Positions 1 through 41,544 of a stretch of 41,544 nucleotides of DNA are shown here, piece after piece. Each line of letters begins with the position of its first letter. Position 1 is the stretch's first letter. Under the pieces are notes generated by a model that was given only the letters and a program-made list of their open reading frames with translations, did not search any database and was not told the DNA's origin. The position numbers and the translations under genes were made by a program. Origin of the DNA: a virus; the IMG/VR virus record IMGVR_UViG_3300042890_006316, positions 1 to 41,544 of that record; one strand, 5' to 3'.

Positions 1-5
1 CTCTA

Positions 6-509
6 ATGGAAAAAAATTTTCCTGATATAGAGATTTATCTTTCCAGCAAAGACGACATGACATATTTATTCAGAAATGAACCAAGAACATTATCTAAAAC
101 TGATTTATTGGAAAATAAAAAACAATTCGCTTATATTAATGAGATAAGTTACAATGGTAAAAATCATCCAATTGAAAAATTTATGGAAGATTCAGAAATA
201 AAAATAGAACCAATTGTCAGCGAGGTTTCTAATTTCGGTAAAGCCGTTTTATTTTCACAAGGATCTTATCCAAACAAAAAACTTTGTTATAACAAAATAA
301 AATCAATCATTAATTATGTTGAGTCAAGAAACTGTAAAGTCGATATTAATCAACCATTTGAAAATTATTCTTGGGTAATTGGAATAGAAAATGAACAAGT
401 TTACGAAGCAGCCGCTTTAGGGAAAAAAATTACATTAATTCCAACTGGAATTGGTGAAAATTTATTTAAGATGATGTTTCCATGCACAGAAATATTAAAT
501 ATAGATTAA
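6..509 (+). CDS. Possible glycosyltransferase-like protein (hypothetical)
   Basis: 167 aa. The ATG overlaps an upstream TAA in the arrangement TAATG at the window edge, so it is probably translationally coupled to a gene outside the window. No family is recognised with certainty. The C-terminal third (WVIGIENEQVYEAAALGKK followed by a hydrophobic strand and a Pro-Thr-Gly turn) resembles the sugar-nucleotide-binding half of GT-B enzymes, where a Glu near an EAALxGK helix binds the donor. The next enzyme-like gene, at 1221, is a clear GT9 member, which makes a sugar-related role plausible. At this length it could also be a fragment or single domain. The reading frame is open to the window start, so a longer form beginning upstream cannot be excluded. 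Confidence 0.5.
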   Translation: MEKNFPDIEIYLSSKDDMTYLFRNEPRTLSKTDLLENKKQFAYINEISYNGKNHPIEKFMEDSEIKIEPIVSEVSNFGKAVLFSQGSYPNKKLCYNKIKSIINYVESRNCKVDINQPFENYSWVIGIENEQVYEAAALGKKITLIPTGIGENLFKMMFPCTEILNID

Positions 510-526
510 CTAATGAAGTTATCGTG

Positions 527-538
527 CATAAATATATA
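527..538 (+). promoter_or_regulatory. Candidate T4-type late promoter box (CATAAATATATA)
   Basis: CATAAATA is one base from the T4 late promoter TATAAATA and runs into TATATA. It lies about 45 nt upstream of the ATG at 579, which has its own AAGGAG. AT-rich background makes chance matches common. Confidence 0.35.
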
Positions 539-578
539 AGAGGTAGGGATCGTTCCTTATAAAACTCCAAGGAGAAAA

Positions 579-1157
579 ATGAGCGTATTCAGAGTAAAAT
601 TAAATAACACACAACAAGGTGTTTTGGATTTAAATCCTGCGACTACAGCAGTATTCGCAACATCCATTCAGCGCACTGTATATGTTACAGGCCCCAAGAA
701 AATATATCGAAAATTGACTGATGGTGAAACATTTACTGATTGCAATTATTGGAAAAAATTTGCTTACCCTCAAGCTTCCTATGATCAAGCATTCATTGAA
801 GTTGTTACAGATGATGGATCGATTTATAGTGAAATTGAAGAAGAAAATAATTACCCAAGTGTTTACACTATATCTGTAAATGATGGAACTGCTTTTGCAG
901 CTAACGAAGCTGATATAATTGGCGATTATGGCTCACCTGCTAACTTTGTTCAGATTAATTCAACAGATGCTAGCGGTGGCGACATTCGTGTAAAGCTTAA
1001 TGGTTTAGCTGGAGCTATATTTGATCTCAAGGCTGGAGACACTCAAGTTTTCAATTACGGCGACCTTGCAGTAACCAAATTGAATTTTGACAACGACAGT
1101 GGCAACGATCAAAGTGTTCAAATTATTGTTTCCATTAAATCTACCTGCCAAAGCTAA
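579..1157 (+). CDS. Probable beta-rich virion protein, unknown
   Basis: 192 aa, preceded by a strong SD (AAGGAG, 5-6 nt before ATG), a candidate late promoter upstream and a strong terminator downstream, so it is probably a single-gene, highly expressed unit. The protein is Ser/Thr/Gly/Asn-rich with alternating hydrophobic residues and no signal peptide, typical of a beta-sandwich. The C-terminal half (about 115-190) reads like a small decoration or tail-fibre-type domain, with repeated short strands such as DIRVKLNGLAGAIFDLKAGD. The N-terminal part begins with a similar VKLNN strand, so the protein may consist of two related beta domains. The virion assignment is inference from composition and context. 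Confidence 0.6.
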   Translation: MSVFRVKLNNTQQGVLDLNPATTAVFATSIQRTVYVTGPKKIYRKLTDGETFTDCNYWKKFAYPQASYDQAFIEVVTDDGSIYSEIEEENNYPSVYTISVNDGTAFAANEADIIGDYGSPANFVQINSTDASGGDIRVKLNGLAGAIFDLKAGDTQVFNYGDLAVTKLNFDNDSGNDQSVQIIVSIKSTCQS

Positions 1158-1178
1158 TCATTTTATAAATTAAAAAAA

Positions 1179-1207
1179 TAAACCCAGTTAGTCTCTGACT
1201 GGGTTTA
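1179..1207 (+). terminator. Intrinsic terminator after 579-1157
   Basis: Inverted repeat TAAACCCAGT / ACTGGGTTTA (10 bp, extendable by one T-G pair) with a 7-nt loop, followed by the T-rich tract CTATTTTAATTT. It is A-rich on the upstream side too, so it could act in both directions, but no minus-strand gene ends here. Confidence 0.8.
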
Positions 1208-1220
1208 ACTATTTTAATTT

Positions 1221-2183
1221 ATGATAATTGGTAATATGTCTTTGAAAAAATTTGCTGAACAGCGAAATAACATTTTATTTATTTCAGACTGGGGAGGCCT
1301 TGGCGATGTAATTATTCACAGAATGCTTTTTCACGATGTGAAAAAAATTATTCAAGACGCCAAAATACATTTTTGCTGTTTACCTCAATATGCAGATGTC
1401 GTTGCAGATCACCCTTATATTGATCGTATTTTAAGTCCATCGGAAGTTAAAAAAGAAGACTACATAGTTTTTTACCAAACCGATGTAAAAATAGCCAATA
1501 AATACGAAACAAATAAAGGATCAGAATGCACTAGAAATCGTGCTGAAGTATGGTCACTCTATTGTGGATTTGAAATTGAAGATCACGAATTGCACTTCAA
1601 TCTTAATGATAAAATAAAAGAACAATATAAAGAAAAAATTGAAAAATTCAGAATAAAAAAAGACCGCCCAATTATTATTTTTTCACCAAAATCAGCAATT
1701 AGTACAAAATCTCTTTTGCCAAAACACATAGAAAAAATTGCAAAGTATTTAGAAGATTATAATGTAATTGTTTTAGAGAAAAATCAAAATGATGAAATGA
1801 AAAATTTAGGAATTCAAACAATTTGCAATACGACCTTATTTGATTGGATTTATTATACATCTGTATCTGATTATGTCATATCAGTTGACACTTCGACATT
1901 TCATTTGGCTGGTGGATTAAAGAAACCATTACTTGGAATATTTACGTTTGCAAATGGTAAAACATATGGTAAGTATTATGACTTTGTTTTGGTTCAAAAA
2001 CATAAAGACAATGGTGATTGGGATTGTGGACCATGTTATAATTTTAAGTTATGCCCAAAAACAAACAAAGAATTAAAGCCATGTTTGACGGAATTGAGTT
2101 TTAACTCAATAGAAACTGGTATCAGAGAAATGTTCAATAAATGGCCATGGAATAATAAGATTAGTTTAGGTGTTATTGATTAA
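1221..2183 (+). CDS. Glycosyltransferase family 9 (ADP-heptosyltransferase-like)
   Basis: 320 aa, near the usual length for GT9 enzymes, which transfer ADP-activated heptoses to lipopolysaccharide core. Two hallmarks are visible: the N-terminal loop GGLGDVI (about 25-31) that opens the GT-B fold, and the donor-site segment SVDTSTFHLAGGLKKPLLG (about 221-239). Near the C-terminus comes the family pattern CGPC (269-272), then CP and PC, with four Cys/Pro pairs. No signal peptide or membrane segment is seen, so it is a cytoplasmic enzyme. The SD before the ATG at 1221 is poor; Met6 at 1236 is an alternative start. A phage version may modify host surface sugar or virion/DNA glycans; the acceptor cannot be told from sequence. 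Confidence 0.85.
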   Translation: MIIGNMSLKKFAEQRNNILFISDWGGLGDVIIHRMLFHDVKKIIQDAKIHFCCLPQYADVVADHPYIDRILSPSEVKKEDYIVFYQTDVKIANKYETNKGSECTRNRAEVWSLYCGFEIEDHELHFNLNDKIKEQYKEKIEKFRIKKDRPIIIFSPKSAISTKSLLPKHIEKIAKYLEDYNVIVLEKNQNDEMKNLGIQTICNTTLFDWIYYTSVSDYVISVDTSTFHLAGGLKKPLLGIFTFANGKTYGKYYDFVLVQKHKDNGDWDCGPCYNFKLCPKTNKELKPCLTELSFNSIETGIREMFNKWPWNNKISLGVID

Positions 2184-2223
2184 TTTTTATATTTATAAAA
2201 CTAACTATAATGTTGATAAAGGT

Positions 2224-2487
2224 ATGTTTGGAGGAAACTTGGCTAACTTATTGAAGCCAAATAGTGTTAAGGTTATTGCTGATGATGGTGAGTTGCACAT
2301 CACAATAGCACTTGAATTAAACATTAATTTGAATAGCGAAAATTTAAAAACATCAGATGCTTTATTTGTTTCTAATGAATCATCTATTGTTAAAAAATCT
2401 AATGTAGAAACAAAAGAAAACAGTCCCAATTGGGAGATTCCTGATTTTGGTCCTACACCTAAATTTGAATTTGGAAAGAAATCATAA
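2224..2487 (+). CDS. Small hypothetical protein
   Basis: 87 aa from the first ATG; the frame can be extended to a GTG at 2170 that overlaps the end of the GT9 gene, and neither start has a well-placed SD (AAAGG sits only one base before ATG 2224). The sequence has a short beta-rich core (SVKVIADDGELHITIALELNINL) then a Ser/Asn-rich acidic tail ending in PNWEIPDFGPTPKFEF. An antisense frame is open over the same stretch but has no better start. No family recognised. It lies 11 nt before the actin-like gene and is probably co-transcribed with it. Confidence 0.55.
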   Translation: MFGGNLANLLKPNSVKVIADDGELHITIALELNINLNSENLKTSDALFVSNESSIVKKSNVETKENSPNWEIPDFGPTPKFEFGKKS

Positions 2488-2498
2488 GGAGTAATCAA

Positions 2499-3506
2499 AT
2501 GGCTTGTTCAATGGACGTTGGAACTTACAATCTTGTTTTTTGTCGTAGAAATGAAGAAGGAAACTTTACTTATAATCGTCAAGTAAATGCTTTTCTTGAA
2601 ATGCCTTTGGAAAACAGGTTTGTTTTTGACATGATGAAACAAGCTGGAGTTCCACTGATTGAACTTGAAAAAAGAGCATACGCACTTGGTGAAGCAGCAG
2701 TTGAAATGACTTATACAATGAGCGCATTGGAACTCAAACGCCCAATGACTCACGGATGTGTTAATCCAAAAGAAAAAGATGCTTTTCAAATCATGAGCAT
2801 CATGATGCACAACTTGATTGAAGGTGTTAAAAAAGACGGCGAAATATTGTATTATTGTGTTCCAGCTAATGCCGTTAATCAAGACACCGATGCTGATTAT
2901 CATCAGAGAATTCTACAAGCAATTTTCAATGCTTATAAAAATGAAACAGGATATAGAGTAGATGCTCATCCAATTAACGAAGCCTTAGCATTGGTTTATG
3001 CAGAACTTGGTAAGAAGGCATTCACGGGTATTGCCGCAAGTTTTGGAGCAGGAATGATAAATGTTTGCTATGCAATGTACGGCAGTCCTGTCTTTAGCTT
3101 CGCAATTGTTAACTCAGGAGACTGGATTGATCGTCAGGCAGCTAAAGCTACTGGCGAAAGCATTTCATTTATCAATAAAGAAAAAACTAAAATAGATTTA
3201 TCTAAATCTCCTAATAATCTTATTGAAAGAGCAATTCATACTCAGTATAGGCTTATGATTGAGCATACTGTTAATGGACTTAAAAAAGGATTCTCAGACA
3301 TCAATAAATCTGTCAGGACTGATGGTGAAATTGATGTGGTAATCGCTGGTGGAACCAGTTCTCCTAATGGATTTACAGAAATATTTAAGGAAACCCTTGG
3401 CGGGGTTGAATTGCCAATAAAAATTGGCAATGTCATCAAGCCTGCTGACCCATTGTACTCGGTTAGCAGAGGATGCTTGATAGCCGCAGAATCCTCATCG
3501 AAGTGA
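2499..3506 (+). CDS. Actin/MreB/ParM-like ATPase
   Basis: 335 aa, the usual length for bacterial and phage actins, which bind ATP and polymerise into filaments that position DNA or organise the cell. Visible landmarks: phosphate-1 loop MDVGTYNL (5-12) with the DxGT signature; connect-1-like helix INEALALVYAEL (159-170); phosphate-2 position AASFGAGMINV (179-189), where the usual Asp is replaced by Ser; adenosine motif VIAGGTSSPNGF (281-292). The start is fixed by AAGGAG 7 nt before the ATG. The next gene starts 16 nt downstream. Possible roles are phage DNA positioning or partitioning; altered ATP hydrolysis is possible because of the phosphate-2 change. Actin fold is near certain; function is open. 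Confidence 0.85.
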   Translation: MACSMDVGTYNLVFCRRNEEGNFTYNRQVNAFLEMPLENRFVFDMMKQAGVPLIELEKRAYALGEAAVEMTYTMSALELKRPMTHGCVNPKEKDAFQIMSIMMHNLIEGVKKDGEILYYCVPANAVNQDTDADYHQRILQAIFNAYKNETGYRVDAHPINEALALVYAELGKKAFTGIAASFGAGMINVCYAMYGSPVFSFAIVNSGDWIDRQAAKATGESISFINKEKTKIDLSKSPNNLIERAIHTQYRLMIEHTVNGLKKGFSDINKSVRTDGEIDVVIAGGTSSPNGFTEIFKETLGGVELPIKIGNVIKPADPLYSVSRGCLIAAESSSK

Positions 3507-3521
3507 AAAGAAAGGCAAAGA

Positions 3522-3980
3522 ATGAAATATAATCAGAGGAGCGTCAGCGACTTAGGTGCTGCCGCTTACCTTCTAATGCATGATTTGAAGGTTGTTGGAA
3601 GAAAAGGCAGGGACATTTTTTTTGTCGTTGACCCAAAACATGCAGTTGAACATTTTGATCAACTTACACTTGATTATCTATCAAGTGAATTCCATCGATT
3701 CGATGCTTGTATCATGAGCTTAAAGAAAATTGGCGAATACAATTTCAATCCACAAAATTATCGTTTTGTAACTGATCTTGGCGCTGCCGCTTATATTCTT
3801 ATGCACAAATATAAAGTTGTTGGCAAACGTGGTAAAGCAATTTACTTTGAAGTCGATGATGTGGTTGCAGACAAATTTGACGAAATAGCATTAGAATACA
3901 TTTCAAGTGATTTTCATCGCTTTGATTCTTGTTTAATGTCATTGAAAAAAATTGGCGAGTATATTAGCGAACAATCTTGA
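3522..3980 (+). CDS. Two-copy small-domain protein (DUF5659-like)
   Basis: 152 aa made of two tandem copies of one domain of about 73 residues. Each copy contains DLGAAAYxLMH, VVGxxG, a short beta strand, then SSxFHRFDxCxMSLKKIGEY. The pattern resembles phage DUF5659 domains, recalled from memory, not tested. The copies are about two-thirds identical, so the duplication is fairly recent. Each unit has an AAYLLMH helix, a beta-hairpin with basic loop (GRKGRDIFF / GKRGKAIYF) and a final helix; the basic hairpin suggests nucleic-acid or protein binding. SD AAAGG precedes the ATG. It follows the actin-like gene by 16 nt and is probably co-transcribed; a filament-adaptor role is possible but unproven. 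Confidence 0.65.
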   Translation: MKYNQRSVSDLGAAAYLLMHDLKVVGRKGRDIFFVVDPKHAVEHFDQLTLDYLSSEFHRFDACIMSLKKIGEYNFNPQNYRFVTDLGAAAYILMHKYKVVGKRGKAIYFEVDDVVADKFDEIALEYISSDFHRFDSCLMSLKKIGEYISEQS

Positions 3981-3989
3981 AAAAATTAA

Positions 3990-3995
3990 TATATA
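3990..3995 (+). promoter_or_regulatory. Candidate promoter TATATA box
   Basis: TATATA lies 25 nt before the ATG at 4015 and just before AAGGAG. It is one of a series of TATATA boxes at unit heads. AT-rich background weakens the case. Confidence 0.25.
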
Positions 3996-4014
3996 ATTAT
4001 AAGGAGCTAATTAT

Positions 4015-5793
4015 ATGTTGACCTTTGATGAATTTCGTGGCATTTATAAAGAAGATGCCACGATTGGACCAGATATTTCAAAAATTATTGACCAAATGGT
4101 TGATGATTGGGCTGGTGAATTAAAAAGAGAAATAATCACAGGCGCAAAACCAGCCAAAAGAGGCATGTGGGACCGATTCAAGAATCTTCTTTCTAATGTT
4201 TGGTATGGTAGACATAATCCAGACAATCCATACCAATGGATAAATAAATATGGTGATGTTTTAGGACAAAGTGTTCCTAAAACAGAAGGAATAAGAGAAG
4301 AAACATTACAACTTTCACTCAATGATTATAAAAATTTGCGTGAAGTCTGTGAAAATCTTGAAAACCAAATCAATGAAGAAAATCTCCCAGAAGGAACTCC
4401 AAATCTCAGAATTATTCAAATAATTGATAGTCACGCAAATATTCTCAAGCAAAAATTAAAAGATATATTTGCTAAAGAACCAGATAAAAAATATGAAATG
4501 CCAAAAATTAGCTACTCGCTCACCCCAGAAGAAGAAAAAATTGTCCGTCCTAAAAATATAAAACCAATTATCATTGACAACGAAAAAGAAAAAGAAAAAG
4601 AAAAAGAAAAAGAAAAAGAAAAACCGCCAAGCACAAAGGCAAATCCTAAGGTAAATCCTGCTGATTTAGAACCCAAATTTGACTACGCAAAGCCACCAAC
4701 TAAAGAAAAACAATGGCATGAATTAACAACTCAAGAAAAAGATGCATGGAACATCTATGGCGGCGGAGTTTCAGAAAGAAGTGCAAGAATTGGATCTCTT
4801 GCTGCACAACATGGCGTTGATTATCCAATGATTTTAAGATTGGGTGATCCAAGAATAGAAATGCTAAAAAGAATTTTACCAACACAAAAAAATAAAAATA
4901 AATCTGTTTATGATCATTTAAAAGATCATTTAAGAATTGAATTAGAAAACGATCCAATTTTATCAAGAAGAGAACTTGAAAAAAGAGTTGATGCACTGAA
5001 AAAACAAAGACAAAGGGAGCCTTTAAGTACTGGTAATTTCCCTGTATTTAGCAATAAACTTAAATATATAAACAGATTTAGACAGCCTATGGAGCCAAAA
5101 GATTCTAAAGAATCTGACTCTAAAGAATCTGACTCTAAAAATACAAGTCCAGAAATAAGAACAAGAAGTTCATTTAGGCCAACAGAAGAGCCATCAAAGA
5201 AGGCGCAAGAAGAGCCATCAAAGAAGGCGCAAGAAGAGCCATCAAAGAAGGCGCAAGAAGAGCCATCAAAGAAGGCGCAAGAAGAGCCATCAAAGAAGGC
5301 GCAAGAAGAGCCATCAAAGAAGGCGCAAGAAGAACCAGCAAAGAAAGCGCAAGAAGAACCAGCAAAGAAGGCGCAAGAAAAAACATCAAAGAATGCAAAA
5401 GAAGAAATGGAAAAAATAGAATCTAGAAAGAAGAGGCATCTTGATTCAATAGCAGATGATTTAATTTATCATAAAATGATGACTGATGAATTAAACGATC
5501 TCAGGATGAAATTTCCAGATTCACAAAAAGAAATTTTGTCAAAAATCAAATCAGTAATAAAAAACAATCTTAATAATTCAAACTTTTTCCAATCAACAAT
5601 AGACAAATATAAAGAAAAAATCGATAAAGCAGATTCATTCAAAGATATTCATGAAATTATTCAAGGCGTTATTCATAAAATTGATTTAGAGGAAGAAGAA
5701 GAAGAAAAAAGAGAATCATTTTATTTAAAAATGACGCCAAAAAATTTCGCTAAAAATATCGTAATGAAATTTAGAAATAATTGTCATGGCTGA
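4015..5793 (+). CDS. Large charged repeat protein with capsid-targeting-like N-terminus
   Basis: 592 aa. The N-terminus MLTFDEFRGIYKEDA resembles the T4 internal-protein capsid-targeting sequence (MKTYQEFIAEA). Residues about 1-165 look globular and helical. A run of seven Glu-Lys pairs (about 190-203) follows, then a Lys-rich helical region (about 225-360), then nine near-identical 8-residue repeats EPSKKAQE/EPAKKAQE (about 391-462), and a helical C-terminal region ending in an acidic patch (EEEEEEKRE). SD AAGGAG precedes the ATG. Very high Lys and Glu content and the linker-like repeats suggest an elongated protein, possibly packaged with DNA in the head. No catalytic motif is recognised. 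It converges on the minus-strand gene at 5784, overlapping it by 10 nt. Confidence 0.6.
   Translation: MLTFDEFRGIYKEDATIGPDISKIIDQMVDDWAGELKREIITGAKPAKRGMWDRFKNLLSNVWYGRHNPDNPYQWINKYGDVLGQSVPKTEGIREETLQLSLNDYKNLREVCENLENQINEENLPEGTPNLRIIQIIDSHANILKQKLKDIFAKEPDKKYEMPKISYSLTPEEEKIVRPKNIKPIIIDNEKEKEKEKEKEKEKPPSTKANPKVNPADLEPKFDYAKPPTKEKQWHELTTQEKDAWNIYGGGVSERSARIGSLAAQHGVDYPMILRLGDPRIEMLKRILPTQKNKNKSVYDHLKDHLRIELENDPILSRRELEKRVDALKKQRQREPLSTGNFPVFSNKLKYINRFRQPMEPKDSKESDSKESDSKNTSPEIRTRSSFRPTEEPSKKAQEEPSKKAQEEPSKKAQEEPSKKAQEEPSKKAQEEPSKKAQEEPAKKAQEEPAKKAQEKTSKNAKEEMEKIESRKKRHLDSIADDLIYHKMMTDELNDLRMKFPDSQKEILSKIKSVIKNNLNNSNFFQSTIDKYKEKIDKADSFKDIHEIIQGVIHKIDLEEEEEEKRESFYLKMTPKNFAKNIVMKFRNNCHG
4582..4623 (+). 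repeat. GAAAAA hexanucleotide run (Glu-Lys x7)
   Basis: Seven perfect copies of GAAAAA inside the gene at 4015, encoding an alternating Glu-Lys stretch. Perfect DNA identity indicates slippage-type expansion. Confidence 0.9.
5185..5400 (+). repeat. 24-bp tandem repeat, nine copies
   Basis: Unit GAAGAGCCATCAAAGAAGGC plus GCAA. Copies 1-6 are identical, copies 7-8 carry GAACCAGCA (Ser to Ala), and copy 9 is degenerate (EKTSKNAK). It encodes a charged, probably helical or extended linker. Copy number probably varies between relatives. Confidence 0.95.
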
Positions 5794-6206
5794 TTTTTGC
5801 CAACCATTTTCTTATTGAATTCTTGTGCTTGTTTGGACAATTGAGATAACATGGCTGGATTTATGTATGTGCTTTCTGGATCTACTCCAAGAATAGTTGG
5901 TGGTGGTTCTGATTTTACAGGTGGATTTTTAATCTCTTTTATAATTTCATCATAATCGGGATCTGTTTCCCTGATAACTTGCTCTTCCATAATTCCGACC
6001 ACAAACTGCATGGCATAAAAATTATTACAACCTGTAATATGGTGCTTGGTGAATATTCCTTCTTCTTCAATTAATTCAACAATGCCAGTAAAAAAATCAG
6101 CAAACTGATGATCTTGTAGATTATTTTTGCCAATACCAACAGTCAATACTGTGCAAATTTTGCCAGTGAATTGTTCTTGTAGCTTTTTAATTAATGTAGT
6201 TTTCAT
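5784..6206 (-). CDS. Hypothetical protein
   Basis: 140 aa. Its ATG overlaps the stop of the upstream gene (6203-6796) in a 4-nt ATGA, so the two are translationally coupled. An alpha/beta-looking N-terminal region (about 1-85, ICTVLTVGIGKN, then FFTGIVELIEEEGIFTKHHITGC) is followed by a Pro-rich linker (NPPVKSEPPP) and a helical tail ending with QAQEFNKKMVGKNQP. No signal peptide and no recognised motif. The C-terminus overlaps the converging 4015-5793 gene by 10 nt. Confidence 0.6.
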   Translation of the reverse strand: MKTTLIKKLQEQFTGKICTVLTVGIGKNNLQDHQFADFFTGIVELIEEEGIFTKHHITGCNNFYAMQFVVGIMEEQVIRETDPDYDEIIKEIKNPPVKSEPPPTILGVDPESTYINPAMLSQLSKQAQEFNKKMVGKNQP

Positions 6207-6796
6207 TTTTTAAGTAAATATCCAATGCTAAATCTATCGGTTTCTGAAAAAACGCTATGCCACAAATGTTCATCGCCAATTTTGAACATTCTTAAATTCC
6301 ATCCAGATTTATCCCAAGATGTTATAATCTCTCCTGTGTTGATATCTCTGAAGCGAAAAAACGATTTATCCTTTTCTTTTGCATAGGTGCAATATATTCT
6401 ATATCCTTTGCTATTACTGTTTGTGTGCCATCCCATAAATCCATTCACAGGATACCAAATCCTACCACTTAAACCAAAATCTTTAATTCCTTTTTGATCA
6501 ATTATTCCTTTATTTTTAACAAATTTATAAAATATTTTACTTAAAAATTCAATGTTAATATTGTTGAATTTATAAAGATTGCAATCAGTCGTTGCTACAT
6601 CACGATTATTTTTAATTATTTCATTCAATGCTTCTGGAGACACTCTCGAAAAAGCCATTTCTTTTGTAATGTGAGGATTGAAAACTTTTTTTTGAACTTT
6701 GCTAGGATCATAGTCAATTGTTTCTATGATTCTATTTAGTCCCTTTAATAAATCTTCATTAGCATCAACAGAAATATCTTCATAGATTTTTTCCAT
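6203..6796 (-). CDS. 2OG-Fe(II) oxygenase-like protein with H-x-N variant
   Basis: 197 aa. The C-terminal half has the layout of a double-stranded beta-helix 2-oxoglutarate/Fe(II) oxygenase: WHTN (His124, Asn126) where the family has HxD/E, YRIYCTYAKE strand, then LWHSV (His180) and DRFSIGYLL with Arg188 eight residues later, the usual 2OG-binding spacing. The N-terminal 110 residues are helical and unrecognised. The SD region is AGGGGGT, about 11 nt before the ATG. The iron ligand change HxD to HxN would weaken or alter metal binding, so it may be a divergent or non-catalytic member. Substrate unknown. It follows the primase gene and is coupled to 5784-6206. Confidence 0.5.
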   Translation of the reverse strand: MEKIYEDISVDANEDLLKGLNRIIETIDYDPSKVQKKVFNPHITKEMAFSRVSPEALNEIIKNNRDVATTDCNLYKFNNINIEFLSKIFYKFVKNKGIIDQKGIKDFGLSGRIWYPVNGFMGWHTNSNSKGYRIYCTYAKEKDKSFFRFRDINTGEIITSWDKSGWNLRMFKIGDEHLWHSVFSETDRFSIGYLLKK

Positions 6797-6872
6797 TTGC
6801 TGTTGTTACCCCCTACTAAAACTATTATACAACGATTGTTTAATTTATGGAAACATTTTAAAAAACAATTAG

Positions 6873-7937
6873 CTACCAAATATCAATAAAAGCTAAATAA
6901 TCTGCAACTGTTCCACGAGGACCCGAATAATCTAGGGGCCTTTGATTTTTTATAATATAATGATGTAATAGTTCAGGACTATTTTTAACTAAGAATTCAT
7001 TCCAGTCATTATATCCTTTGGGAGGAATGACATACAATAATTTTTCAGTTGTTTTCTTCGCCGTTTCTAAAGTGGTAATTATCGAACTCATCTTCAATGT
7101 GCCAGACTTACCAGCATTATCTCTATCCAAACAAAGAACTGCTCTATAATCACTTAAAAGCAATGCTTGCTTTTCACCCATGTTTTTGCCACCACAGGCA
7201 GCAGCATTAAGTTCAGCCTGTCTAAGGCTAATTGCATTAAATTCGCCCTCACAGATGTAAACAAGGCTGTTTGCGGCTGGCCATGGCCCAGCCATGTAGA
7301 CCACATCTTCTTTTCCCACTCCAATTTCTTTTGGCGGACCTAAATATTTGCATTTTGAATTGCCCAAAGCACGACCATTGAAATAAATTAATTTTCCTTG
7401 TCGATCATAATATGGAATTATTATTCTGCCTTTATATCGTCCATCATTGCAAATATACAAACCATTGATTGATAATTTTCTTGATTCTAAATAAGTTTCA
7501 GCTTTTTGTCGCCACCAATTGTTTGTTCCTAAATCAGAAATCAAAAGGCAATTAGGAGGCAAAGACAAACCTTCTTTTTTCTGAGGCTCTTCATTTTCAG
7601 CAGGCTTATCTTCTGCCTTGAACATTTCTTCTAGTTGTTTTTCCAATTCTCTAATGCTGGTAATACCATTCAAACGGGCAATTGCCGTTTCTCTATCACA
7701 AGAATCAACAATCATTACAAGCTTTACCAAGCTTCCTATCTTGTCTGTTTTAAAGCAATGAAAAGAACCGTGTTTGCGTTTTTTCTTTCCGCCATCGGGA
7801 TTGCACCATAAGTGAAAATCATCGTCATCTGGTTCAAATATGCTGTTTATTCTGATTTCGGGTGGGCGTACAATCACATTGTCCGCTCCGAAGCGATCTA
7901 TTGCCCACTGTTCAAATTTTTTAAATGGCACGCCCAT
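6873..7937 (-). CDS. DnaG-type phage primase (zinc finger + TOPRIM)
   Basis: 354 aa from the ATG at 7937, close to T4 gp61 (342 aa). Primases make short RNA primers for lagging-strand synthesis. Residues 45-61 hold a zinc-finger-like Cys-His-Cys cluster (HLWCNP ... HGSFHCF), shortened relative to CHC2 fingers. The TOPRIM domain is clear: CEGEFNAI (catalytic Glu230) and LDRDNAGKSG (Asp271, Asp273). Start choice: the open frame runs upstream to 8180, but that extension lies antisense to the nuclease gene at 7976 and is Cys/Lys-rich noise; MGVPFKKFEQWAIDRFG reads as a true N-terminus and AAAGGT precedes it. It is transcribed divergently from the nuclease. Confidence 0.9.
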   Translation of the reverse strand: MGVPFKKFEQWAIDRFGADNVIVRPPEIRINSIFEPDDDDFHLWCNPDGGKKKRKHGSFHCFKTDKIGSLVKLVMIVDSCDRETAIARLNGITSIRELEKQLEEMFKAEDKPAENEEPQKKEGLSLPPNCLLISDLGTNNWWRQKAETYLESRKLSINGLYICNDGRYKGRIIIPYYDRQGKLIYFNGRALGNSKCKYLGPPKEIGVGKEDVVYMAGPWPAANSLVYICEGEFNAISLRQAELNAAACGGKNMGEKQALLLSDYRAVLCLDRDNAGKSGTLKMSSIITTLETAKKTTEKLLYVIPPKGYNDWNEFLVKNSPELLHHYIIKNQRPLDYSGPRGTVADYLAFIDIW

Positions 7938-7975
7938 AACTTTACCTTTTGAAAAAAAATGACTAAAATAAGTAT

Positions 7976-8752
7976 ATGGAAAACAACAAACTAATTTGCG
8001 AACACATTTCGGTTTCAAGGAAGCAAACTTGGGATTCTTGCCAGCTTGCTTACAAGTACCGATACCATTTAAAAATGGTTTCAGAGGAGCCGATTCAGCC
8101 ATATTTCGCTTATGGTAAACTTGTTCATAAAATAGCAGAAGTTTATGTTCAAGAGCAAGGGAAAAAAGCGATTGAAACAATTGCTTCTGAATGTTTGAAA
8201 GGAAAGATTGAAGTAGAGCAAGGCAAGCCGCCAGTTGTCTTAGATGCAGAGTATAAGAAGAAATTACCAGAACATTTGAGAAATATCAAGAAAATAAATG
8301 ATCAAATCGGCTTTGATGGAGAACTTGAATGGTTATTTAAATATGATATGCAGCCTCCAGATCATCATATGATCACAGGTGTTATTGATCGACTTATTAT
8401 TCGTGACGATAAATATTTTATTCTTGATTATAAAACAACTAAAAAAGGTAAGTGGCGCAAAAATTCCAGTAATATTGGCAAAGATTTGCAGCTTAGATGT
8501 TACGCAAGAGTAGTCAACAAGCATTATGGTGCAAAACCAGAAAACATTAGAGCAGCTTTGCTATACTTAGATGGAAATAACTTAGTGTCCACTAAGTTTA
8601 CCGAAGAATCAATTATGACAGCAGAACAAGAATTGCATGAAGCATATAAACACATTATTTCAACAAATCCAGATGACACTTATGGTCGTGTAGGCGATCA
8701 GTGTCGTCGTTGTGATTGGCGTAAAATATGTCATGCTTTTAAAACAACTTAA
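7976..8752 (+). CDS. Cas4/RecB-like PD-(D/E)XK nuclease with Fe-S cysteines
   Basis: 258 aa. The single-domain RecB/Cas4-type exonuclease pattern is complete: GKLVHKIAE (His51), GVIDRLI (Asp138), ILDYKTTK (Asp151, Lys153) and LQLRCYARV (Gln172, motif QxxxY-like). One N-terminal Cys (Cys22) and a C-terminal cluster Cys243-x2-Cys246-x5-Cys252 match the 4Fe-4S arrangement of Cas4 and AddB. Such enzymes degrade or trim single-stranded DNA ends. It diverges from the primase with 38 nt between starts, which suggests a replication or recombination job rather than adaptation, since no CRISPR array or cas1 is present. SD is weak at ATG 7976. It converges on the protease gene with a 4-nt overlap. Confidence 0.9.
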   Translation: MENNKLICEHISVSRKQTWDSCQLAYKYRYHLKMVSEEPIQPYFAYGKLVHKIAEVYVQEQGKKAIETIASECLKGKIEVEQGKPPVVLDAEYKKKLPEHLRNIKKINDQIGFDGELEWLFKYDMQPPDHHMITGVIDRLIIRDDKYFILDYKTTKKGKWRKNSSNIGKDLQLRCYARVVNKHYGAKPENIRAALLYLDGNNLVSTKFTEESIMTAEQELHEAYKHIISTNPDDTYGRVGDQCRRCDWRKICHAFKTT

Positions 8753-9645
8753 GGCAATAAAATATATTCTGGTTTAAATTCTTCTTTTCTTCCGCTTCTA
8801 TCATTGATTTTTATTTGTTTGGCACTGTTAGAAGCAGTTTTCTGTTCTAAAAGAAAAGCGTATCCGTTTTGTTTTTTCCAAAACTTATGAATAACTGATA
8901 GCGGTGTAAAGTATCCTTTGCCCGTTCCATCTCGATATTGTGTTCCCCAGCAAGTGCCAATATATTGACCGTCATCATTCATCAATCCGCCACCACTTCT
9001 ACCGGGTCTTGGACTGTTTTCATTCGTCACTAAATCATCACCTTCAATACCAATCATTTTAACATCATAATGAGCAACTTCTGTTCCTGCGTCACAACCA
9101 ACTGAATGAGCATGTTGATTTTCATTATAAATGTATTTAGAAGGTCCAATTGGAAAATAATTTGGTTCCCAATCTGGCGAAAAGGTAATTAATCCAGTAT
9201 CTTGTCCATTAACATAACTATAAAAAATAACATTGGCCTCATATGATCTAGGTGAATCAAGTTTTTGGTCATTATGATACCAAACAATTACTTTGCACTT
9301 CATATTTCTTTTTTTTCCTTCATCAACATTCATTATTCCTTGTTGCCAAAGATGTCCACAAGTGGCAACATAAGCAAGTTTTTTTAAAACATCATAATGA
9401 ATTATTGTTCCCGATCCTGATGCTCCATTAACTGCTATTTTAACTGATGGAGCAAGATATTTGCGGAATTCAATTCCCCTTCTAGGAATTGGATTTGGAT
9501 TATCATTGCCAAAATTATCTCTTTCGAGAATTGGCATATTATCGAAAGAATCGATATCATGAAATCTAGATCCATCTTGATGTGATTCAACAGTGATTGT
9601 TTTGGCAAATATAAATATAATTGCAAAGATTATTTTTTTGAGCAT
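8749..9645 (-). CDS. Secreted trypsin-like serine protease (S1 fold)
   Basis: 298 aa with an N-terminal hydrophobic signal peptide (KKIIFAIIFIFAKTITVES, cleavage probably near residue 20). The catalytic triad is visible: His98 in VATCGHLW, Asp149 in GQDTGLITF and Ser217 in GRSGGGL with the GxSGG oxyanion motif. Several Cys could form disulfides in the periplasm or outside the cell. The chymotrypsin-like domain spans about 65-265, with a basic C-terminal tail. It starts 51 nt from the divergent gene at 9697, sharing a short promoter region. Phage-coded exported serine proteases are unusual; possible targets are envelope proteins or host competitors. Fold and catalysis are confident, biology unknown. 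Confidence 0.9.
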   Translation of the reverse strand: MLKKIIFAIIFIFAKTITVESHQDGSRFHDIDSFDNMPILERDNFGNDNPNPIPRRGIEFRKYLAPSVKIAVNGASGSGTIIHYDVLKKLAYVATCGHLWQQGIMNVDEGKKRNMKCKVIVWYHNDQKLDSPRSYEANVIFYSYVNGQDTGLITFSPDWEPNYFPIGPSKYIYNENQHAHSVGCDAGTEVAHYDVKMIGIEGDDLVTNENSPRPGRSGGGLMNDDGQYIGTCWGTQYRDGTGKGYFTPLSVIHKFWKKQNGYAFLLEQKTASNSAKQIKINDRSGRKEEFKPEYILLP

Positions 9646-9662
9646 TGCAACTCCGCTAATGT

Positions 9663-9683
9663 AAGACTAAAATATATAGTCTT
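9663..9683. promoter_or_regulatory. Palindrome around TATATA between divergent genes
   Basis: AAGACT - 9 nt - AGTCTT encloses AAAATATAT and sits between the protease (-) and 9697 (+) starts. The TATATA is 24 nt before ATG 9697 and touches the SD GGAGG side. A shared promoter/operator is plausible but untested. A TATAAATA also lies at 9610-9617, inside the protease signal-peptide codons. Confidence 0.3.
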
Positions 9684-9696
9684 TGGAGGTTTAATC

Positions 9697-10143
9697 ATGG
9701 CGACTCTAACTGTGTCTCATTACATATATTTGTCAAGAGAGCAAAGATATGAATTGAATGATGGCAAGGATATTGAAATAGTTGGCATTTGTGTTCCCGT
9801 TTGGTTTCAGAAAGGCAATACCAGCGAACCTGCCCAAGAAATATTTTGTAAATATAAAATTTCAAATAAAAAAACAGGAGCTAATGTCAAGCAAATTGAC
9901 GAGGGATTTGATATATCTATGCCAAGTTTGGAATTTGAAGATGAGAAAACTAATGAGGAAACAAAAAAAATTGTCCAAAAAAAGCTTGGAACAGCGGAAA
10001 ATCTTCTAGACTTGAAAGATGGTGGACAAGAAATTTGTGAATTTAGAATTTATCAGAAATTACAAGTAAAAAATGAATTGCACCATCTTGTTCATTTTAT
10101 TGAAATTAAACCAATTGAAATTTTGATGGATAGTGTTAATTAG
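9697..10143 (+). CDS. Hypothetical protein
   Basis: 148 aa with SD GGAGG 7 nt before the ATG. The N-terminal part looks beta-rich (TLTVSHYIYLSREQRYEL, DIEIVGICVPVWF). A charged Lys/Glu helix lies in the middle (about 88-110) and a final strand pair closes it (ELHHLVHFIEIKPIEILMD). No signal peptide or recognised motif. Its last codons overlap the converging tail-like gene by 4 nt. Its placement opposite an exported protease does not reveal a function. Confidence 0.6.
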   Translation: MATLTVSHYIYLSREQRYELNDGKDIEIVGICVPVWFQKGNTSEPAQEIFCKYKISNKKTGANVKQIDEGFDISMPSLEFEDEKTNEETKKIVQKKLGTAENLLDLKDGGQEICEFRIYQKLQVKNELHHLVHFIEIKPIEILMDSVN

Positions 10144-10649
10144 GGACAATCATGCAGTCTAAGTGACATTTTCAAGTTAACAGTGTCTCCAGAGGCAAAT
10201 GTAATTGAGGAGCTTAATGGAGCAGAAGAAATGAGAATGCCTGTGTTGTCTGCTGTTGTTGCCATGAATAGTTTGCTTACAGGACCAAATCCAGAACCAG
10301 ATCCAGTGAAAATTAAAATTGGACTTGTGGCTCTATAAATTCCTTCTACTGATTCAATTGTAAAACCTGAAACAGAGCTAACAGATTGTCTTGAATAACC
10401 ACCAGTTTCTGGTTCATCAACAAGAGATGATATTGTATCTGATATTTGTATTGTTGCTCTATTGTCTAATCCAAAATGATAAGTTTCAGGAACTACAGAT
10501 CCATCGTTTGAAAAACATGCAGTAAGTAAAAATGCTTCTCCAAATTGATGTAAAGTATTTTTAATGTTTCTATCTTCCCAAATTACTTTTCCATCACGAA
10601 TGTGTTGAATATAATCAATTTTAAGAATACCACGCCATGGATCAGTCAT
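10140..10649 (-). CDS. Probable tail/virion structural protein
   Basis: 169 aa, last gene of the terminase-led minus-strand operon, coupled by a 4-nt ATGA overlap to the 2H phosphoesterase gene. It opens with WRGILKIDYIQHIRDGKVIWEDRNIKNTLHQFGEAFLL, a pattern common in phage tail or baseplate-associated proteins (a strand pair, then an N-x-L-x-x-x-G-x-x-x-L helix). A Ser/Thr/Gly-rich beta region follows and ends in VNLKMSLRLHDCP. No catalytic motif. The virion assignment is by composition and context. Confidence 0.55.
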   Translation of the reverse strand: MTDPWRGILKIDYIQHIRDGKVIWEDRNIKNTLHQFGEAFLLTACFSNDGSVVPETYHFGLDNRATIQISDTISSLVDEPETGGYSRQSVSSVSGFTIESVEGIYRATSPILIFTGSGSGFGPVSKLFMATTADNTGILISSAPLSSSITFASGDTVNLKMSLRLHDCP

Positions 10650-11182
10650 TTGTTTTTCCCTAATTTAAATTTGTGTTCTTTGCCTTGATGTGAAAAAATT
10701 AAATCTTGAACAGTAAATGTTTTACCATCAAAGTATGTATTATTCAATAATTTTTCTCCGAGACCCTTCTTTAAATAACAAATTGTCACATGCGGCAAAT
10801 AAATTGAGTAATAAGGATTGTGTTCTATAGAGTTTCCAAGATTTTGATTTATTTTTTTTATGGCATCATTAGTTATTTCAACATGTAAAACATCAAATTT
10901 ACTGTTCATTGTAAAAATTTTAATTTTACCAAGTTTGCAATCAAAATAATTTTCCGCCTCAACAATGTCTTTTATTTTTTTGATATTTTTTAATTTTATA
11001 TCACTCAAAACAGTAGCATGTATATTGTGAACTCTACCATAATAATCATTTTCTGTGTATAAATGATTATCTGATATAAAATCATATGCCCATGAAATTA
11101 TTTCATCGGATAAATTATCTGTTACTTCTGCCAAAATATAATTCTTATCCAAATACATTTTGCAACTCATTGTTTTCTTCAT
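10646..11182 (-). CDS. 2H phosphoesterase (2'-5' RNA ligase-like)
   Basis: About 178 aa. Two HxT motifs spaced about 100 residues apart, IHATVL and PHVTICYL, define the 2H superfamily (2'-5' RNA ligase/cyclic phosphodiesterase). Phage members can hydrolyse 2'-5' oligoadenylate or cyclic nucleotide signals, or heal tRNA ends. The start is uncertain: ATGs at 11182, 11170 and 11158 are all in frame (a TTG at 11194 is also possible), and all overlap the end of the 11145-11480 gene. The stop overlaps the next gene. Possible roles are countering nucleotide-based defence or RNA repair; the sequence does not distinguish them. Confidence 0.8.
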   Translation of the reverse strand: MKKTMSCKMYLDKNYILAEVTDNLSDEIISWAYDFISDNHLYTENDYYGRVHNIHATVLSDIKLKNIKKIKDIVEAENYFDCKLGKIKIFTMNSKFDVLHVEITNDAIKKINQNLGNSIEHNPYYSIYLPHVTICYLKKGLGEKLLNNTYFDGKTFTVQDLIFSHQGKEHKFKLGKNK

Positions 11183-11480
11183 CGCTATCTGCAATTTTAG
11201 GAAGATTGCGACGATTTTTTATTTGTTCAAGTTTTATCATTGTGTCATTCAGTTCTTTATCAATTATTTTTAATGTATTGATATGACCAAATCCATTTTG
11301 AACTACATTCTTCTTTTTAACTTGATTTACTTCTCTGATATTTCTTTTCTTTTCAATATTTTCAACAATGCCAATTGCCTTGTTGATTAATATTTTAACT
11401 TCCTGTAATGCAAAATCATTTGGAGAATGTGTTAAGGCTCGATAAAGATAATTTTTTAATTCTTCGGTATTATTTTTCAT
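11145..11480 (-). CDS. Small helical/coiled-coil hypothetical protein
   Basis: 111 aa, very rich in Lys, Asn, Glu and Ile, with heptad-like hydrophobic spacing in residues 20-50 and 68-92, so mainly helical. The N-terminus (NYLYRALTHSPNDFALQEVKILINKAI) reads as a helical hairpin. Coupled by ATGA to 11477-12457 upstream and overlapping the 2H gene downstream. Its place two genes behind the large terminase and its size would suit a small terminase or a packaging accessory, but nothing in the sequence proves that. Confidence 0.6.
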   Translation of the reverse strand: MKNNTEELKNYLYRALTHSPNDFALQEVKILINKAIGIVENIEKKRNIREVNQVKKKNVVQNGFGHINTLKIIDKELNDTMIKLEQIKNRRNLPKIADSDEENNELQNVFG

Positions 11481-12457
11481 GGAGTTGCACCTTTGATTAA
11501 TTCAATCCAACGCACATTGGCATCTTCCAAAAGTTGATATCCAGTCACATCGCCTTCTTGGGTTGTTTTGACAAGACTACTATAATCAATTTTAACCTTC
11601 CAAAGATCCTGACCTTCATAAAATGGCTTGTTTTGCAATAAAGTTCCTTGTGGAATAAATGCTTTTATTCCTAATGCCACATCTCTTTTTTTTCTTTCAA
11701 AGAAATCCCTTAAATTTTCTGGCTTGCTCATGTAAAGCGTCATTATTTGTTTTATTTTTGGACTTTCTTTTAATCTATTAAGCAAATTATCAATTTGATC
11801 CCTCATTTTTTGCGGCATTTCTGTAAAAATCACAGTTGTAACATCAAGGTTTTCATTTTTTTTATTCATGTCAAAATGTGCTTGAAAATATTCACCAATA
11901 CTAATTCTAGCACTATCAACAATCCAATCATCTGTTGGAATCAAAGCTTCGATAAATATTGGATGATTATCCCACGCTATTGACTCAATGATTTTTTCAA
12001 TTTTAAAAGCCATTTCTCCTAAGACATTTCTAGATTTATCCACTAGCGAAAAAATGGTCAAATCTACATCTTTGGGATCAATTTTTTTAAGCATTAAATT
12101 TAATTGATATTTCCAGAATGCAGACTCAACAAACTTCAAAATTTCAGTGTCTTTTGAATTAAGGTAAAGCCAATTATCAAACTTTTGAATTTGTCTTGCG
12201 ATATTATCTGTTTGCCCATTTTCTAAACAAATAGAAAATGATTCAATGTATGGATAGCCAATTTCCAATAATGATTTTTTTATTTTTGTAACATCAATTG
12301 TTTTCTTTAAGGCATCTTGATAAATTGGACTATTTTTTAACACAAGTCCTGATAGGTTACTCATTAAATGTTCACGATATGCATCAAGACAAAGAACAAC
12401 ACTTGGTTGACTTTGTTTTTTATTTTCAACAAATTCTGAGTATTTTTTAAACAACAT
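11477..12457 (-). CDS. Hypothetical protein in terminase operon
   Basis: 326 aa, starting 2 nt after the terminase stop, so co-transcribed and probably coupled. TATAAATA abuts its ATG. The N-terminus MLFKKYSEFVENKKQ has the Phe/Tyr-x-x-Phe spacing seen in the capsid-targeting-like starts of other genes here, though less clearly. The rest is mixed alpha/beta with many Lys and Ile and no recognised catalytic motif (segments such as FIEALIPTDDWIVDSARISIGEYFQAHF and DVTTVIFTEMPQKMRDQIDNLLNRL). The C-terminus (ANVRWIELIKGATP) reads as a beta strand end. Function unknown; a packaging or virion role fits the operon. Confidence 0.6.
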   Translation of the reverse strand: MLFKKYSEFVENKKQSQPSVVLCLDAYREHLMSNLSGLVLKNSPIYQDALKKTIDVTKIKKSLLEIGYPYIESFSICLENGQTDNIARQIQKFDNWLYLNSKDTEILKFVESAFWKYQLNLMLKKIDPKDVDLTIFSLVDKSRNVLGEMAFKIEKIIESIAWDNHPIFIEALIPTDDWIVDSARISIGEYFQAHFDMNKKNENLDVTTVIFTEMPQKMRDQIDNLLNRLKESPKIKQIMTLYMSKPENLRDFFERKKRDVALGIKAFIPQGTLLQNKPFYEGQDLWKVKIDYSSLVKTTQEGDVTGYQLLEDANVRWIELIKGATP

Positions 12458-12459
12458 AT

Positions 12460-14361
12460 TTATAAACCATTATACAGTGACCAACCAAATATTATCCAAT
12501 TGATTGCCCAGCCAAATTCACGAAGTAATCGATCACTTTTTCTTTCTGGAATGTAAGTAAAACCAGAAGTATAGTTATCTTTTTCTGGGGCCAAAAGATC
12601 AACATCATCTTCTGATAACAAATCTTCTGGCGAACCTTCAAGCAACTCCCTTTTAATTTCTTCGTAAACTTGACTTTTAACAATTTGCATTGCTTCTTTT
12701 GGTCTTTCTGCTCCCATAGGTAAATCACGCAAAAGTGTGTCACGAGTGTAAAGACCAATGCACATAGCCATTATGGAATCATCATGTTTGCCTTTTTGAG
12801 CTTGTGCTTTTCTAGTTACTTTATTATACTCAAATGTTTGTAATTCGCATACAAATCTTGAACTATTAATTCTTACTGTTTCATTGGTCAAACGATTCTG
12901 CAACGATTCTAAATATAAAGGTCTTGTAGTCGAACTCATTTTTATGCCGGGTTTAGAATTTACAGATTTTGTGTTTTCATAATGTAAGTTGTCATAGTAT
13001 AAAGTATGCTGTAAAGAACTTAAAACTGCTCCTCCCGGTCCCATATTTTCAACAACAACCAATGCATTATTATAATAAGTGGCTACTTCATTAATTACTT
13101 GTGCAAATTCATGAGGGATAACCGTGTTGGAATAAAATTCAACAACTTGTTCAAGAGTTGCAGTATCAATGATTTGAAAAACACTACTATCATTATTATC
13201 GCCTTGACCTTCAGCACAATCCGCAGCAAGAATATATTCATGACCATCAACTGGTTCTTTCCAAACCCACATCGCACCACGATTTTGGTCACTTTCAAGC
13301 TGCGCCACTCTACCAGTTTGATTTGCCCATTTTGAATACAATTTTCTACTTGGAAAATTATTTCTTGTTTGTTCAGTCAAACTTGTAATAATTTTTGCAG
13401 TAAAATAAGTTTCACCCGAACCTTGAAACTCACGCAAAACTTCCTGACGAAAACCTTTTTCACCCAACTGTGCTTTTTGCTCTGCAACCCATTTCTCATC
13501 GTTATAATCAGGATGCTCCCAATAATCCAAATCTATAATGTGAAATTTATTTAATTTCTCTTTAGCTTCGTGATATGTTTGCTCATACCAGTTTCCCAAA
13601 CCATTTACAGTAGAAATTAAGGTGCAAGAACCACCTGTTGAAAGAATCGGCCACATAGCCTTCCAATGTCTTTCCATGTCGTCAATGAACGCACATTCGT
13701 CTACTATGAGAAATGTAACTGATTTACCACGAGCAGCTTCAGGCGAATAAAACTTCAAAGCCGAACCAGTATCAGTAAACATTTTTAAATGGTCATTCCA
13801 TTTGGCGTCTTTTCTAGGCTTTAACCACTCAGGCATATTTTCACAACTCTTATCAATCATCATCCCAATATCTGTAGCTTCTCGGTCAGTTTTAGATAAA
13901 AGCATAATTTGTTGATCAAGCTGAAACATGCATCTCCACAAACCCCACAAAAGAGTCACAGTCGTAAGACCTCCCTGTCGGAATTTGCTGATAATGTTAA
14001 ATCGGTAATTCTCATAATCAGAAATAGTTTTTCTCTGATATTTAAATAATACAAAAGGAATAAGACCACGCATTGGGTGAAGAATTTTTACATATTTGTG
14101 ACAAAAATAAGAAAAACTATCAGCACATTTAATTAATTCTTTCTTGCGCCTAATAGGATCATATTTCTCTAAGTTCTCAAATGGTTCATCAGGATCTATC
14201 TGAATTTCATACTTGTCAAAATAATAATATTGTGGATCATACTGGATTCTTCCAGTGTCAATGTCAATATTACCACCCAAATTGTAATATTCCTCCAAGC
14301 TTTTAAACTTAGATCTCCAAACAGATTGCTTTACACTTTTGAAATATTTTGGTTCTTCCAT
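12460..14361 (-). CDS. Large terminase subunit (gp17-like)
   Basis: 633 aa, similar to T4 gp17 (610 aa). It is the ATP-driven motor and nuclease that packages DNA into the prohead through the portal. ATPase domain: Walker A FRQGGLTT (127-134, the RQxG type of T4-like terminases), Walker B FLIVDE (217-222), coupling motif STVNG (250-254). RNase H-like nuclease domain: Asp381 in AADCAEGQGD, Glu438 in VVVENMG and the Asp pair in KHDDSIMAM (527-528). No intein is present. The ATG at 14361 lacks an evident SD, but the N-terminus is well formed. A TATATA box lies about 65 nt upstream. It heads a five-gene minus-strand operon. Confidence 0.97.
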   Translation of the reverse strand: MEEPKYFKSVKQSVWRSKFKSLEEYYNLGGNIDIDTGRIQYDPQYYYFDKYEIQIDPDEPFENLEKYDPIRRKKELIKCADSFSYFCHKYVKILHPMRGLIPFVLFKYQRKTISDYENYRFNIISKFRQGGLTTVTLLWGLWRCMFQLDQQIMLLSKTDREATDIGMMIDKSCENMPEWLKPRKDAKWNDHLKMFTDTGSALKFYSPEAARGKSVTFLIVDECAFIDDMERHWKAMWPILSTGGSCTLISTVNGLGNWYEQTYHEAKEKLNKFHIIDLDYWEHPDYNDEKWVAEQKAQLGEKGFRQEVLREFQGSGETYFTAKIITSLTEQTRNNFPSRKLYSKWANQTGRVAQLESDQNRGAMWVWKEPVDGHEYILAADCAEGQGDNNDSSVFQIIDTATLEQVVEFYSNTVIPHEFAQVINEVATYYNNALVVVENMGPGGAVLSSLQHTLYYDNLHYENTKSVNSKPGIKMSSTTRPLYLESLQNRLTNETVRINSSRFVCELQTFEYNKVTRKAQAQKGKHDDSIMAMCIGLYTRDTLLRDLPMGAERPKEAMQIVKSQVYEEIKRELLEGSPEDLLSEDDVDLLAPEKDNYTSGFTYIPERKSDRLLREFGWAINWIIFGWSLYNGL

Positions 14362-14424
14362 TTTATTTTTGCAATAAACTACTGCTTCTTTCTTGTATTG
14401 TGAAAGACAAAATTCTGATAAACA

Positions 14425-14430
14425 TATATA
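14425..14430. promoter_or_regulatory. Candidate promoter TATATA box between terminase and M28 genes
   Basis: TATATA inside ACATATATAGT, about 65 nt from the terminase ATG on the minus strand and about 100 nt from the M28 gene on the plus strand. The 164-nt gap 14362-14525 holds no gene apart from a possible leader ORF at 14501. Confidence 0.3.
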
Positions 14431-14472
14431 GTTTTGATAAATTGAAAAAGAGACTTATTCATTATTAGCTCT

Positions 14473-14513
14473 TATATATCTAAGGAGGAAGCATTAATTG
14501 ATGTCTATAAATA
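14473..14513 (+). promoter_or_regulatory. TATATA, orphan SD and TATAAATA before M28 gene
   Basis: TATATA (14473-14478), a strong SD AAGGAGG (14482-14488) and an exact T4 late box TATAAATA (14506-14513) are stacked here. The SD serves ATG 14501 (40-codon ORF ending 14623, out of frame with the peptidase) better than it serves ATG 14526. If the late box is used, the transcript would start near 14519. Confidence 0.35.
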
Positions 14514-14525
14514 AATCAAAAATTA

Positions 14526-15665
14526 ATGCAATTTTTTATGAAAAAGACATACATCATAGTCGTAACTCTCGCAGTAATGATACTTGTTATTCTCGCAATG
14601 AAAGAAAAATCATCTTTTGTTGAAGAAAAAGAAAATATCAACAATCCCTTTGAAAATCCTAAAAAAGAAGAAATACCTGAAAAAATAACAGTCGAAGAAG
14701 CAATTGCAAAAATTGATAAAATCGATTTAAGAAGAAATTTAGAATACCTTTCATCAAATGAATTGGAAGGCAGAATGTCTGGCAAAAAAGGCAATAAACT
14801 TGCAGCTGAATTCATCAGAAAGAAATTTGAAAGCTACGGAATTTCCACTGAATATGATAAATTTAACATCAAGCGAGTAAATCCGGGTCCTAAAAATGAA
14901 ACAGGTGATGATTTTACTCAAAACATTTATGCATGGATTGAAGGCACGGATTCAGTTCTAAAAAATCAAGTTGTTGTTGTTGGCGCTCACATGGATCATA
15001 TTGGCTATGGAGCAACTTATAGTAGATCTGGTGGCGGGAAAATACACAATGGAGCAGATGATAATGCAAGCGGTTCTGTTGCTCTTCTTGAAATAGCCGA
15101 AGCTTTTTCTGCCATGAAAGGACAAAATAAAAGAACCATTGTCTTTATGGCCTTTTCAGCAGAAGAAATGGGACTAAAAGGAAGCATTCATTATGTTAAT
15201 AACCCAAAGTTCCCAAAAGGAGATCCTGACATTAAAAAACATGTTTTTATGTTGAATATGGATATGATTGGCTATTTGGGAAAAAGCAGAGCAGCAGTTT
15301 TTGATGATGGATCTAGCTCTCCTGATGTTGGTCTAATCATTAAACAATTATCAGAAAAATATTCATTTGCTAAAAATATTACCTTGCGAGGCACAAGCGG
15401 AAGTGATCATGCACCTTTTTATAATAAACGTGTTCCAGTAGCATTTTTACACACAGGACTACACGAATATTATCATACCCCAAGAGATACTTCTGAAAAA
15501 ATTAATTACGATGGTCTTGAAAAGATCACAAAATATGGCTTTGACTTACTCTGGACTATTTGTAATACAGCAGAAAAAGTTGAATTTGATTATGGATCTT
15601 TTCAAGAAATGGATTATAATCATGATCATGGACAGAAAGATACACTTATTGAGGAAACACCATGA
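14526..15665 (+). CDS. M28 family zinc aminopeptidase, exported or membrane-anchored
   Basis: 379 aa. The N-terminus has a hydrophobic signal or anchor (KKTYIIVVTLAVMILVILAM), then an acidic linker. The di-zinc M28 ligands are all visible: AHMDH (His), GADDNASG (Asp), FSAEEMGL (catalytic Glu plus ligand Glu), LNMDMIG (Asp) and HTPRDTSEKI (His). These enzymes remove amino-terminal residues from peptides. ATG 14526 and ATG 14538 are both possible starts; the second gives a tighter signal peptide. The stop overlaps the ferritin-like start (ATGA), so the two are coupled. Probably acts in the periplasm or outside the cell; the role in a phage is unknown. Confidence 0.93.
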   Translation: MQFFMKKTYIIVVTLAVMILVILAMKEKSSFVEEKENINNPFENPKKEEIPEKITVEEAIAKIDKIDLRRNLEYLSSNELEGRMSGKKGNKLAAEFIRKKFESYGISTEYDKFNIKRVNPGPKNETGDDFTQNIYAWIEGTDSVLKNQVVVVGAHMDHIGYGATYSRSGGGKIHNGADDNASGSVALLEIAEAFSAMKGQNKRTIVFMAFSAEEMGLKGSIHYVNNPKFPKGDPDIKKHVFMLNMDMIGYLGKSRAAVFDDGSSSPDVGLIIKQLSEKYSFAKNITLRGTSGSDHAPFYNKRVPVAFLHTGLHEYYHTPRDTSEKINYDGLEKITKYGFDLLWTICNTAEKVEFDYGSFQEMDYNHDHGQKDTLIEETP

Positions 15666-16084
15666 ATAAAGAAGAAATAATCGAACTGTTGAATCAAGAC
15701 CTAAAAAATGAATGGATGCACATGAATTTTTATCTGTCACACGCCAGTCGAGTGACGGGACTTCATTGCCATGAATATAAAGAGCTTTTGCTTAAAGAAG
15801 CAAACAGCGAAATGAACCATGTTGTTGATTTTTCAGACCTAATCATAGGTCTTGGCGGAACACCTACAACTCAAGCAAATCAATTTCCACTTTTGACAAA
15901 ACCAAAAGAAATAATAGAATTTGCTTTGCAAATGGAAATAACTGTAGTTTACAACTATACCCAAAGAATCAAAGACGCACAAGAACTCGGCGGACCTGAT
16001 GGACAATGGTTGGAAATTTTTTTAGAAAAACAAATCGAACACAGTCGTGCAGATGTTGATCATTATAGACAAATTTTACGTTGA
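15662..16084 (+). CDS. Ferritin/bacterioferritin-like diiron protein
   Basis: 140 aa, four-helix bundle pattern. Diiron-type ligands in bacterioferritin order: Glu17 (KNEWMH), Glu50 and His53 (EANSEMNH), Glu92 (QMEIT); helix 4 carries EKQIEHSRADVDH, where the usual ExxH reads QIEH (Gln124, His127), so one carboxylate ligand may be missing. At 140 aa it is short of bacterioferritin (about 158). Translationally coupled to the M28 peptidase. Candidate roles are iron storage, peroxide or DNA protection in the infected cell, or a non-iron structural bundle. Fold likely; iron activity uncertain. Confidence 0.75.
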   Translation: MNKEEIIELLNQDLKNEWMHMNFYLSHASRVTGLHCHEYKELLLKEANSEMNHVVDFSDLIIGLGGTPTTQANQFPLLTKPKEIIEFALQMEITVVYNYTQRIKDAQELGGPDGQWLEIFLEKQIEHSRADVDHYRQILR

Positions 16085-16144
16085 TGATTTGTCTTTTCTA
16101 CGTTGCTTATTTATAATGTCAATGGACATATAAAGGAATACACA

Positions 16145-16447
16145 ATGAAATATAATATTGTTTCGTCTCTTCCTGTTGCTCGTTTTTGGTACAAAGGAAA
16201 TCACAGTCACCCTGTACGCAGAACCGTACTAATTACCAGTCAAAATGATAAATCCATCACTGGATATGAACTTCGTGAAGGAACAACAACAAGAAATGCT
16301 AACGTAGCGCCAATTAAAACTTATATTCGCAAAAAGATTGCTAAAACTAACAATCTCCGCAATGATAATCCTTTGCGAAAAACACCTTATTCTAAAACTA
16401 CATTGGTCAGAAAACCACTTATGGATTTGATTAAATTAGGAATATGA
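16145..16447 (+). CDS. Small basic protein (WYL-like core)
   Basis: 100 aa from the ATG at 16145, which has AAAGGA 7 nt upstream; an in-frame ORF reaches back to 16103 but has no SD. The core RFWYKGNHSHPVRRTVLITSQNDKSITGYELREG resembles a small SH3-like beta barrel such as WYL modules, which bind nucleic acid or nucleotide ligands; this comparison is by eye. The C-terminal 40 residues are strongly basic (RKKIAKTNNLRNDNPLRKTPYSKTTLVRKP), consistent with nucleic-acid contact. A strong terminator follows 22 nt after the stop. Confidence 0.6.
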   Translation: MKYNIVSSLPVARFWYKGNHSHPVRRTVLITSQNDKSITGYELREGTTTRNANVAPIKTYIRKKIAKTNNLRNDNPLRKTPYSKTTLVRKPLMDLIKLGI

Positions 16448-16468
16448 ATTAAATCATCCAAAATTTAC

Positions 16469-16500
16469 AAAAGACACTACATATAAAGTAGTGTCTTTTT
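16469..16500 (+). terminator. Intrinsic terminator after 16145-16447
   Basis: Perfect 12-bp stem AAAAGACACTAC / GTAGTGTCTTTT with loop ATATAAA, followed by TATTTT. It ends the M28-ferritin-16145 unit; 16517 starts just beyond with its own GAGGA. Confidence 0.9.
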
Positions 16501-16516
16501 ATTTTGAGGAATCAAA

Positions 16517-17524
16517 ATGTCTTATTTTCAAAACCTTTTCAACGATTACTACGGCTATTATACTGCTGGAGACTCATCTAGTTTCAAACTTACCTTTAAG
16601 GTTCCTGCCAACAAGAATCATGGTGAGTTTTTCATTAACTGGAATACTGGTCCTTATGATTTCACCAGCTTTGGTAGCAATCTAACATTTAATTTCGCCT
16701 TTGACCCATCATTCAAAAACTGGTCAACTTTTACTGTCGATGTTGCTGGAGTTGATTCTGCCGCAACAACAATTTATGAAATTGTTGATATTCTTAACAA
16801 CGACTCAAACTTCAAAGACTGGTACACAGCAGGAATTTACAACAACAATAAAATCGGAATACGCCAAAAAAGACCAGCAATACAATTTCACACTTATATC
16901 TCAAACTCTGAAGCCGAATTTTCTCTAAAATTCAATAAAAATGCTGGTGTCGCAGATATTCCTTCTTATTTCGACAAAGACACAATTGATAACCGCTTCA
17001 CAAGCCAAATTGCACACGGTCACTTAATCAGACTTGGCAAGAGTATAGTTGAAAACACTGTTGCAAACCCAACAGTTTTAACTGTAAAAAATCATGGTTT
17101 AAGCAATGGCGATACGATTTACATCGTCAATAGTAATTCAACTCCATCTATTGATGGAACCCGAACAATAACACTTATCGACAATGATAGTTTTTCTATT
17201 CCAGTAAATGTCACAGTTGCTGGTTCTTCTGGAGAAATGCTTAATGAAAATGATTATCAAGTCATTGTTGATGCTGGAATTGATTATTCTACAATGCTCA
17301 GTGATTACGAGCATTTGCAAGGAAGATGTGATGGTTTCCGCTTTACCCAAAACACTCTTGATGCTTCTTCAAGAATTGTAAAACAAATAATTTATTCCGC
17401 AGGAGCATCTGCTGGTATGTTAGGTAGAAAAATTTCTTACACATACACAGGAACAAATACAACTCCAGATACAATTACCGAAATACCTTATGTCCTTACT
17501 TCTTCTGATATAATTTCTCCTTGA
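16517..17524 (+). CDS. Virion/tail protein with FCCH-like domain
   Basis: 335 aa, SD GAGGA 7 nt before the ATG. N-terminal 150 residues are aromatic and Asn/Thr/Ser-rich beta structure (YYGYYTAGDSSSFKLTF). The middle segment, about 187-240, has the FCCH-like pattern seen in phage tail proteins: PTVLTVKNHGLSNGDTIYIV, then GTRTITLIDNDSFSI. The C-terminal part is mixed. No signal peptide. FCCH-type modules occur as surface-exposed beta domains in tail and fibre proteins; this is family knowledge applied by eye. It is isolated between two hairpin terminators, so it is a single-gene unit. Confidence 0.65.
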   Translation: MSYFQNLFNDYYGYYTAGDSSSFKLTFKVPANKNHGEFFINWNTGPYDFTSFGSNLTFNFAFDPSFKNWSTFTVDVAGVDSAATTIYEIVDILNNDSNFKDWYTAGIYNNNKIGIRQKRPAIQFHTYISNSEAEFSLKFNKNAGVADIPSYFDKDTIDNRFTSQIAHGHLIRLGKSIVENTVANPTVLTVKNHGLSNGDTIYIVNSNSTPSIDGTRTITLIDNDSFSIPVNVTVAGSSGEMLNENDYQVIVDAGIDYSTMLSDYEHLQGRCDGFRFTQNTLDASSRIVKQIIYSAGASAGMLGRKISYTYTGTNTTPDTITEIPYVLTSSDIISP

Positions 17525-17609
17525 AATCATAAAAATTCCAATCAGCTGCTGATTCTTTGTAGCCACTTATACTTATGGTTTCTTTCTTTTTAGTAATTGT
17601 AGGGCTAAA

Positions 17610-17642
17610 AAAAGGCAAGTTGTGCAAAACACAACTTGCCCA
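17610..17642 (-). terminator. Intrinsic terminator for 17692-19214 operon
   Basis: 11-bp perfect stem GGCAAGTTGTG / CACAACTTGCC with a 5-nt loop; on the minus strand it is followed by a run of T. It lies between converging genes, 50 nt beyond the stop at 17692. The plus-strand side has CAATCTTTTT, so it may also stop transcription from 16517. Confidence 0.85.
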
Positions 17643-17691
17643 ATCTTTTTCCATCAATGATCGCCAGCCATTGCTGGTCATAAAACCTCAA

Positions 17692-18267
17692 TCACATAAA
17701 GAAAAGAATATAACCGAGACCAAGGAATTGGACGGCAATAATTACTAGCATGATTTTATCTGTTGTTGACATGTTATCTTTTTGTGCAACATTCATATTT
17801 TCAAATTCTTCTGCAAGGCCAAGACTTTGAACTTTTTTTGGTTCTGTTTTTTTATTTGCATGATTAGCAATAGAACATTCACGATTAGTTTTGATTGCTG
17901 CTACAATTGCGTCAATCATTTCTTGTTTTGTAACAGGCTTATCAGCATCTAATTTTGTTTGTGCTACTACAGCAGGAGTGGCTATATGCTGAACGACTTG
18001 CATTGGGGATTTTGGCTCAAGAGATTCTATTTTCTGTTCTATAACATTGCCAGTCATAGGATCAATTGTTTCTAGCTTACGCTCCACAAGCATTGGCTTA
18101 GTTGTTTCAATAACTCTTTGCTGCAACCTAATTGGGCGCAAATCTTCGACATGTAATTCAATAACTTTTTCGCTTTGGCCGTTAGAATCAGTAGTTTCTA
18201 CAACCCTGCGTTCGGCTCTGCGACCGTCTTCAAGGGTCCATTTTTCAATTTTAATGTTCTCATCCAT
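17692..18267 (-). CDS. Tail-anchored membrane protein with internal repeats
   Basis: 191 aa with AGGGGA before the ATG. Residues about 15-85 hold two imperfect repeats of the form RRVVETTDSNGQSEKVIE...DLRP and RKLETIDPMTGNVIEQKIESLEP, short beta hairpins with a Thr-Asp turn. Residues 110-165 are helical and polar. The last 22 residues (DKIMLVIIAVQFLGLGYILFFM) form one membrane segment at the extreme C-terminus, so the bulk would face the cytoplasm as a tail-anchored protein. No catalytic motif. It is the last gene of a three-gene minus-strand operon. Confidence 0.6.
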   Translation of the reverse strand: MDENIKIEKWTLEDGRRAERRVVETTDSNGQSEKVIELHVEDLRPIRLQQRVIETTKPMLVERKLETIDPMTGNVIEQKIESLEPKSPMQVVQHIATPAVVAQTKLDADKPVTKQEMIDAIVAAIKTNRECSIANHANKKTEPKKVQSLGLAEEFENMNVAQKDNMSTTDKIMLVIIAVQFLGLGYILFFM

Positions 18268-18317
18268 AATTATCCCCTTTTTTTAGAGATTATGTCATAT
18301 TATTTAGTTATCTTATT

Positions 18318-18677
18318 CTAATTTTTCAACATCAATTTTATTTCGGAAACATTTATCTTAGATCCAGCAAACAATATTTCTATTTGATTTTTAGCAAAAA
18401 CCATGGCGTTTTCCTTGTTTTCTGATTGAAATTCATTCAAGTTTTTATACTCAATTCCAAGACCCCTATTGTATCGAATAATTCCTGTCCATGATTGTAG
18501 TTTAGGTTTTTGCAGCACGCTTATTGCATAATCAATTGATTTTGCGTAACTATCAAATTCTTGTTCTTCTATAATAATATTATTATTTGGAACGGCTTGT
18601 TTTTTTACAATGAATTTACCATTGCTGGGATAAATCATAAATCCATTTGACATTATGTTCAGCAAATCTTCGCTCAT
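18318..18677 (-). CDS. Hypothetical protein
   Basis: 119 aa from the ATG at 18677, preceded by a GGGGTG SD-like run; an in-frame TTG at 18692 gives five more residues and touches the upstream stop. Mixed alpha/beta: a beta hairpin (GFMIYPSNGKFIVKK), a helix (FDSYAKSIDYAISVLQ), a strand (WTGIIRYNRGLGIEYKNL) and a helical end. It has the look of a small single-domain phage protein of no known family. Same operon as 17692 and 18693. Confidence 0.55.
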   Translation of the reverse strand: MSEDLLNIMSNGFMIYPSNGKFIVKKQAVPNNNIIIEEQEFDSYAKSIDYAISVLQKPKLQSWTGIIRYNRGLGIEYKNLNEFQSENKENAMVFAKNQIEILFAGSKINVSEIKLMLKN

Positions 18678-18692
18678 AAGACACCCCGTCAA

Positions 18693-19214
18693 TTAAGTAA
18701 GGCCCCATTTTGATTTAAATTCATGCAAAAGTTCTTGTCTTTTTTTATTTGCGGCTTCAATAATTTTCTTTCTTTCATGTGGCTTTTCTTGCTTCTCGAC
18801 TTTTTTCGCTAAATCATAAATTTTTTCAACATGATCTTCCCATATTGAATTAGGAACATATGCTTCTAATTCTCCTGCCAATTCTCTATAAACCTTATGT
18901 CCTTGAAACTCACAAATAATTTCCCTATGATGAAAATTAACAATTATTGAAATATTAATACCACGAGGCAAACCATCATAATATAAACCAATTTCATAAC
19001 TATGATCTTCCTCATCAAGCATAGGCATTTCATTTTCTTCTTCTAAATAAAATGGATCTTGAAGAAATGATTGGTCAAATGATCTGCTTCCTTGTTGAAT
19101 TATAGGCTGTCCAAGACGTTTTGCAATTACAGAAATTTTTCCTTCCATACCCATATAACCTTTACGCATAGCTTCTATGGTTCTTGCCTCTCTGATCATT
19201 TGCTCACGATTCAT
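18693..19214 (-). CDS. Hypothetical protein
   Basis: 173 aa. ATG at 19214 has AGGGGTG 6 nt upstream; a GTG at 19223 is possible but overlaps that SD. N-terminal helix (REQMIREARTIEAMRKG), an acidic middle stretch (YLEEENEMPMLDEEDHSYEI), a central beta sheet (IGLYYDGLPRGINISIIVNFHHREIICEFQGHKVY) and a charged C-terminal helix (KKVEKQEKPHERKKIIEAANKKRQ). No recognised family. First gene of the operon; a TATATATATA tract upstream is shared with 19272. Confidence 0.55.
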   Translation of the reverse strand: MNREQMIREARTIEAMRKGYMGMEGKISVIAKRLGQPIIQQGSRSFDQSFLQDPFYLEEENEMPMLDEEDHSYEIGLYYDGLPRGINISIIVNFHHREIICEFQGHKVYRELAGELEAYVPNSIWEDHVEKIYDLAKKVEKQEKPHERKKIIEAANKKRQELLHEFKSKWGLT

Positions 19215-19233
19215 ATTATGCACCCCTAATCCC

Positions 19234-19244
19234 TATATATATAT
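19234..19244. promoter_or_regulatory. Candidate bidirectional promoter TATATATATAT
   Basis: Alternating TA tract between divergent 18693-19214 (-) and 19272 (+), about 20-38 nt from each start. Symmetric, so it could serve both strands. Confidence 0.3.
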
Positions 19245-19271
19245 GTCATGAACAACTAACAAAGGAGCAAT

Positions 19272-20984
19272 ATGTTTAATGGATTAATTAATTGGTTCAG
19301 ACAAAAAAGCAACTTTATATTTCCAAAAAATGACATTGTTGAAGCTCAAGCTGTAGCACCAACTATAAAAACAACAAAAAATAAAACTTATTTGGTCGAT
19401 CCTTCTTTGCCGAGTCTTATTATAGAAAAAGAAATTCCAACTACCACTGTTTTGCCTGTAAATGCTATCGGTGAATCAGGCGGCGGTTATAGTTTAGGAA
19501 CAAGTCAACAACAAGCTGCTGGATTAAAGCAAATAATCAATGATGCACTTATTTTTATGAGCGGTAAATCACCCAAGAAAATTGTCAAATGGGCTGCAAC
19601 CTCAAGACTTAGCCTGCAAGCCCGTGCAGGGAAAGACATTAATGCTTATTATGACAGGAGTAGCCTAAAATTTTTCTATTTTCCTGATAAAAAAACCAAT
19701 AAAACCATTTACGCATGTGATTCAAGAACTGTTGTTGCACATGAATTTGGACATGCTCTTCTTGATATCCTCAGACCAGATCTTTGGAATGTTATGTCAG
19801 ATGAAATATGGGCCTATCATGAATCATTTGGTGATATAGTAGCAATTCTCAATAACTTACAATACGAAGAACTTATTGATGCTGCTATAAAAGATAATCA
19901 AGATTTAACAAAATCAAATATACTAACACGATTAGCGGCAGAAATGGGTATTGGGCTTTATAATCTTACCAAGGGAAGTAATGGTGAATTGCCCAATTGT
20001 TTGCGTGATATGTCTAAAAAATACACTTATGCTCCGCCTAGTTCTTTGCCAAAAGATGGCAGAGACGATCAAATTGTCAATGAGTCACACAGCTTTAGTC
20101 GTGTGTTTACAAGCATGTTTTATAACTTGCTCATCCAAGTTACCAATATTTACATTGAAGCAAAGATGACACCAAAAGCAGCCTTAATAAAGGCACGAGA
20201 CTTGATGGCATCTTATATTATGCAAGCCTCAAATAATGCTCCTAGAACATCTAAGTTTTTTAAATCCGTTTGTCAAGAAATGATGGTTGCTGACAGCAAA
20301 AATGGCGGAAAATTCCAAGTATTATTTTACAATACATTTGTATCTTGGAATATATTTGATGCTAATATTAAAATATTAAATAAAATGTCAATCGCCGATG
20401 TCATGAGAGACATACATGATGAATTTGACTATCAAGATCATGGTCAAATCAAAGTTCTTCGTGTAATGAAAGAAAAAACGATTGAACTAAATAAAATTCA
20501 TGGTGTTGTTGCACAAGCAGGAAATCCACTTCTTTCAGCAGAAATAGAAGTAGCCTCACAATCAGCTTACTATTTCAACGAAGAATTAAATCTCATTGAA
20601 GCACATGAAAGTTCAGAACAAGAAATAATTGAGACAGCCCTCAATTGCATTTCAATAATTGAACAAAGAAACTTAATCGGCGATCATGAAAAAGCTGAAT
20701 TTGAACTTGTAGAAGGAAAACTTTTACGCAAGAAAATTGCTTCTTGTGGATGCAATAAGCCAAATTATTGCATCCCGGGCGCTCCAGAATATCAAAAACC
20801 TTGGAAACCAAAAAACAATTCTGGTTGCGTTAAATGCGGCAAAGCAGATTGTGGACCAAAGTCTTGTGATTGTGAACAACCAAGTCCTGCTCAACCACCT
20901 AAAACTGGTTGCTATACATCAATAAAAACAGGAAAAGGAACAACATATAAAGTCGGAAGTAGACTATCGAGAAAGGTATGCTGA
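19272..20984 (+). CDS. Gluzincin (M4-like) zinc metallopeptidase with Cys-rich tail
   Basis: 570 aa, SD AAGGAG. The catalytic core is HEFGH (157-161), then AYHESFGDI with Glu184 as third zinc ligand and Asp188, matching the thermolysin/M4 arrangement (ligand about 20-25 residues after HExxH). Downstream NESHSFSRVFTSMFYNLL (about 275-292) fits the position of the thermolysin active-site His. No clear signal peptide. The last 80 residues are Cys-rich (CGCNKPNYC, CVKCGKADCG, CDCEQP) with at least ten Cys, probably a metal-binding or disulfide module. The final codons overlap the converging lipoprotein gene by 21 nt. It could act on virion or host proteins. Confidence 0.85.
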   Translation: MFNGLINWFRQKSNFIFPKNDIVEAQAVAPTIKTTKNKTYLVDPSLPSLIIEKEIPTTTVLPVNAIGESGGGYSLGTSQQQAAGLKQIINDALIFMSGKSPKKIVKWAATSRLSLQARAGKDINAYYDRSSLKFFYFPDKKTNKTIYACDSRTVVAHEFGHALLDILRPDLWNVMSDEIWAYHESFGDIVAILNNLQYEELIDAAIKDNQDLTKSNILTRLAAEMGIGLYNLTKGSNGELPNCLRDMSKKYTYAPPSSLPKDGRDDQIVNESHSFSRVFTSMFYNLLIQVTNIYIEAKMTPKAALIKARDLMASYIMQASNNAPRTSKFFKSVCQEMMVADSKNGGKFQVLFYNTFVSWNIFDANIKILNKMSIADVMRDIHDEFDYQDHGQIKVLRVMKEKTIELNKIHGVVAQAGNPLLSAEIEVASQSAYYFNEELNLIEAHESSEQEIIETALNCISIIEQRNLIGDHEKAEFELVEGKLLRKKIASCGCNKPNYCIPGAPEYQKPWKPKNNSGCVKCGKADCGPKSCDCEQPSPAQPPKTGCYTSIKTGKGTTYKVGSRLSRKVC

Positions 20985-21404
20985 TTTTCGACGATCCTTA
21001 TTTTTTGTAGGCACTCCTTCTTCATTGTAATTAATAGTATTTGTATTCGCATCAATAGTTGAATATAAAAGTTCAGCATATGGCTTATCACCTAAAATAT
21101 TGATGCGAATAGCTACTTCTGAAATATTTGGCTTAACCTGTCTAATGTGAATTTTAAATTCATTTTTAGAACCAGCTAAAATGTAATAACCATCACGAGT
21201 CTTTTCATCAGTTGAAATAGAATGACCCAGTTCTTTTAGAGAATTTTTTGTTGCACGATAAATTATTTTTAATTCTTCCTTATAGTATTTGTGGGCTTCT
21301 GCTTGTTTCCAGATAATAACACCAGTTATAATTGGGCTAACAACAAATGGTGCTACAGAACAACCAAAAATAAAAAAAAATGCTAGCATCACTAATTTTC
21401 TCAT
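20964..21404 (-). CDS. Putative DUF3568-like lipoprotein
   Basis: 146 aa. Signal peptide with lipobox: MRKLVMLAFFFIFGCSVAP (Cys15), so it is probably lipid-anchored in the envelope. A second hydrophobic stretch follows (VSPIITGVIIW). The body, ELKIIYRATKNSLKELGHSI then two strands and ISEVAIRINILGDKPYAELLYSTID, resembles the bacterial DUF3568 family; this is by eye. The C-terminus is basic. Good SD (GGAGG) just before the ATG. Converges on the metallopeptidase with a 21-nt overlap. A phage lipoprotein of this kind may block superinfection or serve lysis timing; neither is shown. Confidence 0.65.
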   Translation of the reverse strand: MRKLVMLAFFFIFGCSVAPFVVSPIITGVIIWKQAEAHKYYKEELKIIYRATKNSLKELGHSISTDEKTRDGYYILAGSKNEFKIHIRQVKPNISEVAIRINILGDKPYAELLYSTIDANTNTINYNEEGVPTKNKDRRKSAYLSR

Positions 21405-21458
21405 GTGTGCCTCCTATGATAGTTATTGATTAGTCTACTAATAAAAGGAGATTGTATC

Positions 21459-21842
21459 GTGAAAGAATATATTGACGAAATATTTGCAAATATCTACTTG
21501 GACAAAAAAGCTAATTTGTCCAAACCTTGGCTCAATAGTGTTAAAGATTATGACGACGACGATGACGACGAAGAAGATGATTGGGATGACGACGAAGATG
21601 ACGACGATGATGACGACGATGATGATGACGACGATGATGATGATGATGATGATGATGACGACGACGATGATGATGATTTGGATGATGACGACGACGACTT
21701 AGATGACGACGATGACGACGACGATGAATGGGATGATGATGACGAAGATGAAGACGATGATGACGACGACGATTGGGACGATGATGACGATGAAGATGAC
21801 GAAGATGAAGACGATGAAGACGATGAAGACGATAATTATTGA
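21459..21842 (+). CDS. Poly-aspartate protein
   Basis: 127 aa from a GTG at 21459, chosen because AAAAGGAG lies 8 nt upstream; a TTG at 21426 is in frame but lacks an SD. The first 34 residues look normal (KEYIDEIFANIYLDKKANLSKPW). From residue 35 on nearly every residue is Asp, with a run of 27 Asp (21597-21677) and single Glu, Trp or Leu spaced between runs. Both GAT and GAC codons are mixed. It has its own terminator at 21867, so the gene is real and monocistronic. The very high negative charge suggests a DNA mimic, a cation or Ca2+ binder, or a charge buffer. No homologue is known to me. Confidence 0.75.
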   Translation: MKEYIDEIFANIYLDKKANLSKPWLNSVKDYDDDDDDEEDDWDDDEDDDDDDDDDDDDDDDDDDDDDDDDDDDLDDDDDDLDDDDDDDDEWDDDDEDEDDDDDDDWDDDDDEDDEDEDDEDDEDDNY

Positions 21843-21866
21843 ATAAAATTTTCAAAAAAAATAAAT

Positions 21867-21899
21867 AAAAACGGGACCTAGATTACAGGTCCCGTTTTT
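21867..21899 (+). terminator. Intrinsic terminator after poly-Asp gene
   Basis: Stem AAAAACGGGACCT / AGGTCCCGTTTTT with a 7-nt loop AGATTAC, one of the strongest hairpins in the window. Confidence 0.9.
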
Positions 21900-21912
21900 A
21901 TTTTAAGCAATC

Positions 21913-21918
21913 TATATA
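21913..21918 (+). promoter_or_regulatory. Candidate promoter TATATA box
   Basis: TATATA 30 nt before ATG 21943, downstream of the strong terminator, so a new transcription start is needed here. Confidence 0.3.
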
Positions 21919-21942
21919 TTTCATAATATATGCAAGGGAATC

Positions 21943-22674
21943 ATGGGGAAAAATTTTTTATTTTTGATTATTTTTTTTACAAATATGTCAGCATTTGCAC
22001 AAATGCCGCCATTTCCTTTGAATCTTTATCCAAATCCGAATAATAAACAATTTCCAAATGTTTATTTGGCAGTCGATACTAACCCAATTGTCGCATATGA
22101 AGGTCAAATAGATGAAGATCTATCTGATCTTATGGTTCAAATACCTATGCGTGATAGAGTTTTTAACCGAACAGGCATTCAATGCGTTTGGGCCTCAACA
22201 GAAGCTCTTGGACGCTATGCAGAAGAACCAAAGCTTATCAATTTAACCGACGACCCAGAATGCAAGAGCTATGCAGGACCTGCAAGTTATTCACGCAAAA
22301 TGCGTGAAAGAAATATAAAATATATCATGACAAATGACATAAATGATAGAACTTTAATTATAAGGTCAGTAGTAAAAGAACGCCGTGGATGTATGTTTTG
22401 CGTTCCCGGTCATGCTATGGTAATGGTCCATTATGACGAAAAGAAAGGAATTGTTAAATATTTCAACAATTCAGACAGAAGCTTAGCAATCAGAACTTGG
22501 ACAATGGCCGAATTCAATAAAAGATTTGAAGGTTGGGTAACTGTAATATATGCCGATAATGATATCATTACACAAAAATATGCTCCCAAAATACCAACAC
22601 TACCTATAATCGACAGAAATAACCAACAAGGAATTTACGATAAAGAATACATCCTACAACCAGCTAATAATTAA
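21943..22674 (+). CDS. Secreted papain-fold cysteine peptidase-like protein
   Basis: 243 aa with a clear signal peptide (KNFLFLIIFFTNMSAFA, cleavage after Ala19). The catalytic layout of a papain-fold enzyme is visible: Cys81 at a helix start (GIQCVWASTEALGRYA), His157 in PGHAMVMVHYD and an Asn/Asp in KYFNNSDRS (175-178). These match C39-, transglutaminase- and NlpC-like orders Cys-His-Asn/Asp. Exact family not determined. Other Cys at 107, 150 and 153 may make disulfides. SD AAGGGA precedes ATG. Its stop overlaps the minus-strand methyltransferase by 4 nt. Confidence 0.7.
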   Translation: MGKNFLFLIIFFTNMSAFAQMPPFPLNLYPNPNNKQFPNVYLAVDTNPIVAYEGQIDEDLSDLMVQIPMRDRVFNRTGIQCVWASTEALGRYAEEPKLINLTDDPECKSYAGPASYSRKMRERNIKYIMTNDINDRTLIIRSVVKERRGCMFCVPGHAMVMVHYDEKKGIVKYFNNSDRSLAIRTWTMAEFNKRFEGWVTVIYADNDIITQKYAPKIPTLPIIDRNNQQGIYDKEYILQPANN

Positions 22675-23348
22675 ATTAATTTTTTTGATTTTTGCATTAA
22701 TGTCATTCCATTCCGCATTATTTTATCACTGTGAAAATGCATAAAGCTGAATTCTTTATATTCATCAACAAACCAATTTACTGTTTTTTGCTCTGCGTTT
22801 ATAACTGCTACTTTTCCAAATTTTTTTATATTTTCACCTAATATTTTATGCATTTTTTTATAAGATTCAGGCGATTTTTCAAAACCATTTAATGTGTAAT
22901 AACCAGTATCATGAATAATGATAACGCCATCATCCGACAAAATAGGAATAATCTTTTTCAAACATTTTTTATTTATTTCAAAATCATGAGAACAATCTAG
23001 AAAAAACAAATCAACTTTACGATTTGATAAAAAATCTGGACTGAAATCCAAACAATCACTTTCTATAAAAAAACAATTTTTTATATTCTTGCATAATTCT
23101 TTGGCATTATTCACACAATATTTTTTTTTATCCAAACCAAAATAAAAAGATTCACAGTCCTTCGCTAAGGCAAAATTATAAGCAGATAAACCAAATTGCA
23201 AACCAAATTCTAAAATCGTAGATGGCCTAATCATCTTAACGATTGAATAAAGAAACATCGCTTCGTCTTTTTGTATAGGACCATGTACATAAGTTTTATA
23301 CAAATCTAAATGGTTAAGGCTATCTTTATTGGAATAATTAAAGATCAT
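22671..23348 (-). CDS. Class I SAM-dependent methyltransferase
   Basis: 225 aa. Rossmann-type motif I PSTILEFGLQFGLSAYNFA (42-60) binds S-adenosylmethionine; SDCLDF (97-102) and VDLFFLDCSHDFE (112-124) are motifs III-IV; GVIIIHDTGYY (141-151) follows. The FLDCSHDFE plus HDTG pattern resembles methyltransferase_24/CmcI-type O-methyltransferases that modify sugars or small molecules. It overlaps the 23345-23569 gene start-stop (ATGA). With nearby sulfotransferases and glycosyltransferases it may methylate a glycan; target unproven. Confidence 0.8.
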   Translation of the reverse strand: MIFNYSNKDSLNHLDLYKTYVHGPIQKDEAMFLYSIVKMIRPSTILEFGLQFGLSAYNFALAKDCESFYFGLDKKKYCVNNAKELCKNIKNCFFIESDCLDFSPDFLSNRKVDLFFLDCSHDFEINKKCLKKIIPILSDDGVIIIHDTGYYTLNGFEKSPESYKKMHKILGENIKKFGKVAVINAEQKTVNWFVDEYKEFSFMHFHSDKIMRNGMTLMQKSKKLI

Positions 23349-23569
23349 TTCTTGCCTTTTTTACAGCCACAATCCTTTTTCATTTTCTTAATTTTTGTCA
23401 TTCTATCTTTAGCGGTAGGTGGTTTTTCACTATTAATATAAGTATTCATAGCCGTAGTAGGAACAGATGTGCCAAAACCATCAGGACCCGGCATTGCAGA
23501 AGAAGGATCTCCAGCACTACCTCCATAATTCTCTCTTTTTAACAACCAATCTGTAAATCTTTGTTCCAT
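23345..23569 (-). CDS. Small hypothetical protein with Lys/Cys tail
   Basis: 74 aa from ATG 23569 (a TTG at 23605 would extend into the region upstream of the divergent gene and is rejected). MEQRFTDWLLKRENYGG has aromatic spacing similar to the capsid-targeting-like starts. The middle is Gly/Pro/Ser-rich and flexible, and the end is basic with CGCKK (KIKKMKKDCGCKKGKK), consistent with nucleic-acid contact. No SD is evident; TATATA lies only a few bases upstream on this strand, so a short leader is implied if that is the promoter. Coupled to the methyltransferase downstream. Confidence 0.5.
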   Translation of the reverse strand: MEQRFTDWLLKRENYGGSAGDPSSAMPGPDGFGTSVPTTAMNTYINSEKPPTAKDRMTKIKKMKKDCGCKKGKK

Positions 23570-23575
23570 AATGAA

Positions 23576-23581
23576 TATATA
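23576..23581. promoter_or_regulatory. Candidate promoter TATATA box
   Basis: TATATAGT 38 nt before ATG 23614 (+), also next to the minus-strand ATG at 23569. Confidence 0.3.
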
Positions 23582-23613
23582 GTTTGGTGTGAATTTTCTT
23601 AACAAGGAGTGTT

Positions 23614-24681
23614 ATGAAAAATGATTATATAAAAATAACATTTATTTTTCTCCTGTCTTTAGTTTTTTTTGCTGTTTATAACATCAAAAAAACGTCATCA
23701 ATAACGACAATTGAACCAATAGTCCCAAAAGAAATTATAAAAGAAGAAATAAAATCTGAACCAAAGGCTCAAACCTTTGAGACAAGTGTTGTTACGCCTA
23801 GCTTTCTAACTTATCCACAAACAGTAGAACAAATTAAAAATTGGGAAAAAGAAGCAAATCAAATTGTTGAAACAGGAATATACGGAAAAACTAAAAAGGG
23901 AACAGATCTTTACTATATTCGCATTAACAACAAAGAAATAAAAGAAAAAAAACCAGTAGTTCTAATTACATCGGCAATACACGGCAACGAAACTTGGTCC
24001 TCTGGCATAACCATGGCCTATATTGGACACATAATAAATCAATACAACAAAAATAAAGATATAACAAACATTGTAAACAACAGAGATGTTTATTTTATTC
24101 CAGTTGTTAGCCCAGATAGTTATAATAAATCAAGAGATGTTGATGGAGTAGATCCAAATCGTGATTTCCCCAGCCCCAAAAATCCTAATCATAAAAGCAC
24201 TCCAAGTATTGCTTCATTGACTGATTTTTATTGGAAAATTAGACCAAAAGCAGTCATATCAGGTCATACTTTTGGTAGACTCTTATTGATTCCATACGGC
24301 GACAAATACGGAATATCAGAACATGAAAAAGACTACACCAGAATCGTTGGAAAAATGGCAGAAATGACAGGATACAAAAAAATTCATTGCTCAGAACTCT
24401 ACAACAAACCCATTGCTGGAACAGAAATTGATTGGTTTTATAGAAATGGAAGTATCGCAATCGTCTTGGAATTTGGAACACATCAACATCAACCAAGCCT
24501 TACAGAAATAACCAGTGAATTCAAAAAAACCAAAGACGCAATATCACATTTTATCAACGAAGCACCAAATGTCGCTATCACCGTAGCCGATGAAGAGATT
24601 GATTTTTCAAAAAATACAGGTATCGCTCAAAGCTATCATGAATCTTCAAACGGAGATTTGATCCCAGCAATTCAGTATTAA
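23614..24681 (+). CDS. M14 zinc carboxypeptidase, membrane-anchored or exported
   Basis: 355 aa, SD AAGGAG. N-terminal hydrophobic anchor (YIKITFIFLLSLVFFAVYNI). Complete M14 signature: zinc ligands His123 and Glu126 in AIHGNETW, Arg183 in VDPNRDFPSP, third ligand His218 in ISGHTFGR, catalytic Glu286 in VLEFGTH. These enzymes remove C-terminal residues from peptides; bacterial relatives also cut peptidoglycan stem peptides, so host-wall processing or lysis is a reasonable alternative to nutrient use. The last 104 nt overlap the antisense sulfotransferase gene. Confidence 0.93.
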   Translation: MKNDYIKITFIFLLSLVFFAVYNIKKTSSITTIEPIVPKEIIKEEIKSEPKAQTFETSVVTPSFLTYPQTVEQIKNWEKEANQIVETGIYGKTKKGTDLYYIRINNKEIKEKKPVVLITSAIHGNETWSSGITMAYIGHIINQYNKNKDITNIVNNRDVYFIPVVSPDSYNKSRDVDGVDPNRDFPSPKNPNHKSTPSIASLTDFYWKIRPKAVISGHTFGRLLLIPYGDKYGISEHEKDYTRIVGKMAEMTGYKKIHCSELYNKPIAGTEIDWFYRNGSIAIVLEFGTHQHQPSLTEITSEFKKTKDAISHFINEAPNVAITVADEEIDFSKNTGIAQSYHESSNGDLIPAIQY

Positions 24682-25189
24682 AATTTTTCTTATATTTTTC
24701 TAATGAATTAGGATTGAACTGAATTGGCGTTTTTAAACCTAAAACATCATTAATCAGTTCAATCCCATTACCTTCAACTAATTGATCATAAGTCAAAAGA
24801 ATTGAATTATTTGTTTTTTGAGCCATTTCACATAAACGACGCAAACGAAATGTGTAATATCTCGCAGCATACTCTGGATCAGATTTATATTGATTTATTA
24901 TTTGAGTAATAGTAAATTCTGGACTCCTAACAATATAAATAAAATTACAATAACTATATGATTCTTTTGATGTAAATTGATAATTTTTCAATAATTCATC
25001 CATATAAATTGCAGAAGCATTATTCATTTTATGAGTTTTATTCGTCAAAGTTACTAGATTAAATGGTGATTCATAAGCATTTAAACTATTTTGTTTAAAT
25101 CCATGTATACGAGGATTTTCGTTCATGGCATCATATAATGCAGAGGAACCAGAACAAAGATGACTACAAATGAAAACAATTTTTTTCAT
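24578..25189 (-). CDS. Sulfotransferase-like protein (PAPS-dependent)
   Basis: 203 aa. N-terminal P-loop-like PAPS 5'-phosphosulfate motif SHLCSGSSALYDAM (9-22) follows the strand KKIVFIC, and the 3'-phosphate motif is YIVRSPEFT (about 86-94), in the order of the sulfotransferase family. Sequence is short of the usual 250-300 aa, so it is a minimal or truncated form. It would transfer sulfate from PAPS to a sugar or other acceptor. Its 3' end runs 104 nt antisense into the M14 gene. Confidence 0.7.
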   Translation of the reverse strand: MKKIVFICSHLCSGSSALYDAMNENPRIHGFKQNSLNAYESPFNLVTLTNKTHKMNNASAIYMDELLKNYQFTSKESYSYCNFIYIVRSPEFTITQIINQYKSDPEYAARYYTFRLRRLCEMAQKTNNSILLTYDQLVEGNGIELINDVLGLKTPIQFNPNSLEKYKKNFNTELLGSNLRLKIHDSFERYLYFLKNQSLHRLR

Positions 25190-25200
25190 ATTAACCGTGA

Positions 25201-25208
25201 AATAAATA
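25201..25208 (+). promoter_or_regulatory. Candidate T4-type late promoter box before portal gene
   Basis: AATAAATA, one base from the T4 late consensus, about 47 nt before the portal ATG; head genes in T4 phages use such promoters. Confidence 0.35.
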
Positions 25209-25254
25209 TTTCAAACTTCGATAACTATCCATATTAAGAGTAAGGTAAATTAGT

Positions 25255-27783
25255 ATGCCACCAGTATGGACCGACTTTTTCAAATTATTTAATTATAGCG
25301 CCGAGCCAGATCCATTGGCTCGACGTAAAGATCCTCGTCAATTTACTTCTGCTGGCATCAGCCAGCCAGAAGCATTGGGATCTGATATTAACAATGGTCA
25401 AGTTAGCGGAGGAATGTCCAGCTATCGCCAGACCAATGACATGATTGACACAACAACACTGTCAAATCGTGCCATGAGATATAAAGAATACGAAAGATTA
25501 AGGAATGTTCCCGAAATTGAAATGGCAATGACCGTATACGCAGACGAAGCTTGTGTCGCAGGTGACACCAAAATTGCCACTCCTTTCGGCTTCATAACAA
25601 TTAAAGAATTAACAGAAAATAAATCTGAAGAACGATTTCTTGTTTATTGCTACGACTTTGATACAAAAGATTATACACTAGGATGGGCATTCGCCCCTAG
25701 AAAAGTAAAAACAGCACCAACAATTAAAATAACCCTAGACAACGGCACAACATATACAGCAACAAGCGATCATAGAGTTCTTCTTAAAAACGGACAATGG
25801 ACAGAAACAGGAAGCCTTAAATTCGGCGATGAATTAATGCCTTTTTATAGAATATCCACTAGCATAAGACACAAAAAAATAAGACAAGGTCAATACCCCA
25901 AAATCCTAAGCACAAATAAAGGCTGGATTAATGAAAAACAATTCATAGAAGATTGGAAAACAGGAAAAACAAGCCGTGATTATCAAATTCTAAATCGTGC
26001 TTGCCGTATGATTGCTGGCGGTCTAACTACCAGACAAATATCCCAAAAATTGGAAATGGATTGGCACACCATTGAAGATAGAATGTACAGAGAAGGATTT
26101 TCACACAAATCAATAATACAACTGGAAACCATGGGCGAGACAAGACGTGTCGTAGGCGTCAGCCCCGGACAAGAACAAGATGTATACGATATTTCAGTAG
26201 AAAAACATAAATGCTTCGCCACAGATTCAGTTATTCTACACAATTGCCAACGTGACGAAAATGGAAATATCTTCAAGATTACAACTGATAATCAAGACGT
26301 TAAAGAAGAAATAGAATTCTTAATGCTCAACAGAAAAATGCTTAATCTTAATCGCCATGGCTGGACTTGGTTCAAAAATCTTTGTATTTCTGGCGATCAT
26401 TTTTTGGAAATTGTAATTAATCCAGAAAATCCAAAAGAAGGAATTTATCGCTGCCTGTCTCTGCCACCAGAAACAATGTATCGCATAGAAACTGTCAAAA
26501 GCAGAGTTATCGAGTTCCAACAAAGCAAAGAAGGACCTGACTACCAAGCAATCGTAAGAGGATCTCCTACAGAACTAACTGATACAGAATTAGGACAAAC
26601 AACTGCAATCAGATTCGCACCAAGTCAAATTATTCACTTTAGAATCGGCGATGATAGAAAAACATTTTATCCATATGGACAAAGCTTAATTGAACCCGCC
26701 CGTGCTCCAGCACATAGTCTTCGACTTATGGAAGACGCAATGGTCGTTTACCGTTTAGTTAGAGCGCCTGAAAGACGTGTTTTTTATATCGATGTAGGTC
26801 AACTTCCACCATTCAAAGCTGAAGCATTCATGGATAGACTTAAAGATCAATTCCGTAAAAGAAAAATTGCAAACAACAGCGGAAATGGCGGAGCAAACCA
26901 AGTAGATGAAAGATGGATGCCACCCGCTCAAGATGAAGATTACTGGCTTCCTATTCGTCCAAATAGCGGAACAAGAATCGATACATTGCCGGGAGCAGAA
27001 AATCTCGGTGAAATAGATGATGCAGTATATTTCCGTAACAAATTACTAACTGCCCTCAATTTCCCTAAAAACTATTTCAACAACGAAGATCCCGGCGCAA
27101 CAAGGATAACACTTAGTAGCCAAGATGTAAAATTCGCCAGAATGATCGAAAGACTTCAAAGCCACTTTGAAGACGGTCTTCTCGAACTAGCAGAACGACA
27201 CCTTCAACTAAGAGGATTTCCCGAAGAACATTATCGTGACCTAAGAATAAAAATGACACCCCCAAGCGATTGGAGAGAACTGTCCAGAGCAGAAGTCGTC
27301 AACGCACGCTATGGAAACGCTGGAACACTAAAAAGCAGCCAACTTATGTCAGATTATGACATAATGATTAAAATTCTTAAATATCAAAACGATGACGCAG
27401 AAGAAATGCTCGCCAGACTAAAAATTCAAAAACTCGAAGACCTCAAACTACAAGTCCTCGCACAAAACCCACAACTCCTCGGCGTTGGAATTCCCGGCCA
27501 AGAAGAAGGCGGCGAACAAGAATTGGGCGATAAAGAAGGTGGACCAAACACACAACCAGAACCAGAAGGAACACCACCACCAGAAGGACAACCTCCCGAA
27601 GGATTACCTCCAGAAGGAATGCCTTCACCTACAGCAGGAGAAGCAGATAAAGCATCAGCCGCTCAACCAGCAAATATTCCCGATGCAACCGAAAATGATA
27701 TCAAAAAATTTGACCTTGAACTTCAAGATTATGAATCTGAAGCAGATATCGAAGACATTGACTACAGCGTGACAGACCGATGA
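25255..27783 (+). CDS. Portal protein (gp20-like) with in-frame intein
   Basis: 842 aa as translated, about 611 aa after removal of the 231-residue intein (100-330). Portal proteins form the ring through which DNA enters the head. Extein N-part ends in NVPEIEMAMTVYADEA, the conserved gp20 segment; the C-part resumes CQRDENGNIFKI and continues with typical gp20 blocks (DDRKTFYPYGQSLIEPAR, RAPERRVFYIDVGQLP, FFNNEDPGATR-like RNKLLTALNFPKNYF). The C-terminal 90 residues are Pro/Glu/Gly-rich. SD is weak (AAGGTAAATT). It heads the head operon. Its stop overlaps the zinc-ribbon gene start by 4 nt. Confidence 0.95.
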   Translation: MPPVWTDFFKLFNYSAEPDPLARRKDPRQFTSAGISQPEALGSDINNGQVSGGMSSYRQTNDMIDTTTLSNRAMRYKEYERLRNVPEIEMAMTVYADEACVAGDTKIATPFGFITIKELTENKSEERFLVYCYDFDTKDYTLGWAFAPRKVKTAPTIKITLDNGTTYTATSDHRVLLKNGQWTETGSLKFGDELMPFYRISTSIRHKKIRQGQYPKILSTNKGWINEKQFIEDWKTGKTSRDYQILNRACRMIAGGLTTRQISQKLEMDWHTIEDRMYREGFSHKSIIQLETMGETRRVVGVSPGQEQDVYDISVEKHKCFATDSVILHNCQRDENGNIFKITTDNQDVKEEIEFLMLNRKMLNLNRHGWTWFKNLCISGDHFLEIVINPENPKEGIYRCLSLPPETMYRIETVKSRVIEFQQSKEGPDYQAIVRGSPTELTDTELGQTTAIRFAPSQIIHFRIGDDRKTFYPYGQSLIEPARAPAHSLRLMEDAMVVYRLVRAPERRVFYIDVGQLPPFKAEAFMDRLKDQFRKRKIANNSGNGGANQVDERWMPPAQDEDYWLPIRPNSGTRIDTLPGAENLGEIDDAVYFRNKLLTALNFPKNYFNNEDPGATRITLSSQDVKFARMIERLQSHFEDGLLELAERHLQLRGFPEEHYRDLRIKMTPPSDWRELSRAEVVNARYGNAGTLKSSQLMSDYDIMIKILKYQNDDAEEMLARLKIQKLEDLKLQVLAQNPQLLGVGIPGQEEGGEQELGDKEGGPNTQPEPEGTPPPEGQPPEGLPPEGMPSPTAGEADKASAAQPANIPDATENDIKKFDLELQDYESEADIEDIDYSVTDR
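25552..26244 (+). other. Intein inside portal protein
   Basis: Residues 100-330 of the 25255 product. Block A CVAGDTKIATPFG with catalytic Cys1; block B GTTYTATSDHRVLL (TxxH); block F VYDISVEKHKCFATDSVIL; block G HN followed by Cys+1. All splicing residues are intact. The 231-residue length exceeds a mini-intein (about 130-160). The extra segment (about 195-300) contains a predicted helix-turn-helix, LTTRQISQKLEMDWHTIEDRMYREGF, but no LAGLIDADG or HNH motif that I can see, so the homing nuclease may be degenerate or of another type. Confidence 0.92.
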
Positions 27784-28037
27784 TAAAAGTAGGACTGTCA
27801 CAACTGCCAACACTAGCCTTCAAAAATAGGCATATAGTTGAATATTCAACCAACGCAGGCTGTATGTATTGTCAAAAAATTTACCCTATAAGTGAAATAA
27901 AATCCTATACCGATAACCAAAAAACTTGCCTATGCCCATATTGCAATGTCGATGCAGTTATCGGCGACAAATCAGGATACGAAATAAATGAAAAATCTTT
28001 ATCAAATGCAAATAAATATTGGTTTCAAAAAAAATAA
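27780..28037 (+). CDS. Small zinc-ribbon protein
   Basis: 85 aa, coupled to the portal gene by ATGA overlap. Cys28-x2-Cys31 and Cys52-x2-Cys55 (plus Cys50) form a four-Cys zinc ribbon, followed by NVDAVIGDKSGYEINEKSLSNANKYWF, a conserved-looking tail seen in small bacterial and phage zinc-ribbon proteins. Function unknown; possibly nucleic-acid or protein binding. Position inside the head operon suggests co-expression with capsid genes. Confidence 0.65.
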   Translation: MIKVGLSQLPTLAFKNRHIVEYSTNAGCMYCQKIYPISEIKSYTDNQKTCLCPYCNVDAVIGDKSGYEINEKSLSNANKYWFQKK

Positions 28038-28075
28038 TTATTTAAAAAAAAATTACAAATATTTTTTTTATTTAA

Positions 28076-28456
28076 TTAATCCTTGGTGGCTGAATAACCG
28101 TCAGCTGCATTAGGATATAATTCCTCATCATGCTTAGGCTTGCGACCATCCTCATTCCCTAATCCCTTTTCATTCATCCCACCATGATGCTTCCTACCTA
28201 TATTTTGAAATGAATCAAGCCTGTAATCATTTAAAATATCTCTTATTTCAGGCTTCATTCTGTTCTGATTCAAAAATGCAACTATGTCCTGAGGAGCAAT
28301 ATCCATCATCTTCTTCAAAGCCTTTTTTACAACTTCCAAAGCAGAACTAGATTTTTCATCCATCCCATCTTCTGAATTAACAACAGGATCATGATCATAT
28401 GAAGCTAATTCCTTTAAATTAAGATATTGTTGAAATGTTTTCATTATTTTGTCCAT
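28076..28456 (-). CDS. Small acidic protein with capsid-targeting-like N-terminus
   Basis: 126 aa, or 122 aa from the second Met at 28444, where the sequence reads MKTFQQYLNLKELAS, very similar to T4 internal-protein capsid targeting sequences (MKTYQEFIAEA). A helical middle (SSALEVVKKALKKMMDIAPQDIVAFL) and a Gly/Asn/His-rich end follow. It is a single minus-strand gene within the head block, with TATATAAGT about 25 nt upstream. A packaged internal head protein is the best guess; the product is unrecognised otherwise. Confidence 0.55.
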   Translation of the reverse strand: MDKIMKTFQQYLNLKELASYDHDPVVNSEDGMDEKSSSALEVVKKALKKMMDIAPQDIVAFLNQNRMKPEIRDILNDYRLDSFQNIGRKHHGGMNEKGLGNEDGRKPKHDEELYPNAADGYSATKD

Positions 28457-28477
28457 TTTTGTGTGTTAATGCATACT

Positions 28478-28483
28478 TATATA
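28478..28483 (-). promoter_or_regulatory. Candidate promoter TATATA box
   Basis: On the minus strand TATATAAGT lies about 22 nt before ATG 28456. The rest of 28457-28609 (153 nt) has no gene; it includes TATAGATACT near 28530 and the SD AAAGGGAG of 28610. Confidence 0.3.
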
Positions 28484-28609
28484 TTGAGCGGAAACAAAAA
28501 ACAAGTAATGCGGTGTGAAATCTAATCTTGAAGTATAGATACTCTCATTGGCAAGCATCGAATCGCAATTAAATTTTACGAACCTTATCATAAAGGGAGT
28601 CAACAGATC

Positions 28610-30385
28610 ATGAAGAGAAAACTTATTTCTTACGATGTCCTCAAAGAACTTAAATCAAGATCTCTCACGACAGTAGAAAACGAACTCAGAGAAGCAAAAG
28701 ATGTGCTTGCAACAACACTCGGTCTGGATGACCTAGACATTTACACATTCAGCGAATCAGATGTCACCTATCAGTCTTCTGATGGCAACTTCATCCACGC
28801 AACATATAAAGTCACCGATGATCAAGTCATTCTTGAAAATATTCAAGCACTGATTGTTGAAGAATCGAGCGAAAGAAATCACGCTCGCCAAACAGTCAGC
28901 AAAATGATTGACAGCCTTCTCGAAAATGACTCAAATTCAGCAGAAAGCCTTTTTGACTCTTATATGTCAATGCCTTTCGTGAAAAGAGAAATGTCAGTAA
29001 ATGAAGCTGTTAAAGCAGTTTCAAAATCACCACTCAAAGGACGCAAACAAAGTCCTGCAACTATCGCAAAACGCACCCGTGCTCGCAACCTTTCACTCTC
29101 AAGAATGAGTCCAACAGATCGCAAGAAGCTTGGACGACGTAAAAAAGGTTCCTTCATTGCAAAAAACCTTAAGCCAAAAACCATGAGAGAATGGGCCGCA
29201 ATGTGCGAAAATGTTCTCGGATATCTCAACTACGTCAATAACGGCAGCGTCATTAGCGAATCAGCAGTTAAATCCGACGACAATGGCAATGTTACCGCAT
29301 TGGCCGTTCCAACAACAGAAAAACGTAAACAAGGCAAAATTCTTACCATGGACTTTAAAACCATGGACACAGAACTCAAAGTACTTCGTGGAACTATGAA
29401 AAATGTCAGCGAAGATCAAACATTCATCAAAGCAATGACTGATCTTAAGAGATATAACAATATCAGCGATAACGGATCTATGGAAGAAACACTCGAAGCA
29501 ATCGTAGGACACTGGCCAGATCTACTACTAGTCAGCGAAAGCGAACTAGCAGAACAGATTAAAAATGCACTAACAATTGCAGAAGCAACTAACTTCGACG
29601 ATGATACCTGCTTCTTTATGGCAGAAGCCATCCTGCGAACCGCACACAACGCTTATACCGACCGTGTAAAGAAAATCGCTCACCTCGCAGGCTATAATCG
29701 TGATGTCACAAGTGAATGCAAAACATGCGAAGACGCTTATCGTGAATTTTCACATGTATCACAAAAATTGTTCGACCAGATCGACGAAAATCACAACAAC
29801 GAACTGGTAATTTTCGGCGATCTATACAACGCACTCCACGAAGTATATCGCATCGCAAGCCATAACGGCGACCAAGCTACTACCATAGAAGTTTCTGACT
29901 TTATGCGTGAATGCTACTCAATTATCAACAACACCTCACTTCCAAATATGGAACTAGCAGAAGCAATTGCTAACTACCTCGCAGATATACTCGAATCTAG
30001 CGAAGAAGGTGGAGAAAAAGGCTGGAGCCACGATGTAGAAGTTAACGCAACTGGCGAACACGAAATGACCAAATGGAATGCAAAACAAAACGGAACACCA
30101 TTCAGCAACGGCGGTAACTGGAAAAGCCCAGCACCCGTAAGCGATGGCAAAAGCTATAACGGTAGCCACGCTAGCGAAATGGGCCACAACAGCTTAGGAA
30201 ATTACGGGAAAGATACTTGGCCAAATGTCCAGAATCCTTTCCTGCCTAAATCAGTTATGCCAAAAATGAAAGAAAAAAGCGTAGTCGATGACGATGGACT
30301 AGGATTCAATTCATCTGGTAATACTTGGCCAAACCTGAGAAACCCATTGTCACTCAAATCAATCAAACCTAAACCAGTTGTATAA
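28610..30385 (+). CDS. Head-operon protein, probable prohead core/internal protein
   Basis: 591 aa, SD AAGGGAG. It sits between portal and prohead protease, where T4 has the small core proteins gp67/gp68, but is far larger and not recognisably homologous. N-terminal 100 residues are alpha/beta. A strongly basic patch (SPLKGRKQSPATIAKRTRARN, then RMSPTDRKKLGRRKKG; about 136-180) could bind DNA or scaffold. A long helical region with four Cys follows (230-480). The C-terminal 110 residues are Asn/Gly/Ser-rich and carry two copies of a TWPNxxNPxxxKSxxPK motif (TWPNVQNPFLPKSVMPK and TWPNLRNPLSLKSIKPK). It includes gp21-type cleavage matches such as LRE|A and IAE|A. Virion role inferred from operon position. 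Confidence 0.7.
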   Translation: MKRKLISYDVLKELKSRSLTTVENELREAKDVLATTLGLDDLDIYTFSESDVTYQSSDGNFIHATYKVTDDQVILENIQALIVEESSERNHARQTVSKMIDSLLENDSNSAESLFDSYMSMPFVKREMSVNEAVKAVSKSPLKGRKQSPATIAKRTRARNLSLSRMSPTDRKKLGRRKKGSFIAKNLKPKTMREWAAMCENVLGYLNYVNNGSVISESAVKSDDNGNVTALAVPTTEKRKQGKILTMDFKTMDTELKVLRGTMKNVSEDQTFIKAMTDLKRYNNISDNGSMEETLEAIVGHWPDLLLVSESELAEQIKNALTIAEATNFDDDTCFFMAEAILRTAHNAYTDRVKKIAHLAGYNRDVTSECKTCEDAYREFSHVSQKLFDQIDENHNNELVIFGDLYNALHEVYRIASHNGDQATTIEVSDFMRECYSIINNTSLPNMELAEAIANYLADILESSEEGGEKGWSHDVEVNATGEHEMTKWNAKQNGTPFSNGGNWKSPAPVSDGKSYNGSHASEMGHNSLGNYGKDTWPNVQNPFLPKSVMPKMKEKSVVDDDGLGFNSSGNTWPNLRNPLSLKSIKPKPVV

Positions 30386-30400
30386 AATGAAAGGATTTCA

Positions 30401-31087
30401 ATGGAAAATCAATTCTTACTAGTTGATTGCTGCAATAACGGTGGTTTTACCTTGAGCCTCAATGAGTCAGTCTCCGATAGGGGACTGACAAAATTCAAAG
30501 GTAAATTCCAAGAAGCAGAAGCAGTTAACAAAAATAAAAGAATCTACCCATATGCTGTTCTTGATGAAAATGTCAAGAAACTAGTACCAATAATCAGTAG
30601 CCGTGGATTAGTCGGAGAACTCGATCACCCAACTGACTCCATCATCCACTTTGAAAAATGCTCTCATGTCGTTACTAAATTATGGTGGGAAGGAAATAAC
30701 CTAATGGGCGAAGGAGAAATTCTCAACACCCCTCATGGCAAAATCCTAAAAGCACTTATCAACGACGGAGTCCGTGTCGGCATCAGTAGTCGAGGCGTTG
30801 GAAATGGAAGAAGTGACGAGAATGGAATCCTTGTGATCGGTGAAAGCTACAAACTCATTACGTTTGACGCAGTAGCAGATCCCAGCACACATTCAGCCTT
30901 TCAGGAGAAAGTGCCGAGTGGAAAGAAAGAAAGTTATGTCCCAAATACCAATAATGCAGAATTTTCTAGAAATGCGGTAAAAAATGAAAACTCCCGCATA
31001 CATAATGTCAGAAAAGATGCACTTTTGGCTTGCTTAGGCGGCATCATTGATCAGAAAACAAGAAACATTACAGCGAGGTTAGGCTAA
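30401..31087 (+). CDS. Prohead maturation protease (gp21-like)
   Basis: 228 aa, similar to T4 gp21 (212 aa). It cleaves scaffold and capsid proteins during head maturation. Conserved patterns: GELDHPTD with His76, LWWEGNNLMGEGEILNTPHGK (strand-loop typical of the family), VGISSRGVG with Ser129/130 as nucleophile and FDAVADPS (Asp). Positions of His and Ser match T4 His85/Ser140 in order and spacing. SD AAAGGA 9 nt before ATG. The scaffold gene starts 2 nt after its stop. Confidence 0.93.
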   Translation: MENQFLLVDCCNNGGFTLSLNESVSDRGLTKFKGKFQEAEAVNKNKRIYPYAVLDENVKKLVPIISSRGLVGELDHPTDSIIHFEKCSHVVTKLWWEGNNLMGEGEILNTPHGKILKALINDGVRVGISSRGVGNGRSDENGILVIGESYKLITFDAVADPSTHSAFQEKVPSGKKESYVPNTNNAEFSRNAVKNENSRIHNVRKDALLACLGGIIDQKTRNITARLG

Positions 31088-31088
31088 T

Positions 31089-31991
31089 ATGGACAAGATC
31101 GTAGAAGCATTGAAAAATCTCCTACCGGAGAATGAAGTTAATGAAGTAGCTAACGCCGTTGGCGAACTACTTGATCAGGCCAAGGCTAGCCTTGAGACTG
31201 AATTCAACAGCAAACTCGAAGAGGCTTATGCTGAACTTACATCTGAATTGGCCGAAGCAGAAAATATTGCAGAACAAGGCTACGAAGAAGCCTACGCAAT
31301 CATCGGCGATCTGCGTACACGACTAGAAATTCAGGGACAAGAATACAAAGACGCTCTCGAAGAAGGATACGAAGAAGCATACCAAATGCTCAAATCTGAA
31401 CGTGCAAAGAACGAAAATATCGAAGTGAATATGTACGAAGAATATGATAACAAACTATCAGAAATGAAAGAATATATCGTCGATAAAGTCGATCAGTTCC
31501 TTCAACTCAAAGGTAGCGAAATATACGAACAAGCTCGTCGTGACTTGGTTTCCGACCCAAGAATCGCAGAACATAAAGTCGCACTCGACAAAATTGTTAA
31601 TATCGCTTCCAACTACCTTAGCAATGACGATTTCTCAGAAATCAATGCAGAAAAAGCAGAAGAAGCAACTCGTCAAGTTGAACAGCTAAAAGGACAAATG
31701 AGAATCCTTGAAGCTAGAAATATTCGCATCAGCACCGAAAACACAAAGCTGAACGAAGCAGTTCGACAAGCACAAGACCTCATCACGGAAAGCCGAAGAG
31801 TCGTAACCCGTGAAAGAAAGTCCAATGTTCTTAGCGAACAGAAAGAAAGAACCATGAAAGCACAGAATGTAACGGGGAGAGGTAATAACGCTAGCGATAA
31901 TGTTGTTATTGCTGAATACAATAACAATAACACTAGTAACTCTGACATGGACCAACTGTTGGTCCTGTCGGGTCTGAAACAAACCAAGTGA
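31089..31991 (+). CDS. Prohead scaffold/core protein (gp22-like)
   Basis: 300 aa, nearly all helical with coiled-coil heptads and very rich in Glu (AYAELTSELAEAENIAEQG, KEYIVDKVDQFLQLKG), typical of the T4 core protein gp22, which directs capsid assembly and is then digested. Candidate gp21 cleavage matches (I/L)xE|(A/G) are numerous: KLEE|A, LAE|A, LEE|G, ILE|A, LNE|A, consistent with removal at maturation. It sits directly between protease and capsid genes, as in T4. SD is weak (AGG). No signal peptide. Confidence 0.88.
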   Translation: MDKIVEALKNLLPENEVNEVANAVGELLDQAKASLETEFNSKLEEAYAELTSELAEAENIAEQGYEEAYAIIGDLRTRLEIQGQEYKDALEEGYEEAYQMLKSERAKNENIEVNMYEEYDNKLSEMKEYIVDKVDQFLQLKGSEIYEQARRDLVSDPRIAEHKVALDKIVNIASNYLSNDDFSEINAEKAEEATRQVEQLKGQMRILEARNIRISTENTKLNEAVRQAQDLITESRRVVTRERKSNVLSEQKERTMKAQNVTGRGNNASDNVVIAEYNNNNTSNSDMDQLLVLSGLKQTK

Positions 31992-32026
31992 ACTCCTTTT
32001 AGCTATAACGAAGAATAGGAAATAAT

Positions 32027-33463
32027 ATGAACGCTAATTCTAGATTTTTGAACGAGGCTAGGGAGCTAGAAACTCGTTGGAAGCAGACCGGACTCCTCGA
32101 AGGCATTCAGGATCGATACGTCCGCTCAGCTACCGCAGTTCTGCTCGAAAACCAGAGACTCATGAACGAAGTCTCAACCGATACTGGCGATGTTGCACAG
32201 TTCAAGAGGATCTCAATTCCTCTCGTCCGTCGTATCTATCCACAGCTTATCGCTAACAAAATCGTATCAGTACAGCCATTGCTCGGCCCAACCGGCTTGG
32301 TTTACTACCTCCGCTTCCGCTATTCCAGCAACAAGGGTGCTACCCGTGGCGCTAGCAATATCGGCGGTTTCCCCGGTGATGATGCAAACTCACTGATGCA
32401 GAGAGCCGATGGTACTGCAAACCTCGACATCTTCTACACCAGCCAGTTCATCCAGAACGAAACAAGCTCAACTGACGCTGGAGCAGGCGTACAAAGCGTG
32501 TTCGCTCCTCTTGAACACACACCAGTTCTCGCAGGCACAATGACAGGCACAATCTATGATGGCGCAACCGCTATCCAGACATTTACCGTATCAGCTGGCG
32601 GAACTTTCACCTTCTCAGATATCGGCACACCTTCACCAAAGGTAACAAGCGGTACTCTTGGAACCACAACTGGCGAACTAGTCCTTAACTGGAACGGCGC
32701 TCCCGGTAGCAATAACGTAGTTGTCTCCTATGAGTACAACATGGAATGTAACCAAGATCTCCCTGAAATCAACCTCGTCGTTGAATCAGAAGAAATCGCT
32801 GCTAAAACCCGTAAGCTCAAGGCTGTATGGTCCTATGAAGCACAGCAAGATCTCCGCTCACAGCACAATCTTGACGCTGAAGCTGAACTAACCGCTGTCC
32901 TCGCTCAGGAAATCAACCTCGAAATCGACCGTGAAGTCCTCACCGACCTTCGTAACAACGCAGGTACTGTCTCTGCTTGGGACTTCAACACCGCACTCGG
33001 CGAAACCATCAAGGAAAAGTACGAATCCCTTTATGTTAAGGTCGTAGAAATTTCCAACGTCATCCATCGTAAGACTCTTCGTGGTGGCGCTAACTGGATC
33101 GTAACAAGCCCAGAAGTTGCTTCAATCTTTGAAACAGCTACAGCTGGCTTCGCTCCTGCTCCTTCCGAAACCTTCACCTCAAGCCTCGGCATCCAGTATG
33201 TCGGCACAGTGAACAATCGCTGGAGACTCTACAAAGATCCTCTCTTCCCAAGCAACCAGTTGCTAATGGGTTATAAGGGCGATAGTTACATGGACAGCGG
33301 TTACTTCTACTGCCCATACGTTCCTCTCACCCAGACACCAGTTGTTCTCGATCCTGAGAGCTTCTGCCCACGCAAGGGAATTCTCACACGCTATGGCAAA
33401 AAGTTGCTTCGTGAGGGGGCAAAATTTTACGCACGCCTCAGTATTGCTAATTTCGTCATCTGA
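32027..33463 (+). CDS. Major capsid protein (gp23-like, HK97 fold)
   Basis: 478 aa; T4 gp23 is 521. It follows the scaffold gene by 35 nt. T4-like landmarks: the start NANSRFLNEARELETRW, then IPLVRRIYPQLIANKIVSVQPLLGPTGLVYYLRFRY (65-99), a beta insertion with Ser/Thr/Gly strands (about 165-238), EEIAAKTRKLKAVWSYEAQQDLRSQH, and the C-terminal block NWIVTSPEVASIFE to GKKLLREGAKFYARLSIANFVI. Candidate gp21 cleavage at LLE|G (Glu25) or LNE|A (Glu10); the first would leave about 453 aa. Codons are C-ending and GC-richer than neighbours, fitting high expression. Strong terminator at 33496. Confidence 0.97.
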   Translation: MNANSRFLNEARELETRWKQTGLLEGIQDRYVRSATAVLLENQRLMNEVSTDTGDVAQFKRISIPLVRRIYPQLIANKIVSVQPLLGPTGLVYYLRFRYSSNKGATRGASNIGGFPGDDANSLMQRADGTANLDIFYTSQFIQNETSSTDAGAGVQSVFAPLEHTPVLAGTMTGTIYDGATAIQTFTVSAGGTFTFSDIGTPSPKVTSGTLGTTTGELVLNWNGAPGSNNVVVSYEYNMECNQDLPEINLVVESEEIAAKTRKLKAVWSYEAQQDLRSQHNLDAEAELTAVLAQEINLEIDREVLTDLRNNAGTVSAWDFNTALGETIKEKYESLYVKVVEISNVIHRKTLRGGANWIVTSPEVASIFETATAGFAPAPSETFTSSLGIQYVGTVNNRWRLYKDPLFPSNQLLMGYKGDSYMDSGYFYCPYVPLTQTPVVLDPESFCPRKGILTRYGKKLLREGAKFYARLSIANFVI

Positions 33464-33495
33464 TTTTCATGCAAGATTTACTATCGCAAAACCAA

Positions 33496-33522
33496 GAAAA
33501 CCCCGGAAAAACCGGGGTTTTC
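33496..33522 (+). terminator. Intrinsic terminator after major capsid gene
   Basis: 11-bp stem GAAAACCCCGG / CCGGGGTTTTC with loop AAAAA, followed by CCTTTTT; the strongest GC stem in the window, ending the head operon. Confidence 0.95.
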
Positions 33523-33632
33523 CCTTTTTACAAGCATCTAAATATTTTCTCAAAATTGCTGAAAAAATCCTTGATTTCTAAAATTTGCTTACTATAATAC
33601 CTTTGTGGGGCAATAAGAAAAAGAGGTGTTAA

Positions 33633-35159
33633 ATGGAACCAAACATCATCGTGATGAGTGAGTTAAATCAGAACAAGCATTGGGCTAAGGAAGTCCTTGA
33701 AGTTGCCCGTAAAATAAATCCTAATTCATTCCTTTTCTATAAACATGAATTCATAAAAAAAGAACAACAGATCAAATCACATGTTAATTCATATACAAGC
33801 AACAACATGAGATCGGTTTTTGCAAGAAAATGCAAAGTAACAGCAATTGAAACTGATGTGATGAGAAAATTCTGTAATAAATATCACATTCAAGGAGCAA
33901 ACACCCTTGCGATTATTGCATTTGGAATATTTGAAGGAGATGAGCTTCTAGGAGTTCTTTCTTTGGGCAGACATCATCGTAACAATGAAGATGTTTTGCT
34001 TGATAGGATGTGTTTTAAGAATAGTGTAAGGGTAGTTGGTGGAGCCAGTAAATTATTTAATGCTGCTTTAGTTTGGGCAAAAGCTCAAGGAATCGATAAG
34101 ATAATCAGCTTTAGTGATAATCGTTACAGTCTTGGAACTGTTTATGATAAACTCGGCTTTACTTTAGAAAGTGAATTAGTTCCTGATTACTTTTATGTTG
34201 AGCGTGAAAACATTGAAAAAGCTTACAGCAAACAAAGTCAAAAAAAGCAAAATGTTGACTGTCCAGAAGGACTGACAGAAAGGGAATGGGCAGAAGAAAG
34301 AGGTTTGGTTCAGGTTTATGACGCTGGAAAAAAGCGTTGGATATACAAAATTAGGAAAGTTGTTACAAATTCATTTGCTACTCGCAGGCATGGTTTTTAT
34401 GAAACTAAAAAAAGCAGACCAAAAACAATTTATTATCAATCAAGCTATGAGTTAAGAGCAGCAACAATACTTGACAACGATGAAGCTGTTGATTTTTATA
34501 CTACTCAAGTTACAGCTTCTATTGACGGAAGGGAAAGAATTATTGATTTTCTCGTTACATACAAATCTGGCGTTGTTTCAATAATTGAAGTCAAACCAAG
34601 ACTCAAAATAGAAGCATGTAAGCAACAAATTGAAGACAACAAGAAAATTGCTTGTGAAAACAGTTGGAGATTCCAGTTGTGGACAGAGAAAGAACTGGGA
34701 TTTGATTCTGAATACAAAGCTGTTTGTTGGGCTGACATGTTTCTTTCAGAAATACAAGGAATTGATTATGTTGAAGAAAGAAGAGATCGTCACAATGAAA
34801 GTGTGAAAAAACATTACAAAAAACATATAGCTACAAAAACTGTAGAAGTCCCCTGTGTCTTCTGTAATGAGGTTCATATGGCTTTGAGGCTGACTTATGA
34901 CAAGAACATAGCTAGGAATGGGCGATACATTTGTGAGCGTGAGGGAGGGCATATAGCTGGCAGCAAACCCAAATTGAGTTTGAGGAAAGATAACCCTTAT
35001 TCATCTGATGGCAAGAAGGAATGTAATAAGTGTAAGGAAGTTAAATTATTTGAGCAATTTAGTCCTGACAAGAGCAAGCGTGATGGATATTGTACTATGT
35101 GTAAGCCTTGTCGTTCTGAGAAGATGAAGGCTAGTTATGCGAAGAAGAAAGAGGCATGA
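33633..35159 (+). CDS. GNAT + TnsA-like nuclease + zinc ribbon fusion (homing-endonuclease-like)
   Basis: 508 aa in three parts. (1) About 66-190: a GNAT-like fold, with the recurring phage segment VVGGASKLFNAAL..IISFSDNRYSLGTVYDKLGFTLES..PDYFYV, common in phage proteins annotated as homing endonucleases. (2) About 265-355: PD-(D/E)XK nuclease of TnsA type, YYQSSYELRAA (Glu273), RIIDFLVTY (Asp305), SIIEVKP (Glu319, Lys321), FQLWTEKELG. (3) About 405-493: zinc ribbons Cys408-x2-Cys411 and Cys464-x2-Cys467 ... Cys487-x2-Cys490. SD AAAGAGGTG. It sits between the capsid terminator and the methylase, whose ATG overlaps its stop. Likely a mobile nuclease. Confidence 0.8.
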   Translation: MEPNIIVMSELNQNKHWAKEVLEVARKINPNSFLFYKHEFIKKEQQIKSHVNSYTSNNMRSVFARKCKVTAIETDVMRKFCNKYHIQGANTLAIIAFGIFEGDELLGVLSLGRHHRNNEDVLLDRMCFKNSVRVVGGASKLFNAALVWAKAQGIDKIISFSDNRYSLGTVYDKLGFTLESELVPDYFYVERENIEKAYSKQSQKKQNVDCPEGLTEREWAEERGLVQVYDAGKKRWIYKIRKVVTNSFATRRHGFYETKKSRPKTIYYQSSYELRAATILDNDEAVDFYTTQVTASIDGRERIIDFLVTYKSGVVSIIEVKPRLKIEACKQQIEDNKKIACENSWRFQLWTEKELGFDSEYKAVCWADMFLSEIQGIDYVEERRDRHNESVKKHYKKHIATKTVEVPCVFCNEVHMALRLTYDKNIARNGRYICEREGGHIAGSKPKLSLRKDNPYSSDGKKECNKCKEVKLFEQFSPDKSKRDGYCTMCKPCRSEKMKASYAKKKEA

Positions 35160-35830
35160 AAATGTGGGGATATTATGGTAGTAAATCGAAGGTTGCGGGG
35201 AAATATCCTGTTCCACGTTATTCAAAAATAATAGAGCCATTTGCTGGTACTGCCCAATATTCCTTATTGTATTGGGATCGTGAAGTTCATTTGATTGAGA
35301 AGTATGAATTGTTGGTTAATTTGTGGAAATGGTTACAGAAATGTAGCAAGGAAGATATTTTATCGACAAGGCGTTTGAAGTTTGGTGAATCTACGGATAA
35401 TTTTGAGTGGGATTGTCAGGAGAGAAAGGATTTGGTTGGTTTTATCATAACAGGAGCACCATCTATGCCGAAGAAGACAGCATCGAGATGGAAAACAGTA
35501 GTTCGTCCTAACACACAAGATTATAAGTTACAGTATATTGCTGAAAATTTGGAAAAGATTAGGCATTGGAAAATTGATTTAGGTGATTATAGAGATGTTG
35601 AAAATTGTGAGGCGACATGGTTTATTGATCCGCCATATTATGTGGGTGGAAAATATTATAAGCATGGAAGCAAGTTGATTGATTATGATATTTTGGGTAC
35701 ATGGTGTAAGGATAGGATGGGTCAGGTGATTGTTTGTGAGTCAGATGGAGGAACTTGGTTGCCATTTGAACCTTTAACTGAATCGAGAGGCAACAAGAAT
35801 GTTTACAAGGAATATATTTGGTTAAAGTGA
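35156..35830 (+). CDS. DNA adenine N6-methyltransferase (Dam/D12 class)
   Basis: 224 aa. Motif I IIEPFAGTAQYS (25-36) binds S-adenosylmethionine and motif IV FIDPPY (156-161) is the catalytic DPPY. The N-terminal YYGSKSKVAGKYP matches the D12-class K-[YW]-x-GSK start. It methylates adenine at N6 in DNA. Its ATG overlaps the nuclease stop (ATGA), giving coupled translation of a nuclease-methylase pair. A second in-frame ATG at 35162 is possible. Recognition site cannot be read. Role could be self-protection from the neighbouring nuclease or from host restriction. Confidence 0.9.
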   Translation: MKMWGYYGSKSKVAGKYPVPRYSKIIEPFAGTAQYSLLYWDREVHLIEKYELLVNLWKWLQKCSKEDILSTRRLKFGESTDNFEWDCQERKDLVGFIITGAPSMPKKTASRWKTVVRPNTQDYKLQYIAENLEKIRHWKIDLGDYRDVENCEATWFIDPPYYVGGKYYKHGSKLIDYDILGTWCKDRMGQVIVCESDGGTWLPFEPLTESRGNKNVYKEYIWLK

Positions 35831-35911
35831 TTAAGAAGAAGAAAGAGGCTTGAAAAAAGAATAATTTTCACCAAATTGGCATAGTAAAATTACTAAATAT
35901 TTGTTGATTTG

Positions 35912-35919
35912 TATAAATA
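35912..35919 (+). promoter_or_regulatory. T4 late promoter box TATAAATA (exact)
   Basis: Exact T4 late consensus in the 141-nt gap 35831-35971, 60 nt before ATG 35972. The gap holds no gene. Confidence 0.5.
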
Positions 35920-35971
35920 TATTGAATGTTTCATTATGTATAAAAATTAAATATTTTTTCAAGGAGATAAA

Positions 35972-36331
35972 ATGGGAGCTACATCAGCCACAGGAGTCGG
36001 TAAGGGAGCAGCAGGTGTTACCCGTGGTCCCGGCAATAATCGCAATCAGTTTTCATCTTTGCTTGATCCACACATTGTTTTTCACGGAACTGCTTTCGCT
36101 GATGGTGGTAATGTACAGATTGATTTGCCATCAAGTGTTTACGATATTCCTCAAAATTTGACTCTTCTTTGTTCAACACAGGCATTTCTTGCTGAGAAAC
36201 TTCTAAACGGAGACAATATTTGCACTGGATTTAGAGTATATACTTACAAGAAAGCTGATTTGGATTATGTCATCATTAAGAGTCCAAGTGGAAAATTTAC
36301 TCCACTTGATGATGTCAGCACAAACGATTGA
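35972..36331 (+). CDS. Small probable virion protein
   Basis: 119 aa, SD AAGGAG 6 nt before the ATG and an exact TATAAATA late box 60 nt upstream, so likely expressed late and strongly. N-terminus is Gly/Ala/Thr-rich and flexible (GATSATGVGKGAAGVTRGPGN); the rest is beta-rich (HIVFHGTAFADGGNVQIDLPSSVYDI, GFRVYTYKKADLDYVIIKSPSGKF). Size and composition fit a head-decoration or small structural protein. No family recognised. Confidence 0.6.
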   Translation: MGATSATGVGKGAAGVTRGPGNNRNQFSSLLDPHIVFHGTAFADGGNVQIDLPSSVYDIPQNLTLLCSTQAFLAEKLLNGDNICTGFRVYTYKKADLDYVIIKSPSGKFTPLDDVSTND

Positions 36332-36358
36332 TTTCTATTTATAAAAAAGGAGGCATAA

Positions 36359-36754
36359 ATGGAAATTAAGATTGTTAAGAATGAAAAAAACGTCGAAATT
36401 ATTCGTGCTGTGGAAAATAAAGGTGTAGCCACATTATCTTCGGATCAAAATTCTGGAGTTAGAATGGGCAAAATTTCCAACAAAGTTTTAGAGAGAATAG
36501 GTGGTCTTGAAACTTTTGTAAGGCGATTTAATAGACTGTATTCTAATACTAAATTAAAATTTACATTAGTTGATCCAGCGGCACCAGAAGTTGCACCAGA
36601 AGTTGCACCAGAAGTTGCACCAACACCAGAACCAGAAGTTGCACCAACACCAGAACCAGAAGTTGCACCAACACCAGAACCAGAAGTTGCACCAACACCA
36701 GAACCAGAAGTTGCACCAACACCAGAACCAGAAGTTGCACCAGCGCAGGGTTGA
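36359..36754 (+). CDS. Small protein with EVAPTPEP repeat tail
   Basis: 131 aa, SD AAGGAGG. Residues 1-72 form a compact-looking domain (EIKIVKNEKNVEIIRAVEN, basic helix ISNKVLERIGGLETFVRRFNRLYSNTKLKFTLV). The remaining tail is two EVAP units, five EVAPTPEP units and a last EVAP, a proline-rich, acidic, extended linker like TonB-type spacers or surface stalks. No signal peptide. It follows 35972 by 27 nt, probably the same transcript. Function unknown. Confidence 0.6.
   Translation: MEIKIVKNEKNVEIIRAVENKGVATLSSDQNSGVRMGKISNKVLERIGGLETFVRRFNRLYSNTKLKFTLVDPAAPEVAPEVAPEVAPTPEPEVAPTPEPEVAPTPEPEVAPTPEPEVAPTPEPEVAPAQG
36587..36742 (+). repeat. 12/24-bp tandem repeat encoding EVAP(TPEP)
   Basis: GAAGTTGCACCA (12 bp) twice, then five identical 24-bp units GAAGTTGCACCAACACCAGA plus ACCA, then one more 12-bp unit. 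Perfect identity suggests recent expansion. Confidence 0.95.
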
Positions 36755-36782
36755 ATTTAATTGAGCGTAACTATAATAGGTT

Positions 36783-37415
36783 ATGTTTTACTTTATTCTT
36801 CCTAATTGTTGCATAGCATTTAATGCCAAGGTTGCATCAACAGCCTTGGCATTTTCTATTGTACATAAGTATTATCCTGAAAGATTGGTAGATACTTTAG
36901 AGAGGCACAGAAAGAACACAGAGGGATTATCTGCTGAATTCATAAAAACATTACCTGAATCTATTCAAAAATCCATATACAATGATAAATGTGATTCTGT
37001 GGCATTTTGGCAGAGTGTATGTTTAACAAAACCAAATCCTAATCCTCCGATTCTTTTATTGGTAAGAGAGCCTGTTGACAGGTTTATATCTGCTGTTGCT
37101 CATTTGCAAATTGATCCAGAGGTAACAATAAGTGCTTTGGAGTCAAATGGAAAGATGGTTTTTCAAAAACTGCCAAGAAACGCTAGAAATGACACTCATT
37201 TGTTGCCGCAGCATATTTATAATGGTCCTGATACAAAGTTATACAAGTTTCCTGATGATTTAGAGAAACTTTGTCGTGATGCAAATCTTGATTGGCCATT
37301 GCCTAGAGTAAATGAAGGCAAGTATACTAAGCCTGTTTTGACAGAAGAGCAAATTAAAAGAGTAGAAGCATATTATGCTGAAGACATGAAAATTTGGAAT
37401 TCAATGAACGGTTAG
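36783..37415 (+). CDS. Sulfotransferase family 2-like protein
   Basis: 210 aa. PAPS 5'-phosphosulfate loop NAKVASTAL (14-22) and 3'-phosphate motif LLVREPVDRFISAV (97-110) are in the order and spacing of sulfotransferase family 2 (carbohydrate sulfotransferases). The later HLLPQHIYNGPDTKLYKFPDDLEKL fits the family's substrate half. Short for the family, cytosolic, no signal. With a second, different sulfotransferase at 24578 it suggests sulfated glycans. Only AGG precedes the ATG. Confidence 0.8.
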   Translation: MFYFILPNCCIAFNAKVASTALAFSIVHKYYPERLVDTLERHRKNTEGLSAEFIKTLPESIQKSIYNDKCDSVAFWQSVCLTKPNPNPPILLLVREPVDRFISAVAHLQIDPEVTISALESNGKMVFQKLPRNARNDTHLLPQHIYNGPDTKLYKFPDDLEKLCRDANLDWPLPRVNEGKYTKPVLTEEQIKRVEAYYAEDMKIWNSMNG

Positions 37416-37442
37416 TTATTCCAAGAAGAAGAAAAAAATAAA

Positions 37443-37826
37443 TCAATAATCTTTTGGCATATGAATATATTTTCTGATTTCATAATCTATCTCAGGTTTA
37501 TCGTGTCGTTGTAAAAAATATACATTATTTTTTATTTCAAAATCACAAATTTTATTTATGCTTTCCACATCGCTCAAAATCCATTCCCAGCTTGATTCGG
37601 CACGATGTTGGCCACAAACAGCCATGTAGATGGTATTAATCATTTTTCCAGACCTATTGAGGTTATAGCTACGATTATTGCCTGCGTTAAATTGCAGGAC
37701 GAAATTGCTCCATTCTAAGGATGCTTCTTTCAAAATTCCAATAAATACATCATTATTTAGCAAAGATTTGTCTTCGATTACTTTCTTTATGAGTTTCGAG
37801 AAAATTTTTGGAGTTTCGAGTTGCAT
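37443..37826 (-). CDS. Hypothetical protein
   Basis: 127 aa on the minus strand, converging on the sulfotransferase gene with a 27-nt gap. Helical N-terminal half (KIFSKLIKKVIEDKSLLNND), then a mixed region SLEWSNFVLQFNAGNNRSYNLNR, and a C-terminal YFLQRHDKPEIDYEIRKYIHMP. No recognised motif. SD is poor. The 148-nt gap 37827-37974 upstream holds an AT palindrome (37928-37943) and GATAAATA. Confidence 0.5.
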   Translation of the reverse strand: MQLETPKIFSKLIKKVIEDKSLLNNDVFIGILKEASLEWSNFVLQFNAGNNRSYNLNRSGKMINTIYMAVCGQHRAESSWEWILSDVESINKICDFEIKNNVYFLQRHDKPEIDYEIRKYIHMPKDY

Positions 37827-37954
37827 TTGAATAGCCTCTTCTATTGAGCTAGACTTGCCTTGAGATGGTTATTGTACTCTTGTTTAGTGAGAAAATAAAG
37901 GCCAATTACTTAAGAAAGTAAGTTGGAAATAATTAAAATTATTTTGTTTATGTT

Positions 37955-37962
37955 GATAAATA
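37955..37962 (+). promoter_or_regulatory. GATAAATA box 12 nt before ATG 37975
   Basis: One base from the T4 late consensus. If it is a promoter the leader would be only about 6 nt and the GAGG SD would lie partly outside the transcript, so it may be chance. A 16-nt AT palindrome (AATAATT-AA-AATTATT) is at 37928-37943. Confidence 0.2.
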
Positions 37963-37974
37963 GTTTGAGGTTTT

Positions 37975-38460
37975 ATGAATAATAATTTTTATGAATCGAG
38001 TTATCTGCATTATTTAGCTGGTGTTATAAATGAGGATCAGTATCATGAGATATTAGGATTTAATCTTCTTTCTCGTCCTGATACAGACAAGGGTATTTTA
38101 GGTTTATATGATATTAATTTTGATAACAACCTGATGCATATTGATCCTGTTCGTTCAAAGGATGGTCTTAGTCCAGAGCAAAGTCGTCTTGCTAGCAAGA
38201 GTAATATAAAGACTACTTTGGAGCTTACAGATGATCAGTTGGATGATTTTGTTGATTCATTTGGTGATGACATTGCGAAGCATAAGTTGAAGGTTTATAA
38301 AAAACATAGTGTTAAATTTGACCATACGATTAGAGATGCCAAGTTAAAGCTTATTGGTGACAAGTTGCACATTGATGCTTTGAACATTCACAGTGATTGT
38401 TTTGATTTTGTTTGTTTTATTGAGCTTTCTCCAGATCAGGTTTCTCAGATTAGAAGATAG
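37975..38460 (+). CDS. Hypothetical protein
   Basis: 161 aa with GAGG before the ATG. N-terminal ESSYLHYLAGVINEDQYHEILGF resembles short N-terminal helices of T4-like virion proteins (x-YL-x-LAG-x-I-x-E-x-QY). Rest is mixed alpha/beta with Asp/Lys/His (LTDDQLDDFVDSFGDDIAKHKLKVYKKHSVKFDHTIRDAKLKLIGDKLHIDAL). No motif recognised. Stop is close to the converging gene at 38468. Confidence 0.55.
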   Translation: MNNNFYESSYLHYLAGVINEDQYHEILGFNLLSRPDTDKGILGLYDINFDNNLMHIDPVRSKDGLSPEQSRLASKSNIKTTLELTDDQLDDFVDSFGDDIAKHKLKVYKKHSVKFDHTIRDAKLKLIGDKLHIDALNIHSDCFDFVCFIELSPDQVSQIRR

Positions 38461-38467
38461 TTATCAT

Positions 38468-39280
38468 TTATTTTAATTTTTTGATATCATCCATCCAAGA
38501 TGGTGTTTTATTGAATCTATCTGCGAGTCCTTCTGGGCTAGGGAAATTAGTATCGATTTTTGGTGTTGTTGGGTATATTGAGCGGCTGTCGTATGACCAT
38601 GGTTTCCATTGATCTTTGGGCAATAATTTTCCTGCATCGTCGTATGTTGGGCTTTTGCTATAAACAGAATCTCTTGTCCAATCTGGGTTGTCGTATTGAC
38701 TTGTACCGCCTTTTAGATAAGAGGAGACATCATCTCCGACATCTAATGCTTTATCTTGTGCCATTCCGAGTAGTTCCATTGCTTTTTTGATTGCAGGTGT
38801 TATGCCTAGCATATCGGAGGCTTTTGTGACAAGCCAAATAGCGAAGTCTTTTGACCAGTTCATAAGTTTTACGAATGCATCGTATCCAAAATTTCCAGTC
38901 CATTTTGATAAGAACTCGTATGTTTTGCTTCCTATTGCGTCGATGAATGGTGCTAGGAATGGGAACATTTTTCTGATGAAGTCAAATCTAAAGCCGATAT
39001 AAATAGCTGCGCCCATGACTGTAACGATTCCGAGGGCCTTGATTGCTTTCTTGAAATATTCGTATACTTTGGCCATTGTTAATTTAGGTTTAGCTTTATT
39101 TTCGGGTGGATTTTTAGTTTCGGGTTCTTCTTCTTTGGTTGATTTTTCTTTATCTAAAAGGTTATCAATTTTGCTGATAACTTCGTTTTCAATCATAAGC
39201 AATTCATATTTGCTTGTTCCAGTTTCTATAAAAAATTGGTTTTCGTATTTTTCTTTGATGAATTCATTGAATTTGAGCAT
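38468..39280 (-). CDS. Membrane/head protein with capsid-targeting-like N-terminus
   Basis: 270 aa. N-terminus MLKFNEFIKEKYENQFF matches the M-x-x-F-x-E-F-I capsid-targeting-like pattern. Residues 40-70 are charged and Pro-rich; a hydrophobic segment ALGIVTVMGAAIYIGFRF (about 87-104) and an amphipathic stretch to about 175 could be membrane-associated (MFPFLAPFIDAIG, FAIWLVTKASDMLGI). The C-terminal 70 residues are polar (YSKSPTYDDAGKLLPKDQWKPW). No SD; a GATAAATA box is 6 nt before the ATG. Could be a packaged protein that inserts into membranes or a structural protein. Confidence 0.55.
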   Translation of the reverse strand: MLKFNEFIKEKYENQFFIETGTSKYELLMIENEVISKIDNLLDKEKSTKEEEPETKNPPENKAKPKLTMAKVYEYFKKAIKALGIVTVMGAAIYIGFRFDFIRKMFPFLAPFIDAIGSKTYEFLSKWTGNFGYDAFVKLMNWSKDFAIWLVTKASDMLGITPAIKKAMELLGMAQDKALDVGDDVSSYLKGGTSQYDNPDWTRDSVYSKSPTYDDAGKLLPKDQWKPWSYDSRSIYPTTPKIDTNFPSPEGLADRFNKTPSWMDDIKKLK

Positions 39281-39286
39281 AATGTT

Positions 39287-39294
39287 TATTTATC
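39287..39294 (-). promoter_or_regulatory. GATAAATA box before 38468-39280
   Basis: Six nt before the ATG on the minus strand; if used as a late promoter it would give a nearly leaderless mRNA. A second, AATAAATA at 39319-39326, faces 39331 on the plus strand. Confidence 0.25.
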
Positions 39295-39330
39295 ATTGAA
39301 TTTTTAATTTTTTATGATAATAAATAAATT

Positions 39331-40074
39331 ATGGAAAAGCCTAAGTGGACGATAGGAACTGTGAATTGGAAGTCAATTGATTTCGTTGAATATCAGTTGA
39401 AATATTTTCATGAGTTTTCTGATGATTTTGAATTTTTAGTTTGTGATAATGAAAGTAATATTGAGACACAGAAATTCAAGGATCTTAAAGAGAAATATCC
39501 AAAATTGAAATGGGTTAATTCACAATGGAGGAATAGTGGTTGGGGGTCACATGGAATTGGTCTTAATCAATGTATGAAGAGGGCAGAGGGTAGATATATT
39601 TTGTTAATGGACCCAGATTTTTTTTGGATGAAGAAAAATATATTGTCATTTTTAGAAACATATTTTGAATGTGGATATCATGCTGTTGGGACAGAATATG
39701 CTGGAACTGACTTTCCGATGCCTTGGGGTGCAGCTTATATTACTGATGAAATCAGGGATTTGAATTTAATGGCAAAATCTTCTTTTTGCGAGAAATATGG
39801 AACGTGGGTATATGATAGAGATTATGATACTGGTTGGCAAATTAGAATAAGGCTTGGAAATAAACCTCATCAGGCGTTTAGACAGGTTCTTAATCAAGTG
39901 CCAGATTTGGGAAGATACAATACTGGATACTCACAAACATATGTTTATGACACAAAAGTTATTGCTCATCACTTAAAAGGTGGAAGTCAAATAGAGGGAT
40001 CTTATACGGAAGAGCAGATTTTAGAAATTAGGGGTAAATACACAGAATGGATGTGGAGTCAATTATACGATTGA
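39331..40074 (+). CDS. GT-A glycosyltransferase, paralog 1
   Basis: 247 aa. GT-A/family 2-like layout: N-terminal strand KWTIGTVNWKSIDFVEYQL, FEFLVCDNES, then ILLMDPDFFWMKK with the DxD-type metal/donor motif (MDPD), and FPMPWGAAYITDEIRDL as acceptor-side motif. No signal or membrane segment. First of three tandem paralogs (40104, 40863). AATAAATA is 4 nt before the ATG and no SD is seen. Donor and acceptor unknown; likely virion, DNA or host-surface glycan. Confidence 0.8.
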   Translation: MEKPKWTIGTVNWKSIDFVEYQLKYFHEFSDDFEFLVCDNESNIETQKFKDLKEKYPKLKWVNSQWRNSGWGSHGIGLNQCMKRAEGRYILLMDPDFFWMKKNILSFLETYFECGYHAVGTEYAGTDFPMPWGAAYITDEIRDLNLMAKSSFCEKYGTWVYDRDYDTGWQIRIRLGNKPHQAFRQVLNQVPDLGRYNTGYSQTYVYDTKVIAHHLKGGSQIEGSYTEEQILEIRGKYTEWMWSQLYD

Positions 40075-40103
40075 TTTTAATTTTTATTTCACTAAATTAG
40101 TTT

Positions 40104-40856
40104 ATGTCGAACAAATGGACAATAGCTTTAGTCAATTGGAATTCAATTGAATTTATTGAATATCACGCTAAATTTTTCCATTCATTTTCTGATGATTTTG
40201 AATTTTTAGTTTGTGATAATACAAGGCCTTATCAGTCGGAAGAGTTAGATGTTATTGCTGAAAAGTATGAAAAAGTAAAAATTATTTATCCTGATGGTAA
40301 AAACTTATCTCATGGTGGTGGAATCAATAATTGTTTAGGTGAGGCATCAGGTAAATATATTTTGATTATGGACCCAGATTTTTTCTGGATGAAGAAGTCT
40401 ATTTTAAGAGTTTTTGAGCATTATTTTGATCAGGGTTATCATGCGATTGGAACGGAATTTTGGGATCATCCATTTCCGATGCCTTGGGGAGCAGCATACT
40501 ACACTGATGAAATTCGTGATTTAGATTGTACGGCCAGAGTTGAAAAATATTGTGATAAATGTAATAATAAGCTTTTGGACAAGTGGTCTGATACTGGTTG
40601 GGAGATAAGAGTTAGGCTGCATAATCAGCCTCATTTTGGTTTTAGAAGAGTTATGTCTAAATGTGTTCCTTATATGGGAAACCATTTTTATTCATTTAAT
40701 CCAATTAGTTTTGTATATGATGGTAATTTTATTGCTCATCATTTGATGAGGGGAGAATACAAAAACACAGATTTGCATAAAGATTTTGTCAATAATGAGA
40801 TGATTATTGCGAGAAAAAAGTATATTGAATATTTCTGGAGTAATTTACAAGATTGA
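40104..40856 (+). CDS. GT-A glycosyltransferase, paralog 2
   Basis: 250 aa, same layout: KWTIALVNWNSIEFIEYH, FEFLVCDNTR, ILIMDPDFFWMKK, FPMPWGAAYYTDEIRDL. A 36-nt stretch in the N-terminal coding region (40185-40220) is identical to paralog 1 (39415-39450), so the duplication is recent. Extra Cys pair YCDKCNNKL (about 152-160) is shared with paralog 3 (CNKCNN) but not paralog 1 and may bind zinc. Starts 29 nt after paralog 1. Confidence 0.8.
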   Translation: MSNKWTIALVNWNSIEFIEYHAKFFHSFSDDFEFLVCDNTRPYQSEELDVIAEKYEKVKIIYPDGKNLSHGGGINNCLGEASGKYILIMDPDFFWMKKSILRVFEHYFDQGYHAIGTEFWDHPFPMPWGAAYYTDEIRDLDCTARVEKYCDKCNNKLLDKWSDTGWEIRVRLHNQPHFGFRRVMSKCVPYMGNHFYSFNPISFVYDGNFIAHHLMRGEYKNTDLHKDFVNNEMIIARKKYIEYFWSNLQD

Positions 40857-40862
40857 GGATTT

Positions 40863-41544
40863 ATGGCTAGGTTAAAGTGGACAATAGGAATAACGAATTG
40901 GGATTCTTTGGAATTCATACAATATCATGCAAAATATTTTCATGAATTTTGTAGTGATTTTGAGTTTATTGTTTATGACAATGAGAACATTCAAGGAACT
41001 GCTTCTTTCGATGATATTCGCAAAAAATATAATAGAACGAGAATAGTTCAGACTCCTAGTGTATCGCCGGGATGTCATGGACATGGTTTGGGATTGAATG
41101 CATGTGTTCAAATGGCTAAAGGCAAATACATTTTGCTAATGGACCCAGACTTTTTTTGGATGAAGAAAGATATATTGTCATTTTTTGAAAGTTATTTCAA
41201 GATGGGATATCATGCTATTGGCACAGAGTATTGGGGGAATACTTTCCCGATGCCTTGGGGTGCAGCTTATATTACTGATGAAATTAAAGATTTAGATTTG
41301 AGGGCCAAATCACATCCTTGTAATAAATGTAACAATTGGGTTTATGATCGTGATTATGACACTGGTTTTCAATTAAGAATAAGATTGAAGAATAAGCCAT
41401 TCTTTTTCTTTAGAGAGTCTCAAAAGAGTTCAATTCCTGATTTGGGAAAATTAAATGACATGTATTCGCAAACATTTGTGTATGATGGGCGTAACATTGC
41501 ACATCATTTAAAGGGTGGTAGTCAACCAAAGGAAGGCCAGAATA
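40863..41544 (+). CDS. GT-A glycosyltransferase, paralog 3 (partial at window end)
   Basis: 227 codons are visible and the frame is open to the window end. Begins MARLKWTIGITNWDSLEFIQ; contains FEFIVYDNEN, ILLMDPDFFWMKKD (DxD-type) and FPMPWGAAYITDEIKDL. GAGG lies 3-6 nt before the ATG, overlapping the end of paralog 2. C-terminal part HHLKGGSQPKEGQ parallels paralog 1 (HHLKGGSQIEGSY), so only about 20-25 residues are missing. Confidence 0.8.
   Translation, partial: MARLKWTIGITNWDSLEFIQYHAKYFHEFCSDFEFIVYDNENIQGTASFDDIRKKYNRTRIVQTPSVSPGCHGHGLGLNACVQMAKGKYILLMDPDFFWMKKDILSFFESYFKMGYHAIGTEYWGNTFPMPWGAAYITDEIKDLDLRAKSHPCNKCNNWVYDRDYDTGFQLRIRLKNKPFFFFRESQKSSIPDLGKLNDMYSQTFVYDGRNIAHHLKGGSQPKEGQN

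Follow-up and report, generated by a model that had tools for sequence, protein, structure and literature searches.

A probable homing endonuclease locus with exchangeable nuclease cassettes directly behind the major capsid gene of huge T4-like phages

The gene directly behind the major capsid gene in the DNA studied here is, we consider likely, part of a free-standing homing endonuclease locus aimed at the 3' end of the capsid gene, and the methyltransferase gene that adjoins it would be a recent cargo. This proposal draws on the domain make-up of the encoded protein, on presence and absence of the gene in near-identical relatives, on allele swaps with linked recoding of the capsid gene, on lateral transfer of the nuclease, and on the separability of the nuclease from its Mom-like domain and the methyltransferase, all of which were read from sequence comparisons. 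The features of the locus are as follows.

32027..33463, + strand: Gp23-type major capsid protein (MCP) gene (Pfam Gp23, E 3.5e-86).
about 33371-33460, + strand: last ~30 capsid codons, synonymously recoded between nuclease alleles (recoding comparison); presumed target region.
33496..33522, + strand: capsid transcription terminator (strong hairpin, 11 pairs plus T tail).
33571..33598, + strand: sigma-70-like promoter candidate for the nuclease gene (TTGATT-16-TATAAT; consensus match only, with a regional match count not above chance).
33633..35159, + strand: free-standing homing-endonuclease-like gene, 508 aa (PHROG homing endonuclease, E 1.5e-41; domains; conservation).
33834..34382, + strand: Mom-like GNAT domain, aa 68-250 (Pfam, PDB match, alignment, conservation).
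34392..34814, + strand: TnsA-like PD-(D/E)XK nuclease domain, aa 254-394, within the swapped cassette (Pfam relatives, catalytic residues, swap tracts).
34824..35147, + strand: zinc-ribbon module, aa 398-505, the constant gene end and right-hand crossover zone of the swaps (conservation, swap comparisons).
35141..35162, + strand: direct repeat, left copy, comprising the nuclease gene end and a putative methyltransferase Shine-Dalgarno sequence (repeat comparison).
35156..35830, + strand: predicted Dam-fold (D12-class) adenine-N6 DNA methyltransferase, 224 aa, probable cargo (fold; motifs; PADLOC MTase_II, E 3.2e-40).
35835..35856, + strand: direct repeat, right copy, 5 bp past the methyltransferase stop (repeat comparison).
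35972..36331, + strand: downstream gene d1 (ORF; behind the variable segment in loci L012, L013, L088 and L091).

The window, that is, the whole stretch of 41,544 nucleotides that was analysed, comes from IMG/VR as a 41.5-kb fragment; it belongs to a huge T4-like phage and has genes for a Gp23-type capsid protein, a T4-type portal, a prohead protease and a terminase. By capsid protein, the nearest named genome is that of the 595-kb uncultured phage LR756511 (81% identical), and capsid proteins 89% identical to that of the window occur on contigs of up to 533 kb. A T4-type late-promoter motif, TATAAATA, stands ahead of d1 at 35912-35919, and the promoter candidate ahead of the nuclease gene is conserved in L009, L012 and L017. 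No RNA family was matched in an Rfam scan of the window. Elsewhere in the window, the T4-type portal gene (Gp20, 25255-27783) carries an apparent intein at residues 114-330, about 25594-26244 (Pfam Intein_splicing, 46.9 bits against a cut-off of 35.8), in a stretch conserved in LR756511 (46%, tblastx). Other observations were a strong match to Volactin, an actin-like family, in a phage (2499-3506; Pfam PF25216, E 4.6e-63), a protein with tandem PEVAPTPE-type repeats whose number differs among relatives (36359-36754), and tandem paralogous glycosyltransferase-2 genes (39331-40856, also in L004 and L009) that differ in copy number and identity among close relatives.

The initial annotation had described a single polypeptide that joins a GNAT-like module, a TnsA-type nuclease and zinc ribbons. 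Its coordinates were exact, the GNAT module could be specified as Mom-like, the catalytic E-D-ExK residues are intact and the cysteines are conserved. PHROG assigns the N-terminal part of the 508-aa protein to homing endonucleases, and relatives of the protein are named Hef-like in GenBank. Residues 68-250 matched the Mom family PF25680 (E 1.2e-9; 38.6 bits, over the cut-off of 27.1). The Mom-like assignment of the module follows from the predicted structure of the whole protein (mean pLDDT 83, pTM 0.49), for which the top PDB match was Mom of phage Mu (8bv8, E 1.3e-9). H85, R125, D162 and Y171 were invariant in 19 of 19 homologues and align with H58, R111, D149 and Y159 of Mu Mom (241-residue numbering), which in turn were identical in all ten aligned nuclease modules; Y59 of Mu Mom is replaced by I in every one of them. 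These four Mu Mom residues are reportedly important for function, as Karambelkar and colleagues are said to have described in 2020. The position of S124 in Mu Mom falls in a gap of the alignment of ten modules; by its title, entry 8bv8 is the inactive Mu Mom mutant S124A. Judged by the Pfam and PDB matches, the module is a complete Mom-like GNAT domain, for which acyl modification of adenine in DNA would be predicted. Its conserved residues suggest enzymatic activity, and it possibly modifies adenines near the target.

For the nuclease domain, the window protein scored 24.1 against the TnsA-like Pfam family (PF08722), below the cut-off of 26.5, and its relatives in L073 (43.4) and L013 (49.5) scored above it. 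The catalytic residues E273, D305, E319 and K321 were conserved in 34-35 of 35 sense and 13 of 13 antisense homologues. In the C-terminal module, C408/C411/C434 and C464/C467/C490/C493 were conserved in 36 of 36 sequences, and 46 of 47 zinc-ribbon relatives directly followed a same-strand Gp23-type capsid gene, a distribution that makes the zinc ribbon appear almost locus-specific. Between the window and L088, dN/dS was about 0.12 for the nuclease gene and 0.10 for the methyltransferase gene, so that both genes appear to be maintained; a chance ORF or pseudogene was ruled out by this and by the conservation. Tn7-like transposition was also rejected, as a TnsB/TnsC partner is missing: no transposase or TnsC match was found among the proteins scanned, which included all those of at least 500 aa. 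Plain sequence searches of the PDB with the nuclease or methyltransferase protein returned nothing useful, and the folds were required.

The stop codon of the nuclease gene overlaps the start codon of a Dam-like methylase gene, as had been annotated; the overlap is 4 bp long (ATGA), and the methylase has a Dam fold. Its model (pLDDT 92) matched the structure of T4 Dam (E 1.1e-8), motifs X, I and IV are present, and YYGSK, EPFAG and DPPY are conserved. Against the Pfam D12 family the window protein scored 15.1, below the cut-off of 22, and its relatives in L100 and L103 scored above it. The gene is flanked by the 22-bp direct repeat listed above, with 21 of 22 positions matching and 15 bp exact, as compared with a mean of 9.8 and a maximum of 14 for the longest exact repeat in 200 shuffles. 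The right copy is a duplicate of the 3' end of the nuclease gene itself, and it is there that the near-identity of L091 with the window over the zinc-ribbon and methyltransferase block stops. In other alleles the tail position held here by the methyltransferase is filled otherwise. Behind a short nuclease, a 187-aa gene takes its place (L011 4886-5446; L092 1288-1851); by eye it resembles a second PD-(D/E)XK nuclease, and no family matches it well.

Searches with the capsid, nuclease, methyltransferase and zinc-ribbon sequences yielded more than 200 loci; about 100 related capsid loci were compared. Classes were counted on the downstream side of the capsid gene in 66 distinct capsid loci with at least 1.5 kb of downstream sequence, in a sample partly chosen through the zinc-ribbon search, so that the resulting fractions are not frequencies. 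Twenty of the 66 loci had none of these genes. A sense nuclease with zinc ribbon and Mom domain stood alone in 11, together with an antisense nuclease in four and with the methyltransferase in two; the same arrangement without a Mom domain stood alone in 15, with the methyltransferase in one and with an extra ribbon fragment in one. Antisense DUF7487+TnsA nucleases also occur at the site, in two cases with an orphan zinc ribbon behind them. Such an antisense nuclease and then an orphan zinc-ribbon fragment were seen behind the capsid gene in L013, L035 and L222, as if the front part of a sense nuclease gene had been replaced. By this comparison, several N-terminal modules are interchangeable, the Mom-like domain among them, and the nuclease can be carried without it. 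A separate case of a nuclease plus a methyltransferase behind the capsid gene is L002 (LR756508.1, a 484-kb uncultured phage), where two other homing-type genes follow directly (9768-13519): one of 570 aa with zinc fingers, a nuclease-like part and a GNAT, and one of 644 aa with zinc fingers, a Vsr-type nuclease and a C-terminal methyltransferase-like part whose motifs were recognized by eye only.

The proposal of a homing element, made in the initial annotation, gained good support from near-identical genomes that differ at this site. That annotation had suggested comparing relatives for precise presence or absence of the locus and had named universal presence of both genes as counting against its reading; presence was instead found to differ among the 66 distinct loci. 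L012, which has the nuclease and no methyltransferase gene, and L010, which has neither, differ by one clean block of 1655 bp that corresponds to the nuclease gene. Its left border lies at 33530/33531, just past the capsid terminator, a hairpin with a T-run at 33496-33522 that confirms the annotated location directly behind it. The flanks were 98.6% identical up to +70 behind the capsid gene and 99.65% identical over 2314 bp beyond. L010, L011 and L012, 99-100% identical upstream, together present three alleles: no nuclease, a short nuclease with another gene (264 aa without Mom, plus the 187-aa gene), and a long nuclease. The comparison favours loss of the nuclease in L010, since its capsid 3' end is common with those of the nuclease-bearing L012 and window, and since 32 bp behind the nuclease segment, common to L011 and L012, are missing from it. 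LR756511 was considered as an empty site and rejected; it is without both genes, but its downstream genes are unrelated, and L010 defines the empty site instead.

Other pairs differ in the nuclease itself. In L052/L053, L045/L048 and L073/L081 the two partners have the same capsid gene; the upstream DNA was 97-100% identical over 2.5-3.5 kb and the zinc-ribbon DNA 93-100% identical, with unrelated N-modules and nuclease DNA merely 48-55% alike. L091 and the window are 98-100% identical from the zinc ribbon through the methyltransferase; their nuclease DNA is 55-66% alike, and the Mom domain is absent in L091. From these swap pairs and the L091 block we delimit a variable cassette bounded by the capsid 3' end on one side and the zinc ribbon on the other, with swaps extending from the last capsid codons to where the zinc-ribbon domain begins. 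Every locus is a metagenome contig, and an assembly chimera formed at the conserved zinc ribbon could look like a swap, especially for L091, which is represented by one 4.2-kb contig; the L011 and L012 alleles were each found in two assemblies. A nuclease allele also appears in a different background: L012 and the window are about 80% identical over the 1.5 kb upstream of the capsid gene, 97% over the last 100 bp of the capsid gene, 94-100% over most of the nuclease gene, and 48% behind it. Such a profile is best read as lateral transfer of the nuclease allele beyond its genome background with a co-converted flank. In addition, L012 contains a duplicated promoter/leader-like segment of 146 bp (3063-3207 and 3909-4054, 87% identical) before two different genes of the variable region.

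The exchange of cassettes was accompanied by changes in the capsid gene. Between near-identical genomes with different cassettes, a median of 33% of the last 30 capsid codons differed, all synonymously and with 0 amino-acid changes, as compared with 1% of codons 60-150 from the capsid end; between same-cassette pairs, 0% differed at the capsid end (19 versus 7 pairs, p = 0.001, the pairs not being independent and amounting to about nine independent contrasts, about six of them with clear recoding). The sharpest case was L010/L011, with 13 of the last 30 codons and the stop codon changed and, across the 360 codons that precede the final 100, three changes. Conversely, the window and L012, which have the nuclease in common, were more alike in the capsid end and nuclease than in all other regions. 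Counting against homing, there were swaps with little recoding (L045/L048, 2 of 30 codons; L033/L038, 1 of 30; the antisense insertion L206/L215, 0), and in L198/L202 the capsid ends differed though the nuclease domain was 95% alike. Across all alleles, a partial Mantel test found no association of the last 20 capsid codons with nuclease type (r 0.02, p 0.36), because these codons are saturated; capsid codons 20-100 were associated with it (r 0.14-0.23, p 0.003-0.02). Co-conversion of a recoded target predicts the pattern at the capsid end, and passenger divergence in a transferred tract would look alike; under either reading, the sequences indicate that the nuclease and the capsid end moved together.

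We propose that a homing gene occupies a hot spot immediately downstream of the major capsid gene in this huge T4-like phage lineage. During co-infection, the nuclease would cleave a relative that lacks the allele, either at its capsid 3' end or in its intergenic region. Repair by recombination would then copy in the nuclease gene along with the neighbouring capsid 3' end, already recoded and no longer cleavable by that nuclease. In a recipient with a rival nuclease, the capsid gene and the common zinc-ribbon sequence would serve as two homology arms, such that the exchange replaces the N-terminal module and nuclease domain and leaves the zinc ribbon and everything behind it in place. The Dam-like methyltransferase would have hooked in at the 3' tail of the nuclease, within its transcript. 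A fuller picture, which may be correct but which we hold tentatively, is that of a constant and variable homing locus: the zinc ribbon would be a fixed docking arm, and rival cassettes, some of them Mom-armed, would displace one another behind the capsid gene of one phage population, each bringing a resistant recoded capsid 3' end, with modification or nuclease cargo joining at the 3' tail.

Three other explanations were weighed against homing. The proteins might serve a momylation-type restriction-modification or interference system, in which adenines of the phage would carry a mark set by the Mom-like domain and any unmarked DNA, from the host or from rival phages, would be destroyed by the fused nuclease. 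The Mom domain is real, with H, R, D and Y conserved in 19 of 19, and Mom-REase fusions of jumbo phages have been predicted to be restriction systems (Iyer et al. 2021, PMC7824862). However, about half of the distinct sense loci have the nuclease without Mom (15 plain NUC-ZnR versus 11 Mom-NUC-ZnR in the main classes), so the nuclease is evidently tolerated without it, and Mom domains are also paired with nucleases that are quite unlike this one (L026, L070). Site-specific swaps and capsid recoding are, moreover, unexpected from a general restriction enzyme, and we regard this explanation as unlikely. In a type II system the restriction and modification genes are co-inherited and the modification gene is required; here the nuclease occurs with and without the methyltransferase and with and without Mom, so that neither is needed for self-protection. 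The alternative of a phage restriction-modification system, raised in the initial annotation, is unsupported since nuclease, Mom domain and methyltransferase are inherited separately, and as the main explanation it was ruled out by how freely the three separate. Protection by the Mom-like domain or the methyltransferase is possible, and by analogy with gp210 of PhiPA3, a homing endonuclease that harms a rival phage (PMC11620839), the homing nuclease may additionally harm rivals.

The nuclease and the Dam-like methyltransferase could also form a dedicated pair, a homing restriction-modification element whose methyltransferase shields the target. The stop/start overlap fits this, as do the match to PADLOC MTase_II, the joint movement of zinc ribbon and methyltransferase in L091 and of the whole pair between the window and L009, and L002, another huge phage with a nuclease fused to a methyltransferase-like domain (by eye) behind its capsid gene. 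Yet the methyltransferase was present in only 3 of the 66 loci, and behind both long and short nucleases with differing nuclease domains (L091). The 96% identical nuclease of L012 and L017 is accompanied by a mere remnant, further downstream; these two loci and L010 retain just the last 33 methyltransferase codons. Among 80 relatives of the methyltransferase, the nuclease-adjacent ones all belonged to the window's own cluster, and one other had a Mom/GNAT-type gene nearby. A dedicated pair is therefore quite improbable. Rarity at the locus, recurrence of the nuclease without it, and relatives almost never beside such a nuclease all make the methyltransferase behave as cargo, a probable recent and partly lost passenger; that the element carries its own modification enzyme, as first annotated, is right as anatomy. 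It is just as doubtful that the site is an ordinary recombination hot spot, at which conserved capsid and zinc-ribbon DNA recombine often and nucleases no longer drive the exchange. Every crossover does lie in conserved DNA, and many changes of cassette and downstream gene occur at the same place, but invariant catalytic residues and a dN/dS of about 0.1 indicate that the nucleases are kept active, the exchanged part is nearly always the nuclease, and a single nuclease allele is now found in phages whose genomes are about 80% identical, a sign of its spread. When the published idea of Mom-nuclease fusions as restriction systems is put to the test, the comparison points instead to homing, with modification as an optional module.

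The locus offers a natural allele series in which one homing nuclease would take the place of another at a single essential gene, in phages whose genomes are nearly identical. We found no direct report of it in the open-licence literature, and in the literature searched we came across no description of capsid-linked nucleases of this family that form a series in which the zinc ribbon stays constant, the Mom/nuclease cassettes are exchangeable and the capsid gene is recoded in step. The closest parallels are the T4-type free-standing homing endonucleases (SegA-G, MobA-E; Hef of phage U5), which likewise are stand-alone nuclease genes beside essential late genes, with presence/absence and co-converted flanks. 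T4 segD is also capsid-adjacent, located between genes 23 (capsid) and 24 (PMC2988022). They differ in having GIY-YIG or HNH nucleases in place of a TnsA-like PD-(D/E)XK domain with a Mom-like domain. SegD has been reported not to home (Sokolov 2018, as cited in PMC10448857), which, by analogy, counts against the homing reading here; segD is antisense, unlike the window nuclease, which lies on the strand of the capsid gene. The Mom-REase fusions (PMC7824862) resemble the window protein in joining a Mom-family GNAT to a restriction-fold nuclease in a T4-like large phage, and differ in that the nuclease here also occurs without Mom at the same locus, in a comparative pattern that suggests homing.

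For the methyltransferase, T4 Dam and the D12-class enzymes provide a likeness in fold and motifs, although the window's 224-aa protein is divergent in sequence and is located as cargo behind a homing gene. As a passenger it can be compared with the antitoxin genes that moraphages pair with homing endonucleases (PMC12619734). Homing genes that cluster near capsid genes and swap domains through homology have been described (PMC10448857), and the HEG-islands and shuffled T5orf172/HNH homing genes of ICP1-like phages share with the present locus the position near capsid genes, interchangeable nucleases and homology-driven domain swaps. An HEG-island consists of essential genes bracketed by at least two homing genes that move them, and our comparison concerns the downstream side of the capsid gene. 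In contrast to the ICP1-like genes, the nucleases here belong to another family, and their alleles form a series across near-identical genomes, in which the capsid 3' end is synonymously recoded along with them.
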